A DNA stretch of 64,000 nt from Geitlerinema sp. BBD 1991-9 (GTDB taxonomy: Bacteria > Cyanobacteriota > Cyanobacteriia > Cyanobacteriales > Geitlerinemataceae): positions 1-64,000 of the forward strand of contig LWRO01000016.1 of the NCBI GenBank assembly GCA_001657325.1. The letters run 5' to 3'. A program made the position numbers and the translations under genes. This document shows, one piece after another, positions 1-64,000 of the stretch; the first letter of the stretch is position 1; each line of letters begins with the position of its first letter. Under the pieces are notes generated by a model. The model made no database searches. It was not told where the DNA came from and was given only the letters and a program-made list of their open reading frames with translations.

Positions 1-62
1 CCACTGCGATCGATTACAATTTCGCCAAACGAGCCAAATTCGATTTGGAAATCGCGGTAACT

Positions 63-104
63 GCTCACTGCTCACTGCTCACTGCTCACTGCTCACTGCT
101 CACT
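63..104. repeat. Heptanucleotide short tandem repeat (STRR), 6 x GCTCACT
   Basis: Six perfect head-to-tail copies of the 7-bp unit GCTCACT. The array overlaps the end of the leftmost gene: the TGA stop of ureE (minus strand, 100-102) is formed inside the last repeat unit. Heptameric STRR arrays are a known feature of filamentous cyanobacterial genomes. Because 7 is not a multiple of 3, changes in copy number would have altered the gene's C-terminus had the stop lain beyond the array. Confidence 0.9.
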
Positions 105-588
105 GTAAATGCTGGTGTCCGTAAGCACCGGATTCGGGTTGAAAGGGTGCGTTCTCTTTTCTAACTTTCACGTTCAACTGCATCAACATTCCCTCTAAAA
201 CAGTATCCGGCGACAGGCGCAGATAATTCAGAGCGATTTCTAAGGGAACGTGTCGGTTTCCGAGATGATAGGCGGCGCGAAGTAAATCTAAAGCGTTGGA
301 AGCCGTGACGGTGAGAACGGGTTCGGGTTTCGCAACGACGCGCACCCAACAGTCTTGGGTTTCCGGTTGCAGCCAGTCGCCACCGTGCAGGATTGTTCCC
401 CTCGAGAGTCGTAAAAATACAGTTTCGCCGGAATCGGTGGTGAAGCGATGACGGGTTCGGGTGCGTTCTTCGGCGGTGAGAGACAGGGTGAAATGTGGTT
501 CGATCGATCCTTCCGGATACGCCAATTGCGTTAAAACAAGCGGGCTGCGAGATGGGGAATCGGTCGTCGATAATAGATTACTTGCCAT
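100..588 (-). CDS. ureE: Urease accessory protein UreE
   Basis: A 162-residue nickel-binding metallochaperone that delivers Ni to the urease active site together with UreD, UreF and UreG in the cytoplasm. Family hallmarks are visible: the N-terminal beta-rich domain (LTAEERTRTRHRF, GETVFLRLSRGT, LHGGDWL) and the C-terminal metal-binding domain (NALDLLRAAYHLGNRHVPLEI, LEGMLMQL, GAYGHQH). The conserved GNRH histidine is present. The His-rich tail found in some UreE proteins is reduced to HQH. The gene ends inside the STRR array. ureF would normally follow on the left but lies outside the window. The start is the ATG at 588; a divergent upstream region faces the amylase gene. Confidence 0.9.
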   Translation of the reverse strand: MASNLLSTTDSPSRSPLVLTQLAYPEGSIEPHFTLSLTAEERTRTRHRFTTDSGETVFLRLSRGTILHGGDWLQPETQDCWVRVVAKPEPVLTVTASNALDLLRAAYHLGNRHVPLEIALNYLRLSPDTVLEGMLMQLNVKVRKENAPFQPESGAYGHQHLQ

Positions 589-858
589 TTCTAACGTATT
601 ACTCTATTACTGCATCATCACACTAAAATCTATCGTGTTTGTGAGATATTGCCACTTTTAAACACAGTGGTTATAACGGAGGAAGACAGCCGTTCGTCAC
701 AATTCATCGACCCGTTTTGACTCTTCTTCGATCGCGATTGATTGCAGGTCGATCGAAGCAGTCTCTCTATATTTTATGGAAAAGTAATCTGCCAGATTTT
801 TCAGATCGACGAGCCTCAATGTCGGTTAACAAAATTCAAACTAATTGCAGGAGCTTCA

Positions 859-2367
859 ATGGCAGCAATCGAACAAAGCGATGTTATCTATTTCGTGATA
901 ACCGATCGCTTTCAAAACGGCGATCCATCGAACGATCGAAACGTCGATCGATCTAACCCTAGAGCGTTTCACGGTGGAGATTTTGAAGGTCTAATTCAAA
1001 AAATTCCCTATTTCAAAACCTTGGGGATTACTGCACTCTGGATTACCCCAGTTTACGTCAACATTGACGATTTCTTCGACAGTGCGGGGTATCACGGTTA
1101 CTGGGCGATGGATTTCGATCGAGTGGATTCTCATCTCTACAGTGCTAAGCCCAACCGAGCTGAAGGCAGCCGCGAATATCTCAAAGACTTGGTCGATGCG
1201 TTTCACCAAGCTGGAATCAAAGTGATTCTCGATATGGTCGTTAACCATACCGGATATCATACGCCAGCTTATCACAACTATCCCCATCGGCGTTTCGAGG
1301 AACACCATTTTAACCGTGGAACCGGTGACATTGAAGGGTCGTTATCCGGACTGCCCGACTTAGATCGCGACCAACCTGAAGTTGCCGACTATTTCGTTCA
1401 AAATATCCTTGATTGGATTGAAGAAACCGGCATTGATGGGATTCGCATGGATACAGTCAAACACGTTGAAGACGTGTTTTGGACGCTGTTTAAATCTCAA
1501 ATTAAAGCTCGACATCCCGAAGTTACGCTAATTGGTGAAGTTCTCAACTGGCATCCTGGTTTTATCGCCCGCTATCAGGAAGATCGCGATTTCGATACAC
1601 TCTTTGATTTTCCACTGTGTGGAACGCTTAAAGGGACGTTAGTGTGGGATCTTCCCATGACGTTATTGGCCCGTCCGCGTTTGCACCCCCACGAAACCTG
1701 GGGACGGCTCGATGAAGACGCGATCTATACCAATACCAATCGCCTGGTAACCTTACTCGACAACCACGATCTCGATCGACGAATTACGACTGAAATCTTA
1801 GATAGTGTCGGTCATTGGGATCGGGATCTCGCACGCAAAGTCCTCAAACTTTGCTTGACATTTCTCTTTACAACTCGCGGCATTCCTCAAATTTATTACG
1901 GAACAGAAATTGGGATGGAGGGGCGATCTGATCCCGACAACCGCCGCGATATGCCTTGGTCGATTTTTGGGGCTGACTATCTCCCGAAAGAAGAGTACAC
2001 TTTCGAGCGAGATATTTTCTTACACCTTCAAAAATTGATTCAGATTCGATCGAACAACCCTGCCATTTGTTACGGCTATCTCTTGACGCTGTACGTCGAT
2101 CGATACCTCTATGTCTATTTGAGGGAATTTCGCGGTAACGTCGTCGTGGTGGCAGCGAACAGCGGCCGCGGAGATATGCAGTATCCGGCCACCATCGCGA
2201 TCTCAGCAAACGGTAATATCCCACCTCGTATCAAACAACTGCTATCGGATGGCACTCCATTACGCTCTCAGTTTAGCGAACTGCCCGATTTGACGGTCAA
2301 TGTTGGATCGATCGAATTCCAACTTCCGGGTAAAACAGCCGGAATTTACGTTCTGTCATCTCGGTAG
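859..2367 (+). CDS. Alpha-amylase family glycoside hydrolase (GH13)
   Basis: A 502-residue GH13 enzyme acting on alpha-glucan linkages, probably in the cytoplasm because no signal peptide is seen. The four conserved GH13 regions are readable in order: DMVVNHTG (region I), GIRMDTVKH with the nucleophile Asp (II), LIGEVLNW with the acid/base Glu (III) and LLDNHD (IV). The N-terminal VIYFVITDRFQNGD is typical of the family. The open frame extends 117 bases upstream from a TTG, but the ATG at 859 is chosen because AGGAG (849-853) sits 5 nt before it and the upstream residues do not look like the family. The exact substrate (starch, maltodextrin or trehalose-related) cannot be read from the sequence. 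An inverted repeat (CTCGGT / ACCGAG, about 2360-2379) overlaps the stop codon. Confidence 0.88.
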   Translation: MAAIEQSDVIYFVITDRFQNGDPSNDRNVDRSNPRAFHGGDFEGLIQKIPYFKTLGITALWITPVYVNIDDFFDSAGYHGYWAMDFDRVDSHLYSAKPNRAEGSREYLKDLVDAFHQAGIKVILDMVVNHTGYHTPAYHNYPHRRFEEHHFNRGTGDIEGSLSGLPDLDRDQPEVADYFVQNILDWIEETGIDGIRMDTVKHVEDVFWTLFKSQIKARHPEVTLIGEVLNWHPGFIARYQEDRDFDTLFDFPLCGTLKGTLVWDLPMTLLARPRLHPHETWGRLDEDAIYTNTNRLVTLLDNHDLDRRITTEILDSVGHWDRDLARKVLKLCLTFLFTTRGIPQIYYGTEIGMEGRSDPDNRRDMPWSIFGADYLPKEEYTFERDIFLHLQKLIQIRSNNPAICYGYLLTLYVDRYLYVYLREFRGNVVVVAANSGRGDMQYPATIAISANGNIPPRIKQLLSDGTPLRSQFSELPDLTVNVGSIEFQLPGKTAGIYVLSSR

Positions 2368-2762
2368 CCCTCACCGAGTTTCGGTGTTGAGATTCTTGTC
2401 ACTGCGTTGCTAGACGATTCTCAGAGTCGAACCCCGGTTTTTTCGAGAAACTGGGGTTCAAATGCAAAATTCGCGTTTTTTTGACCGTTGTCACCGCAGA
2501 GATCGATCGACTTTAGAACGATTCGATCGATCTTAATATATGTAAACATATCTTCATTTATTTCAAAGTAAAACTCCTCGATCGATAAATTTTTTCTACG
2601 ACTCGTTTAATATAAAAGTATCCGAGATGCATTTTCTATGAAGGCAAATGCAAACATTTTTAATGCCAACAGACTTGTTTTGGAAGTAAAAAATATGTAA
2701 TTTCTTGTCAATTGCTCTTGGTAAAAATCAACATTAAGTTAGACTAAAAGGTGTTCGTGTCC
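2368..2762. other. Intergenic region with REP-like hairpin
   Basis: About 395 bp between the amylase and the GGDEF gene. It holds an imperfect palindrome at 2429-2459 (GAACCCCGGTTT, 7-nt loop, AAACTGGGGTTC; one G-T pair). This resembles short hairpins elsewhere in the window, for example 22050-22109. The right half is very AT-rich and is the likely promoter region of the downstream regulator. No further gene is seen. Confidence 0.5.
2429..2459. repeat. REP-like palindrome
   Basis: A 12-bp imperfect inverted repeat, GAACCCCGGTTT / AAACTGGGGTTC, around the loop TTTCGAG. It could act as a transcription terminator for the amylase gene, but no T-run follows it directly. It is more likely a dispersed palindromic element. 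Confidence 0.6.
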
Positions 2763-3737
2763 ATGTCAGATCGAAATCTAATCTTGATTATTGACGACAA
2801 TGAGGATGATTGCATTATTATCTCTAGATTGCTCGAGCCAGAATATCAAACTCATTGCATTTCGACTTTTCAAGACATACAAAACACTATTCAAGAATAT
2901 ACACCAACTTGTATTCTTTTAGACTATCACATGGGAGCTAAAAATGGTGTGGAAGTTTTAAAAGAGATCAAACAATCTAAACTCGGAAGCAAGACCCCAG
3001 TTGTGATGATAACTGGCGAAAAGAATTATAGGGTTGTCGTTGAATGTATGAAAGAAGGTGCGATCGATTATTTAGTTAAAGAAGATTATAACAAAGAACG
3101 AATCTTTGAAGTGATTGCTGAAGCCGTTAAAACGATCGAGCGAGAGAAAAGAATCGAACATCAGCAAGCTGAAACTCAAAAATTCGCTCAAACCGACGAA
3201 CTCACTGGTGTTTGGAATCGACGTTATCTTCTCGAGGAATTAAAACGCAACATTGAAGCAAACAGACGACAAACTCAAACCTTCAGTGTTTGCTTTTTTG
3301 ATGTTGATAAGTTTAAGGCAGTTAACGATACTTACGGGCATTTGGCGGGAGACTTTTTGTTGAAAGATATTATTCGGTTTATAAGAGAAAAAATTCGAGA
3401 TTCAGATTTCTTGGGACGATATGGTGGCGACGAGTTTGTAATTGTTTTTAATCAAAATATAGGAGCTTATCGTTCTGATATTCTATTTCAGTCGTGCCGA
3501 AGACTCGACGGAATTCGGCAACAGATCGAACACCGATCGATCGAACTTCCCGATTGCAATCGATCCATTACGATTTCCTTAAGTTTTGGAGTCACGAGCT
3601 TTCTCGGACAGTCAACGACCGTGGCTGAAATTTTATCAGAAGCCGACCGAGCGCTGTATTATGCCAAGCAATGCGGACGCAACCGAATCGCCTATCATTT
3701 AAATGGAAAGCTGTATTTATTCGATCGAAAGACTTAA
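2763..3737 (+). CDS. Response regulator with GGDEF (diguanylate cyclase) output
   Basis: A two-domain cytoplasmic regulator of about 324 residues. The receiver domain (about residues 3-125) has the acidic pocket IDDNEDD, the phospho-acceptor Asp in ILLDYHM, the Thr in VMITGE and the Lys in YLVKED. The GGDEF domain (about 150-305) carries the intact active-site motif RYGGDEF (about residues 220-226) preceded by TDELTGVWNRR, so it should be able to make c-di-GMP. The ATG at 2763 is preferred over the GTG at 2751 because it follows an AAGG-type RBS. It lies 115 bp upstream of the large hybrid kinase on the same strand, which suggests a two-component pair. Confidence 0.88.
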   Translation: MSDRNLILIIDDNEDDCIIISRLLEPEYQTHCISTFQDIQNTIQEYTPTCILLDYHMGAKNGVEVLKEIKQSKLGSKTPVVMITGEKNYRVVVECMKEGAIDYLVKEDYNKERIFEVIAEAVKTIEREKRIEHQQAETQKFAQTDELTGVWNRRYLLEELKRNIEANRRQTQTFSVCFFDVDKFKAVNDTYGHLAGDFLLKDIIRFIREKIRDSDFLGRYGGDEFVIVFNQNIGAYRSDILFQSCRRLDGIRQQIEHRSIELPDCNRSITISLSFGVTSFLGQSTTVAEILSEADRALYYAKQCGRNRIAYHLNGKLYLFDRKT

Positions 3738-3852
3738 ACCCAACGGCGAGACCCACTAATTTTCGAGGTCGGCCTCCTTCTCGTTCTCACGATCGAACGC
3801 TCGACAACAGGATTTCCAACGATATCCACCTTATTGAATTTGGAATTCAACG

Positions 3853-6800
3853 ATGTCTTTCCACCTAGATCGTTCAGATGTAGTCGAGGAAAGCCTTGAA
3901 TTTTCTGAAATCCTCGATATCCTAGGCGTGCAAATTTGGCACCTTCGAGATCCCGAAACCTATGGGTCGATCGAGCGAGCGGCGGCTGACTTTCTCGGCT
4001 TGCCTCAGGTTGACGTTCAAAATCGAAAACTGTCCGACGTTCTCCCCCCCGCTCTCGCCAAAACCTGTATCGCGAGCAATCGAGAGGTATTCGAGACGGG
4101 TCAAAGGAGCAAGCTCGAAGTTTCGATCGAAAACTCAGCCCGAGAAACACGATCGATCTCCATCACCAAAATTCCCAAATTCGATCGAGACGGTATTGTC
4201 ACATCGGTCGTTTGCATCGGTATCGACATTACCGAACAACAGCGAGTTCAACAAGAACTCGCCCAAAGCCGAGAACGGCTCGAACTGGCAATGGACGCAA
4301 CCGAACACGGATTTTGGGATTGGGACTTAGAGACCGATTGCGTCTACTTTAGTCCCCGTTGGTACACCATGCTGGGGTACGAGCCGGGAGAACTGCCGAT
4401 GACCTTCAAAACCTGGAAAACCCTCTTACATCCAGACGATCGAATACGGGTGATGCCTCTCGTGCGAGCGGCGGTCGATCGAAGCAGTTTGTTTGAAGTT
4501 GAATTCCGACTCAAATGCAAAGATGAAACCTGGCGATGGATACGGGGTAAAGGGAAAGGCTATCAAAAAGATGCTACCGGTTCGCACCGCCGCATTATCG
4601 GAACCCACGAAGACATCCACGATCTCAAACAAACAGAAGCTCTGTTGCGAATTCAACGAGACATCGCCCTCTCGCTGAGTTCGACGAGCGATCTCGAGCG
4701 AGCGATCGAGCAATTACTCGATCGAATTTTGGCAATTGACGGACTCGATTGTGGTGGCGTATACCTCCTCAACGAGCAAACCGGTTATTTTGAACTCGTC
4801 GCCCATCGAAATTTCTCCCCCATCTTCGTCCAGCACGTCCGACAACTCGATCCCGAATCGCACCGAGGTCGTTGGCTGAAGGCGGGAACACCGATTTACC
4901 AATCCACTCGCGATCTCGCGGAAATCGAACGCGATGCGGTTTTCCAACGAGAAGGCTTACAGGCGATCTCGATCGTTCCCATTCGATCGAGCGCGTCCGA
5001 TCGTTGCAGCGGAGCGACGATTGCGGCACTCAACCTCGGCTCTCACAGCAGTGGCGAAATCCCCGACAACCTCCGCCAAACCCTCGAAAGTATCGCCACT
5101 CGCATTGGCGAAACGATAGTGCGCTTGAAAATGGAGGCAGCATTACAAGAAAGTCGAGAAAACCTACAAACGCTGTTCGACACCATGGCGGATTTGGTGT
5201 TTGTCGTCGACGAGTGTGGGCAAATTTTAAACGTCAATCCTGCAGTGGAACGACGACTCGGGTACAGCCGAGAAGAACTACTCACCATGAGCGTTCTCGA
5301 CCTTCACCCCCCTCACCAACGTCAAACGACCCTCGAAATGCTGGCCGAGATCGTAGCTGGAACGTGCGATTGTTGTCCGCTTCCGTTAAGGGCTAAAGAC
5401 GGTACGTTCGTCTCGACGGAAACCAAGATCGAACGCGGCCGATGGAGCGATCGAAACGTCTTGTTCGGGATTTCTCGCGACATGACGGAGCGCAAAAAGG
5501 CTGAAGATGCCCTACTCGAAGAACGACGGCTGTTTATGGCCGGGCCGACCGTCGTATTTAAGTGGCAAGCTCGAGAAGGCTGGCCGGTAGAGTACGTTTC
5601 TCAGAACCTGTTCGAGCAACTCGGTTATCTAGCAGAAGATTTCATGATGCAACGGCGGCATTTTTCCGAGTTGTTCCATCCCGAGGATCGCGAGCGGGTT
5701 TTCCGAAAAGCCGAGGCACACCTGCAAGCCGGAGATCCCTGCTTCGAGCAGGAATATCGATTGCGTCACGCCCGAGGAACCTATCTTTGGGTGTACGATT
5801 TCACGACTGTGGTGCGTCAGTCAGACGGTACGGTGACACATTTCTTGGGCTACATCCAAAACATCAGCGATCGAAAACAAGCCGAAGCCGATTTGCACGC
5901 TAGCAAAGCCCGTTGGCAATTCGCACTCGAAGGGGCTGGAGATGGGGTGTGGGATTGGAACGTTCAAACCAACGAGGTGTTTTTCTCCCACCAGTGGAAA
6001 GCAATGTTGGGTTACGACGAGGATGACATCAGACCTCACTATCAAGAGTGGGCCGCTCGGGTACATCCTGACGATCTCCACCGCTGCGAAGCGGCCTTAG
6101 ACCGACATTTGAGGGGTGAAACCCCGTGCTATCAAGCCGAGCATCGGCTTCGTTGTAAGGATGGTCGCTATAAATGGATTCTCGATCGAGGCAAAGTCAT
6201 CGAATGGACGAAAGACGGTCAGCCGTTACGAGCCATTGGAACTCATGCAGATATCAGCGATCGAAGACAAGCCGAAGCGACTTTACGAGAAACCAACCAG
6301 CAACTCCAAGCGTTTTTAGATAATTCTCCCGCTCCGGTGAGCGTGTTCGACGGAACCGGCCGCTATCTGCGGGTGAATCGGGCACTCTCCCGTTTACTCG
6401 GCCGTCCCGAAGCAGAAATCGTCGGTTGTCGCTTCGATGCAGTTCTTCCAGCGAACGTGGCGATGGACTTCGAGACGCGAGTTCGGCAGTTAGCCGCGAC
6501 GGGAGTACCCCTCATCGTCGAAGATCGCTGGCGTGTTGACGGTCGCGATCTCGTCTTTCAATCGGTTTGGTTTTTAGTGCGAAAAAACGGACGAGACGCC
6601 GAGACATTTGGTGCGATCTCGACCGATCTCACCGGACGAGTGGAAGCGGAAACTGCATTGCAAGTGCGATATCGACACGAGAGAGGATTGGAGTTGTGTT
6701 CTCAAGCGTTGCTCGAAGGTGGAGAGGGGGCGCTCGATCGAGCGCTTTTACACCTGCAATCGATCGCGGAAGTCGATCGCGTTTACTTGTTTGAAAACTT

Positions 6801-8250
6801 TGACGATCCGTCCAAGGGATTGTGTATGCGACAGACTCATGAAGTGGTCGCACCGGGGATTCCTTCGCAACTGAACAACCCAAAACTTCAAAACCTGAGC
6901 TATCGAGAAATTCAATTCGAGGCGTGGATGGAGAAGTTAGAGCGAGGAGAGCCGATCGAGGGGTCGATGATGATATTTCCTCCCATCGCCCGCCAGATCC
7001 TCGAAGCACAAGACATCGTTTCGATCTTGCTGTTACCCGTTCACATCGATCGACAGTGGTACGGATTTATAGGGTTCGACGCTCTTTCACATCGGCCGTG
7101 GGCGGAGCAAGATATACGCCTGTTGCGTTTGGCAGCGGAACGACTGGGAAGCTATATCGAACGCCAACGCGCCAACGAGGAAATTCGGACCGCTCACCAA
7201 CGTTTGCTGTCGATTTTTGACGGACTCGACGCGCCTGTTTACGTGAACGATCCCAACACCTATGAGGTTCTCTATACGAACGAAGCCACACGACAGCATT
7301 TCGGGAATTCGGGTCATTTAAAATGTTACGAATTGTTGCACGACCGTCACGAACCCTGTCCGTTTTGTCCGCAAGATTATCTCTTCGGCGATCGATTGGG
7401 TCAGTCTCATGTTTGGGAGTATCAAAATGAGATCGATCGACGTTGGTATCGGTGTACGAATAAGGTGTTTCAGTGGCCGGACGGACGCTTTGTTCATCAG
7501 AGTATTGCTGTGGATATTAGCGATCGAAAAGACGCCGAAGACAAACTGTGTCGAGCCAATCAGAGGCTAGAAGAATACACGTATACGATCGGTCACGACC
7601 TCAAAGCGCCGATTCGTCGAATTCGTTATTTTTCTGAATTTCTCATTGAAGATTATGAAAGTCAACTCGAAACATGCGGGCGAGATTACTTGAATCGAAT
7701 TCTGAAAGCGACTCATGAAATGATGCAAGCGATCGACGATTTGCTCGTGCTTTCTCGAATTTATCACCAAAATATTGAATTCAAAACAACCAAAATTAAC
7801 GACATTATTGACAAAATTGTAAAAGACTTACTTCAGGAAAAAACAGATATTGAGATCGTCTTCGATCGTTTGCTCGAGATTGATTGTCAGCCAGTTTGGA
7901 TGTCTTTAGTTTTTGAAAATTTAATTAGCAATGCAATAAAATACAATAACAAAAAACTGAAAATCGTCGAAATTAACGGACGAGAATGTGAAGATTTTGT
8001 TGAGTTTTCGGTTAAAGATAACGGTCTGGGAATTCCACAAAATTGTTACGATCGCGTGTTCGAGCTGTTTCGTCGCGTCCATCTCGACCTCGATGTTGAA
8101 GGAAGTGGAGCGGGTCTTGCGATCGTTCGATCGATCGTTCGAGAACACGGCGGTCGTGTTTGGATCGATCGAAGCGAAATCGATCGGGGTACGACGATTA
8201 AGTTTACAATTTCTAAACACTTGCTCGATCGTCGGAGTTTGATTGAATAA
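3853..8250 (+). CDS. Multi-sensor histidine kinase (about 7 PAS, 2 GAF)
   Basis: A 1465-residue sensor kinase without obvious membrane segments. Approximate domain order: PAS (15-125), PAS (140-255), GAF (270-430), PAS (436-550), PAS (557-675), PAS (685-805), PAS (817-930), GAF (940-1110), a Cys-containing PAS (1117-1225; CYELLHDRHEPCPFC), HisKA (about 1238-1305) and HATPase_c (about 1345-1455). The phospho-acceptor is His1248 in IGHDLKAPIRRI. The N-box ENLISNAIKYNN, G1 box DNGLGIP and G2 box GSGAGLAIV are all present, so it should be active. PAS2 and PAS5 have similar FWDWD/VWDWN and MLGY motifs, suggesting internal duplication. The probable partner is the receiver-GGDEF protein just upstream. 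The ligand is unknown. Confidence 0.9.
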   Translation: MSFHLDRSDVVEESLEFSEILDILGVQIWHLRDPETYGSIERAAADFLGLPQVDVQNRKLSDVLPPALAKTCIASNREVFETGQRSKLEVSIENSARETRSISITKIPKFDRDGIVTSVVCIGIDITEQQRVQQELAQSRERLELAMDATEHGFWDWDLETDCVYFSPRWYTMLGYEPGELPMTFKTWKTLLHPDDRIRVMPLVRAAVDRSSLFEVEFRLKCKDETWRWIRGKGKGYQKDATGSHRRIIGTHEDIHDLKQTEALLRIQRDIALSLSSTSDLERAIEQLLDRILAIDGLDCGGVYLLNEQTGYFELVAHRNFSPIFVQHVRQLDPESHRGRWLKAGTPIYQSTRDLAEIERDAVFQREGLQAISIVPIRSSASDRCSGATIAALNLGSHSSGEIPDNLRQTLESIATRIGETIVRLKMEAALQESRENLQTLFDTMADLVFVVDECGQILNVNPAVERRLGYSREELLTMSVLDLHPPHQRQTTLEMLAEIVAGTCDCCPLPLRAKDGTFVSTETKIERGRWSDRNVLFGISRDMTERKKAEDALLEERRLFMAGPTVVFKWQAREGWPVEYVSQNLFEQLGYLAEDFMMQRRHFSELFHPEDRERVFRKAEAHLQAGDPCFEQEYRLRHARGTYLWVYDFTTVVRQSDGTVTHFLGYIQNISDRKQAEADLHASKARWQFALEGAGDGVWDWNVQTNEVFFSHQWKAMLGYDEDDIRPHYQEWAARVHPDDLHRCEAALDRHLRGETPCYQAEHRLRCKDGRYKWILDRGKVIEWTKDGQPLRAIGTHADISDRRQAEATLRETNQQLQAFLDNSPAPVSVFDGTGRYLRVNRALSRLLGRPEAEIVGCRFDAVLPANVAMDFETRVRQLAATGVPLIVEDRWRVDGRDLVFQSVWFLVRKNGRDAETFGAISTDLTGRVEAETALQVRYRHERGLELCSQALLEGGEGALDRALLHLQSIAEVDRVYLFENFDDPSKGLCMRQTHEVVAPGIPSQLNNPKLQNLSYREIQFEAWMEKLERGEPIEGSMMIFPPIARQILEAQDIVSILLLPVHIDRQWYGFIGFDALSHRPWAEQDIRLLRLAAERLGSYIERQRANEEIRTAHQRLLSIFDGLDAPVYVNDPNTYEVLYTNEATRQHFGNSGHLKCYELLHDRHEPCPFCPQDYLFGDRLGQSHVWEYQNEIDRRWYRCTNKVFQWPDGRFVHQSIAVDISDRKDAEDKLCRANQRLEEYTYTIGHDLKAPIRRIRYFSEFLIEDYESQLETCGRDYLNRILKATHEMMQAIDDLLVLSRIYHQNIEFKTTKINDIIDKIVKDLLQEKTDIEIVFDRLLEIDCQPVWMSLVFENLISNAIKYNNKKLKIVEINGRECEDFVEFSVKDNGLGIPQNCYDRVFELFRRVHLDLDVEGSGAGLAIVRSIVREHGGRVWIDRSEIDRGTTIKFTISKHLLDRRSLIE

Positions 8251-8551
8251 CTCACATTTTAATCTGAAAGCGGGGTTTCTGTCCTCTGAAGTGTAGGGGG
8301 TTGCATTTAAAGCCGCTCCCAAGATCGCTAAACTGCCAGTAGAACTCGTTTTTATAGCGTTAATCCTGCATTCTTTACTGTTCTCAGGTCTTTTTTAATT
8401 CTTGTTTAGCTCGCCCCAGCCTTCGATCGCTGTCTGACATGAACAATCAGTTATGGTAGAGTAGAGTCAAGAATAGATCGCTTCTGAGAATAAAGAATTG
8501 TGCCGAGCAGTCCGAAAAAACTAAGACCCACGTGTTCGTGGCTTTAGCCAT
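8251..8551. other. Intergenic region upstream of the exoprotein gene
   Basis: About 300 bp with no recognised gene. A short hairpin (CCACG-TGTT-CGTGG, 8528-8541) lies about 10 nt before the start codon at 8552 and could affect translation. The sequence TGTTCGTGGCTTT at its end recurs at about 15884, at the 3' end of the Spy-like gene. Confidence 0.4.
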
Positions 8552-11098
8552 ATGAAAACCATTTCGAGTCGAGGATTAGCAGCTGTAATCGCGTTGAGTC
8601 ATCCGATTTTATGGTTCCGTTTTTTTCCTGCCATACCCTCCCTCGCACAAATTCTACCCGACGATACCCTCCCCTTACCCTCTCAGGTCACAGTCGAAGA
8701 CAACATTTACAAGATTGAGGGAGGAACGGCAGCAGGAAACAACCTATTTCACTCCTTTGAACGCTTTTCTGTCCCCACAGGAGCTGAAGCTTTTTTCAAC
8801 AACACCGACACAGTTGAAAATATCCTCACCCGTGTTACAGGACGTCATATTTCCAATATCGACGGTCTACTGAGAGCCAACGGAACGGCAAACTTGTTTC
8901 TACTCAATCCCAATGGCATCGTCTTCGGAGAAAATGCCCGCCTCGATATCGGCGGGTCTTTTTTGGCAAGCACGGCGGAAAGTCTCGTGTTTGAGAGCAA
9001 TTCAGAATTTAGTGCCACGGCTCCAGACGCGACACCGTTACTCAGCGTGAACGTTCCCATGGGCTTACAATTTAACGATCGAGCCGGAGAGATTCAGGTT
9101 CGCGGTCGGGGTCATCGTTTAACAGCTTCCGATCCCTTTTTTTCACAGATTTTCCGAAATGATGGTGTGTTCGGCTTGCAAGTCCGACCCGGTCGTACCT
9201 TAGCTTTAGTGGGCGGCGACGTTCGCTTGAACGGTGCAACACTCGCAACCGAAAGCGGACGCATCGAATTGGGTGGTGTTGGAGAAGGGTTCGTTCGTTT
9301 CATTGTTCCCTCCTCAACTGTCAATCGTCCGTGGCGTTTAATTTACGACGGGGTGTCTCGTTTTCGAGACGTACACCTCACTCAGGGATCGGCTCTCGAT
9401 GTCAGAGGGCGTGGCGTCGGCTCGATGCAACTCGTCGCCGATGAAATCCTGTTGAATCACGGATCGATCGCCCTATTGCAAAACCAAGGTCAACAGACGT
9501 TTGGCAATTTGCAAGTACGAGCTGCAGAGTCTTTAACCTTAATCGGGACAACCTCTGATGGAATGGTTCCCACTGGCTTTCGTCAAGAAACAGTGGGCGC
9601 GGGGAATACCGGCGATCTGGAAATTTCCACCCAGCGCTTAACTTCTCGAGAAGGCGCCGCAATCACCAGTCAGACTTGGGGAGCGGGAAATGCTGGCGAG
9701 ATCGACATTCAGGTTTCTGAGTCGATCGAACTCATTGGCTTTTCATCGATTAATCCCATAGCACGCAGTCTCGTGACCAGTCTGAGCTTCGGGAGTGGAT
9801 CGACGGGTGATATTACAGTTGCCGCTCGGAATTTGAGCATGATTGATGGAGGGAGCATTGGAACTGCAACTTTTTTTGAAACCGGTTCGGCAGGAAATAT
9901 CTTCGTGACGGTGACGGAGACGATTGAAGCGATCGGCGTCGAACCCATGAATATTACGCCGAGCTTTATTGTTTCAGTCTCAAACAGTATGGGAGATGCA
10001 GGGGATGTCACACTGAACACGTCGAGAGCGATCGTGCGAGAGGGCGGACGGCTTGCCTCTTTTACCGTTGGGGCGGGTAATGGCGGCCGGCTCGTTCTCA
10101 ACGCAACTGAGTTCGTGGAAGTTAGCGGAACGGTACCGGGATCGATTAATCCGAGCCTCATCGATGCCGGTGCGAATCGGGTCGATGAAGTTCTGGGAGA
10201 AGCTTTTGGCATTCCGCCCACTCCATCTGGCTTACCGGGGAGCTTGGAAATCCATACCCCGCAGTTAATCGTGAAAGATGGAGGGCTGGTTACAGTTCGC
10301 AACGACGGAGTGGGGGGTGCTGGAAGTCTTCAGATCGATGCTGGAGTCATTTTGCTCGACGAAGGCGGTGGAATTACTGCTTCGACACAATCGGGAGAAG
10401 GTGGAAATCTCACGCTTCGCGTAGACGAGTCGTTGCAATTGTGGGGGGGGAGTCAAATTACAGCTGAAGCGGGCGGAACTGGTAACGGTGGCAACTTGAC
10501 GATCTCGACTGACACGATCTCACTGTTGGAAGGAAGCTCGATCGATGCCAATGCGTTTGAGGGGCGAGGTGGGAATATCGAAATTGACACCCGAGGTCTG
10601 TTTGTTTCTCCAGACAGTCACATCACGGCGAGCTCTCAACTGGGAATCGACGGTCTGGTGACGATTAACGAGCCAGAAATCGATACCAGTTCGGCACTCG
10701 TCCAGTTGAGTAGCGATCCCATCGATCCGACCACTCAGATCGTATCGGTCTGTGGGATAGCTCGCGACAATTCCTTTACGATAACGGGGAATGGGGGGTT
10801 GCCACCCGATCCGACACGAGTTTTGAGGGGTCAAGATATATGGATAGATATGCGATTATCGGAGATTCGCGAATTGAGCTTTCCCGTTGAAACAAATAGT
10901 CGTGAGGAAGAAAAAAACTCACATGACCCCGAGCCGATTGTCGAAGCGACGGGTTGGCATCGTCGAGAAGACGGAACGGTGGAGTTAGTCAACACGAGAT
11001 CGAGGTTGAGAGGCGATCGGCTTTTTCCATCGAATTGCGTCCCGTTTCACAGTGAGTCACGCGATCGATCGATCGTTGAATCGAGGGCTAAGCCTTAG
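8552..11098 (+). CDS. Two-partner-secretion exoprotein, filamentous haemagglutinin N-terminal (TPS) domain
   Basis: An 848-residue secreted beta-helical protein. An N-terminal signal peptide (hydrophobic AAVIALSHPILWF, cleavage near SLAQ) is followed by the TPS secretion domain (about 35-240) with the hallmark NLFLLNPNGIVFG. The rest is repetitive Gly/Ser/Asp-rich beta-helix sequence (GAGNTGDLEI, GSGSTGDITV, GGNLTI-type turns). The C-terminal part (CGIARDNSFTITGNGGLPPDP) is a conserved ending of cyanobacterial members. TpsA proteins need a TpsB outer-membrane translocator; none is in this window. Cyanobacteria often also carry CHAT-domain genes with TPS genes, and one lies at 61.3-63.8 kb, too far away to form an operon. 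The surface function is unknown. Confidence 0.88.
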   Translation: MKTISSRGLAAVIALSHPILWFRFFPAIPSLAQILPDDTLPLPSQVTVEDNIYKIEGGTAAGNNLFHSFERFSVPTGAEAFFNNTDTVENILTRVTGRHISNIDGLLRANGTANLFLLNPNGIVFGENARLDIGGSFLASTAESLVFESNSEFSATAPDATPLLSVNVPMGLQFNDRAGEIQVRGRGHRLTASDPFFSQIFRNDGVFGLQVRPGRTLALVGGDVRLNGATLATESGRIELGGVGEGFVRFIVPSSTVNRPWRLIYDGVSRFRDVHLTQGSALDVRGRGVGSMQLVADEILLNHGSIALLQNQGQQTFGNLQVRAAESLTLIGTTSDGMVPTGFRQETVGAGNTGDLEISTQRLTSREGAAITSQTWGAGNAGEIDIQVSESIELIGFSSINPIARSLVTSLSFGSGSTGDITVAARNLSMIDGGSIGTATFFETGSAGNIFVTVTETIEAIGVEPMNITPSFIVSVSNSMGDAGDVTLNTSRAIVREGGRLASFTVGAGNGGRLVLNATEFVEVSGTVPGSINPSLIDAGANRVDEVLGEAFGIPPTPSGLPGSLEIHTPQLIVKDGGLVTVRNDGVGGAGSLQIDAGVILLDEGGGITASTQSGEGGNLTLRVDESLQLWGGSQITAEAGGTGNGGNLTISTDTISLLEGSSIDANAFEGRGGNIEIDTRGLFVSPDSHITASSQLGIDGLVTINEPEIDTSSALVQLSSDPIDPTTQIVSVCGIARDNSFTITGNGGLPPDPTRVLRGQDIWIDMRLSEIRELSFPVETNSREEEKNSHDPEPIVEATGWHRREDGTVELVNTRSRLRGDRLFPSNCVPFHSESRDRSIVESRAKP

Positions 11099-11256
11099 AT
11101 TTTGAGTCTTTTACGAGACGGGAAAACCGTGTTTTAACTCTAAAAGAATCCTTGTTACGGGTTGAAGAGATCGGTTGTTGCGGGTTGTTGCCCATGAGAG
11201 ATCGCAGCGCAACAGATAGCGTTTGACCGCGTGTCAACTATTGCAATTTATTTTGA

Positions 11257-11272
11257 ATAACCTTATAGTTAT
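11257..11272. promoter_or_regulatory. Possible operator/promoter of the ORP-like operon
   Basis: A small inverted repeat (ATAAC-CTTATA-GTTAT) overlaps a TATAAA-like -10 sequence in an AT-rich stretch about 35 nt before the first gene of the operon. No convincing -35 at the normal distance was found, so this is tentative. Confidence 0.3.
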
Positions 11273-11306
11273 AAAATAGAAAAATTAAAAATCAACCGCA
11301 ACAACC

Positions 11307-11666
11307 ATGAAAATTGCTGTTCCCGTTGCCAGCAACGAAGGTCTGAATGCTTTACTCGGAGATAGTTTCGGACGCTCGGACTACTTCGCCATTATCGAAC
11401 TCGAAAATACGAGTCTAGAATTTATTGCAAATCCCGCTCGACAAGAAAATAGCGGTGCTGGGATTAAAGCCGTGCAAGCCGTCGCTGAAGCCGGTGTCGA
11501 AGCGATCGTCGTTCCCCGTCTCGGTGCAAAAGCGATCGCCGCTCTCAAAGATGCCGGAATTACCGCTTTTGAGTGTAGTGGAACGCATCTCGAACGCGCG
11601 ATCGAAGCCTTTCGGGCGGGTGAATTGAGTGAATTTTCCCCCGAAGGATGCGGTCACAAACATTAG
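11307..11666 (+). CDS. NifX/NifB-type (ORP-like) iron-molybdenum cofactor-binding family protein
   Basis: A 119-residue single-domain protein of the dinitrogenase iron-molybdenum cofactor-binding family (NifX, NafY, the NifB C-terminus and the Desulfovibrio orange protein). Readable features: MKIAVPVASNEG, GDSFGRSDYFAI, alternating beta/alpha units around VEAIVVPRLGAKAIAAL, and a Cys/His-rich end EGCGHKH that could hold metal. No nif structural gene is nearby. Two MinD-type ATPases with ferredoxin inserts follow 29 nt downstream on the same strand. This is the gene order of orange-protein operons, which assemble a Mo-Cu-S cluster, so a metal-cluster carrier role is inferred. Orthology cannot be proved here. 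Confidence 0.78.
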   Translation: MKIAVPVASNEGLNALLGDSFGRSDYFAIIELENTSLEFIANPARQENSGAGIKAVQAVAEAGVEAIVVPRLGAKAIAALKDAGITAFECSGTHLERAIEAFRAGELSEFSPEGCGHKH

Positions 11667-11695
11667 GTTCGATCGTTTAGATTCAATCCAAAGCC

Positions 11696-12535
11696 ATGAA
11701 AATCGCCGTTCTCAGTGGCAAAGGTGGGGCGGGTAAAACCACAGTTGCCACGAATCTCGCTCTATCTCTCCCGGGCGTGCAACTGTTCGATGCAGACGTA
11801 GAGGAACCCAACGCCCATCTATTCATCAACCCCCATTTCGGAGATCGAATCGAATCGGTTCGGCGAAACGTACCGGTTATCGATCCCGACCAATGCGATC
11901 CGTGTCCGACTTGCGTGCAATTTTGTCAGTTTAACGCTTTAGCCAAGTTCGGAAAGCGCATCGTCGTCTACGCTGAAGCCTGTCACAGCTGCGGTGGTTG
12001 CAAACAGGTTTGTACGTCGAACGCCATTTCCGAAATCGAGCGAGAAGTCGGCGTGTTGCGCTGGGATGAAAATATCTCGGGCATCGAATTTTGGCAAGGC
12101 GAACTATCTGTTGGAGAGGAGTCTTCCGTTCCCGTCATTCGCGCGTTAATTCAACACGTTGACGATCGAAAGATTGCCATTCTCGACGCACCGCCTGGAA
12201 CCGCCTGTCCCGCTGTTGAAGTCGCATCGGAAAGCGATTTTTGCTTACTCGTCGCCGAACCCACACCTTTTGGATTGCACGATTTACAGATGACGGTTGA
12301 GACGATCGAACCGCTTCAAAAACCTTGCGGACTCGTCATCAATCGTTCCCAGGGTGATGCCGATCGAGCTATTGAAGCTTACGCCCGAGACCGACAAATT
12401 CCCGTCTTATTCAAACTTCCCTTCGATCGATCCATTGCCGAACTTTATGCTCGAGGAATTCCGTTAGTCGAACGAGATCCCAGTTGGAAACCGCGTTTTC
12501 GCGAACTGTTCGATCGAATTCGATCGTTGCGTTAA
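11696..12535 (+). CDS. MinD-superfamily ATPase with inserted 2x[4Fe-4S] ferredoxin domain (first copy)
   Basis: A 279-residue cytoplasmic P-loop ATPase. The deviant Walker A motif GKGGAGKTT (residues 8-16) marks the MinD/Mrp/ParA group. A ferredoxin module is inserted after the first third: Cys67, 70, 73, 77 and Cys96, 99, 102, 106, two C-x2-C-x2-C-x3-C sets able to hold two [4Fe-4S] clusters. ILDAPPGTACP is the Walker B-type region. The family is known from anaerobes and from orange-protein operons, where the paired ATPases are proposed to build or insert a metal-sulfur cluster. It is co-directional with the NifX-like gene and starts 11 nt before the next ATPase gene, so the three almost certainly form one operon. 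Confidence 0.88.
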   Translation: MKIAVLSGKGGAGKTTVATNLALSLPGVQLFDADVEEPNAHLFINPHFGDRIESVRRNVPVIDPDQCDPCPTCVQFCQFNALAKFGKRIVVYAEACHSCGGCKQVCTSNAISEIEREVGVLRWDENISGIEFWQGELSVGEESSVPVIRALIQHVDDRKIAILDAPPGTACPAVEVASESDFCLLVAEPTPFGLHDLQMTVETIEPLQKPCGLVINRSQGDADRAIEAYARDRQIPVLFKLPFDRSIAELYARGIPLVERDPSWKPRFRELFDRIRSLR

Positions 12536-12546
12536 GGAAAATTCCC

Positions 12547-13428
12547 ATGAAAGAAGTCGTCGTCATTAGTGGAAAAGGCGGAACTGGAAAAACCACCGTC
12601 ACCGCCAATCTCGCCGCACTCGCGAGTAATTTCGTCTTAGCCGATTGCGATGTAGACGCGCCCAACCTTCACGTTATCTTACAACCGGAAATTTTAGAAG
12701 AAGAGCCGTTTTACGGTGGAAAAATTGCCGTTCGCAGTGTCGATCGTTGTATCAATTGCGGATTGTGCAGCGTATTATGTGAATTCGACGCGATTGCTAA
12801 AGATGGCTCGATCGATCCGATAAAATGTGAAGGTTGCAACCTGTGCGTCGTTAAATGTCCGATGGGGGCGCTCAAGCTCGTTCCCCAACAAAGCGGAAAC
12901 CTGTATTTTTCGGAAACCGAACTCGCCCCTTTCGTTCACGCCAAACTGAAGGCGGGAGGTGAAAATTCTGGTAAACTCGTGACGCACGTGAAACGTATCG
13001 CCCAACACGTTGCAAAAGAATATCAAACTGACTGGATTCTCATCGACGGTTCGCCGGGAATCGGTTGTCCGACGATCGCTTCGATTCGAGGGGTGGATGT
13101 GGCGCTACTCGTCACAGAACCAACTGTTTCGGGGTTTGCCGATTTAAAGCGCGTGTTGCAACTGAGCGAACAGCTTCGCACCAAGGTACTCGTCGTTGTG
13201 AATAAATTCGATCTCAACCCGAGTTTAACGGAAGACATCGAACAGTTTTGTCTCGATCGAAACATTTCGGTTATTGGACGTATTCCTTTTAGTGAAGACG
13301 TTGTGGAAGCGTTACGACAGGGAGAACTGCTCGTTCGCCAATCCCATCCGACTCCCGTTTCCGATGCTTTGAAATCGATTTGGTCTCAACTCGAATTACA
13401 TTTAAACTTGGCTGTGGAAGTATCTTAG
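12547..13428 (+). CDS. MinD-superfamily ATPase with inserted 2x[4Fe-4S] ferredoxin domain (second copy)
   Basis: A 293-residue paralogue of the preceding gene. Walker A is GKGGTGKTT (residues 9-17); cluster ligands are Cys68, 71, 74, 78 and Cys94, 97, 100, 104; ILIDGSPGIGCP is the nucleotide-binding region. The ATG at 12547 is chosen over an upstream alternative because AAGGA (12535-12539) precedes it and homology begins exactly there. Compared with copy 1 it has a longer segment after the ferredoxin module (about 110-140). Two non-identical ATPases encoded side by side suggest a heterodimer, as proposed for orange-protein systems. It is the last gene of the operon; a MITE and a hairpin follow. 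Confidence 0.88.
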   Translation: MKEVVVISGKGGTGKTTVTANLAALASNFVLADCDVDAPNLHVILQPEILEEEPFYGGKIAVRSVDRCINCGLCSVLCEFDAIAKDGSIDPIKCEGCNLCVVKCPMGALKLVPQQSGNLYFSETELAPFVHAKLKAGGENSGKLVTHVKRIAQHVAKEYQTDWILIDGSPGIGCPTIASIRGVDVALLVTEPTVSGFADLKRVLQLSEQLRTKVLVVVNKFDLNPSLTEDIEQFCLDRNISVIGRIPFSEDVVEALRQGELLVRQSHPTPVSDALKSIWSQLELHLNLAVEVS

Positions 13429-13433
13429 CGCGA

Positions 13434-13604
13434 ACGAAATCGGGTGCATCTCAATTATGCAGCCCTCTCCCTAAATCCCTCTCCCAAGGTTGGGATAGGG
13501 ACTTAAAAATGGCTCCCCTTCTCCCAGGATTGGGAGAAGGGGTTGGGGGATGAGGGCATGGGAAATCGGTTAGATTGCAAAAGTGAGATTCTCCCAACGA
13601 ACTC
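13434..13604. mobile_element. MITE family 1, copy A, with 8-bp target duplication
   Basis: A non-coding element of about 155 bp (13442-13596). Left end: GGGTGCATCTCAATT. The right end, read on the other strand, is GGAGAATCTCACTTTTGC. The interior is C/G-rich with the CCCTCTCCC / GGGAGAAGG palindromic core. The flanks ACGAAATC (13434-13441) and ACGAACTC (13597-13604) match at 7 of 8 positions. Copies B, C and D are listed separately. Confidence 0.75.
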
Positions 13605-13634
13605 ACTGTTTTTTAATATAAAATAGTGAGTTTT
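13600..13634. terminator. Possible bidirectional terminator between the ORP-like operon and dndD
   Basis: Inverted repeat AACTCACT (13600-13607) / AGTGAGTT (13625-13632), with the stem extendable by a TTTT/AAAA pair, located between two convergent transcription units. The T-run after the stem is short, so efficiency is doubtful. Confidence 0.4.
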
Positions 13635-13658
13635 GGCGTGCAAAATCTACAGAATATC

Positions 13659-15674
13659 TTATGCTTCATCTGGCCAAAAATATCCCAATCTCACCGTCGT
13701 CTTTTGTGTTTTCGGATCGTAGTCTAACAAATATTCTCGTGCGATCGCCCCACAGTCCCGTAACTGCTTGACTTCTTCCTCCTGAATTTCCGTATCGGTT
13801 GAAAGTAAAATAACTTGTTCGCTCGCCGCTGGAAAATAACGTTCGATGAGGTTCTGGCGGTGCGACGAATCCAACCGTCCCAACGGTGTATCGATGGCCA
13901 CCGGAAGCAAACGTTCTGACACGCGCGCCAATCCCCACAAAAACGAGATCGCTAACAGTTGCTTTTCTCCCGCCGACAAGCGATGTTTGGGAACGAACTG
14001 ACCCGATCGATCGAACAGCGACAAACTAAAATCCGTCGCCTCGATCGTTACCCGATGCACTAAATTTGACTTGTGCAACAAATAGCGAAAGCATTCCGTT
14101 ACCTCAATTTCCAATTTATTGAGTTTTCGCAGCGTCAAGCGTTCGCGAAACAGCGCTAACGTTTCTTGCACCTGCTTCGACATTTGAATAATACGGTCGG
14201 CGTTTCCACGATCGATATGTTCTTCTCCATAAGTTGCTAACTCCTTCCTCGTTTTTAGCAACTTTTCTTCTGCCTCGTAACGTTTGTGTTTCTCCACCGC
14301 TACCAAGTTTTCTAAGCGCTGGCGCTCCTCTTTCGATCGATTCATCTTATCGGAAAGGCGGTTGTAATCCTCTGGCGGTGCTGCGATGGCGATTTGTCGT
14401 TCGGTGCGTTCGGCTTTTCCCTTCAACTTCCTCAAGGTTTCCCGAACTTCCCGACTCTGACTCACTTGTGCGTCGAGTCCGTCGAGAATTGCGGACAATC
14501 GATCGAGTTGTCGATCGTCGAGGTCTAACCACCGTTCGAGATGACCGTCTAAATCAGGGGTTTCCTCCGCGAGAAACTGTCGAATTTTCTCCACTTTCAT
14601 TGGTGGAATTTCCAGCAGTTCCAACTGTTCCAACAACCGCGTATCTCGCTGTTCGATCGACTCCCGTAACAACTGCGCTGTCTTAATGCGTCGTTCTTCG
14701 TTCCCCTGGCGTCGTGCTTTTTCCAACAGCGATCGAACCATCATTAACGGAAGCGAACCAGCCATCAATTCCCGCACGCGATCGCGTTGCTGGTCGACTT
14801 TGTCATTTTCTGCCTTTAATTGTGCCTCTAAGCGATTTTTTTCTCCGGCAATTTTCCCCCCTTCCGCACGAAAAATCTCGATGGCTTTCTCTTCTAAAAC
14901 AATCGCACGATCGAGTTGTTCGGTTAGTTGTTTGAGCGATCGATCGAGTTCGTTAAATTCAATCAGACACTGTTCTAAACGCTGTTCGATTTCCTCCAAC
15001 GCCGCCCGCTGTTCCGCATTGGCGAGGTCTTTGCGCTTGCGGTTGACTAAAATTTCCAAGTCCACCGCCAACTGTTCTGCTAATTCCAAACCGAGCAAAG
15101 ACTTAATCGCACTGACGACGAGTGGTGGTGGTTCGTCCAGTTCCGCAAGTTCTTTAACTTGTTCTCCATCAAACAAAAATAGATTAGAAATTCCTAACGG
15201 TAACAAACTTTCGATATATTCGTCCCAGGTTTCCGCCAAGGCGAGATCGGGCCACTCTCGATCGAGAATTCCCAACTTATCCTTACCGTCCTTGGGATCG
15301 CGCGTCCACGATCGAACAATGCGATATTTCACCAATCGATCGTCGACAACGTGTTCGAATAAAAGCTCGAGGGAAGTCGTCTCTTCGGGTGGTGCGTGGC
15401 GGTTGACACACTGCGTTAGAAAATCCCCGTAATTGAGCGTTCCCCGCGTCGAACACTGGGCGCGATGGCCGTAAAGTGCGAGGCGAATTGCGTCCATAAG
15501 GGTGGTTTTCCCACCGCCGTTCATACCGCCAAACAGCACGATCGGCGCCAGTTCGCCGTCGTCTGTCGGACTCAGGTTAACGACTTGACGGCCGCTGTAG
15601 GGGCCGAAATTTTGCAGGACGAGTTCGAGAAATTTCACAGTTAAGGCCAGAACGCGCAAAACTGCCAGGAACAT
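13659..15674 (-). CDS. dndD: DndD-like SMC-type ATPase (orphan)
   Basis: A 671-residue ABC/SMC-like ATPase closely resembling DndD of the DNA phosphorothioation system. LVLQNFGPYSGRQ is followed by Walker A GGMNGGGKTTLMDA (about 49-62) and then ALYGHRAQCSTRG, typical of DndD. A long charged coiled-coil region (about 190-560) comes next, then the ABC signature LSAGEKQ (from 566) and Walker B LPVAIDTPLGRLD (about 590). In intact systems DndD acts with DndA/B/C/E in sulfur modification of the DNA backbone. None of these is in the window, so this is an orphan or its partners lie elsewhere. The start is uncertain: the ATG at 15674 has AGGA 5 nt upstream but lies in the loop of a perfect palindrome; a GTG at 15638 matches the family start better. 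Stray RecF/SMC-like ATPases are the alternative. Confidence 0.8.
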   Translation of the reverse strand: MFLAVLRVLALTVKFLELVLQNFGPYSGRQVVNLSPTDDGELAPIVLFGGMNGGGKTTLMDAIRLALYGHRAQCSTRGTLNYGDFLTQCVNRHAPPEETTSLELLFEHVVDDRLVKYRIVRSWTRDPKDGKDKLGILDREWPDLALAETWDEYIESLLPLGISNLFLFDGEQVKELAELDEPPPLVVSAIKSLLGLELAEQLAVDLEILVNRKRKDLANAEQRAALEEIEQRLEQCLIEFNELDRSLKQLTEQLDRAIVLEEKAIEIFRAEGGKIAGEKNRLEAQLKAENDKVDQQRDRVRELMAGSLPLMMVRSLLEKARRQGNEERRIKTAQLLRESIEQRDTRLLEQLELLEIPPMKVEKIRQFLAEETPDLDGHLERWLDLDDRQLDRLSAILDGLDAQVSQSREVRETLRKLKGKAERTERQIAIAAPPEDYNRLSDKMNRSKEERQRLENLVAVEKHKRYEAEEKLLKTRKELATYGEEHIDRGNADRIIQMSKQVQETLALFRERLTLRKLNKLEIEVTECFRYLLHKSNLVHRVTIEATDFSLSLFDRSGQFVPKHRLSAGEKQLLAISFLWGLARVSERLLPVAIDTPLGRLDSSHRQNLIERYFPAASEQVILLSTDTEIQEEEVKQLRDCGAIAREYLLDYDPKTQKTTVRLGYFWPDEA

Positions 15675-15689
15675 CTCGTTCCTGGCAGT
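15661..15689. promoter_or_regulatory. Perfect 12-bp palindrome around the dndD start codon
   Basis: ACTGCCAGGAAC (15661-15672), five bases, then GTTCCTGGCAGT (15678-15689): 12 of 12 paired. The minus-strand ATG at 15674-15672 overlaps the loop and left arm, and the AGGA ribosome site lies in the other arm. In mRNA the hairpin would hide the ribosome-binding site. As DNA it could be a dimeric repressor operator. Confidence 0.7.
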
Positions 15690-15730
15690 GGAGAATAAAG
15701 TCGGTATCTCGATCGTACCTTATCGGCGAG

Positions 15731-15848
15731 CAGTCACCAGTCACCAGTTACCAGTCACCAGTTACCAGTCACCAGTCACCAGTTACCAGTCACCAGTTAC
15801 CAGTCACCAGTCACCAGTTACCAGTCACCAGTCACCAGTCACCAGTTA
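15731..15848. repeat. Heptanucleotide short tandem repeat (STRR), CACCAGT/TACCAGT
   Basis: About 16-17 consecutive 7-bp units mixing two variants, CACCAGT and TACCAGT. It lies between dndD and the Spy-like gene. Same class as the array at 63-104 but with a different unit. It has no coding potential of its own. Confidence 0.92.
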
Positions 15849-15894
15849 GCTTCAGAGAAGCTTCGCTGGTGTGACTCCTCGCTGTTCGTGGCTT

Positions 15895-16488
15895 TTAGCG
15901 TTGCCCACCGGGCCCTTGCCCTTGTCCGCGTCCCTGACCTTGACCTCGTCCCTGTCCTCGTCCGTGTCCGGGGCCAAAACCGTCCTCGCGTCGTTGTTCC
16001 ATCCATTCTGCCACTTGCTGGCGTTGTTCTTCGGTGAGGACGTTGCGAATTTCCATCATCGAGTCGAAGTGTAAATCGCCCATTTCTTGATGCAACTGTT
16101 GCATCTGATTGCGTTCCTGGCGAAGTTCACTTTCTGAAGCGTTACTCGACATTAAGTCGTGCATTTGTTCCCGTTGTCGATCGATTTCGTCGCGCTTGGC
16201 TTCCATTTGCGGGCGGTATCGATCTCGGATGGCTTGGATTTGCTCGATTTGCTCTTGAGTCAAATCTAACTGGTCGAGCCAGCGCATTTGTTCGGGGCCG
16301 CCTCCGGGGCCACCACCCGGGCCGCGTTGTGCCATTTCAAAGGGGAAAGTCGCATCTTCCGCAAACGCATCCTGTGGATAAATTGCAGATAGTACGAATA
16401 GGCTCACCAAAAACAGTAACAGCGATTGGGCTTGAAAGTAGCGATGGCGGCGATGGTGGCGATGGCGAAATCGACATTGATGAGACAT
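15895..16488 (-). CDS. Spy/CpxP-like LTXXQ-motif periplasmic protein
   Basis: A 197-residue exported protein. A His/Arg-rich N-terminus is followed by a hydrophobic signal segment (SLLLFLVSLFVLSAI) with possible cleavage at AFAED. The mature part is alpha-helical and Gln/Glu/Arg-rich, with two LTxxQ signatures (LDLTQEQIEQIQ and VLTEEQRQQ). The C-terminus is a low-complexity Gly/Arg/Gln tail. Family members are periplasmic chaperones or stress sensors. It begins 21 nt after an anti-sigma-type gene that overlaps an ECF sigma gene, so a periplasmic-stress operon is inferred, with this protein either the protective output or a negative regulator. The low-complexity tail is longer than in classical Spy. 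Confidence 0.8.
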   Translation of the reverse strand: MSHQCRFRHRHHRRHRYFQAQSLLLFLVSLFVLSAIYPQDAFAEDATFPFEMAQRGPGGGPGGGPEQMRWLDQLDLTQEQIEQIQAIRDRYRPQMEAKRDEIDRQREQMHDLMSSNASESELRQERNQMQQLHQEMGDLHFDSMMEIRNVLTEEQRQQVAEWMEQRREDGFGPGHGRGQGRGQGQGRGQGQGPGGQR

Positions 16489-16509
16489 CGTTGAAAACCT
16501 CTGTGAAAA

Positions 16510-16884
16510 TTAGCGATTGGCTTCTAATGCGTCGGATTCCCAGAGTTCAGCTTCCCAAACCTCTTCTTCACACCGTTCGACGGAACAGTACCAGGTTTCC
16601 TCAATAAACGTCTCCAGTTGTGCGAGTTCCGCTTTACTGGGTTCGTTCGGAGAAAAATGGTGGTATCCCATCCACGCGATCGAGACGGAAGCCGCCACAG
16701 CTAGGGGTGCAATCCACAGGGAGCGGCGCAGTGTCGAAACCCGTGGGGGAAGAGCTGCGATCGTGCGATCTTCCAAATCGGGAGATGCGGCGGGTTCGAT
16801 CGATCGGTATCGTTTGAGGAACGCAACGAGTTGTCGATCTCGATAGCGGTTCGTCGAACCCTCGTCGTCAGAGATGCGTGTCAT
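16510..16884 (-). CDS. Probable membrane anti-sigma factor
   Basis: A 124-residue single-pass protein: a polar N-terminal cytoplasmic part (1-50), one membrane segment (about SLWIAPLAVAASVSIAWMGY, 55-75) and an acidic outer domain with two Cys (WYCSVERCEEE). No HCC zinc-binding anti-sigma motif is visible. The role is inferred from position: its start overlaps the stop of the ECF sigma gene by 4 nt (ATGA), and topology and size fit anti-sigma factors. The periplasmic Spy-like protein encoded next could sense stress through it. Confidence 0.65.
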   Translation of the reverse strand: MTRISDDEGSTNRYRDRQLVAFLKRYRSIEPAASPDLEDRTIAALPPRVSTLRRSLWIAPLAVAASVSIAWMGYHHFSPNEPSKAELAQLETFIEETWYCSVERCEEEVWEAELWESDALEANR

Positions 16885-17444
16885 AGGTTCACCCCCTCGT
16901 TTTCGAGATACTGTCGCACGATCGAGCGAGCGTGGAAAAGTCGAGATTTAACCGTTCCCACCGGAATTCCCAAAACTTCAGCCACTTGTTTTTGAGGTAC
17001 GTCTTCGAGATCGTGTAACACGAGGACGCTGCGATGCTCGAAAGAGAGTCGATCGAGTCCTCGCTGCACGAGATCGCGATAGTGTAAGTCCATCAAATCT
17101 GGCGCGGGCGATGGGGGGTCGGGATTGAGTTTGGCGTGGAGATCGGCTGTTTTGGCAAATTCCCGTCGCTTGTCTGAGGCGACGTTCCACGCAATGCGAT
17201 ACAGCCAGGTTGCGAAATAGTCCGGCGTTCGCAGTTTGGGAAGGCCTTTCCAAGCCCGAAGAAACGTCTCTTGTACGAGATCGTCGAGTGACGACGCGCC
17301 ACAAAGTTGAAAGAGGGTCGATCGAACTTTGTGTTGGTGTCGTCGGTACAGAACCCGAAAACTTTCGGTGTTCCCGAGTTTGCACTGACGCACGAGATCG
17401 CCATCTAAGACGGGTTTCTCCGGCGATCGAACGGGTTGCACCAT
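16881..17444 (-). CDS. ECF-type RNA polymerase sigma factor
   Basis: A 187-residue group 4 sigma-70 factor. Region 2 (about 22-90) includes the segments LVRQCKLGNTESFRVLYRRH and DDLVQETFLRAWKGL. Region 4 (about 120-180) has the helix-turn-helix QKQVAEVLGIPVGTVKSRLF. There is no region 3 or 1.1, as expected for ECF factors. The ATG at 17444 is chosen over the adjacent GTG because GGAG lies 6 nt upstream of it. First gene of a three-gene minus-strand operon with the anti-sigma and the Spy-like protein. ECF sigma genes are commonly autoregulated, but I could not identify a clear -35/-10 pair upstream. Confidence 0.9.
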   Translation of the reverse strand: MVQPVRSPEKPVLDGDLVRQCKLGNTESFRVLYRRHQHKVRSTLFQLCGASSLDDLVQETFLRAWKGLPKLRTPDYFATWLYRIAWNVASDKRREFAKTADLHAKLNPDPPSPAPDLMDLHYRDLVQRGLDRLSFEHRSVLVLHDLEDVPQKQVAEVLGIPVGTVKSRLFHARSIVRQYLENEGVNL

Positions 17445-17703
17445 CACTTCTCCACGCGGTCTGAACTGACGATTCCGATTTGGGGAACTGGGAATCGATC
17501 GTTGACGTGGGTTTAGACTGGCCTCGATCGAGAAAGGTTCAATCGCTCGATGTCTCTATCGCTGAGTCGTCGCACGGTAATTCCGCCATAAGCTGAGGTC
17601 TACGAACAGAAGACGGTCGCCGAATCGTTATCTTTGAGTGTTCGATAATTTTGATGGATGTTCACTATCCGCGCAGGACGGAAGAATGGGTTAGAGCGAC
17701 AGG

Positions 17704-18189
17704 TTAATCGTCACTGCACGCAGCAACCGATTTGTACTCTCGTTTGCGACCTGTAAAATTCTCAAAGATGTCCCGATGTCGCTTCAAACCGTACTCGTCC
17801 TCTCGCGTCTCGTACTCTCGAACCCACTGAATCAATCGATCGAGCATAGCTTGCTGTGCTTCCGGAGACGGGAATTTGTCAGGTTCCCAAGGTCGGCGTT
17901 TGCAATGTTCGACGCAGACTTCTACGCCTGGATTTAAAAACCGAAGTTCGGTGCAATAGGGGAGCGCCGCTTCCACCAGATCGCCGTAACAGCCTTCGAT
18001 AATCCATCGATCGTTCGCATCGATAAACTGATAAAGCGCCTGAAGACTCTCGACCAACGGCTTGCGCTCGGGCCCTTCGTTCCACGCGATCTCGTCTAAG
18101 GACAGTCGCCGAATATTACTGCTACCGATTAAACGGCGGGTCATCGTACTTTTACCAGCACCCGCATTGCCGAAAAGGACGATTCTCAT
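17704..18189 (-). CDS. P-loop kinase-like ATPase (adenylate/shikimate kinase fold)
   Basis: A 161-residue small NTPase. Walker A is FGNAGAGKST at the very start (MRIVLFGNAGAGKSTM). DEIAW and WIIEGCYGDLVEAAL resemble the topology of small kinases in the adenylate/shikimate kinase group, where a lid region follows (CKRRPWEPDKF). The ATG at 18189 is used because homology starts there; the frame is open a further 36 codons upstream without family likeness. The substrate is unknown. It shares only its strand with its neighbours and is likely monocistronic. Confidence 0.7.
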   Translation of the reverse strand: MRIVLFGNAGAGKSTMTRRLIGSSNIRRLSLDEIAWNEGPERKPLVESLQALYQFIDANDRWIIEGCYGDLVEAALPYCTELRFLNPGVEVCVEHCKRRPWEPDKFPSPEAQQAMLDRLIQWVREYETREDEYGLKRHRDIFENFTGRKREYKSVAACSDD

Positions 18190-18324
18190 CGATCGATCTC
18201 TTGTTGAAGGGGGAATGCCAACACGTAGGGATTTAAAGTCGAAGCCGAGATCGCGGAACCCATCCCATCCGTCAAATTGCGGTATCCAGACCGGCAAGAT
18301 CGGGACGTTCAGTTCGTGGGAGGA

Positions 18325-18573
18325 TCAAGTGGGAACCAGCTCGCCCGGACGCAGTTTGGCCCATTTTCCCATCTCTTCGAGGTAGCTTTCGCAACCGACC
18401 ACATCCCATTCCATTTCGATTTCGCTTTGATTGGGGCGAATGTTGACGTTAATCGTGGGTTCGACTGGCTCGAAATCTGGGTTGTCGGTGAGGTGAGGTT
18501 GCTGGTGTTGGTGTTCGACGGCGTGATAGGTCAGGCACCGATCGACATAATGGCAATTGACACAAATACACAT
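18325..18573 (-). CDS. ycf34: Ycf34 family protein
   Basis: An 82-residue protein matching Ycf34, known from cyanobacteria and algal plastids. The N-terminus MCICVNCHYVDRC has four Cys (2, 4, 7, 13), proposed to bind an Fe-S cluster, followed by YHAVE-QHQQ-HLT and the acidic C-terminal half (EMEWDVVGCESYLEEMGKW). Family work in a cyanobacterium links it to photosynthetic electron transport. It is divergently oriented from the CCA-adding enzyme gene. It supports the cyanobacterial origin of the window. Confidence 0.92.
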   Translation of the reverse strand: MCICVNCHYVDRCLTYHAVEHQHQQPHLTDNPDFEPVEPTINVNIRPNQSEIEMEWDVVGCESYLEEMGKWAKLRPGELVPT

Positions 18574-18656
18574 GGTATAAACGTGTTTGCACTTTTTTGT
18601 TAGTCTAGCTTAGCTGTTTCGATCTGCTCCACCCGGGCAGATTGCTTTTTGTTTCA

Positions 18657-19907
18657 ATGCACGATCGATCGCCTGCTGTTCTGTCCCCCGAAACTTGGCC
18701 GTTCAGTTTGGAATGGTTGCCCCCTGAAGCCTGTTTGGTGGGGGGGGCGGTTCGCGATGCCCTGTTGGGACGACAATCGGAGTATTTGGATTTGGATTTC
18801 GTCGTTCCTGAGAATGCGGTGGAAACGGCTCGATCGCTGGCTAAACATTACAGCGTTGGCTTTGTCGTGTTAGACGCTCAACGACAGATCGCGCGAGTCG
18901 TCTTTCCGCGAGCGACGGTGGATTTCGCCTTACAGGAAGGGGAAACCCTCGAAATCGATTTGCATCGCCGCGATTTTACCGTCAATGCCATCGCCTACAA
19001 TCCCCATACGGGAAATCTCGTCGATCCCCTTCACGGTTACGAGGACTTGCAGCAACAGCAGCTTCGCATGGTGTCGCGGCACAATTTAGAGGACGATCCG
19101 CTGCGGTTGTTGCGGGGCTACCGACAAGCGGCACAGTTGGCGTTTACGTTAGAGTCTCACACTCGCGACGCGATCCGACAACTGGCACCGTTGTTATGTC
19201 GCGTCGCCGCCGAACGGGTGTATTCAGAATTTGGCTATTTATTGAGTCTCGAACGCGGTACGCCCTGGTTGGAAAAAGCCTGGGACGATGGGTTGCTCTC
19301 GGTGTGGTTTTCCAAGGCAACGGCGGAGGATGTGGAACGGTTGCAACGGATCGATCGAGCGGTCAAAATTTTAGTCGATCGACAGCCGAAGTTGGCTGAG
19401 TTGTTGTTATCTCCCATTCGATCGACCCTGAAGACGACGGGGGTTTCCGTGGCGAAGTTGGCGAGTTTGGTCTCGTCCGATGAAGGCATTGCCGAGCGGG
19501 AACTGCTCCGTTTAAAATACTCGCGGTTAGAAGTTCGATCGACCGTGACGTTATTGCAAGCTTGGAACACAGCCGACAGCGATCGAGCGTTGCGAGAAAT
19601 GTCCGTTCGGAATCGCTATTTTTGGTTTAAAGCCGTTGGGGATGTGTTCCCTAGTTATGCTGTGTTTGCGATGGCTTCGGGAATCGACTTCACTTCAATC
19701 GAAGCGTACCTCGATCGATTTTTGACCCCGAACGATTCGATCGCTCATCCTCAGCCATTAGTCAGCGGCCAAGATTTAATCGAAAAAACCCATTTATCCA
19801 AAGGCCCGCAAATCGGTTACTGGCTTACTGAAATTGCGGTCGCCCACGCGGAAGGGAAAGTGTCTACAGCCGAAGAAGCATTGCAATGGGTGATCGGTCA
19901 TGGGTAA
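18657..19907 (+). CDS. cca: CCA-adding tRNA nucleotidyltransferase / poly(A) polymerase family
   Basis: A class II nucleotidyltransferase of 416 residues that builds or repairs the 3' CCA end of tRNA (some cyanobacteria split A- and CC-adding activities between paralogues). The head domain shows LVGGAVRDALLGR and the metal-binding pair LDLDFVV. RRDFTVNAIAYNP and DDPLRLLRGYRQAAQL are the neck motifs. The in-frame TTG at 18642 is only five codons upstream; the ATG at 18657 is preferred. The last 8 nt overlap the next gene, so the two are probably co-transcribed. Confidence 0.9.
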   Translation: MHDRSPAVLSPETWPFSLEWLPPEACLVGGAVRDALLGRQSEYLDLDFVVPENAVETARSLAKHYSVGFVVLDAQRQIARVVFPRATVDFALQEGETLEIDLHRRDFTVNAIAYNPHTGNLVDPLHGYEDLQQQQLRMVSRHNLEDDPLRLLRGYRQAAQLAFTLESHTRDAIRQLAPLLCRVAAERVYSEFGYLLSLERGTPWLEKAWDDGLLSVWFSKATAEDVERLQRIDRAVKILVDRQPKLAELLLSPIRSTLKTTGVSVAKLASLVSSDEGIAERELLRLKYSRLEVRSTVTLLQAWNTADSDRALREMSVRNRYFWFKAVGDVFPSYAVFAMASGIDFTSIEAYLDRFLTPNDSIAHPQPLVSGQDLIEKTHLSKGPQIGYWLTEIAVAHAEGKVSTAEEALQWVIGHG

Positions 19908-20388
19908 CAGGTTGTTCGCCAAACCTCGAACCTTCCTGTACGTTTTAGTTTTGAGTCTTGTGGGTTGTCGCCAACAGTCGAGCATTACCAAACAATGGCA
20001 TGACGAACCGATAAATTATCTTCGATCGGCTCTGGTGTTCCAAAGTGCCAAGTACGTCGAAACGGGGGAATTTGCAGACGACTTCGACGATCTCGGTATC
20101 GAAATTCCCCGTGCGACAATTTTGTATGAATATCGGATCGATCGACTCGACGAACATCGCATTCAAATTCTCGCCATTCCTAAAAAGAAGGATCTCAAAA
20201 GTGCCACGGCTGCAGTTATCGGTTACGGAAGCAACACGCGCGATGCTTTATGTATTTCCGACAAGCCCTCCGCCAATCTCCTTGAATTCCCTGAAATTCC
20301 TCGAGATTTCCTCGAAAACGTTCGCTGTCCGAGTGGTTCGTCCGGCGGCGAACTATACGAACTGAGTCCTGTGAATAAAAATCATTAA
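19900..20388 (+). CDS. Type IV pilin-like lipoprotein (G/H family resemblance)
   Basis: A 162-residue predicted lipoprotein. A short basic N-terminus and a hydrophobic stretch end in the lipobox LVGC. The mature part resembles the soluble half of cyanobacterial 'type IV pilin-like G/H' proteins: YLRSALVFQSAKYVETGEF, DLGIEIP and YEYRIDRLDEHRIQILAIP, then a low-Cys tail with ICI-like CISDK. It lacks a prepilin peptidase site, so it is a lipid-anchored relative rather than a pilin. It overlaps the cca gene by 8 nt. Function unknown. Confidence 0.65.
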   Translation: MGNRLFAKPRTFLYVLVLSLVGCRQQSSITKQWHDEPINYLRSALVFQSAKYVETGEFADDFDDLGIEIPRATILYEYRIDRLDEHRIQILAIPKKKDLKSATAAVIGYGSNTRDALCISDKPSANLLEFPEIPRDFLENVRCPSGSSGGELYELSPVNKNH

Positions 20389-20428
20389 TTCGCCCCAAAA
20401 GAAACTCAACATTGTGCCTGTAAACCCG

Positions 20429-20585
20429 TAGTGGAATGGGTACATCTCAATTTCGTAGAATGACCCCTCCGCGCCTCGACGGCTTGACGACTCGACGTCT
20501 CGCCGAACGTCCTTCGGCACCTCCCCTTAGCAAGAAAAGGATGGGTAGGGTGCCATTGAAAAAGTGAGATGCACCCAGTGGAATT
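20429..20585. mobile_element. MITE family 1, copy B, with perfect 8-bp target duplication
   Basis: A 140-bp element whose ends are GGGTACATCTCAATTT (left) and, on the opposite strand, GGGTGCATCTCACTTTTT (right). It is flanked by identical AGTGGAAT copies. The interior contains the CCCCTCCGC / CTCCCCTTAGCAAG core shared with copies C and D. No ORF large enough for a transposase, so it must be mobilised in trans. Confidence 0.85.
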
Positions 20586-20624
20586 GCATGCAAAGCCACT
20601 ACGTTGGCAATTTTAGAAAGAGAG

Positions 20625-21950
20625 TTAAGAACCGGATTCCGCATGAAGAATATCGGCAGGCATTTTATTGGTAAACGTGTATTTTTCCAAAAACTGCCGA
20701 GCTTGTTGAATAGAGTCTTCTCCTAAATAATTTTTAGGGAAACGAGACATTCCCTCGATCGCAATTTTCCAAACTTGACGAGCGAGCTGAGCCAGTTCTC
20801 TATCCCTCAGCCCACTGACGGCTGCACGCCGCAAAAGTGCTTCAAGTAACGGAATTTTTTTTAATAATAAATCGAGGCAATTTTTTCGAGAAATTTCTTC
20901 ATATAAAAGCGTCGTAACTAAAATCACAGGAATTGGCTGCCACATCCTCGGCAGCATATCACAAGAGCGTAATTCAATGTATCGGCGAGGTCTAACTTCA
21001 AAGTAAAACGTAGACAAATGATAGATAAAATCGTCAACTATCGGCCAGCCATAAACTGGATGTCCGTTTTCAAGCCACTCCACAAAAGTCATTTCTAAAT
21101 TGCCCGGTTCGATCTGGTTTTCAGATAATTTAAAAAGAATGACCTTCGCGTTCAAAACCCTCTCACTCCAGGTTTCTAGAAGGTCGTCCTCAGACCCTTC
21201 ACAGCAGGGGAAACCGATATGGCTCGGCTCTAAATTTTGCCAAGCAATCGATCGAGTAGATACGCCATGAACAGATGGGCTACAAGCAAACGTTGCGGTC
21301 ACGATCGGGGAAATCAAATTAGCCAGCAACCATCTCTCTCGCCAGATCGATCGATCTCCCAAATCGAAATTCATGTGAATACTGGCGGTTTTGGTCATCA
21401 TCAAATTTCCCCATTGACCAAAACGTTCAAAAAATTTCATTAACGCCGCTTGTCGAGGGGTGTGAACTTGCAGATCGATCCGATCTCGCGGATGCCATCG
21501 ATCGACCCCTTCTCCGAGTAAAATAGCCTGATATCGATCGAACACTGCAGTCAGTGAATCTTGGAGACTTCTCGTATGACTTAAAAGTTCCGCCGGAGAC
21601 TCAAACGGACGAGTTGATATTTCAAGTTGTCCGCCCGCTTCAAATGTGATAAATCCTTCTGAGGACAGGGGATAGCGGCAGAAGGTTTTCTGATGACTTT
21701 CCCGGGTCTTAACGAGAGAATTGTTTTGTCGAGATAAAGCATCAAGAATCTCTAAAATTCCGGGTTTTCCCTGTAATTCGAGACGTTGAATCGGACTTCC
21801 GCCTCCATCGACTAAAAAAGGAAACATTTCCAACTCCAAACCCACTCTTTGAAGGTCTTTCGTCGAGTGAAACGTTCCAAAAGCCTTTTCTTTAGCAATC
21901 GATCGAGCCGTTTCTAGAGAAATTGAGTCTTGACGGTGGACTGTCGGCAT
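20625..21950 (-). CDS. Glutamate-cysteine ligase family protein (GCS2/EgtA-like)
   Basis: A 441-residue ATP-dependent carboxylate-amine ligase. Motifs of the GCS2 group: VGLELEMFPF (metal-binding Glu), FITFEAGGQLEISTRPF, NLMMTKTASIHMNFDLGD, ACSPSVHG and RPRRYIELRSCDMLP. The closest resemblance by eye is to EgtA (gamma-Glu-Cys synthesis for ergothioneine) and plant-type ligases, not the shorter cyanobacterial GshA. No egtB or egtD is present in the window. It is the last gene of a five-gene minus-strand group (25.5-20.6 kb), 333 nt after the SDR gene with a hairpin between them. In that setting it may make a gamma-glutamyl or other amide bond in a small molecule. The ATG at 21950 is the first ATG; an upstream TTG extends the frame. 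Confidence 0.72.
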   Translation of the reverse strand: MPTVHRQDSISLETARSIAKEKAFGTFHSTKDLQRVGLELEMFPFLVDGGGSPIQRLELQGKPGILEILDALSRQNNSLVKTRESHQKTFCRYPLSSEGFITFEAGGQLEISTRPFESPAELLSHTRSLQDSLTAVFDRYQAILLGEGVDRWHPRDRIDLQVHTPRQAALMKFFERFGQWGNLMMTKTASIHMNFDLGDRSIWRERWLLANLISPIVTATFACSPSVHGVSTRSIAWQNLEPSHIGFPCCEGSEDDLLETWSERVLNAKVILFKLSENQIEPGNLEMTFVEWLENGHPVYGWPIVDDFIYHLSTFYFEVRPRRYIELRSCDMLPRMWQPIPVILVTTLLYEEISRKNCLDLLLKKIPLLEALLRRAAVSGLRDRELAQLARQVWKIAIEGMSRFPKNYLGEDSIQQARQFLEKYTFTNKMPADILHAESGS

Positions 21951-22049
21951 TGTTTTTAAGTCTTTGAAGATTTCTTCGATCGGTGGGCTACATCTCAAAG
22001 CTGCAAATCAAAGTTGTAAATCAAAGTTGCAGAACCCTGTTTTTTGAGA

Positions 22050-22109
22050 AGCCGGGTATCTCTAGATATTCTCCGTCTTGGGTGTCTAATCTCTTAAAGA
22101 TACCCGGTT
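22050..22109. repeat. Inverted repeat between the SDR and ligase genes
   Basis: AGCCGGGTATCT (22050-22061) pairs with AGATACCCGGTT (22098-22109) across 36 nt. A 13-bp near-duplicate (AAATCAAAGTTG, twice, 22004-22031) lies just to the left. Related in sequence to the palindrome at 2429. It may attenuate read-through into the ligase gene. Confidence 0.55.
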
Positions 22110-22283
22110 TCTAAGAAATTAGACTAAGACGGTAGAGCGATCGGGTTTAAAAAAATCGTGGCGATCGGCAGTAAATCGAGTCGTTCTACCCACCCGATTC
22201 TTATTTTTATTGACCTACTTAGACCAAGTGAAATGCACTTGAATATTTTTTTGCAGTGAACCTCGACCAAAAAATTCAAAACT

Positions 22284-23099
22284 TTATCGAGCGGTCAATC
22301 CCCCATCAATTCCAATAATTTGCCCCGTCATATAACTCGCCTTCGGACTCGCCAAATACGCGACGAGCAGACCGATCTCTCTCAAACTCCCTTCACGGTG
22401 TAGGGGAATTCGAGCCAGTCTTTTGGATTTTTCCGTCTCATCTGACCAAGAAAAATCCGTCAGAGAGGTGTGGTATTCTCCTGGGGCGATCGCGTTGACT
22501 CGAACGTTATAATTCGCCCATTCCAAAGCCAATACCTTGGTCAGCATATTGACAGATGCTTTAGAGGCATTGTAAGCGGCAACATAAGGTGAGGCTTGAA
22601 TCGCACTGTTGGAACTGACATTAATCACTACCCCTTGCTTCCTTTCCAGCATACTGGGTGCAACCGCTCGGCAGCAATAAAATAGTCCGTGAACGTTCAC
22701 GGCAAAAATATTCAACCAGTCCGCATCGCTGATTCGGGAAGTAACCGTTTCTGGAACTATAGGAGGGTGCAGATCGACACCCGGTAAAGGAACGATCGGA
22801 CGTTTTTGAAACTGCCCTGCATTATTGACGAGGATGTCAATTTTTCCATAATGTTTGAGCGTTTGTTCGACAAAGCCATCCACTTGACTGGAATCAGTGA
22901 GATCGGCGGCAATAGCTAACGCTTGTCGGCCAGTTTGTTCGATTTCAGCCACCAGGGAATCTAGCTGACTTTGCGTTCGCGAAACTAACACTAAATCCGC
23001 ACCCGCTTCGCTCAAAACAGAGGCAATCGATCGACCAATCCCACGACCCGATCCAGTGACGATCGCCACCCGATCTTGTAAATTTATTTCTGGGAACAT
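22284..23099 (-). CDS. Short-chain dehydrogenase/reductase (SDR)
   Basis: A 271-residue classical SDR using NAD(P)(H). Rossmann motif TGSGRGIG, NNAG, catalytic Ser in INVSSNS, catalytic YNASK, and the C-terminal YMTGQIIGIDGG are all intact, so it should be an active carbonyl/alcohol oxidoreductase. Compared with FabG-type enzymes it has an insertion after NNAG (about 95-125). Its start overlaps the 3' end of the Ntn-hydrolase gene by 16 nt, indicating translational coupling. The substrate is presumably an intermediate of the same cluster and is not known. Confidence 0.88.
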   Translation of the reverse strand: MFPEINLQDRVAIVTGSGRGIGRSIASVLSEAGADLVLVSRTQSQLDSLVAEIEQTGRQALAIAADLTDSSQVDGFVEQTLKHYGKIDILVNNAGQFQKRPIVPLPGVDLHPPIVPETVTSRISDADWLNIFAVNVHGLFYCCRAVAPSMLERKQGVVINVSSNSAIQASPYVAAYNASKASVNMLTKVLALEWANYNVRVNAIAPGEYHTSLTDFSWSDETEKSKRLARIPLHREGSLREIGLLVAYLASPKASYMTGQIIGIDGGLTAR

Positions 23100-24226
23100 A
23101 TTAACGAAGAACTAGACAACAACGTTTTGAGGTCGTAGACTGTCGCTTGACCATTTCTGATATCTTTAAACTCATAAACTGTCATTTCTGCAACATTGAA
23201 AATATAGGAAGAAATAGTTCCCCAAAACGGCCCAGTTTGGAAAATATTATTCATGCCATTTTTATCGGTGCTTTCCCCCAAGGTTGCTTGTAAAGTTTCC
23301 AGTGAATGAATCCGATCGGCTCGGTTCCGTAATTTCCTCAAACGCTCGTAACTCGACTCCAAAATCGGCAACTGTTCCAACTCTGGAATCTGCAGCGAAA
23401 ATCGAGTGCTGTCTGGGAAATTAAACGGTGCTAACTCGTCACTGATAAAATGATTGGTATTCAACAAACCACTCTTTGAATGAACGACTCCCGTTTTTTC
23501 TCCCACGACTTCCACGACATAGAAATCCTGGGAATCGACGACCGCTAAAGACGCTCCGTTACCAATGGGATAATTCCGTTGTTTGGCCCGTAAAACGGCT
23601 TCCTCTGCACTTTGGCAACTGCGGCACAGATCGTGTACTAAATAGCTAGCAGGCAGTCCTCCAGGATGGTTTCCTTTGCGGTAGTAGGCATAGTTATAAC
23701 TGACGGCGAGTCCGTGTTCGTTCACACAGAATTGACCGCCAAACGGCATCAAAACCGGAGAAAAAGCGACATAGCGAAACTGGGATTTTTCCTGACGAAC
23801 AATTGCACCTTGGTAGGGAGCTAGGGGATATTGATAATCAAAGTTTTTGCCCAACAGCCGGGATTCCCCCGACTTACAACCCACGCCGCAGCACCCTTGA
23901 ACGACCCGCGTTCTATCTGCACCTAAAACTTCAGATAACAACAGGAAATAATAGATACTTGGCTTCATTTCGGGAACGCTGAGCATCCCGTTCAGATAAT
24001 CACTTGCCGGTCGAACGCGATCGAGTTGTTTTTGCAGCAATGTTATTAAATAATAGCCTTGGAGCTTTTGCAGAATTTTCCAAGGCCAAGGTTTTTTGAG
24101 TCGCTGCCAGTAGGGCGAATTTTCAAGAGTTTGCCGAGCCTGTTCGTATTTCTCGACCACCATCAGAGCGTGTTGTCGGCCAATTTCAAAGCTAGACCCT
24201 TCAAAAACATAAGGGGAATGATTCAT
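23084..24226 (-). CDS. C45-type / Ntn-hydrolase acyltransferase or amidase
   Basis: About 380 residues of the Ntn-hydrolase group that includes acyl-CoA:6-APA acyltransferase (peptidase C45) and linear-amide hydrolases. VFEGSSFEIGRQHA is the family N-terminus. The candidate nucleophile is the Cys in GVGCKSGESRLLGKNFDY (about residue 117), where precursor self-cleavage between Gly and Cys would occur. FCVNEHGLAVSYN and GLLNTNHF follow. Such enzymes form or break amide bonds between acyl groups and amino acids or beta-lactams. Starts at 24226 and 24256 are both plausible; the open frame begins at 24337. It is overlapped by the SDR gene and closely follows the epimerase gene, so it belongs to the cluster. 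Confidence 0.75.
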   Translation of the reverse strand: MNHSPYVFEGSSFEIGRQHALMVVEKYEQARQTLENSPYWQRLKKPWPWKILQKLQGYYLITLLQKQLDRVRPASDYLNGMLSVPEMKPSIYYFLLLSEVLGADRTRVVQGCCGVGCKSGESRLLGKNFDYQYPLAPYQGAIVRQEKSQFRYVAFSPVLMPFGGQFCVNEHGLAVSYNYAYYRKGNHPGGLPASYLVHDLCRSCQSAEEAVLRAKQRNYPIGNGASLAVVDSQDFYVVEVVGEKTGVVHSKSGLLNTNHFISDELAPFNFPDSTRFSLQIPELEQLPILESSYERLRKLRNRADRIHSLETLQATLGESTDKNGMNNIFQTGPFWGTISSYIFNVAEMTVYEFKDIRNGQATVYDLKTLLSSSSLICSQK

Positions 24227-24351
24227 GATAGATTCTTGGTTTCGGTTGCTTTCCATTGAATTGTCAATCTTAAGGGTACATTTTGATGTTTGTAAATTAC
24301 CAGAAACCGGATTTTTGGGAAATCTCCACTTTCTCAAAGGACATATTTAAT

Positions 24352-25398
24352 TTAATTTTTTTTTAGATTCATCTTTTGAGATTCACTCAATCTCAATCCA
24401 AATAAATCAGGGTTTTCTTGAAACCAACTGACCTCATCGCGAAGGGTTTCGTGAAACGGCCGAAATGTCACACCTAACTCCCGCATAGCTTTAGCAGAAG
24501 TCACTCGTTTGTTGGCTTTCATGTTCTGAATTCCTGCACGAGAAAGCAAGATTGGCTTTCCGCTTAATCGTCCATAAGTTTCGCTGAATCCAGCTAAGAG
24601 TAACAACAGAAAATAGGGAAGGTGTTGTTTGGGAGCCGGAATTCCAGTCACTTCAGCGAGCGTTTTAAAAATTTTTTCCATGCTGAGATATGTTCCAGCC
24701 ACCAGATAACGTTCCCCCCGCTGCCCTCGTTCGATCGCATCGATCGCGACCTGAGCGACATCGCGCACGTCAACGACAGTAGTACCGCCGGGAACAATAC
24801 CGGGTAACTTCTGCTTCAAAAAGTTTAGCACCAATCTACCGCTGTCAGTTGGAGAAAAATCCCTCGGACCAAACATCCAACCGGGTAAAATTGACACAAC
24901 GGAAAGAGAATGATGTTGAAGAAACGCCTCGATCGCCTGTTCGGCGAGCAGTTTGCTTTTAAAGTAAAGGTTTTCATTGGAAATTGCATTAGGCGGGGTT
25001 GTTTCATCTCCAGGTATCCCGTTTTTATTCTTGCCGATAATTCCTGCAGAACTGATATAGATGACTTTACGAATTCCAGCCTGTTCTGCAGCTTCTAAGA
25101 GTTTAACAGTTCCTCGAATATTAATCCGTTCTAACTGTTCCCAGTGACTTCCCGGTTGATAGTATTCGCGAAAGTATGCCGCACAGTGGAATAAAATATC
25201 ACAACCTTGGAGTTCGCTGGCAAAGCGATCGAGGTTGCCCATATCCCCTTGAATCCGGGTGACGGGTAAGCTTTTAAAGGTCGTATTTGCTTTTTTAGGG
25301 GAACGAACTAAGGCTTTAACTGAATATCCTTGTTTGAATAGTAAATGCACTAAGTTATTTCCCAAGAACCCAGTACTTCCGGTAACAAATGCTTTCAT
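24352..25398 (-). CDS. NAD-dependent epimerase/dehydratase (extended SDR, HpnA/3-beta-HSD-like)
   Basis: A 348-residue extended SDR. N-terminal TGSTGFLGNNLV binds the dinucleotide; ALVRSPKKAN suggests NADP(H) preference; the active site is SSAG with NLYFKSKLLAEQ (Tyr-x3-Lys form YFKSK). GWMFGPRD and VVDVRDVA are typical of the hopanoid-associated HpnA / dihydroflavonol reductase branch. A late hydrophobic stretch LPYFLLLLLAGF may associate with membranes. Second gene in the minus-strand cluster: 85 nt after the GNAT fusion and just before the Ntn-hydrolase gene. The substrate could be a sugar, sterol-like or polyketide-like ketone; not determinable. Confidence 0.82.
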   Translation of the reverse strand: MKAFVTGSTGFLGNNLVHLLFKQGYSVKALVRSPKKANTTFKSLPVTRIQGDMGNLDRFASELQGCDILFHCAAYFREYYQPGSHWEQLERINIRGTVKLLEAAEQAGIRKVIYISSAGIIGKNKNGIPGDETTPPNAISNENLYFKSKLLAEQAIEAFLQHHSLSVVSILPGWMFGPRDFSPTDSGRLVLNFLKQKLPGIVPGGTTVVDVRDVAQVAIDAIERGQRGERYLVAGTYLSMEKIFKTLAEVTGIPAPKQHLPYFLLLLLAGFSETYGRLSGKPILLSRAGIQNMKANKRVTSAKAMRELGVTFRPFHETLRDEVSWFQENPDLFGLRLSESQKMNLKKN

Positions 25399-25483
25399 CG
25401 GTCAATTTGAAATTCGATCGAAAAAGAAATTGACAAATTTCCCCATTTCACTTTAAAAGTCGGGGGATGCTGCACTGATGGCT

Positions 25484-26872
25484 TTAGCAAATTCTGATAG
25501 AAACTGGAACTGGAATGAGGGACTTCTGGTATATGAAATGTAAGGCGGGATCGCCAATCAGCAGAAAGGATTGAGGGCCGATCGACGAGCTAAATTTGAG
25601 ATTCATCTGCTTGACAATGTTTCCAAAACTGCCCCCCAAACTCAATGACTCCTCTAAGAATTCCCGAGCGAGTTTCAGTTCTCGCAAACTCATCCAAATC
25701 TCTCGCCGACAGACGATCGAATGGGAATGACCAAAGGACGCAAATTCACGATAATCTTGACTCCATTCAAGGGAAATCGGGTTTTGAGTCAAGACCATCG
25801 GTTGAGCGTTCGGTTTGATAAAATCAAGATAGGTTTGCAAGAGATGAAGCGAACAGTCTTCTGGGGTTTTGCTAATTTGAAAACCGAAAGCCACTTTTTG
25901 GGATTGTGTCGTTAGAATATCCCAGGTTTCAGGATTCATCTCAGTTCCCGCCATCCACACCCAAATTGACTCGCACGCTTCATCGATACAGAGTTTGGAA
26001 AAGCGATCGATCTCCTGCAAGTATTTACCCGTCAACATGGCGTAGCATTTCGCTAGAGGTCGCAGGGGACTGTCAGATTTTACAACTAAAACCTGTCGTT
26101 TGGGAATCAGGGAATTTATACGATCGAACGAGAATTTTTCTTGACCGTCGATCGAACTCGATTGAGATGATAACCAGTCCCCCGCAAGTTGAGTCTCAAT
26201 CGATTCCAATCCAATGAATGCGGTTTCGTTCGAGAGCGATGACAATTTTTCCATTTCCAGTACCGGAAACGTACTCAATATTTGACGACTTGCAATTAAG
26301 TCTTCGAGAACTGTTTCATATTCTTTGATTCCCTGACAGCAGATCAGCTTGACTGGGAATTTCCATTGACAGTCCCGTGCAAATAAAAAGGGACGAACTC
26401 GCTCCTTCATCCACTGTCCGGCGGACGTACATTGAGACCACTGATACCGTATAGGTGTCCACTCACAGCTAAAGCCATATTTTTGATAGGGTTTTCCAAC
26501 GATCTCACAGCCAAATTTGAGATACTCGTTTAGAATATCTTCTCGGCTATCGGCATAGAGCGTTTGAATCCCATTTTCTTCCATGATGCGAAGCATCCCA
26601 CCGACGAGGAGTGCGCCAGTGGTGCGGTTCCGTTTTAGAGATGCGGTGACAAAATAGCTGGCGAAAAAACGCTGCGTGTTACGATCGAACGCAACGCGCA
26701 TTGCACCAACCAGTCTCTGGTCTTGAACGACCATTAAATTTTTGCAGAAGTAATCGTTAAAAACATCTTGATAGTCTGGGTCTTGAATTTTTAATTCATC
26801 CACAAAGACTCGTCTTCTTAATTGAATGATTTGTTCGATGTCACCGCGATGTGTTGCAAGTTTGAGAAGCAT
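25484..26872 (-). CDS. GNAT acyltransferase fused to an unknown C-terminal domain
   Basis: A 462-residue fusion. Residues 1-150 look like a GNAT-fold N-acyl amino acid/autoinducer-synthase type transferase: IIQLRRRVFVDELKIQDPDYQD, LMVVQDQRLVGAMRVAFD, RNRTTGALLVGGMLRIMEENG and YLKFGCEIVGKPYQKYGF. The remaining 310 residues are not recognised. They include VLVVKSDSPLRPLAKCYAMLTG and end with GPQSFLLIGDPALHFIYQK, where LIGDPAL recalls the end of C25/CHAT-type caspase-like domains, but no His-Cys dyad of that kind is evident. It is the first gene of the minus-strand cluster. The long upstream region (about 1 kb) shared with the divergent radical SAM gene suggests joint regulation. Likely role: N-acylation starter step. 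Confidence 0.65.
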   Translation of the reverse strand: MLLKLATHRGDIEQIIQLRRRVFVDELKIQDPDYQDVFNDYFCKNLMVVQDQRLVGAMRVAFDRNTQRFFASYFVTASLKRNRTTGALLVGGMLRIMEENGIQTLYADSREDILNEYLKFGCEIVGKPYQKYGFSCEWTPIRYQWSQCTSAGQWMKERVRPFLFARDCQWKFPVKLICCQGIKEYETVLEDLIASRQILSTFPVLEMEKLSSLSNETAFIGLESIETQLAGDWLSSQSSSIDGQEKFSFDRINSLIPKRQVLVVKSDSPLRPLAKCYAMLTGKYLQEIDRFSKLCIDEACESIWVWMAGTEMNPETWDILTTQSQKVAFGFQISKTPEDCSLHLLQTYLDFIKPNAQPMVLTQNPISLEWSQDYREFASFGHSHSIVCRREIWMSLRELKLAREFLEESLSLGGSFGNIVKQMNLKFSSSIGPQSFLLIGDPALHFIYQKSLIPVPVSIRIC

Positions 26873-27167
26873 TGTTCTTTCTCGCTCGAACGTGAGTCGG
26901 TAAGGATAATATTCAATTGCCTAGCAGTCAAGAATTTCAATTTAGTTATCGAGAGTTTTTCTGACACTCCTTTTACTCTACCTTTTGCCGATCTGTATTC
27001 TCAGGGGGTTGGTATCCGATGAGCGTGCATTTGTATTCGGTTAATTGCTCCCTATCTCTCTAAAATTTATTCACAAGATTGGGATATGCAATGAGAATCA
27101 TTCTCCCAGGGATGGGAGAATAAATTGCTGCATTGGGGGAGAGAAAATCAGGAAGGTTGCATGGATT

Positions 27168-27341
27168 ATATAGCAAAATGAAATGAAGTGATTTGCAGAC
27201 ATAACCCCGTTGCAACTCCTATCAGATTGGGGGCGTTTCTCTTCTGAGTCCCTCATATCCCCGGAATCTTAGAGATGCTGGAGATCTTACACAGAAGGAT
27301 CGATCGGGAAGTTTTTTGCAAATCACTTAATATTGCTATAT
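27168..27341. mobile_element. MITE-like element with ATATAGCAA ends
   Basis: A 174-bp non-coding element. Outer terminal inverted repeat ATATAGCAA (27168-27176) / TTGCTATAT (27333-27341); inner inverted repeat AAGTGATTTGCA (27186-27197) / TGCAAATCACTT (27317-27328). A small hairpin ATCCCCGGAATCT...AGATGCTGGAGAT sits in the middle and resembles the palindrome at 29585-29617. TA dinucleotides border both ends. Confidence 0.65.
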
Positions 27342-27431
27342 TTCACTGCATTCTACTTCACTATTAGGTTGTTTTGCTTCTTTAATTCGGTATAGAAACA
27401 AAATTCAATATTAGTTAATTTAAAAATGGTT

Positions 27432-27446
27432 GTTATGTTACATAAC
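27432..27446. promoter_or_regulatory. Candidate operator GTTATG-TTA-CATAAC
   Basis: A perfect 6-bp inverted repeat with a 3-nt spacer in the divergent region between the two arms of the putative biosynthetic locus. Size and symmetry fit a dimeric repressor site. It is about 430 nt before the radical SAM start, so its target is uncertain. Confidence 0.3.
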
Positions 27447-27875
27447 GTAAATCAAGTATCAGAAGTTGAAAATCCCATAAATGCCATTAATAATGAGAGC
27501 GATCGATGTCGTTAGAACTTGTAAAGTCGATGAAGAATGTAAAGTTTTTTTGCGAAATCGACAAAGCATCAAAAAATATTGTACTATCCCTACTAATGTC
27601 TAATATCAACAGACTTGTAAGAAAGTAAAATTAGTTTCAATTGCAGCAATACTCGGCAATTGAACAGATGTTATTGCTAGGCAAAATTTTGCCCAATGCT
27701 GGATCGTTTGCAGTGAAGAGCTGTCAATAGATCTATTGATTAAATTTTCGTCTTTGTAACCACTCAAAATAGTTTAAAACATCCAATATATCGCTTATTT
27801 TAAGGTTTGTGTTTTGCACTTTAAATCTACTTCTTTATTTTAGAAGAAGTCAACGCAGAGTAAACAGGTGAAACC

Positions 27876-29438
27876 ATGAATAAGTTACGTCTTCTCTTCT
27901 GCACGCCGCCTTACCATCCTTATCACCTAGCTGACGAGAAAGTTTATATCGTCGAACCCTTACAATTTGAAGTTCTAAGTTCCCTGCTGGACAAAACACG
28001 ATTTGAGATCGATGTTCTCGATTTGCGCTTGGAACGTCGATCGGGGGTTCTCGAACGAAAATTGGCCTCGTTTCGTCCAGACATTTTTGTGATAAGCTGC
28101 TGGACTTTGCACCTGAATCAGGTTCGAGAAGCGTTAAAAACAGTCAAAGATTTCGACTCCAACGTTGTTACGGTTGTCGGTGGGGAACACACGCGGATTA
28201 ATCCTGCCGATCTCGCCATTGCTCAAACGGACTTTATTTGGATGGGTGAAGGTTATCAAGGATTCTCGGACTTGATAAACTATATTTATGATGGCGATAA
28301 TGGATATCGCCACTTGAACGGTTTAGCCTATCAGGAAAACGGTCGATTTATTTCCAACGGGCAAGCTGTTGTCCATCCCAATTTCGATTTAGATACGTTG
28401 CCCTTCCCCGATCGATCGATTACGAAAAAGTATCACAAACAATACTATCATCTCTGGTGGAAGCCCATTGCCACGATGCGGACTGCAATGGGTTGTCCAG
28501 CTCGTTGTTCTTTCTGTAACCTTTGGAAAGTCAACGCCGGGAAATTTTTAGGGTGGAGTCCTGAATACATAGCGGATTATATTTCCACCCTGGAAGAACC
28601 CTATATTTTGTTTGTCGATGACCACTGTTTTGGCGATCTCGATCGATCTTTTGCTTTAGGTGAAGCCTTATTAAAAAAGGGCATTCAAAAACAGTATTGC
28701 CTCTACAGTCGAGCCGATACGATCGCCGAAAATCCCGAACTGATCGAACTTTGGGCAGCGGTGGGGCTCAAACGAGTCCGTATGGGTTTAGAGAGTTATT
28801 CCGACGATACTCTTAGCAGCATGAACAAACACGCCTCTGTTGATAGTAGTTCAACAGCGATTAAAATTCTGAAGAAACATGGTGTGCTGACGGAAGGGCT
28901 ATTTCAGATCGGTCTAGATTACACCTATGAAAACTTTCAAGGGATGTTAAAGTACATTCGCGACCAAGAAATTGAGGTTCCAAATATTACGGTTTCGACC
29001 CCCATGCCCGGTACCGTAGAGTACACTCAGGCACAAGACCAGATCGTTTACAAAGAACCCGAATATTTTGATTTCCAACACGCCGTCATGGAAACGACCT
29101 TGGATATCAAAACCTTCTGTCACGAGTATAGTATGTTGATGATTCGCGCCCAGCGTCCGCCGCAAGAGCAGATTCGCCTCATGGGGTTGCGGAAATTTAT
29201 TATGAAGATGCCGAACTTCTGGCGATACTTTTGGTCGCTACGGACATCTTACAAACACTATCTTCCCGAAAATCGCGTTGGTTCGGGGAATGGAAAAACA
29301 TCCGATTTGGCGTTTTTGCCTTGGGTTAAAAACTATCAGAATCTAGATCCGCAACGACAAAAAGAAATCCACACCATCGAACGGCTCTATCGGGAAGAAA
29401 TGGCAAGTACTCAAGGTGCGGGTGCGTTTAAGGGATAG
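27876..29438 (+). CDS. B12-binding radical SAM protein (HpnR/BchE-like class)
   Basis: A 520-residue cobalamin-dependent radical SAM enzyme. The N-terminal B12-binding Rossmann domain (about 1-150) includes LRPDIFVIS-type and VVTVVGGEHTRINP segments. The radical SAM domain (about 195-420) has the cluster motif C207-x3-C211-x2-C214 in MGCPARCSFCNLW and the SAM-binding-like FVDDHCFGD and VRMGLES. This class typically methylates unactivated carbons or makes ring changes. Length and order resemble the hopanoid C-3 methylase HpnR, but orthology is not certain. It is divergent from the GNAT-SDR-Ntn-ligase gene group and may act on the same product. The ATG at 27876 follows an AGTAAACAGGTGAAACC leader containing an AGGTGA ribosome site. 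Confidence 0.82.
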   Translation: MNKLRLLFCTPPYHPYHLADEKVYIVEPLQFEVLSSLLDKTRFEIDVLDLRLERRSGVLERKLASFRPDIFVISCWTLHLNQVREALKTVKDFDSNVVTVVGGEHTRINPADLAIAQTDFIWMGEGYQGFSDLINYIYDGDNGYRHLNGLAYQENGRFISNGQAVVHPNFDLDTLPFPDRSITKKYHKQYYHLWWKPIATMRTAMGCPARCSFCNLWKVNAGKFLGWSPEYIADYISTLEEPYILFVDDHCFGDLDRSFALGEALLKKGIQKQYCLYSRADTIAENPELIELWAAVGLKRVRMGLESYSDDTLSSMNKHASVDSSSTAIKILKKHGVLTEGLFQIGLDYTYENFQGMLKYIRDQEIEVPNITVSTPMPGTVEYTQAQDQIVYKEPEYFDFQHAVMETTLDIKTFCHEYSMLMIRAQRPPQEQIRLMGLRKFIMKMPNFWRYFWSLRTSYKHYLPENRVGSGNGKTSDLAFLPWVKNYQNLDPQRQKEIHTIERLYREEMASTQGAGAFKG

Positions 29439-29450
29439 AAGAGATGATGA

Positions 29451-29485
29451 GTGCGTTACGTGGAAATACCATCTGTGTAACGCAC
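29451..29485. terminator. Hairpin downstream of the radical SAM gene
   Basis: GTGCGTTAC (29451-29459), a 17-nt loop and GTAACGCAC (29477-29485): a perfect 9-bp stem 13 nt after the stop codon. There is no strong T-run, so termination is likely weak or Rho-assisted. It may instead be the remnant of a MITE. Confidence 0.45.
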
Positions 29486-29584
29486 CTTACTGATTCTCTT
29501 GTTTTATCCCGTCGGACTTATGCAGAAACCGGGTTTGAAGCATAAGTTCCGATCGATCGTATTTCAGAGTACGTTGCTGCTCTC

Positions 29585-29617
29585 CAGATCCCCGGCATCT
29601 TGGAGATGCTGGGGATC
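29585..29617. repeat. REP-like palindrome
   Basis: AGATCCCCGGCATCT (29585-29599), loop TGG, AGATGCTGGGGATCT (29603-29617): a 15-bp stem with one G-T pair. A degenerate copy is found inside the MITE at about 27256-27286. Confidence 0.7.
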
Positions 29618-29799
29618 TGATTTCGATCGAGCTTTCCCTGTTGTTCCCGCAAACAGTGCGATACATTCACAATTGAACAACGGAGTTCTACCCCACCTCA
29701 TCACAGAGTTTAGAAACTCAAATGTTGTCAAAGTGACCGTTAAATGTAAAATATCCCTTAAGATTCCCCAAATTTATAGAAGAGGATAAGCATTTCGCT

Positions 29800-32013
29800 A
29801 TGACCGCAGCGACTCCAGCCGCCCCTAGTACAATTCCATCATTTTGTCAAGGTATTCAATTTTTCGCCGAATCCCTGCCCGGATGGGAAGAATATGGCAA
29901 AGAACCCGTCATCAAAGCCGGGGAAAAACTTATTGCCTCCACGAGCGACAAAGCCGCCGTTTACCAAACCATACTGGCGGCCGATGCTCTGCGCTATCTC
30001 ACGTTGCAAGTGACCTCGAGTAAAGCTTCCGGCCATCCCGGCGGATTTGCCAGCATCGCCGACACGATCGCCGCTTTGGTGATGTTGGGTCACAAAAACA
30101 TCATTACCGAAGTCGGCCACCACGCCCCCGGATTTTACAGCAACGTCTTCTTAGATCGATCGCTCGAAGACATGGGCATCGAAACCGTCCAACAAATGCG
30201 CGATCGATTCCGCGAAACCGGCGGACTTCTCGGCCACCTCTCCGGGCAAATCCCCGGACTCCTCAACCCCGCCGGGCCTCTCGGACAAGGGCAACACTTC
30301 GCCATGGCGGGCGCAAAACTCAACCCCGGCGTTCTCTTCCCCGTCACCATCGGCGACGGCGGCCTCGGCGAACCCTACGTCATGAGTAGCTTCGGTCACT
30401 TCAACACCGCCTATCCCAACGTCACCAACTTCCTCCCCATCCTCGTCTGGAACGGCTACAGCCAAGAACACCACAGCATGGTGTCCACCAAAACCAACGA
30501 CGAGATGATCGAATACTGGGCGGGGAACGGCTTCCACGAAATCATCCTCGTCGATGCCAAAGACTACGACGACTCCAACCAAGCCAGCGACTACGCCGAC
30601 AGCAGCCTCTTCTCCTTTGAAGGGCGCATGGCCTTTACCCAAGCCATCCTCGAAGCCGTTGACGAAGCGGCCAAATCTGCTTTAAACGGCGTTCTCACCG
30701 TTCTCATCGTCAAACAACTCAAAGGGGCAGGCGTTCACAAACGGGGCGCACAATCTCACAACCTCTATCCCGGCGACACCGTCGAAAAAGACTACATCGC
30801 CAACGCCATGAAAGCCCGCGCCCTCACCCCGGAAGCGTGGCAACTCGTCCGCACCAACTACGAACGCGCAGGGGGCGACACTGCTTCCAAAATCGTTCTC
30901 ACGGAATCCGAACGCGAAATTCCCGAACTCGGCGAATTACCCCTCACTGAGTTTCCCGTGGGTGGGGATAAAAAAGTGGCTACCACCGCGATGGGCGAAC
31001 TGGTGGTTCACGTCGGTCAAAAAGACCCCGATTTCATCGTCACCAACGCTGACGGGAACGCTGCATCGGGCATCAACAATATTAATATCGGCCTGAACAT
31101 TGTCCACCCCGTCACCGACGAAACCTATCATCAGCAACCGAACGGACGGGTTTACGAACCCCTCAGCGAAGATGCTTGTGCGGGACTCGCCGCAGCGATC
31201 GCTCTGTTTGGCGGACGGACGCTGTGGTGTTCCTACGAATCTTTTGCCATCAACGGTTTACCCATTTGGCAAACCGTCACTCAAGCCATGGCAGAATTGC
31301 GCCGTTCTACTCCTTCCACCATTGCACTGTTTACGGCGGGGGCGCTAGAACAAGGGCGTAACGGTTGGACGCACCAACGACCGGAAATCGAAAATTATTT
31401 CGCGGCAATGATGCGAAATGGCAATGTTTTTCCGCTGTTTCCTTGCGATGCCAACAGCATCCAAGTTTGTTACGATTGGGCAGTTTCGACGAAGAATAAA
31501 GGGATTACGATTACGGCCAGTAAAACGCCGTTACCGATTCGATCGACCCTCGAACAAACTCGTCAAGGATTAGAACAAGGCGCGTTCGTGTTAGACGAGC
31601 AATCAGGCGAAAAAACGATCGTGTTTGCGGTTCTCGGTGACATGATTCTGCTTCCGGTGTACGAAGCCGTCGAACAATTGAAAGCGCAAGGAATCGGCAG
31701 CAAAATTGTTTCCGTTATCAATCCTCGCCGTTTGTATCGCTCTTCCGATGTGGCTTGGGATACCTGTTCTGAAGCCGATGGCGGTTTCCTCGACGATGCG
31801 GAATTTTCCGAATTGTTCGACGGCGATGCGTTGTTAGCGGTTACGGGCGGTTCGAGTGCCATGTTAGAACCGGTGATGTTGCGGAGTAGTTCCCCTCGCG
31901 ACGTATTCGCCTGGAAGCGTGGAGAAACGGCATCGAGTGCGGCGGCAGTGATGAAAATGAACGGCATTACTGCGGAGAATTTGGCGAAACGAGCGACCGA
32001 ATTGTTGGCTTAG
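29800..32013 (+). CDS. Transketolase-like TPP-dependent enzyme (transketolase/phosphoketolase superfamily)
   Basis: A 737-residue thiamine-diphosphate enzyme of sugar-phosphate metabolism. The N-terminal half shows SSKASGHPGGFASIADTIAAL. The TPP motif is GDGGLGEPYV...N (GDG-x-N type). The middle domain has ITNADGNAAS and LAAAIALFGGRTLWCSYESF. The C-terminal part (LEQGRNGWTHQRPEIENYFAAM, FPLFPCDANS, ITITASKTPLP) looks more like phosphoketolase than classical transketolase. It is longer than ordinary cyanobacterial transketolase (about 670 aa) and shorter than phosphoketolase (about 800 aa). The exact reaction is therefore left open. Codon use is strongly GC/C-rich in the first 1.3 kb, suggesting high expression. 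A Rho-independent terminator follows. Confidence 0.78.
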   Translation: MTAATPAAPSTIPSFCQGIQFFAESLPGWEEYGKEPVIKAGEKLIASTSDKAAVYQTILAADALRYLTLQVTSSKASGHPGGFASIADTIAALVMLGHKNIITEVGHHAPGFYSNVFLDRSLEDMGIETVQQMRDRFRETGGLLGHLSGQIPGLLNPAGPLGQGQHFAMAGAKLNPGVLFPVTIGDGGLGEPYVMSSFGHFNTAYPNVTNFLPILVWNGYSQEHHSMVSTKTNDEMIEYWAGNGFHEIILVDAKDYDDSNQASDYADSSLFSFEGRMAFTQAILEAVDEAAKSALNGVLTVLIVKQLKGAGVHKRGAQSHNLYPGDTVEKDYIANAMKARALTPEAWQLVRTNYERAGGDTASKIVLTESEREIPELGELPLTEFPVGGDKKVATTAMGELVVHVGQKDPDFIVTNADGNAASGINNINIGLNIVHPVTDETYHQQPNGRVYEPLSEDACAGLAAAIALFGGRTLWCSYESFAINGLPIWQTVTQAMAELRRSTPSTIALFTAGALEQGRNGWTHQRPEIENYFAAMMRNGNVFPLFPCDANSIQVCYDWAVSTKNKGITITASKTPLPIRSTLEQTRQGLEQGAFVLDEQSGEKTIVFAVLGDMILLPVYEAVEQLKAQGIGSKIVSVINPRRLYRSSDVAWDTCSEADGGFLDDAEFSELFDGDALLAVTGGSSAMLEPVMLRSSSPRDVFAWKRGETASSAAAVMKMNGITAENLAKRATELLA

Positions 32014-32043
32014 CCGTTGTTTGATTTAACCACCTACCCTAAT

Positions 32044-32083
32044 CCCGTAGAGGTCTTGTATGCAAGAATTCTACGGGTTTTTT
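32044..32083 (+). terminator. Rho-independent terminator of the transketolase-like gene
   Basis: CCCGTAGA (32044-32051) pairs with TCTACGGG (32070-32077), with an inner stem TCTTG/CAAGA, followed by six T. Located 31 nt after the stop codon. Confidence 0.85.
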
Positions 32084-32100
32084 AATTCTGTATAAGTTGA

Positions 32101-32412
32101 GTAAATCCATCGCCGTCTAAGTCTATGGAGGCGGATTTATCGTACTCAATCGCCGTCAAAAAAGAGAAGCTGGATTTAGTCATTGAAATCGTACTCACCA
32201 GCGGCGAACGAGAAAAACTCGATAAATATCGTGCGTTTGACTTTCCCGAGGTTTGGTTCCTGCAAGATGGAAAAAATTTTGTGTTCCGTCTGTGAAATTG
32301 GGAATATGAAGTAGTCGATCGAAGTGAGCTGTTACCGGATTTAGATTTGCGGTTAATTGAGAGTTGCGTTCGACTTCGATCGATCGACCAAGTTGTTAAA
32401 GCATTTTGTTAA
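32101..32412 (+). pseudogene. Uma2-family (PD-(D/E)XK nuclease-like) pseudogene
   Basis: A reading frame continuing from 32101 gives the C-terminal two-thirds of a Uma2-type protein: EADLSYSIAVKKEKLDLVIE, then IVLTSGEREKLDKYRAFDF, PEVWFLQDGKNFVFRL, an in-frame TGA at 32293-32295, then NWEYEVVDRSELLPDLDLRL and LIESCVRL, ending at TAA 32410-32412. The Asp and Glu of the nuclease core (LDLVIEIVLTSG) are kept. The N-terminal part is missing (in-frame stop at 32098-32100). Uma2 genes are highly expanded in cyanobacteria, and decayed copies are common. It is too broken to appear as a normal ORF. Confidence 0.75.
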
Positions 32413-32695
32413 GTCACGAAAAATAGTTTATTATGAGAAATAGAGATGTTTGTTTAAAAATACTCGTAAATCCAAGAAAATCTTAATTGCCATTTTTTCA
32501 ATTCAAATCTCGATCGATAGAATTGCAAATTTATGGAGTAAACAAATTAATTTGTTTTAATTAAATTTAGGTAAATTTCTGCTTTGCGACAGCTATCTTA
32601 TCGATTTTAAGTAAATCTTAAATAATTTTACAAACTCTGGAAGCTTTAAGAACCCCGAGCCTACAATCGAAGCAAAGATCGATCGAGTGTGGGAG
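32413..32695. other. AT-rich intergenic region upstream of the ATPase-STAND locus
   Basis: About 280 bp, markedly AT-rich, between the Uma2 remnant and the ATPase gene. Probably carries the locus promoter, but I could not pick a definite -35/-10 pair. No gene is seen. Confidence 0.4.
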
Positions 32696-34012
32696 ATGGC
32701 CGTGGAGTTGGACGTGCAGAAGTTTTTTCGGGCTTGCAACCCGTCGAAAACTCTCAATTACAAAAAGGCTGAAGACCGACGCTACTATATCGATTTCTCC
32801 CAAGTGCGCGGCGCAGAAGTGGTTGAAGAAGTGGGACGGACGATCGAGTTCATGGAACCTGACCCCACCTGTCAGCTTTTTACGGGACATATCGGCTGTG
32901 GGAAGTCTACGGAGTTGCTGCGGCTGAAAGCGGAATTGGAAAACAAGGGGTTTCACGTCGCATACTTTGAATCGACAAATGTACTGGAAACTAGCGATGT
33001 GGAAGTTAGCGATTTGCTGTTGGCGATCGCACATCAGATAAGCGAAAACCTGCGAGACGCCGGAATTCCCCTCGTCGGACGCTATTTCGCCAACCTGCTG
33101 CAAGAGTGCGCGAACTTCCTGCAAACCCCGGTGCAAATCGAGACGCAAGCGGAAATTTCCCTGGGAATTGGCAAACTCACGGCGAAAGCGAAAGAAAGTC
33201 CGACGTTCCGCAGTCAACTGCGACAGTACCTCGAACCGCAGACGAAACAGCTTATCGATGGCATTAATAACGATTTGCTGGTTCCCGCGAACGAAATCCT
33301 GCGGAAACGAGGTAAACAAGGATTGGTGGCGATCGTCGATAACCTCGATCGCGTAGACAATCGCAAACTCGACAGCGGCTTGACGTTACCAGAGTACCTG
33401 TTCGTTCGACGGGGCGACCAACTGCGGAGTTTGAAGTGCCATCTCGTGTATACCATTCCGCTGGCGTTGCTGTTTTCCAACGAACACCAGGCGTTGAAAA
33501 ATCGACTGGGAGGCGGGAGCAGTGCTATGGTGTTGCCGATGGTTCCAGTGCAGTTGCGCGATGGTAGTCTCTACACAGAAGGACTCGATCGATTAAAACA
33601 GATGATTATGGTGCGGGCGTTTCCCCAGGCGACACCGGAAGAACGGCTTCAATGGGTCGATCGCGCCTTCGATTCGAGGGAAACCTTAGACTGGCTGTGT
33701 TACCAGAGTGGCGGACACGTGCGAATGCTGCTGAGTTTGGTGTTTAGCTGTCTGCGGAAACACAAGCCGTTGCCGATTACGCGGAAAATGGTAGAAGTCG
33801 CTGTTCGAGAGGCGCGAGACGAGTTGCGACTGTCGATTACTGAGGACGAGTGGACGTTGTTGCGGAAGGTGTTGCAGACGAAAGAGGTGGCGGGGCCAAT
33901 AGAATCTCAAACGCTATTGCGGAGTTTGTTCGTTTTTGAGTATCGGAACGCGGAGGACGGTCGTTGGTTTGACGTGAATCCTCTGTTAGACGGATCGCCA
34001 GAGTTAGGTTAA
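32696..34012 (+). CDS. P-loop ATPase (AAA/STAND-like) upstream of the TA cassette
   Basis: A 438-residue ATPase. Walker A is TGHIGCGKSTE (about residue 65-75) and Walker B is LVAIVDNLDRV (about 210-220). The rest is helical with no recognised sensor or nuclease part. A SGGHVRMLLSLVFSCLR segment (about 345) resembles sensor-2/winged-helix regions of AAA ATPases. The ATG at 32696 lies three codons after an in-frame GTG; either could be used. The stop (34010-34012) is followed immediately by the first copy of a 30-bp repeat that matches the start of the large STAND gene. This gene and the STAND gene were probably adjacent, with a gap of about 5 bp, before the toxin-antitoxin pair came in. Confidence 0.72.
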   Translation: MAVELDVQKFFRACNPSKTLNYKKAEDRRYYIDFSQVRGAEVVEEVGRTIEFMEPDPTCQLFTGHIGCGKSTELLRLKAELENKGFHVAYFESTNVLETSDVEVSDLLLAIAHQISENLRDAGIPLVGRYFANLLQECANFLQTPVQIETQAEISLGIGKLTAKAKESPTFRSQLRQYLEPQTKQLIDGINNDLLVPANEILRKRGKQGLVAIVDNLDRVDNRKLDSGLTLPEYLFVRRGDQLRSLKCHLVYTIPLALLFSNEHQALKNRLGGGSSAMVLPMVPVQLRDGSLYTEGLDRLKQMIMVRAFPQATPEERLQWVDRAFDSRETLDWLCYQSGGHVRMLLSLVFSCLRKHKPLPITRKMVEVAVREARDELRLSITEDEWTLLRKVLQTKEVAGPIESQTLLRSLFVFEYRNAEDGRWFDVNPLLDGSPELG

Positions 34013-34042
34013 GAACCATGACCGATCGCTCGCCAACCCATC
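34013..34042 (+). repeat. Direct repeat, left copy (decayed start of STAND gene)
   Basis: Thirty bases beginning GAACCATGACCGATCGCTCG, matching 34559-34588 at 27 of 30 positions. The right copy contains the true start codon of the 1370-aa STAND protein. The left copy keeps the ATG but leads into an unrelated frame. Confidence 0.85.
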
Positions 34043-34095
34043 GGGCAGGGTTTATAGCTACTAAAATAATTGGTGTGAGAAATGCAGGAATCCTA

Positions 34096-34296
34096 ATGAC
34101 ACAATTAGAACAGATTCAAGCTGAAATTGAAGCTCTCCCTCAAGAAGATTTCATACGATTGAGAGAGTGGTTTGCTGAGAAAGACTGGCTGCTCTGGGAT
34201 AAGCAGCTTCAAGCTGATATTGCTGACGGTAAGCTAGACTTCTTACTTGAAGAGGCGATGACAGCAAAAGCCCAAGGAAAACTACAGGATCTGTAA
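34096..34296 (+). CDS. Type II antitoxin (short helical protein)
   Basis: A 66-residue, acidic, mostly helical protein (LEQIQAEIEALPQEDFIRLR, WFAEKDWLLWDKQLQADIAD, LLEEAMTAKAQGKLQDL) of the kind found as antitoxin upstream of RelE/ParE genes in cyanobacteria. It has no N-terminal DNA-binding domain large enough to identify. The ATG at 34096 is preferred: AGGA lies 8 nt upstream, and the longer frame starts inside the duplicated repeat. The stop codon abuts the toxin start. It is clearly more AT-rich than the flanking ATPase and STAND genes, consistent with insertion. Confidence 0.78.
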   Translation: MTQLEQIQAEIEALPQEDFIRLREWFAEKDWLLWDKQLQADIADGKLDFLLEEAMTAKAQGKLQDL

Positions 34297-34548
34297 GTGC
34301 ATCGAACAACACCGCAGTTCTGGAAGCGTTTTTACGCATTACCTGAGACTGTTCAACGCTTAGCCCAAAAGAATTATGACTTGCTCAAAGCAGACCCAAC
34401 TCATCCATCTCTAAACTTTAAGAAGGTGGGGAATTATTGGTCGGTACGGGTTGGATTGAGTCACAGGGCATTAGCGATCGAAAATGGCCCTGACTTCATT
34501 TGGGTGTGGATAGGCAACCATGACGAATATGACAAACTAATCCATTAG
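34297..34548 (+). CDS. RelE/ParE-family toxin
   Basis: An 83-residue basic protein of the RelE/ParE fold: TPQFWKRFYALPETVQRLAQ, then KNYDLLKADPTHPSLNFKKV (helical N-terminus), GNYWSVRVGLSHRALAIE (beta strands with the catalytic-type Arg/His positions) and WVWIGNHDEYDKLI (the conserved ending xGxHxEYDxL). RelE members cleave ribosome-bound mRNA and ParE members poison gyrase; the H-x-EYDxL end points to the former group. It starts with GTG directly after the antitoxin TAA, so the two are coupled. Flanked by the 30-bp repeat. Confidence 0.82.
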   Translation: MHRTTPQFWKRFYALPETVQRLAQKNYDLLKADPTHPSLNFKKVGNYWSVRVGLSHRALAIENGPDFIWVWIGNHDEYDKLIH

Positions 34549-34558
34549 CTCCGTTCTA

Positions 34559-34588
34559 GAACCATGACCGATTGCTCGCGAACCTATC
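34559..34588 (+). repeat. Direct repeat, right copy (start of STAND gene)
   Basis: Contains the start codon (34564-34566) of the STAND gene. It is 27/30 identical to 34013-34042, with three C/T or C/G substitutions. Together the two copies bracket the toxin-antitoxin cassette. Confidence 0.85.
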
Positions 34589-37500
34589 CAGATTTTGACG
34601 ACGAGATCGTCGCCGCCAATCGCGAGGCATTGGACGAGGTAACAGGGACGATCGAGCGGTTGCAGGGTGAGTTTACGTTGCTGCTGCTGCGGTGCAACTA
34701 CCGCCATCTGAGGGAATTGATGGGTCAGCAGTTACCGCCACAGGTGCAGAAATTGGTGTTAGATCGATCGACCAAGGCGCTGTTCCCGACGATCGCTCGA
34801 GAATTGGGAGATTCCCAGCCAAAAGCCGTCTCGATCGCGGGATTAGAAGCGTTAGACGATGACGATCTCGATACGTTGCTGGGGTCAGCAAATGTGGCGC
34901 GGGAGGAGTTTCGCCGTAACTTCCGGTTTCCGTTGTTGCTGTGGGTGGACGATCGCGTTTTCGTGAAATTGGTGCGACTGGTTCCCGACTTCAAAAGTTG
35001 GGCGACGACGACTCGCTTTCAACTGCCAACGGAGGCGATCGAGGCGTTTTTGCGTCAGAGTGCCGATCGCTTTTTCGATCGCGTGTTGGAAACCGGCGCG
35101 TTTGTCGTCGAACCGTTGGAATCGCGAGACATCGCCGAAATTGAGTTGGCACTGAAGGAGTTACAGGAACGAGACATCGCCCTCGAACCGGACATTCGAG
35201 CGAGTTTGGCGTTTGGTCGAGGTCGTCAGTGCTACAAACGACAGGAGTGGGATGCGTCGATCGATCGTTACGACGAAAGTTTGAAGTTTTGGGAGGACAA
35301 CGCCAACGCAAGGGCTGAGTTCTGCGTGAGAGCGGGAGTCGTGCGGTTTTATCGGGGATTGGCGTACCGACGGAAAGCGGAGACGGTAGAAGACGGTCGA
35401 GCCTATTGGGAAACGGCGAAAACAGAGTTAGAACGGGGTCTACAACAGTTTGAGGCAGCACAACGACCCGACCTCGTGGCGCGGTTTATGGGCGAGTTGG
35501 GCGAGGTGCTGGTGCAGTTGGAGGCGTGGGAGGAGCTAGACCGTCGCGCTCGGGAGTGGTTGGAACTGCACCGAGACGATGCGGCGAATTTGGCGCGAGA
35601 TTGGGGATTTTTGGCAAGGGTTGCGGCGCAGCGAGGGCAGTGGCAGCAGGTGAAAGAACGGGCGGATAAGGCGTTGGCAGCTTGGGAACGGAGTACCCCC
35701 CTTAATCCCCCCTTGGTAAGGGGGGAAACAAGAGCGTCGAGTCTTCAGTACCGTTTGCTTGAGGCGCAGGCGTTGAAGGAACTCGGTGACGTGGAAGGGG
35801 CGATTTCGATTCTCGAAAAGGCCAGTGCGACAACGTCCCCAGCCCTCGACCCGAGCGGTTACGTGCGAGTGCTGCACGACCTGCGAGATTTGCACTACGC
35901 CCAAAAGCATTACGTTCAAGCGTTTGAAATTAAACAGAAATGCAGAGCGATCGAGTTTCAGTTTGGATTTCGGGCGTTTGTGGGTGCGGGAACGCTGGAA
36001 CCGCAAATCGAGACGGAGGAAACAGACACACGAGAACAGGTCGTTTCAGTATCGGGGCGACAAGGGGATATCAACGAACTGGCGAACACCCGCATTCCCG
36101 AAGATCGCTACAAACTGACGGTGCTTTACGGGCCGTCGGGGGTGGGGAAAAGTTCGCTGCTGAGAGCGGGATTGTTGCCCGCGTTGCAACATCGAGCGAT
36201 TCGATTTCACATGGTATTGCCCGTCATCACCTGCGTTTACGAGAATTGGGCGCGGGAGTTGGGAAGACAGATGCGCGAGGCGTTGGAGGAGTATCCCGAA
36301 AAGGTTTGGCCGGAAACACCCTTGGAGTCAGTGGAGGAACTGCGGGCGCAACTGCAACGGAACGCCGAAAACCGTTTGTTGACCGTGTTGGTGTTCGACC
36401 AGTTCGAGGAGTTTTTCTTTACCAACCCCGATCTCGAAACTCGTCAGGAATTTTACGCCTTTCTCAAAGACTGCCTCAAAGGAATCGAACTCCAGTTCGT
36501 GAAGGTGGTGCTGTCGCTGCGGGAAGACTACCTGCACTGGCTGTTGGAGTTCGAGCGATACGCCCGACAGCAGGGGATTCCCCACGATGTTCTCAGTGCG
36601 GAGTGGCGGTACTACTTGGGAAACTTCTCGCCGGAAGCGGCTCGCCAGGTGGTTGAAGAGCTGACGCAACGCACGCAACAGACGCACCGGAAGTTGGAAG
36701 GGGATCTCGTCGAGCAGTTCGTGGAAGATTTGAAGAACGCTTTGGGAGAAGTGCGTCCCATCGAGTTGCAGGTGGTGGGGGCGCAGTTGGAAGCGGATGA
36801 GATTACGCGGTTAGTGCGGTATCGAGAACTCGGTGAGAACCCGAAAGCGCAACTGGCGGAACGGTGGATTGCGATGGCGGTGGCGGACTGCGGCGAGGAA
36901 AACAAAGGTGCGGCGTGGCAAGTGCTGGCGGCGTTGACGGACGAGAAGGGAACGCGACCGCTGCGAACGAAGGCAGAGTTAGAAGCGGTGCTGGAAGACT
37001 ATCGTAAGTTGGTCGGCGGCGAGAGAGTGTCGCTAGACGAGCCGATTCTCAGGATTTTGGTGGGGTCGGGGTTAGTAGTGCGCTGGAGCCAGGAGCCGGA
37101 AGACCGCTATCAGCTCGTTCACGATTATTTGGTGGAGTTGGTGCGGCGCAAGTACAACGCCGATTACCGACAGCGACTCGAAACCCTGGCGGAGCAGGTG
37201 CATCGGGAGGAGAGCATCCGTAAGAAATGGCAGAAGTGGACGCTGCGGGGGTCGGTGGCGGTGGTCGTTGTTTTGTCCGGCTTGGCTGTTAGGGAGGCGC
37301 TTATGTTGCGGGAAAGGCAAATTAGTGTAGTAAAATCATGGATTGCTCAAGCTGAATTCTACTATCAAGATGACAGGCAGCTTGAAGCAATGATAGCCAG
37401 CATATATGCGCTAGAACAAGCGAAAGAAATACGGGGATCTAGGCCATTATTAATGAAATTGGAACCACTCATCTATTCTACATACGAGAAACATAAATTC

Positions 37501-38676
37501 ATAGAGCATAGATCTGAAGCAATAGGGTTGATAGGCTTAGACATTCATCCGATGAGTCATTTTATCGTTTATTCTGATGTTGACAATAGTATCAAGGCTT
37601 GGAATATGGAAGGAAGAAAATTGAATACCCTTCGGAATCATAAAGGTTGGATTAGAAGTTTACGATTCAGCTTGGATGGTAAAATGATGGTTTCGGCAAG
37701 TGACGATCGAACGATAAAAGTATGGAATGTCAATACAGCTACAGATATAAAAATAAAGCACGACCTAAACAGTCATTCGGATTATATTTATGACGTTAAA
37801 TTCAGCAAAAATAATGATATAATTGCATCTTCGACCAAAGATGCAATTATCGAAATATGGGACGTAGAAACAGGGAAGATAAGAAAGATCTTGCGAGATA
37901 AAAACATACCGAAAGAGGGAAATTACATAATTTATAGTGTAGATTTTCATCCTCAAATTTCAACAATACTCGCGTCATCAGGATACAGAGAAGGCAGTGT
38001 AAATCTATGGGACTTGACTGCACCAGAAGGAAAAATGTTACAACATTTCGGTCAGCCTGAAGATTACCATGAAGATATTGTTTTAACAGTCAAATTTAAT
38101 CCTGATGGAAGCATCTTGGCCTCTGGCAGTCAAGATGGTTTTGTCAAACTCTGGAATGTGAAGGATAAGAGGTTAATAGGTGTTATTGATGTGAATGGTC
38201 GTCGTAATAGCAGGATTTACGATTTGGACTTCAATTCTGATGGAAGTCTTCTGGCCACTGCCAGCGATAATGAAACAATAAAAATCTGGAACGTGGATCA
38301 TGCAATAGCATTATGGACATATGAAAATACTCTAACAGAAAGAGAATATTTTCTTGTTTTACGGGGACATACACACCCAGTCAATCGAGTTAAATTCAGC
38401 CCCAAGGATGATAGTTTACTTGTTTCCATTGCCGACGATCGTACTGTCAGGATTTGGGAAATTAATACGATTACTCATCCCTGGTTTGAACAACCTCGCA
38501 CACTCCAAGATCTATTAGAATATAGTTGTCACTCAATCCAAAACTACATGGAAAACAACACAAATATCCCCCCATTGAGTGAGACTTTTAGAGACCCAAA
38601 TCTCACTTTTAGAGACCCAAATCTCACAGATGTGAAAAATATCTGTGAAGCCAGTTATACGGATCGCAAACATTAA
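34564..38676 (+). CDS. STAND ATPase with TPR-like N-terminus, nSTAND1 NTPase and WD40 sensor
   Basis: A 1370-residue signalling/conflict ATPase. Order: N-terminal domain (1-190; FRFPLLLWVDDRVFVKLVRL is conserved in cyanobacterial STAND proteins), a TPR-like helical region (about 195-480), an nSTAND1-type NTPase (about 500-880; Walker A LYGPSGVGKSSLLRAGLLPA near 523, LLTVLVFDQFEEFF as Walker B), one hydrophobic segment (about 895-917; GSVAVVVVLSGLAV), then at least six WD40 repeats (about 975-1310; SASDDRTIKVWN, LASGSQDGFVKLWN, LLATASDNETIKIWN). The WD40 part is strikingly more AT-rich than the rest from about 37310. Two oddities: an in-frame repeat element codes for STPLNPPLVRGE at 35692-35728, and a perfect 21-bp tandem duplication (38586-38627) repeats TFRDPNL at the C-terminus. 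Such proteins often act as pathogen or stress sensors that cause cell death; the effector part here is not identified. Confidence 0.85.
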   Translation: MTDCSRTYPDFDDEIVAANREALDEVTGTIERLQGEFTLLLLRCNYRHLRELMGQQLPPQVQKLVLDRSTKALFPTIARELGDSQPKAVSIAGLEALDDDDLDTLLGSANVAREEFRRNFRFPLLLWVDDRVFVKLVRLVPDFKSWATTTRFQLPTEAIEAFLRQSADRFFDRVLETGAFVVEPLESRDIAEIELALKELQERDIALEPDIRASLAFGRGRQCYKRQEWDASIDRYDESLKFWEDNANARAEFCVRAGVVRFYRGLAYRRKAETVEDGRAYWETAKTELERGLQQFEAAQRPDLVARFMGELGEVLVQLEAWEELDRRAREWLELHRDDAANLARDWGFLARVAAQRGQWQQVKERADKALAAWERSTPLNPPLVRGETRASSLQYRLLEAQALKELGDVEGAISILEKASATTSPALDPSGYVRVLHDLRDLHYAQKHYVQAFEIKQKCRAIEFQFGFRAFVGAGTLEPQIETEETDTREQVVSVSGRQGDINELANTRIPEDRYKLTVLYGPSGVGKSSLLRAGLLPALQHRAIRFHMVLPVITCVYENWARELGRQMREALEEYPEKVWPETPLESVEELRAQLQRNAENRLLTVLVFDQFEEFFFTNPDLETRQEFYAFLKDCLKGIELQFVKVVLSLREDYLHWLLEFERYARQQGIPHDVLSAEWRYYLGNFSPEAARQVVEELTQRTQQTHRKLEGDLVEQFVEDLKNALGEVRPIELQVVGAQLEADEITRLVRYRELGENPKAQLAERWIAMAVADCGEENKGAAWQVLAALTDEKGTRPLRTKAELEAVLEDYRKLVGGERVSLDEPILRILVGSGLVVRWSQEPEDRYQLVHDYLVELVRRKYNADYRQRLETLAEQVHREESIRKKWQKWTLRGSVAVVVVLSGLAVREALMLRERQISVVKSWIAQAEFYYQDDRQLEAMIASIYALEQAKEIRGSRPLLMKLEPLIYSTYEKHKFIEHRSEAIGLIGLDIHPMSHFIVYSDVDNSIKAWNMEGRKLNTLRNHKGWIRSLRFSLDGKMMVSASDDRTIKVWNVNTATDIKIKHDLNSHSDYIYDVKFSKNNDIIASSTKDAIIEIWDVETGKIRKILRDKNIPKEGNYIIYSVDFHPQISTILASSGYREGSVNLWDLTAPEGKMLQHFGQPEDYHEDIVLTVKFNPDGSILASGSQDGFVKLWNVKDKRLIGVIDVNGRRNSRIYDLDFNSDGSLLATASDNETIKIWNVDHAIALWTYENTLTEREYFLVLRGHTHPVNRVKFSPKDDSLLVSIADDRTVRIWEINTITHPWFEQPRTLQDLLEYSCHSIQNYMENNTNIPPLSETFRDPNLTFRDPNLTDVKNICEASYTDRKH
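35692..35728 (+). repeat. In-frame insertion of a C/G-rich repeat in the STAND gene
   Basis: The block around CCCCCCTTAATCCCCCC, followed by TTGGTAAGGGGGGAAAC, matches the core of the element at 41488-41625. It is read as STPLNPPLVRGET, a peptide seen wherever this cyanobacterial repeat enters a reading frame. It extends a loop in the TPR-like region without breaking the frame. Confidence 0.75.
38586..38627 (+). repeat. 21-bp perfect tandem duplication
   Basis: Two identical 21-bp copies beginning TTTTAGAGACCC (38586-38606 and 38607-38627), duplicating seven codons at the C-terminus of the STAND protein. Perfect identity suggests a recent event. Confidence 0.9.
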
Positions 38677-38709
38677 GCCGTGTATTCGTTCTAATAAGGG
38701 TTTTAGCTC

Positions 38710-40020
38710 TCACTCCCTCACCAAATCCTCCACCAACTTCGGAACTCCCGCCGTCAAAATCTCCCCACCCTCCGCCGTCACCAAAACGTCATCCTCAATC
38801 CTGACCCCAATCCCGTGCCATTTCGCATCCACCTCCGGCTGTCCCTCAACCGGCTTAATATACGGCGAAATATAAATCCCCGGTTCCACCGTCAACACGT
38901 TACCCGGTTGCAACACCTGCCAGTTCTCTTCACCGTGTTTGTAAACCCCGACATCGTGAACGTCTAAGCCCAACCAATGCCCCGTTTTGTGCATAAAAAA
39001 CGGCTTGTATTTCTCCTCTTCAATAATCTCGTCCATATCCCCCGACAACAACCCGAGATCGAGTAACCCTTCCACAATGACGCGCACCGCTGCATCGTGG
39101 TGTTCGTTGTAGGGAATCCCCGGACGAACTTGCTCTATTGCCTGTTTCTGCGCCTCCAAAACAATCTCGTAAATCGTTTGTTGTTCCGGCGAAAACTGAC
39201 CTCCCACTGGAAACGTCCGCGTAATATCCGAGTTGTAATACTGATAGGAACAGCCCGCATCGATCAGTAACAAATCGCCGTCTTGCATCTGACTTTGGTT
39301 TTCCACGTAATGCAAAATACAGGCGTTTCCACCCGACGCAACGATCGAGGGATAAGCCGGAGACCCCCCGTTCCGCGCAAACACCCGCTCGATTTCCGCC
39401 TGCACCTCATACTCGTAGCGTCCCGGCTTCGCCACTTCCATCGCCAAATTGTGCGCCTCGATCGCGATTTTCGCCGCCTGTCGCATCACAGCTAACTCTT
39501 CCGGCGTTTTCACCAACCGCATCGGATGCAAAATCGGACTCGGATCTTCCAACGCCACCGGGCCTGTTCCCCGCTTCGGATACGTCGCCATCAACTTGCG
39601 CCAGTGGCGGATAATGCGGTTGTTAAACCCCTCGTCTCGTCCCAGGCGATAGTAAATTCGGTCTCCCGCGAGGAGATACTCCGGTAACTTCTCGTCTAAC
39701 TCCTCAATGGAATAGGCTTCGTCCGCGCCGTATTTCTCTTTCGCCGCCTCAACTCCCGTGCGATACCCCGTCCAGATTTCCTTCTCCAAATCCTTCGGTT
39801 CCACGAACAACACGAACTGATGTTCTTCGTGGTTGGGAGACAACACCGCCACCGCGTTCGGTTCGTTAAACCCCGTCAAATAAAAGAAATCGCTATCCTG
39901 GCGAAACGTATATTCGACATCGTTGTGCATCACCGACATGGGTGCGCTGCGGAAAATCGCCGTTCCGCTATTTAGTTTTGCGATCAGGGCGTTGCGGCGT
40001 TGGGCGTACAGGTGCTTCAT
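38710..40020 (-). CDS. pepP: Xaa-Pro aminopeptidase (M24B)
   Basis: A 436-residue metallopeptidase that removes the N-terminal residue before proline. The N-terminal domain (MKHLYAQRRNALIAKL, DFFYLTGFNEPNAVAVL) matches aminopeptidase P. In the pita-bread domain the metal ligands are readable: LLIDAGCSYQYYNSDITRTFP (two Asp), HKTGHWLGLDVHDVG (His), TVEPGIY (Glu) and GVRIEDDVLV (Glu). The start is set to the ATG at 40020, where homology begins; upstream codons overlap the 3' end of the next gene further. The 5' end overlaps the MBL-fold gene by about 53 nt, so the two are coupled. Confidence 0.92.
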   Translation of the reverse strand: MKHLYAQRRNALIAKLNSGTAIFRSAPMSVMHNDVEYTFRQDSDFFYLTGFNEPNAVAVLSPNHEEHQFVLFVEPKDLEKEIWTGYRTGVEAAKEKYGADEAYSIEELDEKLPEYLLAGDRIYYRLGRDEGFNNRIIRHWRKLMATYPKRGTGPVALEDPSPILHPMRLVKTPEELAVMRQAAKIAIEAHNLAMEVAKPGRYEYEVQAEIERVFARNGGSPAYPSIVASGGNACILHYVENQSQMQDGDLLLIDAGCSYQYYNSDITRTFPVGGQFSPEQQTIYEIVLEAQKQAIEQVRPGIPYNEHHDAAVRVIVEGLLDLGLLSGDMDEIIEEEKYKPFFMHKTGHWLGLDVHDVGVYKHGEENWQVLQPGNVLTVEPGIYISPYIKPVEGQPEVDAKWHGIGVRIEDDVLVTAEGGEILTAGVPKLVEDLVRE

Positions 40021-40828
40021 CGGGTTCAGGTGCGGGTGCGGGACTAGAGAATCGAGTGGCAATAGGTGGATTCAAAACGTAGATGACGGTTCGATCGATC
40101 GGCAACTGACTCGCACTCATCGAAAGTCGGTTACTGTCAGCGTATCGAATCTCGACACCTTCCATTAAGTTTAAGAAATTTTCCAGCGGCTCGATGTCGC
40201 AGGCTTCCACATCGGCGGCGGCGGTTAAGTAATGGGTGGGAATGACGATTTTCGGATTGAGAATCGAAACCGCTTGCTTGGCTTCTTCTGGCGTATAAGC
40301 TTTATCGCTTCCTCCCACGGGAATTAACGCAATATCTGGCCGTCCGACGAGAATGCGCTGTTCGATATCCAACGGCGACGCGGCCCCGCCGAGATGAGCG
40401 ATGGTTACGCCCCCCTGTACCCACTTCCAAATCATATTGGTTCCGAAGCGGCGGCCGTCGATTCGATCGTGAGGAACCGGAACCCCTTCAAAGGTCATTC
40501 CTTGCAGTTGAAAAATTCCCGATTCAAACAGCAACTTCGACTCGGGAACCGTATCGACCGCCCCTTCATCGAGGAGAAAGCTACTGACGAGAATCACGTC
40601 CGCATCGTCGAGGTTGGGTTCGGGATAGCCTGCGGTACAGCCGAGGGTTCGGAAGGGATTGCTGAGAATGCGGCGACCGCTTCCGGTGAAGCGAAAGCAG
40701 GTGTGACCGAGATATTCAATGTCTAAATTGCCTGAAGATTGCGCGTTCGATCGAGATCCAAACCATCCCGTCGTCACTGCTGCAATCGTTCCCGCTTGGA
40801 GATAGCGAATTAGTTCTCGCCGTTTCAT
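39968..40828 (-). CDS. MBL-fold metal-dependent hydrolase with N-terminal export signal
   Basis: A 286-residue UlaG-like metallo-beta-lactamase-fold protein. KRRELIRYLQAGTIAAVTTGW looks like a Tat/Sec-type signal (KRR near the start, hydrophobic segment, cleavage near SNAQ). The fold is marked by LDIEYLGHTCFRF, VILVSSFLLDEGAVD (shortened HxHxDH region), GVTIAHLGGAA and IVIPTHYLTAAAD. The canonical HxHxDH motif is largely lost, so hydrolase activity is uncertain. The C-terminus is Pro-rich. The ATG (40828) overlaps the TAA of the trpG/pabA-like gene (TAATG), showing operon structure, although no functional link to the amidotransferase is evident. Confidence 0.75.
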   Translation of the reverse strand: MKRRELIRYLQAGTIAAVTTGWFGSRSNAQSSGNLDIEYLGHTCFRFTGSGRRILSNPFRTLGCTAGYPEPNLDDADVILVSSFLLDEGAVDTVPESKLLFESGIFQLQGMTFEGVPVPHDRIDGRRFGTNMIWKWVQGGVTIAHLGGAASPLDIEQRILVGRPDIALIPVGGSDKAYTPEEAKQAVSILNPKIVIPTHYLTAAADVEACDIEPLENFLNLMEGVEIRYADSNRLSMSASQLPIDRTVIYVLNPPIATRFSSPAPAPEPDEAPVRPTPQRPDRKTK

Positions 40829-41433
40829 TATGCCTTTACGGTCGCCTTTAAACTCGTTAAGAAATTCCGCAACAGGGTTTTTCCCGATGAGGTGAGAATG
40901 CTTTCCGGGTGGAACTGCACGCCCTCGATGTGGGGATATTCCCGATGTCGCACGCCCATGATCGTGCCGTCGTCTACCCAGGCGGTAATTTCTAACACGT
41001 CGGGGCAAGTGGCTCGATCGATGGCTAGACTATGATACCGGGTTGCGGTAAACGGGTTGTCTAATCCGTAAAAAACGCCGACGTTGGTGTGGTGAATTTG
41101 GGACGTTTTCCCGTGCATCAGTTCCGGGGCGCGAACCACCTGGCCGCCGAACACCTGACCGATGCTTTGATGGCCGAGACACACCCCTAAAATTGGTAGG
41201 TTCGAACCCAGTTCGCGAATTAAGTCGAGAGAAATTCCCGCATCCTCAGGACGGCCGGGCCCGGGAGAAATCACCACACCGTCGGGGTCGAGTTTGCGGA
41301 TTTCGTCGATCGAGATTCGATCGTTGCGATACACCTGAATTTCGGAGGCGACGGGTAACGTTTGACCCAGTTCTCCCAGGTATTGAACGAGGTTGTAGGT
41401 AAAGCTGTCGTAGTTATCGATGACGATAATCAT
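40828..41433 (-). CDS. trpG: Anthranilate / aminodeoxychorismate synthase glutamine amidotransferase subunit
   Basis: A 201-residue class I glutamine amidotransferase that supplies ammonia to chorismate-using synthases for tryptophan and/or folate. [20 protein letters not shown] is the classical N-terminus; [15 protein letters not shown] carries the catalytic Cys, and FHPESILT the His-Glu pair. [11 protein letters not shown] is also typical. The ATG at 41433 is chosen because the frame upstream to a TTG at 41487 has no homology. TrpG and PabA cannot be separated by eye; some cyanobacteria use one protein for both. It overlaps the downstream MBL gene. Confidence 0.88.
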
Positions 41434-41487
41434 AGAGAAATCACCAGGGATCGATCGGTGGAATCGGCGAATGGGTACGTTAAACAA

Positions 41488-41625
41488 TAGACCTCTTGCA
41501 TAGAATCAAATTGACCCCCCTTAATCCCCCTTTAATCCCCCGTTGTCAAGGGGGGAAACTTGCTCCCTCCCCTTTCTAAGGGGAGGGCTGGGGTGGGGTG
41601 AAGAATCATTGATGTAGGAGGTCTA
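41488..41625. mobile_element. MITE-like element with TAGACCTC ends
   Basis: A 138-bp non-coding element. Terminal inverted repeat TAGACCTCTTGCAT (41488-41501) / ATGTAGGAGGTCTA (41612-41625), with two mismatches. The interior has tandem C/G blocks (CCCCCCTTAATCCCCC, CCTCCCCTTTCTAAGG). The TA at each end could be the target duplication of an IS630/mariner-type element. It ends one base before the dgkA stop codon. Confidence 0.7.
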
Positions 41626-41626
41626 A

Positions 41627-42130
41627 TCAGTGTCCGAACATCAGCGTCAATTGCGCTAGAAGCGGCGGAATGATGAGGAACCCCGCCACGAACACTGACG
41701 CTAATGCCCCAATCAGAACAGCACCCGCCGCACAATCTTTGGCAATTTTGGCCAGTTCGTGATAGGTCTGTTTCACCGTCAGATCGACGATCGACTCTAA
41801 CGCCGTGTTGAGCAATTCTAAGGCGAGGACGAGTCCGATGGTCAGTCCGATGACGGCAACTTTCACCGCTTCGAGACTCAACCCAACGGCTAATCCAACG
41901 GCGACGCTTCCGATGACGACGTGAATGCGGAAGTTGCGCTGCGTCGCAAAGGCGTAGGAAATCCCCGCCCAAGCATAGCGGAAACTGGCGCTGAGGTCTG
42001 CGGCCACTTTCCACGAAAATCGACGTTCTATGGATTGACTCTTGGATTTTGGGTTGGGAACACCGGGGGACATGGACGAAAGCCGAGTTGAATTTTCGGA
42101 CACGCTCCGTAGAAGGTTGAGGTTTATCAT
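41627..42130 (-). CDS. dgkA: Diacylglycerol kinase family protein (DgkA-like)
   Basis: A 167-residue integral membrane lipid kinase (diacylglycerol or undecaprenol). Three hydrophobic segments follow a polar N-terminus. Family motifs: FRYAWAGISYAFATQRNFRIH, LALELLNTALESIVDLTVKQ and HELAKIAKDCAAGAVL. It is somewhat longer at the N-terminus than E. coli DgkA, as in other cyanobacteria. The first ATG (42130) is used; it overlaps no neighbour. It follows ybeY on the same strand with a 16-nt gap, a very common gene pair. Confidence 0.88.
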   Translation of the reverse strand: MINLNLLRSVSENSTRLSSMSPGVPNPKSKSQSIERRFSWKVAADLSASFRYAWAGISYAFATQRNFRIHVVIGSVAVGLAVGLSLEAVKVAVIGLTIGLVLALELLNTALESIVDLTVKQTYHELAKIAKDCAAGAVLIGALASVFVAGFLIIPPLLAQLTLMFGH

Positions 42131-42146
42131 ACAAACGCTTCCATTT

Positions 42147-42656
42147 TCAAGCGAAAGGGTCAGGTAAGGCAGTGAGATCGATCGACAATCCAATGAGATG
42201 AAGCATTTTCGCTTGTCGATCGAGCATGGCCTTCAAATGCTCCTCGTCGGGGTGATCCCATCCCAGCAGGTGCAGAAGTCCGTGAGCGGCTAACCACGCT
42301 AATTCGCATTCGAGGCTGTGGTTCTGCTGCTGAGCCTGTTGTCGAGCCGTCTCAACTGATATGACGATATCACCCAAATATAGGGGGGATTCGTCGATCG
42401 ATTGAGGACAATCTACCTCCAACGCTGCAAACGCTAACACATCAGTCGGTTGGTCTTTGTGTCGGTACTGACGGTTGAAAAACTGGATTTCTTCGTCGTC
42501 GGTCAGGCGCACGCTGAGTTCGTACTCGGTTACAGAAGGTAACTCATCGGACGAGAAATCGTCAAACCATCGATCGAACCAACGCTGCCACGTTACCTCG
42601 TCGGCCGTGGTTTTGGGAAGGGTGACGCAAGCTTGCAAGCTAATTTCAGCACTCAT
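42147..42656 (-). CDS. ybeY: Endoribonuclease YbeY (rRNA maturation)
   Basis: A 169-residue zinc-dependent RNase that trims 16S rRNA ends and takes part in ribosome quality control. The metal-binding signature HGLLHLLGWDH (H-x3-H-x5-H) is intact. DKDQPTDVLAF-like RHKDQPTDVLAFAALE and YLGDIVISVETA are diagnostic. The N-terminus is slightly extended. It lies between the DUF3285 gene and dgkA on the minus strand. Confidence 0.93.
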   Translation of the reverse strand: MSAEISLQACVTLPKTTADEVTWQRWFDRWFDDFSSDELPSVTEYELSVRLTDDEEIQFFNRQYRHKDQPTDVLAFAALEVDCPQSIDESPLYLGDIVISVETARQQAQQQNHSLECELAWLAAHGLLHLLGWDHPDEEHLKAMLDRQAKMLHLIGLSIDLTALPDPFA

Positions 42657-42659
42657 CGG

Positions 42660-42836
42660 TTAACGAGTCAAATAAGACACGCCGACCAGAAACGCCAGTA
42701 GTCCAAACGTCGTTAAAGAAAAGTGAAACAGGGACTTTCCCCCTTTACGAACCATGTTTCGCATAGCGAGTTTGACAAAACTGGGTTTCGGCTCGTTGGT
42801 TTTGGGTTGTTCGGGCGTAGTTGGCGTTTGCGTCAT
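42660..42836 (-). CDS. DUF3285 family small membrane protein
   Basis: A 58-residue protein too short for ordinary gene finding. It starts MTQTPTTPEQPK, then KPSFVKLAMRNMVRKGGKSL, HFSLTTFGLLAFLVGVSYLT and R. The pattern (Pro-rich start, conserved KLAMRNMVRKG, one membrane helix, LTR end) is that of the cyanobacterial DUF3285 family as I remember it. Its function is unknown. The stop (42660) lies 4 nt before the ybeY start, so it is probably translated with ybeY. Confidence 0.82.
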   Translation of the reverse strand: MTQTPTTPEQPKTNEPKPSFVKLAMRNMVRKGGKSLFHFSLTTFGLLAFLVGVSYLTR

Positions 42837-42983
42837 TTTCTAACAGCTATTTTGCATCTACATAATAGTATCCACCCAAAATGTAACGAATTTCGATCGT
42901 GCTACGCACCGCTTGCGCGAACGAACAGCCAAAAATATGACGATTTGATGTACTACTGAATCTTTATACATCTCCCCATTTCC

Positions 42984-44381
42984 TCATCTTCTCATCCAAG
43001 TTCCGTGAAATCCCATCGGAATAATTTCGGGTAACGCCAATCGACAAACGGGTTCGCTTTCGAGGTTTTGTGCGTCGAATACCCAAACTTCACTTCGATC
43101 GATCTCCGCGTCATACACGACGGTTAGCACCCAAGCGGCTTTAGGATTTGACGCATCGGGTGCGAGAATGGGTTCCATGGGATAGCGTCGATCGCCTAAA
43201 TCGGCTTCGTGGAGTTTCCCCGTTTGCGCGTCGTAACATCCGATCGATCCGTACAATTCTCGGGATGTATCCACTCCCTGGCGGTGCATGGAAAAATAGG
43301 TCAAACGTGCATTTCGTCCGACTCGATCGGGATAAACTGAGGGAAATTCACAGGATCGATCGAATAAAATTTCCGTATCCAAAACCTTCGCCGATTTCGG
43401 TTCGATTCTGACGCGCGATAAATACCCCTCCGCCGCAATTTGGGTTTCTCCCGTTGCAATTTCTTTCAAACGCTGGTTCGTGGTGAAATCAGAATATTTG
43501 ACGAAATCGAGAACGATCTTTCCAGATTCGTCCGTGTAGCCGTTTGCAAAGTGCCATTGAAACCAAGGATCGGCTTCGCTGCGACTGACGAGATTGAGGT
43601 TTCGATCGAACACTAAAACTTGCGTTCCCTGACTGGAGTTCCATCGCGTTCCATCGCTGAAATTCGTCAATCCAAACAGAATTGACATCAACGGAACGTC
43701 CAGGGGAGGAACGAAAAAGACTAAGTAATCGCCGGCTAAAACAAAATCGTGAATTAAAGAGACGCGCTCGAGTTCGTGTGTTTTCGATCGTTTAATTTTT
43801 CCGGTTTCGTCGCAAACAAAAAGGTGCAACTTCGATTTGAGTCCAAATTCGCAACCGAAGTTGAAAATTTCTCCTGCATGAACATCTCGTTTGGGATGAG
43901 CGGAGTAAGTTGGAATCTTAACGTTTTCAATTTCTAAAGTTTGTAAGCTTTCTAAGTCTAAAACATGAGGTTTTCCCGCTTCCCACAAAGCCAGAAGTCG
44001 ATCGTTTAAAGCTAAAACTGAGGTATTTGCAACGTTTTTCAACGCTCTCGTCCAGCGATTCCAAAACGCACCCGGTGCGGTCATCCCGTAATTTCCAAAC
44101 AGGAGTGTTCCCGTCTGTTCTTCTTCTCGATAACCCGAAGTTTGGACAAAACGATATTGTGCAGTGGCTCCCGTTTCAGTCAATTGAACTGCTAAAATTG
44201 CGCCATCTCCATCAAACCAATGTCCAACTCGTCGGTTTCCCCGTTCCAAGCGACCGGGCCCGTTTCGGTAGAGCGTTCCTCGGAGTCCTTCGGGAAGGGA
44301 ACCAGAGACAATTTCGAGCGGGGTTCGATCGAATTCTCGTCCGATCTGAGTTACAGCTTTCGACCAAGTGGGTTTTGTCAT
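42984..44381 (-). CDS. Carotenoid oxygenase (carotenoid cleavage dioxygenase family)
   Basis: A 465-residue seven-bladed beta-propeller dioxygenase that cleaves carotenoids or apocarotenoids with a non-heme Fe(II). The four iron-binding His are visible in order: YSAHPKRD, SLIHDFVL, WFQWHFANGY and GFHGTWM at the extreme C-terminus. LEIVSGSLPEGLRGTLYRNG is the family N-terminus. The ATG at 44381 replaces an upstream TTG. Bond specificity (15-15' apo-carotenal type or other) is not readable. Probably monocistronic; upstream is a repeat-rich gap. Confidence 0.9.
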   Translation of the reverse strand: MTKPTWSKAVTQIGREFDRTPLEIVSGSLPEGLRGTLYRNGPGRLERGNRRVGHWFDGDGAILAVQLTETGATAQYRFVQTSGYREEEQTGTLLFGNYGMTAPGAFWNRWTRALKNVANTSVLALNDRLLALWEAGKPHVLDLESLQTLEIENVKIPTYSAHPKRDVHAGEIFNFGCEFGLKSKLHLFVCDETGKIKRSKTHELERVSLIHDFVLAGDYLVFFVPPLDVPLMSILFGLTNFSDGTRWNSSQGTQVLVFDRNLNLVSRSEADPWFQWHFANGYTDESGKIVLDFVKYSDFTTNQRLKEIATGETQIAAEGYLSRVRIEPKSAKVLDTEILFDRSCEFPSVYPDRVGRNARLTYFSMHRQGVDTSRELYGSIGCYDAQTGKLHEADLGDRRYPMEPILAPDASNPKAAWVLTVVYDAEIDRSEVWVFDAQNLESEPVCRLALPEIIPMGFHGTWMRR

Positions 44382-44612
44382 CGTCTGACTCAAATAATTT
44401 CACTGCTTCTGTCTTCTATATTAAGTCTTATTGGGATTAATACGATCGATGTCCGACAAGCTGTAGCTTAAAATGATTTTTATAGGGCTTCACCTTGCTG
44501 AATCTCTCAAAAACAGGAATTCAAACGAGGATAATACAGGGGATATATCAAGATTTAATTTTTTACATCAGAGGTCGATGTCTTTGATCTGAGCGATTGG
44601 CTCGCGATTTTT

Positions 44613-44713
44613 ATACCATTTAAAAAAAATCATGCCATAGAGGTCTGTCGGGGCGAACACCGTTCGCCCAAGTTCAGCCGAGGATCTCTAGCAGGATTAT
44701 CGAGAAATGGTAT
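44613..44713. mobile_element. MITE-like element with ATACCATTT ends
   Basis: A 101-bp element with terminal inverted repeat ATACCATTT (44613-44621) / AAATGGTAT (44705-44713) and an internal perfect hairpin GGGCGAAC-ACC-GTTCGCCC (44651-44669). TA dinucleotides flank both ends, as expected for IS630/mariner-derived elements. No coding capacity. Confidence 0.65.
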
Positions 44714-44728
44714 TAGATCGAGACTCAC

Positions 44729-44757
44729 AAAAAAAAGGCATCTAATTAAAGATGCCT
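44729..44757 (-). terminator. Rho-independent terminator of the VIT-VWA gene
   Basis: On the minus strand AGGCATCT, a 6-nt loop, AGATGCCT and then a run of eight T. Located 35 nt after the stop codon at 44793. Confidence 0.9.
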
Positions 44758-44792
44758 CGTTATCCATCATCGGAGGACAAACTTAGAGAAAA

Positions 44793-47195
44793 CTAATTAA
44801 CACAAAGCTTAACTGAAATGTGACAGGATAACATCGGTGGTAACTGCCACTTGAAGAGAATTTCAGCGATTTTCTGCACGATTTTAGCGTGTTTTACCAT
44901 CGATCGTTCCTCATCCAACATGACATCGTTGACTTTTCCAGATACAACTTCGACGGTCAAATAGAGTTGACCAGAACGACGATCGATCCAATCTGCTGGA
45001 AACTGAAGTGCGTCTAAACTTTGCCGTAATTTGACGATCGATCGTCGCAGAAAGATATCTTGATAATCCAATCCTTCAACCCGAGACAGTTCGATTTTGA
45101 CCACCTCGCGTTCACTCTCGGATGAGGTCGATCGCTTCCGCCGTCGGATGGGATTAGGGGTCGAGTTCGGTAGCGGTGCGAGATACGTCTCATCCAAATT
45201 CCCGGACTCTTTCTCCAGAAAATCTCCAGTTTCGAGAGAATCACAAAAATCCTCTACTGCGAAACCCACGTCGTCATTTGTCAAACTTTTGCGCGGCCGC
45301 GGTGCGCGATATATTGCCATACTAGACCGGTAACCCCGACCCGCGAAAGGCGATAAAAATTGAGAATTCATCCCTTCAGGAAGAATCGTCGGAACTGTAG
45401 CGGATACGAGGTTCGATGCGTCTTCGACTTCGGCTGACGGGTCGTCGGTGACGGCGACAAAAGCCGTGTAGGGTGAGAGCAATTGATACGTTAACGCCGT
45501 TTGGGTCATTTCTTCGACGATCGAGCGGCGTTCGACTTCAAGCGTCTGATGCGATAAAGATTTTAGATAGGCCCGCCCCCACAATTGCGAGATCGCCGGA
45601 TTTCCCCCGTCGTCGAACTGTACGGAAAGGGTTTCTTCGTACTGCGCTCCGTTCGCCTGTCGCCCCGACACGGTCATTCGTCCCGAACCGCGATTTTCCG
45701 AGCGTCCGAACAGCACTAACGGTTGCGTGACGAACAAGTCGGGGAGCGGGTTCGGATAAACCGTCGGGACTTCTCCCGCCCCGTCCCAAGTGACGCGAAC
45801 GTCGGTGAGAACCGGACAGTTAACGCGATCGAAAAACTTGTGCGTTGCGTCGTCGATGGATTCGTCGTGGCGCACAATCTGCGAGTACCCCCGTCCGATT
45901 TCGGCGATGCGGTTGAGAAGATCGCGGTTGACCGAGCTTCCCGCCCCAAAGCTATACAGGCGATGACTGGGTTCGAGCAGTTGTCGAACGGTTCCGAGGA
46001 TTTCTCGATCGTTCCCAATAAAGCCGTCGGTGAGCAAGACGATGCTTCGCAAGCGTCCGTCATCAGGTTCGGGAAAATCCAGAATCGATCGAAGTCCCGC
46101 GAGCATATGAGTTCCTCCGCTGGCTTCGAGTCGATCGATATACACTAAGGCGTTCGCTCGGTTTTCTGGCGTGTTGGTGAGGGATTCGTGGGATAGATAG
46201 CCGACCGTATCGCAGAAATCTAACAAACTAAAGGTGTCGTCGGGGTTGAGTCCGGTGATGAAACGGCGTAGGAGTTCTTTGCATTTTTCTAGCGGCGGCC
46301 CGGCTTGAGACCCGGAGGTATCGATAAGAAAGACGACATCTTTGGGAACGATTGCGTCTTCGGGATAGGTTAACGCGGGAATGAGGTAAGCGGCGAAATG
46401 AGCGCCTCGATCGTCGGCGTGGGTGAGAACGGTACTGCGGGTGTGTTCGCCAGAGACCTGGTAGCGCAAGATAAAGTCTTTGTTGGAAACGGTATCGCTT
46501 CGATCGAGCTTGACTTGAATTGTGTCGTTCTCGAAATTGAGGTTAATTCGATGGGAAGGCGAACGAACGCTTTTGACCGGAACGCCGGCTTCAATCTCCA
46601 CGGTAATGTCGAGTAGTGGATCTGTAAGCTGGTTTGACGAGGCGATGGGAGGTGTGACGCGATCGGCATCGGGAACGCGATGGCCTTCAACATCGGATCG
46701 ATCGGGGATAAATCGCGGTCCGACGACGGTCGGCGCGACGAATTCGTAATCGCCGTTCTCGAATTTTAAGCTATCGGAATATCGCAGGATAACGCTGATT
46801 TGTTCTCCCGGTCGAACGTTCGCGATCGAGTACGTAAAAATGTTATTGCGCTCCTGTTCGAGCAAGCTGGCAGTTCGGCCTTGACGTTTGGCAGCTTGAT
46901 AGATTTGTCGAGCGTCTTCTCGTTTTTGGATGTTTCCACGAACGACCCGATCGCCAACGCGCATTTCCATTTCATCGACGGCCGCTTCGTCGGGAAGGGG
47001 AAACACATAAACCGCTTCGAGGGTTTGAGTGAGGGGATTTTCAAAGTGTTGTTCGACTTCAACACGAGCAATATTCCCAGAAATCCTTGCCGTGATGCGC
47101 GTCTGTTTGAGGGCAAAGACGACGGCTTTTCCATCGGGTAGCGTGGCGGTCAAATGCTCGAAGTCCGGATATGGGGAAAACATCAGAAAGTTCAC
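44793..47195 (-). CDS. VIT and von Willebrand factor A domain protein
   Basis: An 800-residue protein with an N-terminal VIT domain (about 20-150; ITARISGNIARVEVEQHFEN, AVYVFPLPDEAAVDEMEMRV, then VRGNIQKREDARQIYQ) and a VWA domain (about 300-480; DVVFLIDTSGSQAGPPLEKC with the MIDAS DTSGS, LLTDGFIGND). The C-terminal 250 residues are acidic and end in a conserved part with KLRQSLDALQFPADWIDRRS. It resembles inter-alpha-trypsin-inhibitor heavy-chain-like bacterial proteins that bind divalent metals and partner proteins. No clear signal peptide. Role unknown; often linked to surface or stress functions. Monocistronic with its own terminator. Confidence 0.85.
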   Translation of the reverse strand: MNFLMFSPYPDFEHLTATLPDGKAVVFALKQTRITARISGNIARVEVEQHFENPLTQTLEAVYVFPLPDEAAVDEMEMRVGDRVVRGNIQKREDARQIYQAAKRQGRTASLLEQERNNIFTYSIANVRPGEQISVILRYSDSLKFENGDYEFVAPTVVGPRFIPDRSDVEGHRVPDADRVTPPIASSNQLTDPLLDITVEIEAGVPVKSVRSPSHRINLNFENDTIQVKLDRSDTVSNKDFILRYQVSGEHTRSTVLTHADDRGAHFAAYLIPALTYPEDAIVPKDVVFLIDTSGSQAGPPLEKCKELLRRFITGLNPDDTFSLLDFCDTVGYLSHESLTNTPENRANALVYIDRLEASGGTHMLAGLRSILDFPEPDDGRLRSIVLLTDGFIGNDREILGTVRQLLEPSHRLYSFGAGSSVNRDLLNRIAEIGRGYSQIVRHDESIDDATHKFFDRVNCPVLTDVRVTWDGAGEVPTVYPNPLPDLFVTQPLVLFGRSENRGSGRMTVSGRQANGAQYEETLSVQFDDGGNPAISQLWGRAYLKSLSHQTLEVERRSIVEEMTQTALTYQLLSPYTAFVAVTDDPSAEVEDASNLVSATVPTILPEGMNSQFLSPFAGRGYRSSMAIYRAPRPRKSLTNDDVGFAVEDFCDSLETGDFLEKESGNLDETYLAPLPNSTPNPIRRRKRSTSSESEREVVKIELSRVEGLDYQDIFLRRSIVKLRQSLDALQFPADWIDRRSGQLYLTVEVVSGKVNDVMLDEERSMVKHAKIVQKIAEILFKWQLPPMLSCHISVKLCVN

Positions 47196-47511
47196 TCCTA
47201 CATTGAAACGATCGACGCGAAACTTGGGCTATAAAATCACGGGTGCAGATTCTAGGATTCCTCATTGAATAGAGTGTCGAATAAAGCACTAACGTATTGG
47301 ATTTGAGATAGCATCAGCTCGAAGGACGTTAAAAACGTGAAGGACAGCGTTGTTTTTTTAAAGCATCGATCGAGCTGATATCTATGAGGAAAAGGCAACG
47401 CTGAAAGTCAAGCAGGAGCACTGGAACGCGCCGCCCGAAACTTTAGTGAAGAGATGAAGTCAACAGGTGAGGAAACGACCCGATAACGAACTTCTCTCCT
47501 CTGCACCTCAT
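47196..47511. other. Intergenic region with weak inverted repeat
   Basis: 316 bp upstream of the VIT-VWA gene and downstream of the M48 protease gene. It contains inverted repeat ATCAGCTCGA (47313-47322) / TCGAGCTGAT (47370-47379) enclosing a small ACGTT-AAA-AACGT palindrome. This may be a decayed MITE. Nothing else is seen. Confidence 0.45.
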
Positions 47512-48363
47512 CTATTCCTCGAACCAGGTCAACAGCGACCCGCCGCGTTCGGAATCGATGCGTAACTGCTCGTCTTCCTCCGACCATTTGTAGGAGAGCG
47601 GTTCGGTGGTGGCGAGGCGGCGACGACCATTTTCGATCCAGGCGGCGTTCGTTTCCTCATCCGCGATTAGGGTTTCGATCGCTTCGATGCGAGTGGTCAC
47701 AGCGGGATGAGATCCGCTATCTCGCAGACTTCCTTCGAGGCGGGAGAGAAGGTTCAGCCCGCGCAAGCAGCCTTCAGCTTCAAATCCAGCCCGGACAGCG
47801 GCTTGATAACCGAATCGATCGGCTTCGAGTTCTCGTTCGCGACTGAGTTGTTGCATTCGATCGCTCAGTTCTTCGATTAACTCAAGTCGTTCTTTATTGT
47901 CGATTTCGTCGCCGAGCGCGTCAATTTCAGCTCGTCCTTCGGCGTAACGGGCATCTAAAATTGCAGCATCTCGGTTAATGTGGTGAGCCATTTCGTGGCC
48001 GACGATGCAGGCGACGACGGAGGGATCGCCGGGAAACTGATCGAGTAAACCCCGTTGGATACCGATGAGATTGGCTTCGGTGCTGTAGGCGTTGATGACG
48101 TATTCGGGGAGAATTTGTACGCGCCAAGGGTGTCCGTCGAGATCGTTGGCTCGGGCCATGCGTTCGACGATGCGATAGAGGGCGTAGTAGGATTCAGACA
48201 GTTCACTTTCGGCTCGATCGAATGGCGTTTGAGAGGATTCGATCGCTTCGATCGTGGTGAGCGGACGCTTGGTTTGCGCCGCAGCCGGACGGTGTAGCGT
48301 CAGGGTGCAAGCTGAAGCCGTGAGAGCAGTGAGAAAAAGAGAAATGGTAGAGCGTGGCAACAT
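47512..48363 (-). CDS. M48-family zinc metalloprotease, exported
   Basis: A 283-residue secreted or periplasmic peptidase of the BepA/Oma1-like M48 group. The signal sequence LFLTALTASACTLTLHRPAAAQ is either a weak lipobox (ASAC) or a type I signal cut after AAA. The active site is VGHEMAHHINRD (HExxH) with the third ligand in RERELEADRFGYQAA. DSGSHPAVTTRIEAI is the conserved late His-Pro motif. It has no TPR extension like BepA. The ATG at 48363 is used because the upstream extension starts with TTG. It follows the NfeD-like gene by 28 nt, suggesting co-transcription and a membrane quality-control theme. Confidence 0.85.
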   Translation of the reverse strand: MLPRSTISLFLTALTASACTLTLHRPAAAQTKRPLTTIEAIESSQTPFDRAESELSESYYALYRIVERMARANDLDGHPWRVQILPEYVINAYSTEANLIGIQRGLLDQFPGDPSVVACIVGHEMAHHINRDAAILDARYAEGRAEIDALGDEIDNKERLELIEELSDRMQQLSRERELEADRFGYQAAVRAGFEAEGCLRGLNLLSRLEGSLRDSGSHPAVTTRIEAIETLIADEETNAAWIENGRRRLATTEPLSYKWSEEDEQLRIDSERGGSLLTWFEE

Positions 48364-48391
48364 GGTTCTCAATCCAGTGAGCGTAAGGGTT

Positions 48392-48694
48392 TTAGATTGG
48401 GTACGCGGCAACCGGAACAGTGGGGGGTGAGAGTTTCAACGGCTGGAAATCGGGTGCAATTTGACGGCTCGATCGAGGGACAACGAGTAATGTAATTCCA
48501 TCGCGACCGACAATATTGACCGATTGGCCCGGCTGAACGAGGGCTTGCGGTGGCAAGGTGTAAAACCGAGCTGGCCAGTAACTTCCTCTAAAAAATACGC
48601 GGCCGTCAGAACTCGGTGAAACGGTATCGGAAACCGTGGCAGAAAGAGGACAGGGAAAGAGTTTAATAGGGTTGGATTCAAACAGTAAACTCAT
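48392..48694 (-). CDS. NfeD-like C-terminal OB-fold protein
   Basis: A 100-residue protein resembling the C-terminal soluble OB-fold domain of NfeD: DGRVFFRGSYWPARFYTLPP, LVQPGQSVNIVGRDGITLLV. NfeD domains usually sit beside SPFH/stomatin proteases or membrane proteins; here the domain stands alone, without the membrane part. It is directly upstream of the M48 protease gene, which fits a membrane protein quality-control role. The tail is Pro-rich. The start at 48694 is the only ATG of suitable length. Confidence 0.65.
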   Translation of the reverse strand: MSLLFESNPIKLFPCPLSATVSDTVSPSSDGRVFFRGSYWPARFYTLPPQALVQPGQSVNIVGRDGITLLVVPRSSRQIAPDFQPLKLSPPTVPVAAYPI

Positions 48695-48805
48695 CGATAG
48701 AAACTCCGAAATGATGGCGGATAAGACACAAGTCAGCAGTGGATTTTAAGCATCGAGATCGAACCACACATCAAAATGTGAAGGGTTCCCAAAAACAATT
48801 CAGAA

Positions 48806-49033
48806 AATTCCTAGAGTTCATCTCACTTTTGCGATCGGAACCCCACCCATTCTCCCCTAGAGCGTCGGTACAGAAGTAATGGTAGGGTGTGTTACGCGGA
48901 CGAAAAAGGGGTTTTAAATCCAGTTAATGAGATTTCCGCATAACGCACCAAGCACTTTTGTACTGCTCTAGCTAAGGGGAGGTACCGAAGGCGGAGGGGT
49001 CATTCTACGAAATTGAGATGCACCCAATTTCTA
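48806..49033. mobile_element. MITE family 1, copy C (interrupted), with 8-bp target duplication
   Basis: Inverse orientation relative to copies A and B. Left end GAGTTCATCTCACTTTTGC; the right end reads GGGTGCATCTCAATTTCG on the other strand. The element (48814-49025) is flanked by AATTCCTA (48806-48813) and AATTTCTA (49026-49033), 7 of 8 identical. It is longer than the other copies because another element sits inside it. The part to the right of the insertion (GCTAAGGGGAGG, ACCGAAGGCGGAGGGG) matches copy D well. Confidence 0.82.
48861..48972. mobile_element. Second MITE nested in copy C, with TA duplication
   Basis: About 110 bp inserted in the C/G-rich core of copy C. Left end GAGCGTCGGTACAGAAGTAATGG; the right end, read on the other strand, is GAGCAGTACAAAAGTGCTTGG (terminal repeat with small gaps). 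The inner arms GTGTGTTACGCGG and CCGCATAACGCAC also pair. TA precedes the left end and follows the right end. Removing the insert with one TA restores a core like that of copy D (CCCCTAGCTAAGGGG). Confidence 0.7.
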
Positions 49034-49230
49034 ATTTTTTGAGATCCAAAATTTTGAGATCCAAAACAAGTCACTAAATCTTGCTACAGATTTCGATCGT
49101 TCTGCATCAAAACAATATTAAGTTTTTGGTTTTTTTCTGCAATTTTCGAGCGAATGTTTTAGAATCAAAACGTGGTTTGTTAGGGTGGTTTTCCTCTGAT
49201 TTACGTCGATCTTACGAAGCCGTTCGGGAA

Positions 49231-51258
49231 ATGACAATAAACTCCCGTGAAAGTTCGATCGACCTGACTTCAAACCCTCTCAACTCCTGTGAATTGGCTG
49301 TGAAACGACCCACTCCTCCCCAACACAACCCCCTCGATCGTTCCCGTATTTCCAGCAACCCCGATTGCCCCTTCACACCCGTGAAGCCTCCTCGATCTCG
49401 ACCGGCACCTCGTGCAACTACCGATATGAACGTTCTCGAATTTTTACGAGCGGACGCTAAGCTCACGCAGCGACAGCGAGAAGTATTACTCAAATTTTTA
49501 CCGGGAGACAAAGACGATCCGGAGATCGCTCGCGATCTGTACGTCACCGAGCAAACCGTTCGCAAACACCTGTCGGATATTTGCCGAGCGTTTGCATTGG
49601 AAACAGCGGACGGCGAGAAAGCAGTCCGGCGCAACCAATTGGTATCGTGGTACGCCACCCATCGCCCCGAACTGTTTGCTGGGAAGTCGTTTTCCCCCGA
49701 AGCTCCCCAGAAAATCGTCCTGAGCTACCATCAAAGCGCTGAGGTCGAGGCTGAAGTGGCATTAGCACTGTACGAAGCACTCAGCGAGCACGGATGCGAA
49801 CTGCTTTTAGCCGATGCCAATCTCCGCATGACAGCCACGGGACGCGGCCACATTAAAACGGCATTATCTCAGTGCGATCGATTGGTCGTCTTGCTGTCCC
49901 AATCTCCCGGCGTTCAATCTTCAGCGTCCAGTGAAATGGTCACGGAAGAAGTCAATCTCGCCCGGAATTTGTTCGCACAACGGCCGTCTCCCAAACCCAC
50001 CTTCATTGCTGCATTTCTCAACTGTTCCCCGGATTTACTCGGTCATAAATTGCGTGGATATCTAGAAGTCGAAGACGCCACAATCTACTCGTGGAACGCT
50101 CCCCAGGATACAGAAGCATTGATTCATAGCATTCTCGACGGTATTCAAGAGCGTGACGTCGCGAACGTCGATGGAACGCCTCCAAAATCTCAAGCCGTTT
50201 CTGACGCAGCCGTTCCCGTCTATCCACCCAAAATCGATGCAGAACCTGAAGTTCCACGCGGCCAAGTGGAACTGGCCTCAGCATTTTACGTGGAACGGCC
50301 GGGCGTTGAAGATCGCTGTTACGAAGAAATCGCCAGACCCGGTGCGTTGATTCGCGTCAAAGCGCCCCGTCAGATGGGCAAAACCTCATTAATGGCACGA
50401 ATTCTCCACGAAGCCAGCTCTCAAGACTACCAAAGCGTTCAACTCACCTTTCAATTTGCCGATCGAGACACCTTTTTGAGTCTCGATCGATTCCTTCGAT
50501 GGTTCTGCGCCATCATTACCCTAAGACTGAACCTTCCCCTCGAACTCGATCGATATTGGCAAGGGAGCGACCTTCTCGGCAGCAAAGTCGTCTGTACCCG
50601 CTACGTCGAAGAGTATCTCCTACAAGAGATCGATCGACCCCTCGTTCTCGGACTCGATGAAGTCGATATCCTATTCGACTATCCCCACATCACCAACGAC
50701 TTCTTCGGCTTACTGCGAGCGTGGCACGAAGAATCCAAAAACAATTCACTCTGGCAGCGATTGCGTCTCGTTTTGGTGCACTCTACCGAAGCCTACGTTC
50801 CCATGCCCATCAATCAATCCCCGTTTAACGTCGGACTTCCCATCACCTTGCCAGAATTCACCCCCGAAATGGTGGCCAACCTAGCCCACCGTCACGGGCT
50901 GCAATGGAAAACCCATCAAGTTGAAAAACTCATGGATACCATCGGCGGACATCCCTATCTCGTCCGACTCGCGTTGTATCACATCGCACGGGAGGACTTC
51001 GACTTACCGCAACTGTTAAAAATCGCACCGACTGACTCGGGAATTTACGGCGATCACCTGCGACGACATTTGTGGATTTTAGAACAACATCCCGATCTCG
51101 CAGAAGCGTTCAAACAAGCGATCGATGCTGAGAGTTCCGTCGAACTTGCCTCGATACAAGGATTCAAACTCTACAGCATGGGTTTAGCCAATCTCCAAGG
51201 CAACCACGTTACCCTACGCTATAACCTCTATCGCCAGTATTTCCAATCCCGTCTGTAG
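49231..51258 (+). CDS. HTH-TIR-like-AAA (AAA_35) fusion protein
   Basis: About 675 residues. A low-complexity N-terminus (1-65) is followed by a LuxR-type helix-turn-helix (about 75-115; LTQRQREVLLKFL, DDPEIARDLYVTEQTVRKHL), a TIR-like domain (about 160-290; KIVLSYHQSAEVEAEVALAL, CDRLVVLLSQSP, SSEMVTEEVNLARN with a candidate catalytic Glu) and an AAA-like ATPase domain (about 345-675; Walker A PRQMGKTSLM near 380, Walker B LVLGLDEVDILFD near 475). TIR domains in bacterial defence consume or modify NAD; an HTH in the same protein is unusual. The frame extends upstream to a TTG at 49081, but that stretch does not look coding. The next gene encodes a second AAA protein of the same family. Confidence 0.78.
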   Translation: MTINSRESSIDLTSNPLNSCELAVKRPTPPQHNPLDRSRISSNPDCPFTPVKPPRSRPAPRATTDMNVLEFLRADAKLTQRQREVLLKFLPGDKDDPEIARDLYVTEQTVRKHLSDICRAFALETADGEKAVRRNQLVSWYATHRPELFAGKSFSPEAPQKIVLSYHQSAEVEAEVALALYEALSEHGCELLLADANLRMTATGRGHIKTALSQCDRLVVLLSQSPGVQSSASSEMVTEEVNLARNLFAQRPSPKPTFIAAFLNCSPDLLGHKLRGYLEVEDATIYSWNAPQDTEALIHSILDGIQERDVANVDGTPPKSQAVSDAAVPVYPPKIDAEPEVPRGQVELASAFYVERPGVEDRCYEEIARPGALIRVKAPRQMGKTSLMARILHEASSQDYQSVQLTFQFADRDTFLSLDRFLRWFCAIITLRLNLPLELDRYWQGSDLLGSKVVCTRYVEEYLLQEIDRPLVLGLDEVDILFDYPHITNDFFGLLRAWHEESKNNSLWQRLRLVLVHSTEAYVPMPINQSPFNVGLPITLPEFTPEMVANLAHRHGLQWKTHQVEKLMDTIGGHPYLVRLALYHIAREDFDLPQLLKIAPTDSGIYGDHLRRHLWILEQHPDLAEAFKQAIDAESSVELASIQGFKLYSMGLANLQGNHVTLRYNLYRQYFQSRL

Positions 51259-51350
51259 AGACAACTCGAAAGTTTCTCAATTTTTGGTCAGAGGAGCGAG
51301 GTCTTCTCGCTCGTCCCTAAAAACTCCCAATCTATACCCCACGACCTCAA

Positions 51351-53687
51351 ATGAACTACGGTTATCAAGTTGGTGGATGTCTCCCGGAAAACGCTCCAAC
51401 TTATGTGGTGCGTCAAGCCGATGCCGATCTGTTTGAAGGAATTATACGGGGCGAGTTTTGCTACGTCTTTAACTCCCGGCAAATGGGAAAATCTTCGTTA
51501 CGGGTGCGGACGATGCAAAAACTCAAAGAGCGGGGGTTTGCTTGCGCTGTCGTCGATCTGCTGCAAGTAGGGAGTTCTTGTATGTCCTGCAAGCAGTGGT
51601 ATGCAGCATTTGCCTATGAGATAGCGCGTCGGTTGAACTTGCTCTCGAAGGTGAATTTGTTCGAGTGGTGGAGCGAACGCTCGAACCTTCATCCCGACGA
51701 GCATTTAACCCTTTTTATCCGAGAGATTTTGCTGAAAGACGTTCGCGGTCAAATCGTTATTTTTGTCGATGAAATCGATAGCGTGTTGAGCTTAGGATTT
51801 AAAGTCGATGAATTTTTCGGATTTATTCGATCGTGCTACGAACTTCGTCAAATTTATCCCGAATACCATCGTTTAACCTGGGTGCTGCTCGGAGTCGCTA
51901 CTCCTGACGAACTCGTCTGCGATCGGGCTAAAGACCCCTTTAACTTCGGTCGTGAAATTCACTTATCGGGATTTCAGCCCCATGAATGTGAGGTGTTAAT
52001 TGAGGGGTTAACGCCTCATGCCGAACATCCCAAACGAGTACTGTATGAAATTTTTCGATGGACAGGCGGTCAACCATTTTTGACGCAAAAGCTCTGTCAA
52101 CTGGTGGCGAGATCGAAAGAAATGATTGGCTCGGGTGAGGAAGCCAAGTTTATCGAACAGCTCGTTCGATCTCAAATTTTAGACAATTGGGAAATGTATG
52201 ACGATCCCCCTCACTTACGTGCAATTCGAGATCGAATCCTCGAAAGTCCCCAATCTCAAAAACTTGTCGAAACCTACTGGCATCTTCTCGAACTTGGTGA
52301 AATTCCGATCGATCGTTCTCCAGAGCAAATGGGATTACGTCTGGCTGGTTTGGTTGTCAAAGCAAATATCGGCCATAAGTTCGCACAGCCAGTATTAAAA
52401 GTTTACAATCGAATTTACTGGGTCGTTTTCAATCGAAAATGGGTCGAAAAACAGGTTAATGTCGAGCAGATTTTAGAGCCGACTTTTCCTCGAGACAATC
52501 GACAAAAGCTTTTCGATCGCGTTTTACAGTGGTCTCTCCGCGCTCGCTCTCCCCAACATTTCATTCGCTGGTTCGATCTGGTATTTATTCAAGGAGATAT
52601 CACAGTCGATCGAGGCGTTGCTAAAATTATTTCGAGTCTCGTCTCGACTGAAACTTGTGAGGATTTTTCTAAAATCCTCAATCGATGTTGTTATATTGTT
52701 ATTAACGCTTGGCAAACTCGTCCACTTTATAAAATACGTATTCCAGATTTTATTTCAATTTTTCGTCAAGTCAAAATTACCATTTCAAACGAATCAGATC
52801 TACCTCATGTTCGACAATTACGAAAATTTATATCTCATTTCACAAATACGGGTGAATACTTGTCGCTTGAATTTTTGTTCGGTCGAAGATTAGATTCCGA
52901 TCTAGATCTCGAACAGCTCGGACGTAATATCGAAGATGAATTAAGTCGATATAACTTTTTGAGTTTTTGCTTCGTGTATGAAAGTCAAGGCTCGATTGAA
53001 AATCGCCGAAACTTCAATGAGATTTTGCGTGAAAGGCAATGGAGATTTGCCAATGAGTTATATCAATATTCCAAGCATCTTGCCGATCGTCAAAATCCTG
53101 AAAATCGCCTAAGATATAAAAATCCAACACTTTTAGAGGATTTAGCACTTGTTAAGGCTTTTCAGGAATTTCAATTAGGAAAAAATAAAGCAAAAGAATT
53201 TTTTGCTTCGTCGCATTCATCCTTTTTTAATGTTTATCTAGACTTCAAAAAATCTTTATTTCAATATTTAATTTCCGATCTCTATATTCATTCAATTGAG
53301 TTTAAAAAGCGTTTTTTAAGTGAATTGGAGGATTATATTTTAAAAATACACCCCGAGGCCGATCGAAAAAAACCCAACAATCTTTTAGTGATGAATACCT
53401 GCCAGACCACCCTCGACTACCTTTTGGCAGATCCAGAAAATGAAAGACATATTTATTTATCTAATTTTTTGGCTAACCTTGGGTCGTTACCCTTGATGGT
53501 GATGTTGGTTAAAACAATTTTGATTTCAACACCCACTAAATCCGATCTGGAATACCGAGTTTTTCGGTTGGTCGAGCGCTATAAAGCCGATCCCTTCGAT
53601 CCCGATCATTGGCTCGTCGAATCTCTCGAGAATCTTAATATTGGCTTTACCGTTGGCTTTACGCCGATTGACTTTCCTGAATTTTGA
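51351..53687 (+). CDS. AAA-like (AAA_35) ATPase with unknown C-terminal domain
   Basis: A 778-residue protein. The N-terminal AAA_35-type ATPase (about 1-340) starts YQVGGCLPENAPTYVVRQAD, with Walker A NSRQMGKSSLR (43-53) and Walker B IVIFVDEIDSVL (133-145). The ensuing FRWTGGQPFLTQKLCQLV is typical of the family. The C-terminal 430 residues are unassigned, helical, without recognisable catalytic motifs, and encoded by distinctly AT-richer DNA (about 52600-53500). AAA_35 ATPases in cyanobacteria are usually fused to effector or sensor domains, so the C-terminus is probably one. It follows the HTH-TIR-AAA gene by 92 nt on the same strand; the AAA domains suggest a duplicated, cooperating pair. 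Confidence 0.75.
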   Translation: MNYGYQVGGCLPENAPTYVVRQADADLFEGIIRGEFCYVFNSRQMGKSSLRVRTMQKLKERGFACAVVDLLQVGSSCMSCKQWYAAFAYEIARRLNLLSKVNLFEWWSERSNLHPDEHLTLFIREILLKDVRGQIVIFVDEIDSVLSLGFKVDEFFGFIRSCYELRQIYPEYHRLTWVLLGVATPDELVCDRAKDPFNFGREIHLSGFQPHECEVLIEGLTPHAEHPKRVLYEIFRWTGGQPFLTQKLCQLVARSKEMIGSGEEAKFIEQLVRSQILDNWEMYDDPPHLRAIRDRILESPQSQKLVETYWHLLELGEIPIDRSPEQMGLRLAGLVVKANIGHKFAQPVLKVYNRIYWVVFNRKWVEKQVNVEQILEPTFPRDNRQKLFDRVLQWSLRARSPQHFIRWFDLVFIQGDITVDRGVAKIISSLVSTETCEDFSKILNRCCYIVINAWQTRPLYKIRIPDFISIFRQVKITISNESDLPHVRQLRKFISHFTNTGEYLSLEFLFGRRLDSDLDLEQLGRNIEDELSRYNFLSFCFVYESQGSIENRRNFNEILRERQWRFANELYQYSKHLADRQNPENRLRYKNPTLLEDLALVKAFQEFQLGKNKAKEFFASSHSSFFNVYLDFKKSLFQYLISDLYIHSIEFKKRFLSELEDYILKIHPEADRKKPNNLLVMNTCQTTLDYLLADPENERHIYLSNFLANLGSLPLMVMLVKTILISTPTKSDLEYRVFRLVERYKADPFDPDHWLVESLENLNIGFTVGFTPIDFPEF

Positions 53688-53746
53688 GGATGGTTACTCT
53701 CTCGATTGCAGAAGAACGTAACCATCGATCGATGCGCGTTCCTTTC

Positions 53747-53863
53747 GATCGAGCGGATACATCTCAATTGCGTAGAATAACCCCTCCGCCTTCGGCACCT
53801 CCCCTTAGCAAGGGGAGGAGGGGAGGGGTTCCAATTGCAAAAGTGAGATGAACCCGATCGAGC
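53747..53863. mobile_element. MITE family 1, copy D, with perfect 8-bp target duplication
   Basis: A 101-bp compact element (53755-53855). Left end GGATACATCTCAATTGCG; the right end reads GGGTTCATCTCACTTTTGC on the other strand. Flanked by GATCGAGC on both sides (53747-53754, 53856-53863). The GATCGAGC flank is a common octamer in this genome, so on its own the duplication is weaker evidence than at copy B. Confidence 0.82.
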
Positions 53864-54015
53864 GCAATCTAGCGAGCGATAAATCAAAATTGACAATTCC
53901 AAAAATTTTTAACTTTCACGAACACTAAACCCCAGAAATGTTAATTTCATTCTCTGGATAAATTTTCGATCGAAATGCCACAATCGTAAATTGTAAGTCG
54001 TCAACCGATCGAGCG

Positions 54016-54933
54016 ATGGAACAACTGTACGAAGGCTACTGCGAACAAACACCCGTCCACCGACTTCACGAACGCTTCGGAACGGCGAACGTTTACGGAC
54101 GAACGTCTCAATCTATTCTCAACCCCGCAACCGGCTACATCACAGCTTACGATTTTACACTCAATCCCTATCGGGGTTGTCAATATGGCTGTAGTTACTG
54201 TTATGCAGCAGCGTTCAGTCCCAACCCGAAAATGCGTCGCGACTGGGGGAATTGGGTCATTGTCAAAGAGAACGCCGCCGAACTCCTCGCCAAAGAACTA
54301 CAGGGATGGTATCGGAAACATCCCGATCGACCCCCCTACATTTACATGAGTACGGTTACCGATCCTTACCAGCCGATCGAGACACAAAAAAAGTTGACAC
54401 AGTCTTTACTCGAAGTAATGATAGAATATTGCCCCATTTTAGTGATTCAGACACGAAGTCCGATGGTAACGCGGGATATTCCCCTATTTCAACGGTTTAA
54501 AAAGCTGCGGGTGAATATGAGTATTCCGACGGGAAGCGAAACCGTTCGCAAAGATTTCGAGCCGCAATCGCCAAGTTTGAAAGCCAGACTCCACGCGATT
54601 CAAACGATTGCTCGCTCGATCGATCCCGAGAAAGGATACGTTCCCAAGTTGTCGGTGACGATTACGCCGACGCTTCCAACAAGAGCTGAAGATATGAATG
54701 GATTCGTCGAACGCTTGCGGGGAATCGATCGAATCGTCTTACAGCGATTTCACGATCCCTCGACTCGCTCGTTGGTCGCAACGACACGAGATGACGCAAT
54801 TGCACTCAAGCAAAAATACCAATGGTGGTACGAAGACGAATGCCAAAGCTATGAAAATTTTAAGGCAACTTTACAACAACGTCTTCCCGAGACAGAAGTT
54901 TTAGAAAATCAGCAGGGATTTGGATATGATTGA
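54016..54933 (+). CDS. SPL-family radical SAM protein
   Basis: A 305-residue radical SAM enzyme of the spore photoproduct lyase-like / Rv2578c-type group. Cluster ligands are Cys55, Cys59 and Cys62 in YRGCQYGCSYCYAA (C-x3-C-x2-C). TVTDPYQPIETQKKLTQSLL and VIQTRSPMVTRD are typical family segments. Substrate unknown; DNA photoproduct repair is suggested by the name but not shown for this subgroup. Its last 8 nt overlap the following methyltransferase-like gene, indicating an operon. Confidence 0.85.
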   Translation: MEQLYEGYCEQTPVHRLHERFGTANVYGRTSQSILNPATGYITAYDFTLNPYRGCQYGCSYCYAAAFSPNPKMRRDWGNWVIVKENAAELLAKELQGWYRKHPDRPPYIYMSTVTDPYQPIETQKKLTQSLLEVMIEYCPILVIQTRSPMVTRDIPLFQRFKKLRVNMSIPTGSETVRKDFEPQSPSLKARLHAIQTIARSIDPEKGYVPKLSVTITPTLPTRAEDMNGFVERLRGIDRIVLQRFHDPSTRSLVATTRDDAIALKQKYQWWYEDECQSYENFKATLQQRLPETEVLENQQGFGYD

Positions 54934-56209
54934 TGCACTCGTGCGGTGGTGGCGTTCCCAACAGTTGCGGCGGACGCTGATAAAGGGAAACCGACGAGAT
55001 GCAGCTAAGCAGTTACAAAGTATTCGTCGATCGAAAACAAATTTATCTTGGTGGGAAGCACTTTTTTTAGAAGTCTTACAACTCCAACAGCAAAATACTG
55101 ACGCCAAGAAACAACTCGCAAAGTTACGACAAAAGCTTCGACAAAGCTACGCTTCTCGAATACAAACTTTTATCCCCAACCCCGAGATAGTTCGATCGAT
55201 TTCGCAAATGTTTTCCCTGCGAGAAGTTGATGATGGAATGATTCAGTGTACGGGAATTGACAATGTCGTTTTCTCTAAATTAGAAAAAGAACTCTCTGAC
55301 TATTTAAAGTCCGAGTTTGAACGATACTCCAAGGATGATTTGGATCGTGAATTACAGATCGCGATTAAAGATTTAAACAAACTACAGAAAGGTATCGATC
55401 CCAATTACGATCTACCTCTTTCTTCTCATGTTTATTTTTTGAAGTATTTTATCGACAATATTTACTGTTTGTATTTAGCTTGGTTTTTGATTTATCAAAA
55501 CGGTCAACTTCCCAACGAGTTGAAAATTCTCGATATTGCAGCAGGCCCAGCTACTTCGATGTTTGGTTTATTGCTATTCTTGCAGCGACTCGATCTCGAA
55601 GACGTGGTCTCGAAAGTTCACGTTTCCTATACTTCGATCGAGCAACAAGATCGATTTCAATATCGAGGCTTACAATTTTGGCGAAAATACGTGCAATCGA
55701 TTTCATTTCCTACCAATATCTTTTTTCAGTTTCACACTCAAAATTTATTCGATTACGAACACTATAGCGATCGAGTTTCCGAAGAGTTTTTCAATTTTAT
55801 CGTCATTTCTCACTGCTTTTTTGCCGATCCCGATCGTCGGGAACGATCGAATCGCATTTACCGTCAAATTTTCCGAAACCACCTCAAGCCGGGTGGATGG
55901 GTCTTACTGGTCGTTCAGTGGACGAAGTTGTATCGATATTACGGGATCGATCGGGATGAAAACCTACAGCGCGAACGAGACGTCGTTCAAAAATTTGTGG
56001 CTGAAGAATTAGGTTTAAAACCACATTGGTATCGTTACCTTACATCGACAGGTCAAAGAAAAAAACTAAAAAACTTTAGAAAGTTTTCAGAAGAAAATTG
56101 TTCACCGCAAAATCAGATCGGTTCTCTAGCTCAAACCTATTTAGGATTGCCTTATCGTCTCAACTACTCGATCGACGACTACGTGATTCTCGCTCAATTT
56201 AAGGATTGA
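54926..56209 (+). CDS. SAM-dependent methyltransferase-like protein
   Basis: A 427-residue protein with an N-terminal coiled-coil/helical part (1-180) and a class I methyltransferase-like core (from about 205). Motif I is ILDIAAGPATSMFGLL, EEFFNFIVISHCFF is a motif IV-like region, and LKPGGWVLLVVQWTK is typical of the fold. Overall it recalls Rsm22-like ribosome-associated methyltransferases but lacks their Cys cluster. The start ATG at 54926 overlaps the radical SAM gene. The pair could form a modification system for one substrate, but this is only positional evidence. Confidence 0.68.
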   Translation: MIDALVRWWRSQQLRRTLIKGNRRDAAKQLQSIRRSKTNLSWWEALFLEVLQLQQQNTDAKKQLAKLRQKLRQSYASRIQTFIPNPEIVRSISQMFSLREVDDGMIQCTGIDNVVFSKLEKELSDYLKSEFERYSKDDLDRELQIAIKDLNKLQKGIDPNYDLPLSSHVYFLKYFIDNIYCLYLAWFLIYQNGQLPNELKILDIAAGPATSMFGLLLFLQRLDLEDVVSKVHVSYTSIEQQDRFQYRGLQFWRKYVQSISFPTNIFFQFHTQNLFDYEHYSDRVSEEFFNFIVISHCFFADPDRRERSNRIYRQIFRNHLKPGGWVLLVVQWTKLYRYYGIDRDENLQRERDVVQKFVAEELGLKPHWYRYLTSTGQRKKLKNFRKFSEENCSPQNQIGSLAQTYLGLPYRLNYSIDDYVILAQFKD

Positions 56210-56365
56210 AGTTAACGATCGATTTGTCCTGATGCCGAATAGAACGAGCGTTCTATAAAATATTGACAATTGGGAAGCAATAGCGTTAACACAGGAATAA
56301 AACTTCTCAATGTTTCAACACATCCACTATCCATTCCTTTCCTCAATACCGAACTCTTCCCATCT

Positions 56366-57847
56366 ATGCCATCCATCATCCGGGGACTTCTCACATCCCT
56401 GACAAGCTTGCTCTACAGGCGCACGGTTATCGTTTTGAGCCTCTTGTTTTTGGTGGGCGCGATCTCCACACTGTGGAATATGCAACGCTTGTCCGACAAT
56501 CTGATCGAAACACAGGCCTTTCAAAACGCCATGCTTTACGCTCAGGCGATTCGAGAGTCTCGAACCCTCTACAGTTCGGAAGCCGTCAGTCGCGCGAGTA
56601 CCGTTGAGGGGATTACGGTTACCCACGACTACATCGCGCAAGACGGGGCGATTCCCCTACCGGCAACGTTCCTCATCGAACTCGGACAGCGCATTCGAGA
56701 TAACAATCCCGGCGTTTCCGTGCGCTTGTTCAGCGCATATCCGTTCCCGTGGCGAAAAGAGACCGGTGGGCCACGGGACGATTTCGAGCGAGAGGCGTTG
56801 AAGTACTTGCAAGAGTATCCTGACGACAAGTTCACGCGCATCGAATCCATCAACAACCGACCATCCTATCGGTATACTCAAGCTGATATCATGCGGCCGA
56901 GTTGCATTACCTGTCACAACAACCATCCTGATAGCCCGAAACACGACTGGCAAGTGGGCGACGTGCGCGGCGTTTTAGAAATCGTACAACCCCTCGACGA
57001 TATTGAAAGGCAAGTTCGTCGGGGCTTGCGAGAAACTTTTACGTTGTTAACAGCGGTGTTTGGTTTGGCGAGTATCGGGTTGGCCTTGGTCGTCGGGCGA
57101 TTGCGGGAAACCTCGCGGGAGTTAGAACGGCGTGTGATCGAGCGTACCGCGCAACTGCAAGAATCTAACGAACAGCTCGCGAGCGAACGAGAAAAGTCCG
57201 AGCGCTTGCTGCTCAACGTGTTACCCGCCTCGATCGCGACTCAGCTCAAGGAATCTCCCAGCACCGTGGCTCAGCAATTTGACGAAGTCACGATTTTATT
57301 CGCCGATATCTGTGGCTTTACGGTCATCTCCTCTCAGATATCGGCGGCTCAGCTCGTCGAGTTACTCAACGAAATCTTTTCGCAGTTCGATCGACTGACG
57401 GAACGATACGGATTAGAGAAAATCAAAACCATCGGCGATGCTTATATGGTCGTCGGAGGCTTACCACTTCCCATGTCGAACCACGTTGACGCGATCGCCG
57501 ATCTCGCGTTAGCCATGCAGCAAGAGGTTATGAAGTTGTCCGAGCGCCGCGACGAAACGCTACAAGTTCGAGTCGGGATTAATACCGGTTCGGTCGTTGC
57601 TGGCGTCATCGGTATTCGTAAATTCATTTACGATCTGTGGGGCGATGCGGTGAACGTAGCCAGTCGCATGGAGTCGTCAGGCGTTCCCGGGAAAATTCAG
57701 GTGACAGAAGCAATCTATCAACGTTTGAAAGACTGTTATACATTCGAGCAGCGCGGAACGATTTCAGTGAAAGGGAAAGGCGAGATGACAACGTATTGGT
57801 TGACCGGAAAACAGACAACCATCGAAACCTCCACGGTCTCACGATGA
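56366..57847 (+). CDS. Membrane adenylate cyclase with Tll0287-like (DUF3365) heme-binding sensor
   Basis: A 493-residue class III nucleotide cyclase. An N-terminal membrane helix (about 15-38; TVIVLSLLFLVGAISTLW) is followed by an extracytoplasmic DUF3365 domain with a c-type heme motif CITCHNNHP, a second helix (about 235-255; LLTAVFGLASIGLALVV), a short coiled coil and the cyclase domain (about 300-480). Metal-binding Asp are in LFADICGFT and KTIGDAYM; the specificity residues Lys (EKIKTIGD) and Asp (YDLWGDAVNVASRME) fit ATP rather than GTP. It should couple periplasmic redox or ligand state to cAMP. The TTG start at 56270 is less likely than the ATG at 56366. Confidence 0.85.
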   Translation: MPSIIRGLLTSLTSLLYRRTVIVLSLLFLVGAISTLWNMQRLSDNLIETQAFQNAMLYAQAIRESRTLYSSEAVSRASTVEGITVTHDYIAQDGAIPLPATFLIELGQRIRDNNPGVSVRLFSAYPFPWRKETGGPRDDFEREALKYLQEYPDDKFTRIESINNRPSYRYTQADIMRPSCITCHNNHPDSPKHDWQVGDVRGVLEIVQPLDDIERQVRRGLRETFTLLTAVFGLASIGLALVVGRLRETSRELERRVIERTAQLQESNEQLASEREKSERLLLNVLPASIATQLKESPSTVAQQFDEVTILFADICGFTVISSQISAAQLVELLNEIFSQFDRLTERYGLEKIKTIGDAYMVVGGLPLPMSNHVDAIADLALAMQQEVMKLSERRDETLQVRVGINTGSVVAGVIGIRKFIYDLWGDAVNVASRMESSGVPGKIQVTEAIYQRLKDCYTFEQRGTISVKGKGEMTTYWLTGKQTTIETSTVSR

Positions 57848-57906
57848 CGCAACATCGTACTGTGGAGGTTTGAAGAGGGTTCGGTTGAAAGCATTCAGTT
57901 TTGCGA

Positions 57907-58092
57907 CTAAGCCAATTTTTGGCGCAGAAGCCACACGCAAAAGGTGAGCATCAGTAACATACCGCTTGAAGGGGTCGCTTCGGGAACCTGTACGGGAACC
58001 CTTGACGGAACGGGGGTAATGACGGGTTGAGTGGCGATCGATTGAGTGGCGGTCGGTTGAGTAACTGGAGTGACTTGAGTTTGGGCTTGCAT
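57907..58092 (-). CDS. Tail-anchored mini-protein, tandem copy 1 (PEP-CTERM-like tail)
   Basis: A 61-residue protein not recognised as any family. The Pro/Thr/Gln-rich N-terminus (MQAQTQVTPVTQPTATQSIA) is followed by VPEATPSSG, a hydrophobic segment (MLLMLTFCVWLL) and the end RQKLA. The order Pro-Glu-x-x-Pro-Ser, hydrophobic helix, Arg resembles a PEP-CTERM sorting tail, but there is no N-terminal signal peptide, and the mature part is only about 35 residues. The ATG at 58092 has AGGAAAG upstream (minus strand). A near copy lies directly upstream on the same strand (58217-58387), sharing LLMLTFCVWLLRQ exactly. Confidence 0.65.
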   Translation of the reverse strand: MQAQTQVTPVTQPTATQSIATQPVITPVPSRVPVQVPEATPSSGMLLMLTFCVWLLRQKLA

Positions 58093-58216
58093 GACGGCTT
58101 TCCTGTAGAGTGTAACGCAACGAAACGGGCAAAGAACGTAGCTCAAAAGAGTGAGCTGAAAATAAGCTAAAATCTGAAAGACTGCGAGATTGAAAGACTG
58201 AAGAGAAGCGTTGAAA

Positions 58217-58387
58217 TTATTGACTGTCGCGGATTTGTTGGCGTAGCAGCCACACGCAGAACGTGAGCATGAGCAAGATCGAACCGGACGGCCCGGCTTC
58301 AGGAATCGATATGGGGAAACTGAACGGAATTGAGGTGGTTGGAGCTTGGGTCGTCGTAAACGTCGTTTGTTGGGGTTGAGGTTGCAT
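58217..58387 (-). CDS. Tail-anchored mini-protein, tandem copy 2 (PEP-CTERM-like tail)
   Basis: A 56-residue paralogue of the previous gene, missed by length filters. N-terminus MQPQPQQTTFTTTQAPTTSI, then IPEAGPSGS, the hydrophobic LLMLTFCVWLL and the end RQQIRDSQ. The ATG at 58387 has AGAGGAAA about 6 nt upstream. The N-terminal halves have diverged, whereas the tails are nearly identical, which implies that the tail is the selected part. Probably one transcript with copy 1. Confidence 0.65.
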   Translation of the reverse strand: MQPQPQQTTFTTTQAPTTSIPFSFPISIPEAGPSGSILLMLTFCVWLLRQQIRDSQ

Positions 58388-58618
58388 GGTCACTTTCCTC
58401 TAAAATGCACCGTAATGGTCGATCGATTCAATTAAGAGAGCTTCAATCGAGTGAGCTAATTTTGGGTCGGTCGTCTTGAAGTTCGCTCAAAGCACCGTTT
58501 CATCGGAGTTTTGAAGTTCTTCTCTCTGTCGGACAAGTCCATTATAGGCTCATTTTTGGCTCTGTCAAGAGTCGAGCTAAAATTTATCCAGAATTGAACT
58601 ATCGGAGACGTGCGAGAC

Positions 58619-60064
58619 ATGGCAGCAACGCTCAAAGCCTCTCTTAAAGGTTTAGAACTCATCGATCGAGCGAGACGACATAAAGGGTGGCTGAAGTCGT
58701 CAGATGATTGGTGTCAAGCGGCCTCCACGTCTCGAGCGACCTTAAAACGGTTTTGGCGAGGATTGCCCGTTCGCGCTCAAACGTTCGTAGCAGTCTGCGA
58801 GGCCGTGGGGACGAACTGGGAGGAAGTCGTCGAAATGCCAGAACTCAATGCCACCCTCGATCGACCGATCGAACCGCCCGTCGTGCCAGACATCGCCGTT
58901 GCCGATTTTTTTGCCTATGACGAAGCTTGGGTCGGACGAGAGGGCCTAGTCAAAGACCTGACACAGCAACTGCATCAGTCTTGTCGGTTGTTGGTCTTAC
59001 TCGGCATCACGGGCATCGGCAAAACAGCCCTAGCCGAACGCTTAGCCGCTGCTTTACACGACGATTGGATGGAGAGAGATTGGAGTCGCCTCGTCCGAGA
59101 AAACCTAGAAAACGAGCGACAAGCCTCAGACTTCGCCAGTGTCGTCAGTCGCTGGTGGCAGAGTTGGAGACAACCCATCGATGACTGTAAAGATCCGGAA
59201 GAGTTATTGCAGCGCACCGTCAACCGTTTTCTCGAACGTCCGTACTTATTGATCGTGGATTCTCTGGAACTGATCCTGACCGGAAACGAAGAAGAAGGTT
59301 GGAGTGACTTTCAAGATCCGTGGTGGGCGAGGTTTTTTGAGGGGATTTTGGCAGCTGAGTCTTGTCAGAGCCGAATTCTGCTGACATCTCAAGACTTCCC
59401 CGGTCAACTACCCTCCCGCTACGCCAACTTCTGGCAGTGTCAGTTCGTCAGTGGATTGAACCGTGAGGAGCAATTGGCGCTGTTTCAAAATACTGGGCTA
59501 AAAGTGAGCCGACAGGAGCAAACGTACCTCGAGCGAATCGGTACCGCTTACGAAGGCCATCCCCTCGCACTTCGCGTCATTGCTGGTGAAATTACGAACG
59601 CTCCCTTCTTAGGAAATGTGGTAGCGTACTGGAAGAAATACGGGCGGGAGATCGAAGAAGTCGAAAACGCGATCGCCGAGGCGAAAACTGGGGCAATGGC
59701 TTCTGCGAACGATCGATGGCAACTGCACCAATGTACGCGAGATTTACGTCGGAAAGTTCGAGACCGACTCGAACGGACGTTTGCCCGTCTCGAGCGGGAA
59801 GCTCATCATGCGTATTTGCTGCTTTGCGAAGCGTCTGTTTATCGCTGTCCCGTTCCCGAAGGGTTTTGGTTGAGTCACCTCGAAGACTGGGATTTCGACG
59901 AGTTCGAACGCCAGCTCGCCCTCGAAACGTTACGAGATCGCTATTTAGTCGAAGAAATCGTCGACGACGATCGCATTTTGCTCCGACAACACAACCTCGT
60001 TCGCAGCGTCGCCCTCAAACACTTACAACAATTCGATCTCGACGATGGAGAACCGTCCCGCTAA
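58619..60064 (+). CDS. NB-ARC-type STAND ATPase with N-terminal HTH-like domain
   Basis: A 481-residue ATPase. The N-terminal 80 residues (ASLKGLELIDRARRHKGWLK, STSRATLKRFWRG) match the HTH-like adapter domain placed before NB-ARC in cyanobacterial proteins. The NB-ARC ATPase (about 95-400) has Walker A GITGIGKTAL (about 128-137), Walker B YLLIVDSLELIL and GHPLALRVIAG (GLPL-like motif). No TPR or WD40 sensor follows in the same protein; instead the next gene (overlap 20 nt) encodes a TPR protein, which suggests the usual single polypeptide has been split. The ATG at 58619 is preferred to a GTG at 58610. Confidence 0.8.
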   Translation: MAATLKASLKGLELIDRARRHKGWLKSSDDWCQAASTSRATLKRFWRGLPVRAQTFVAVCEAVGTNWEEVVEMPELNATLDRPIEPPVVPDIAVADFFAYDEAWVGREGLVKDLTQQLHQSCRLLVLLGITGIGKTALAERLAAALHDDWMERDWSRLVRENLENERQASDFASVVSRWWQSWRQPIDDCKDPEELLQRTVNRFLERPYLLIVDSLELILTGNEEEGWSDFQDPWWARFFEGILAAESCQSRILLTSQDFPGQLPSRYANFWQCQFVSGLNREEQLALFQNTGLKVSRQEQTYLERIGTAYEGHPLALRVIAGEITNAPFLGNVVAYWKKYGREIEEVENAIAEAKTGAMASANDRWQLHQCTRDLRRKVRDRLERTFARLEREAHHAYLLLCEASVYRCPVPEGFWLSHLEDWDFDEFERQLALETLRDRYLVEEIVDDDRILLRQHNLVRSVALKHLQQFDLDDGEPSR

Positions 60065-61193
60065 CTCAGAAGCCGAGGAAAACCCCTCCCCATCCCGTAC
60101 AGAAGCCATCCTCGATCGACTTCAGCTGCATCCGGTACAGCTTAAAAACATTTTGCCTCGATGGAAGCGGACGCATTACCGTGCTGTACTCAACTGGTTG
60201 ACGCACTACCAACCCAAACCCAACGGTTCCAACCTCGATCGCGTGCGAAACTACCTCGAAGCATTCCGCCATCTGTGCGAGATCGAAGATTGGGAGCGGG
60301 CGCGAGTCGTTCTATTTTTAAGGCTGGACACACCAACGGGAGACGAACTGCACAAACAACTCGAAGTTTGGGGATACTACCGCGAACAAATCGAACTGTA
60401 CGAAAGTATTTTAGGAAAAGGCGATCTCGAACTCGATTTAACCTGCCTCAAAGGATTGGGAACGGCGTACTCCTACCTCGGCGATTACCAGCAGGCGATT
60501 GCTTGTCATCAAAAACATTTACAAATCGCACGCATTCTCGGCAACCGCCAAAGTGAATCGATCGCGCTCGGAAATCTGGGCTTGGAGTACTACTATATCG
60601 GCGAGTATCAACGGGCGATCGAATATCACGAACGCACGCTCCAACTCTCCCGCGAGATCGGCGATCGACTCGGAGAAGGTCAAGCACTCGGCAATCTCGG
60701 GCTAGCGTACCACGCCATGGGAGACTACCAACGGGCGATCGCCCAACACGAGAAAGACTTAGCGATCGCGAGAGAAATGAACGATCGACTCGGAGAAGGT
60801 CAAGCGCTCGGCAATCTCGGCTATGCGTACTACGCCCTCCACGATTACGATCGAGCGCTCAATTGCGAGCGTCAGTACCTCGAAATCTCGCGAGAAATTA
60901 GCTTTCGAGAAGGAGAGGGAATCGCGCTCTCGAACATGGGAGAAACCTACATCCGCCTCGATCGATATGGAGATGCTCTTGCCGCGCTACAAGAAGCTCT
61001 CGACATCGCACGGGAAATCGGAGATCGACACGGCGAAGCAGAGGGCCTCAAAAACCTTTCCGAACTCTATCAGCACCTCGAAGAGCCTCAAGTCGCACTC
61101 AACTACTGTCAGCAAGCCCTCGCGATTGCTCGCGGCTTAGGCGTTCCCCTCGCCCAAGAATGCGAAACTCTCCTGAAACAGTTGTTGAAGTAA
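60045..61193 (+). CDS. TPR protein, partner of the NB-ARC ATPase
   Basis: A 382-residue protein made mainly of 40-residue TPR-like units (from about 135), with repeated LGNLGLAY, GDYQRAI and SREIGDRLGEGQA elements. At least five repeats are nearly alike at the DNA level (for example 60661-60780 and 60781-60900), so copy number can change by recombination. The N-terminal 130 residues are helical and not recognised. Overlap with the NB-ARC gene implies translational coupling. Together they would form an NB-ARC sensor in which TPR recognises a ligand. Confidence 0.82.
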   Translation: MENRPANSEAEENPSPSRTEAILDRLQLHPVQLKNILPRWKRTHYRAVLNWLTHYQPKPNGSNLDRVRNYLEAFRHLCEIEDWERARVVLFLRLDTPTGDELHKQLEVWGYYREQIELYESILGKGDLELDLTCLKGLGTAYSYLGDYQQAIACHQKHLQIARILGNRQSESIALGNLGLEYYYIGEYQRAIEYHERTLQLSREIGDRLGEGQALGNLGLAYHAMGDYQRAIAQHEKDLAIAREMNDRLGEGQALGNLGYAYYALHDYDRALNCERQYLEISREISFREGEGIALSNMGETYIRLDRYGDALAALQEALDIAREIGDRHGEAEGLKNLSELYQHLEEPQVALNYCQQALAIARGLGVPLAQECETLLKQLLK

Positions 61194-61253
61194 TCGAGGA
61201 GATGACCGGATGGAGAGACGACCGAATAATGTCCAATCGACCCCATCATCCCA

Positions 61254-63824
61254 TCACCTCCAATTCCCCACGAGGACAAACGGCCCCCAATAATACGGAC
61301 TCGCAAACCGATCGTCTGTCAGCAAATCGAGCTGAGCTTGTCGTAGAGCTTCCGCCTTGTTAATGTGTCCGTCGTCATGAATTTCTTTCAGGTGTCGGTA
61401 AAACTGTGTCATCAGTCGTGCCGTCGATCGATCGTTGACGTTCCACAAACTCCCAACTGTACTGTGCGCTCCCACTCGGATACCCATGCCCGCAAATCCC
61501 AACACCGTTCGATCGTTCCCTTCTGCCGTTTCACAGGCACTCAACACCAGCAACTCTAAGGCATGACGATGGCGGGTGACGTTCTGATGTAAAATCTGCG
61601 CCAGTCGATCGAGGGTCAGTGGGCGATCCCAAGCCAAAACAAAGGTATTTTCAGCAAAGGTGTCGAATTGAGCGTGAGTGGCGATATGAATGGCCGTAAA
61701 CGCTCGATCTCGAACGGCTGCTTCGAGTCGATCGCTTTTAAATGCTTCCTCAAACAATAACTGTGCGTTCACGATCGAGGAAATTTCTCGCAGTTCCTCC
61801 TCGACATAGGGCAAATCCGTCCAGTTTGTGGGTGCGAATTGAGGCAACGACGTTAAATCGATCTGACTGAAGCTCGAACGTCCTGCCGCTAACAGGTCGA
61901 ATCCCCCAGGAGGAGAGGCGGGCATATCCAACAACTGCAAACCCGGTGCGATGGCAATCGAATACTTTTCCACCAAAAATTTCTCGCCGTCGTACAATAC
62001 CGAGACGGGCAGATTTTGCAACGCACCATCCAAGACAAAAGCGACCGTCGTTCCCAAACGATCTGACAAGTCTCGTTCGAGCGGGCGAAACAACATATCG
62101 TAAGCTTGCTCGAGGGGCTGTTGCCAAAGGAAATCGTTAGCCAGAGACTGGCGGATAATCTCGACAAAGGTTTCCATTCCTTCCTGTGGGAGGGGCGATC
62201 GATAGTGGCGCAGCGGTGCGTTGGGTACCGATAAGATCAGGTGTAATCCGTCCGGTAGCACGATAGTGTACACCGCGCTCGCTTGCGCGTCGAGATCTTC
62301 GATCGAGCGTTCGACCGTTTCCGAACAAGCATCCCCGAAAAAGTTATCGAGTTCTGCCAGTTGCAAAGCCTCAATCGCATCTTGCGCCTGTCGCAACTCT
62401 TCTGGCGTCGGGGACTCCGAAGCCAATAACAATCCGACCCACTCGCGATAGACCGGTTCGACCTCGTCGCGAAAATCGTATTGCACGTCTCGGTTGAGGG
62501 CGCTGAGATCCCCGCGCAACCATTGCAACGTTTCCACAGCAGAACGATACGCCTCGAGCGCCCCCAGACGATCGCCGGAGCGCTCGAGCAACCGCCCCAA
62601 TTGCCATTGCCAACGATAGGCAATATTCCAAGCCTCGATCGAGCGAGCAATTGCCAATGCCGATCTCGTCAATCGTTCGGCCCCCTCTCGATCTCCAGCC
62701 AGTTCGTAGAGTTCTCCGAGCTGTCCCAAAGCATACGCTTCACTGCGTCGATCGCCGAAGCTTCGTGCAAGATCGATGGCCTGCGCGATCGAGAGGGCGA
62801 TGTCCTCAAACGAAATCGGACTTTGTCCCGCTTCGGCCAACTGTTCCCCATGGGGAGATGCAACGTAGCAGTCGCGAAACAGAGGAGATTGATAAGGACG
62901 ATACTCCGGTTCAGTCGATCTCGAGTTTGAAACGACTCCGAACGTTTCACCTTCAGGTGGGTTCGCGACTTGAAGGGTTTGCAACTTCAAACACGTGAGG
63001 CTGTAGGCAAAGTTTAACAGCTCGATCGCCGCATCGCGACTGGGCGGTTGTAAAGTCAACTGCAGCCACAGTTGCGCTAATAACTCTTGCACGCTCCCCT
63101 CAATAGGAGTTTCAACCAGTAAGCTCAGTAAGTTGAGTTGCGCTCGTCGTCGAGCAACGTCTGAACCGGGAACGCGAATCGCTTGACGGTAAAATTCTGC
63201 TGCCGTTGTGAAATGTGAATGCGCCGGACGACCGTATCCTTCATAACGCTTGCCAAGGGTACGGTGGACGTTTCCCAGACTCACCAACAGTTCAGAGAAG
63301 AGCGGCTGCTCGGAGAGTTGCTGAGACATAGCAAGACCGTACTCGAGGACTCGTCGAGCGGCCCCAAGAGAGCCTAAATTCGTCAGGACTTCCCCGAATT
63401 GGTGTAGGACAGCAACGTTAACAACTGTGTACTCGAGTTCCCGGAGCGGTTCGAGTCTGGTGAAGGCTGTACTGGAGTTGAGATTGGGGGAATGCTGTCC
63501 CGCTTCTACAAACGACGGTTCTAGGGTAATGTCGTCCGAAACAATGAGTTGGAGTGTTTCCCGCGACAGTCCCAACCGCTCCCCCAAAAGGAATGCTGCT
63601 CGCCGCTGTCGTCCTTCCACCTTGAGTGTCTGTACTTCCTCCAACAGCTCGACGCTCGGCAAGCGCGGCTCGACTAAGCTGACCCTTGAAGGTTCGATCG
63701 AGCTGGGATAGGTGGGATCTGAAACGTCAATTTGGATCGATCTCGCACTGAAGACGACGCACGACCAGATCGTCAGAACCCACAGCAATCCCCACATCCA
63801 CCACCGACGCACACCTCTTAACAC
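61254..63824 (-). CDS. TPR-CHAT caspase-like protease
   Basis: An 856-residue protein. The N-terminus has a signal or membrane helix (WMWGLLWVLTIWSCVVFSA), followed by TPR-like helical repeats (about 60-500; RSEAYALGQLGELYELAGDR, EGAERLTRSALAIARSI). The C-terminal CHAT domain (about 560-856) has the catalytic His in IHIATHAQF and Cys in LVLSACETAEG, then GFAGMGIRVGAHSTVGSLWN and ASPYYWGPFVLVGNW. CHAT proteases of this type process partner proteins in defence or surface systems, and in cyanobacteria they often accompany haemagglutinin-type exoproteins. It starts with GTG at 63824; an ATG at 63797 is the alternative. Convergent to the NB-ARC/TPR pair. Confidence 0.88.
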   Translation of the reverse strand: MLRGVRRWWMWGLLWVLTIWSCVVFSARSIQIDVSDPTYPSSIEPSRVSLVEPRLPSVELLEEVQTLKVEGRQRRAAFLLGERLGLSRETLQLIVSDDITLEPSFVEAGQHSPNLNSSTAFTRLEPLRELEYTVVNVAVLHQFGEVLTNLGSLGAARRVLEYGLAMSQQLSEQPLFSELLVSLGNVHRTLGKRYEGYGRPAHSHFTTAAEFYRQAIRVPGSDVARRRAQLNLLSLLVETPIEGSVQELLAQLWLQLTLQPPSRDAAIELLNFAYSLTCLKLQTLQVANPPEGETFGVVSNSRSTEPEYRPYQSPLFRDCYVASPHGEQLAEAGQSPISFEDIALSIAQAIDLARSFGDRRSEAYALGQLGELYELAGDREGAERLTRSALAIARSIEAWNIAYRWQWQLGRLLERSGDRLGALEAYRSAVETLQWLRGDLSALNRDVQYDFRDEVEPVYREWVGLLLASESPTPEELRQAQDAIEALQLAELDNFFGDACSETVERSIEDLDAQASAVYTIVLPDGLHLILSVPNAPLRHYRSPLPQEGMETFVEIIRQSLANDFLWQQPLEQAYDMLFRPLERDLSDRLGTTVAFVLDGALQNLPVSVLYDGEKFLVEKYSIAIAPGLQLLDMPASPPGGFDLLAAGRSSFSQIDLTSLPQFAPTNWTDLPYVEEELREISSIVNAQLLFEEAFKSDRLEAAVRDRAFTAIHIATHAQFDTFAENTFVLAWDRPLTLDRLAQILHQNVTRHRHALELLVLSACETAEGNDRTVLGFAGMGIRVGAHSTVGSLWNVNDRSTARLMTQFYRHLKEIHDDGHINKAEALRQAQLDLLTDDRFASPYYWGPFVLVGNWR

Positions 63825-64000
63825 GCTTTTCTCTTAACCTCTTTGAGGATGTTTGAAAAGTTAATTGAAATCCGACTCAAAAAACGCTTTATCGACTCGA
63901 TCGATTTCGCTAAAATCTTTATTCGGGAAGACTTCTCAGGGTATTTTTCAACATCTTCTCAAACTCTCAATCTAAATCCTTCTCATCTCCATCGATCGTC
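63825..64000. other. Upstream region of the CHAT gene (window end)
   Basis: 176 bp up to the window edge. A small AACCTC-TTTGAGG palindrome (about 63836-63849) precedes the CHAT gene start. No gene start is seen before the edge. Confidence 0.4.

Follow-up and report, generated by a model that had tools for sequence, protein, structure and literature searches.

An unusual orphan set of enzymes for a probable small specialised metabolite in Geitlerinema sp. BBD 1991-9, with a core that recurs in two Calothrix genomes

The window analyzed here, a stretch of 64,000 nucleotides of Geitlerinema sp. BBD 1991-9 (contig LWRO01000016.1), contains an unusual orphan set of enzymes, probably for a small specialised metabolite. 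Judged by sequence comparison, five genes, encoding a B12-binding radical SAM enzyme (rSAM), a GNAT fusion protein, a C45 / AAT-family Ntn acyltransferase or amidohydrolase (C45), an SDR oxidoreductase and a GCS2-type amide ligase, are a conserved unit, and we are highly confident that they constitute a functional, co-inherited cluster. When 84,980 species genomes were scanned with the C45 protein as query, a search that detects close relatives only, relatives were found in two genomes, Calothrix rhizosoleniae SC01 (L014) and Calothrix sp. MO_167.B12 (L015), which carry between them the one shared order rSAM-GNAT-C45-SDR-GCS2. The linked biosynthetic-type set proposed in the sequence-only reading therefore stands. 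That reading had recognised no named pathway; indeed, no described pathway for this gene set turned up in the open-licence literature, among the matches listed, and print beyond that may differ.

The six open reading frames of the set are intact, and their coordinates and strands in the window were confirmed. Five lie on the minus strand: the GCS2 ligase, which is EgtA/plant glutamate-cysteine ligase-like (20625..21950), the SDR (22284..23099), the C45 enzyme (23084..24226), an HpnA-like NAD-dependent epimerase/reductase, an accessory gene found only in the window (24352..25398), and the GNAT-type N-acyltransferase domain with its C-terminal domain of about 300 aa (25484..26872). The sixth, rSAM, is on the plus strand (27876..29438). 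The minus-strand genes had been described as separated by short gaps or overlaps; the strands are right and the C45 and SDR genes overlap by 16 nt, but of the other gaps (85, 125 and about 333 nt) the one between SDR and GCS2, about 333 nt, is not short. Since the homology of C45 begins at residue 37, its start was moved from the TTG at 24337 to the ATG at 24226; for GCS2 the probable start is the ATG at 21950, the first-stage ORF extending to a TTG at 21998. No tRNA, tmRNA or Rfam family gave a match within the window, and neither NRPS nor PKS was present among the cluster genes. GC content is at most 48.3% in all six genes; 6 of the 22 other tabulated ORFs are equally low (the table holds 28 of 35 ORFs, seven, mostly overlapping, having been removed by hand), and GC was therefore rejected as proof of horizontal transfer.

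The GNAT and rSAM genes are separated by a real spacer of 1003 nt. The 1-kb regulatory region of the earlier description is a candidate: positions 20000-30000 contain 28 promoter-like matches, where shuffling gives a mean of 16.5 (sd 3.6), and 10 of them fall in the spacer, but it is A+T-rich and has no similarity to the Calothrix spacers (best E 0.37). Inside it is a 174-bp element (27168..27341) with near-complementary ends, whose paired arms are 27168-27186/27323-27341 and 27183-27197/27317-27331. It is perhaps a transposon relic; its DNA fold z is -2.7, and about 61 bp of it match a second site in the genome at 82%. The small ORFs of six window stretches between or beside genes were also compared with those of eleven Calothrix stretches (spacers, not annotated genes), and none of the 32 window ORFs of at least 20 aa matched any of the 30 Calothrix ORFs at E<=0.1. 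By this comparison the spacer stretches have no precursor peptide conserved with the enzymes of the kind that marks a RiPP cluster.

The rSAM, GNAT and C45 genes are present in both Calothrix genomes, on a single contig in MO_167.B12, and SDR and GCS2 in SC01, where the rSAM gene stops 417 nt short of one contig end, and GNAT starts at a different contig end. The window-type GCS2 was not found in the MO_167.B12 assembly, whose contig ends just after a second GCS2 gene. Identities to the window proteins are 83-84% for rSAM and 78-79% for C45 in both genomes, 88.6% for SDR and 71% for GCS2 in SC01, and 60% for the full-length GNAT fusion of MO_167.B12. Catalytic motifs are kept, differences are mostly silent (dN/dS 0.06-0.26) and the genes flanking the core differ between genomes. 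The rSAM gene had been attached to the set by orientation alone; since its linkage and order with GNAT are kept on one Calothrix contig and its orthologues occur in both genomes, its membership is now supported. Another radical SAM orthologue pair from the same genomes, a single yardstick, is 79% identical.

The idea that all six genes keep company, in contrast, is not supported. Neither Calothrix assembly contains an orthologue of the epimerase (best matches 29-31% identity), and in L014 and L015 no epimerase-type ORF separates GNAT from C45; there, C45 is followed by two genes outside the window set, a WelO5-like 2-oxoglutarate oxygenase (2OG) and the second GCS2 ligase (GCS2b). The epimerase-type reductase of the window and this Calothrix pair thus appear to be host-specific accessory enzymes. 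In SC01 the C45-SDR junction is present twice (69 bp, 81%, E 7e-12), once on each side of the 2OG-GCS2b pair. This suggests that the pair was inserted later, and the C45-SDR overlap looks ancestral. Moreover, both the GNAT gene and the second GCS2 gene are interrupted in SC01, a possible sign of pathway decay in that genome. The Calothrix oxygenase matches PF22814 (2e-22), the domain of WelO5-type halogenases. In WelO5 halogenases, however, Gly replaces the Asp of HxD, whereas HxD is kept in both Calothrix members (H155-N-D157), and the enzyme is therefore likelier a hydroxylase than a halogenase. WelO5-like genes (E<=1e-10) were present in 9 of 382 phylum genomes, and the nine 12-16 kb stretches around them were rejected as partial cluster copies, as tblastn at 1e-3 gave weak SDR or epimerase matches only, and none to GNAT, C45, GCS2 or rSAM.

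The earlier family calls hold by Pfam for GCS2, SDR, C45, epimerase and B12-binding rSAM, but the GNAT call is below the Pfam cut-off. The rSAM protein has B12-binding (PF02310, 2e-13) and radical SAM (PF04055, 5e-13) domains and the CxxxCxxC motif (CPARCSFC), like the cobalamin radical SAM methylases HpnR, KedN5, TokK and CysS, and gives weak matches to CysS and TokK among PDB sequences; unlike them, it does not reach the cut-off in any of the 21 NCBIfam families listed for it. It is probably a C-methylase. The SDR matches PF13561 (4.5e-59) and has the YxxxK motif (YNASK), and the epimerase has a Pfam E value of 1.9e-33.

The GNAT domain covers about residues 1-150 and shows weak, sub-threshold matches to Acetyltransf_5, Autoind_synth and FeeM. 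For Acetyltransf_5 the E value is 0.0067 with the full protein and 0.0008 with the N-terminal 150 aa alone, both below the Pfam cut-off, and the best scores of the N-terminal piece are 20.4 bits in the window and 20.5 bits in L015 (cut-off 22.4); the Calothrix protein also matches OlsB (E 0.16). This resembles the LuxI, FeeM and OlsB N-acyl amino acid synthases, but here the match is sub-threshold and the domain is fused to another of about 300 aa, so that acyltransferase is a works-like assignment only. Comparison of the C-terminal domain with Pfam, PHROGs and PDB sequences gave nothing convincing (best PDB E 0.41); a Pfam EAR match (E 0.004) is below the cut-off and absent from L015. AlphaFold modelled both the fusion and the C-terminal part alone poorly (mean pLDDT 38.6 and 35.9), and a caspase/gingipain-like fold was an idea that no match supports. 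Membership of the Nit1C / Sll0786 nitrogen-starvation cluster was rejected (TIGR04045 24.1 bits, 24.4 in L015; cut-off 68.45).

The GCS2 ligase is a superfamily member (PF04107 9e-23, 81.5 bits, cut-off 21; 41.6 bits for the second Calothrix copy), and its catalytic region aligns with EgtA and plant-type glutamate-cysteine ligases, residues 115-420 aligning to plant GCL 2gwc across the EVRPRRYIELRSCD region. Unlike EgtA, however, it is part of a biosynthetic cluster and is joined in Calothrix by a second, divergent copy; it scores under half the EgtA cut-off (TIGR03444 176.2 bits, cut-off 370.8), by which EgtA (ergothioneine) membership was rejected. Since it is below the cut-off in all three NCBIfam ligase families matched, glutamate is a putative substrate. 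A plasmid search with GCS2 gave 9 records, all at most 31% identical. In a single case, another genome of the window's taxonomic order (G084, L037), a GCS2 gene (24% identical) has a class IV aminotransferase and an Ntn-hydrolase of the penicillin-amidase type as neighbours; the 465-aa gene beside it was rejected as a GNAT-fusion homologue, as the match spans 36 residues only. A GCS2 match in G087 was taken as chance (about 80 aa, three in-frame stops, antisense to a CHAT-FHA gene).

The C45 protein exceeds the cut-offs of PF03417 (3e-17, 63.5 bits, cut-off 23.2) and NF040521 (93.7 bits, cut-off 85). The Gly-Cys processing/nucleophile site is present in 3/3 cluster members and the nucleophile Cys is kept in 2/3 aligned distant homologues; no match was found among PDB sequences at E<=0.1, nor in plasmid searches with C45 and GNAT. 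The Ntn superfamily and the Gly-Cys site are shared with isopenicillin N acyltransferase (IAT, or AAT; C45; penicillin), which, as PMC7183595 describes, frees alpha-aminoadipate by removing the amino-acid side-chain amide and then re-acylates. The similarity is at family level only, and the window set differs in having GCS2 ligase and B12-rSAM partners and no NRPS. Elsewhere in the phylum, at 5/5 loci of a different family, a KedN5-like B12-radical SAM gene comes directly after a C45 gene; as the loci come from one family they count as one event, and their rSAM proteins are 22-23% identical to that of the window.

From the observed genes, linkage, protein constraint and catalytic motifs we infer every reaction, the reaction order and the product that follow. 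The product is probably a small molecule made by the addition, modification, and removal or swap of an acyl group; the acylated amino acid or dipeptide suggested in the sequence-only reading is a candidate. The GCS2 ligase would form an amide between the gamma-carboxyl of glutamate, or of an acid like it, and an amine on a small precursor; the second GCS2 gene in Calothrix fits such amide chemistry. On the masked compound, the cobalamin-radical SAM enzyme would methylate an unactivated carbon and the SDR would alter a carbonyl or alcohol. C45 would then cleave the glutamyl-type group or exchange it for another acyl group, modelled on isopenicillin N acyltransferase acting on the alpha-aminoadipyl group, and the GNAT domain would install or supply an N-acyl group. 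We regard this whole as the best explanation, at a little short of an even chance, and its acyl-on/acyl-off order as more tentative still. The bolder proposal is rather unlikely as a whole: that GCS2 and C45 are a carrier-free add-and-swap pair for a glutamyl-type group, with the cobalamin rSAM methylating the masked substrate, amounting to penicillin-type acyl exchange without NRPS, and that C45 and B12-rSAM are a recurring partnership in the phylum.

C45 might instead act on an acyl group installed by GNAT rather than on a glutamyl group. GNAT would then put a fatty acyl on an amino acid as a mask or prodrug, GCS2 and rSAM would build on it, and C45 would remove the acyl group finally, as PvdQ-type acylases do. 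The weak N-terminal matches described above and the adjacency of C45 and GNAT in Calothrix favour this scheme, LuxI, FeeM and OlsB being N-acyl amino acid synthases. Yet every GNAT-type match is below the curated cut-offs, Pfam domains indicate no transporter among the six genes, and the GNAT loop retains R-x-x-G without the final small residue of the motif; we consider it possible, on the unlikely side.

Modification of a lipid or cofactor with no secreted product, such as a methylated membrane lipid head group, is improbable. In NCBIfam, rSAM and the epimerase do match the hopanoid-associated families HpnR and HpnA best, but membership of both was rejected by the curated cut-offs (TIGR04367, 170.3 bits, cut-off 650; TIGR03466, 271.5 bits, cut-off 367.65), the epimerase is outside the conserved core, and, of 386 phylum genomes, the one containing the window was alone in having an rSAM of this kind (E<=1e-60), a distribution not expected of a housekeeping lipid function. 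That unrelated, horizontally acquired genes became neighbours by chance, as the lower-GC stretch, patchy distribution and mobile-element traces might suggest, is the least credible reading, largely refuted by the Calothrix linkage and dN/dS: a core set recurring in two other genomes, with different flanks, an overlapping gene pair and low dN/dS, is more than chance.

The set is thus very rare and defined, with three hosts detected and a core/accessory split, which makes its product searchable by strain comparison. Its GNAT fusion adds a domain of some 300 residues that stands apart from Pfam, PHROGs and PDB sequences by any convincing match. Further, if the ligase and C45 enzyme do form an add-and-swap pair, C-methylated small molecules with an exchanged acyl group would be reached by a carrier-free route.

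The six open reading frames that the sequence-only reading had placed at 20625-29438 were confirmed in position and strand, and Pfam and NCBIfam named them a GCS2-type (glutamate-cysteine-ligase-type) ligase, an SDR, a C45/AAT Ntn-hydrolase, an HpnA-like epimerase, a weak GNAT and a B12-binding radical SAM gene (rSAM). The C45 start was revised to 24226, an ATG, by comparison with homologues, which also suggests a GCS2 start at 21950. The C45 and SDR genes overlap by 16 nt, and about 333 nt separate SDR from GCS2. The GNAT-rSAM spacer is A+T-rich and holds 10 of the 28 promoter-like matches of 20000-30000; comparison with the Calothrix spacers revealed no conservation. An element with near-complementary ends lies in this spacer (27168-27341), and one other place in the genome matches part of it.

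Among 195 genomes sampled from relatives, C45 matched the window's own genome only, GNAT four (its own and three at 26-28%, in the GNAT domain only) and GCS2 three (its own, one at 25% and one chance-like). In an even draw of 386 genomes from the phylum, C45 matched six (its own and five at 25-32%) and rSAM, at E<=1e-60, its own alone. A C45 scan of an 84,980-species collection, sensitive to close relatives only and possibly leaving out records very near the window's genome, found Calothrix rhizosoleniae SC01 (locus L014) and Calothrix sp. MO_167.B12 (locus L015) at 78-79% identity; a GNAT profile run on 217 genomes of SC01's family found these two and one 35-residue fragment. Another radical SAM protein of the window's genome shares 79% identity with the corresponding Calothrix proteins.

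L015 carries, in one direction, rSAM, GNAT, C45, a WelO5-like 2-oxoglutarate oxygenase and a second GCS2, after which the contig ends, while L014 reads from its contig end GNAT, C45, oxygenase, second GCS2, SDR, first GCS2, an adjoining TnpB-like gene and a further ORF that we take to be dapB. In SC01, rSAM sits on a separate contig (L032) and its 3' end lies 417 nt short of the contig end, the side on which GNAT would be expected. The genes rSAM, GNAT and C45 are common to the window and both Calothrix genomes, and SDR and GCS2 to the window and SC01; a search for the window-type GCS2 gave no match in the MO_167.B12 assembly (two of three genomes matched), through the contig break or true absence. 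Membership of rSAM, previously proposed from orientation, is borne out by its presence in both Calothrix genomes and its position beside GNAT in L015, relative to which it is inverted in the window. The epimerase, found only in the window among the three cluster genomes, is an accessory gene, and the oxygenase gave 0 matches at 1e-10 in the window's genome. The flanks are unlike: those in the window include a tRNA nucleotidyltransferase (Pfam/NCBIfam) and, presumably, a transketolase, and the Calothrix flanks carry other genes. Elsewhere, the window contains an ATPase-like ORF, by the look of its sequence (32687-34012), adjoining an nSTAND1 NTPase gene with WD40 repeats (34564-38676), and an RPE65-family (carotenoid oxygenase-type) gene (42984-44393).

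In L014 the end of C45 is repeated ahead of SDR (69 bp, 81%, E 7e-12), and the C45-SDR overlap of the window aligns to both copies; the simplest reading is that the overlap is ancestral and that the oxygenase and second GCS2 were inserted there later. Two identical copies of a 131-bp repeat, G-rich in its middle part (L014:1200-1330 and L014:4252-4382), break GNAT and the second GCS2 in SC01, where the pathway may be decaying; both genes are unbroken in MO_167.B12.

Window and Calothrix proteins share 60-89% amino-acid identity with dN/dS of 0.06-0.26, rough values since dS is 0.98-1.49. The Gly-Cys site of C45 is kept in all three members, rSAM has CxxxCxxC and SDR has YxxxK in the window, and the oxygenase keeps HxD, a distal His and an Arg (H155, D157, H243, R254). 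GCS2 aligned at 7e-18 to 2gwc, a glutamate-cysteine ligase from plants; the second GCS2 has diverged strongly (E 0.0032 against PDB). No small ORF (at least 20 aa; 32 versus 30) was shared between window and Calothrix spacers at E<=0.1, a result that argues against a ribosomal peptide precursor.

In one other family of the phylum, the gene right after C45 encodes a B12-radical SAM protein in all five loci, each from a different genome (L033, L034, L035, L036 and L013); its best profile match, in the three examined, was KedN5 (222-239 bits, under the cut-off of 700). Because all come from one family, they count as a single independent recurrence, in which the radical SAM type is a different one. 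Of three of these C45 proteins that were aligned, one (L036) has no nucleophile Cys. A genome of the window's order (G084) has a penicillin amidase adjoining a GCS2 gene; in this locus (L037:2582-8788) the two are lined up with a class IV aminotransferase and an unassigned protein of 465 aa, possibly as a second ligase/Ntn-hydrolase cluster. These loci support, without proving, ligase with Ntn-hydrolase and Ntn-hydrolase with methylase partnerships.

GCS2 ligases of known function form gamma-glutamyl amides, one carbon shorter than the alpha-aminoadipyl analogue. The presence of GCS2 and C45 in one core suggests that GCS2 would put a group on the substrate, that this group would stay through radical methylation and reduction, and that C45 would then take it off or exchange it; the GNAT domain may supply the final acyl group. 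Isopenicillin N acyltransferase, the best-known C45 relative, frees alpha-aminoadipate from isopenicillin N and then re-acylates (PMC7183595). As the main rival, the GNAT domain itself may make the mask that C45 takes off. The chemistry and the product are unproved; the genes themselves form a biosynthetic cluster that is real, rare, conserved and as yet uncharacterised.
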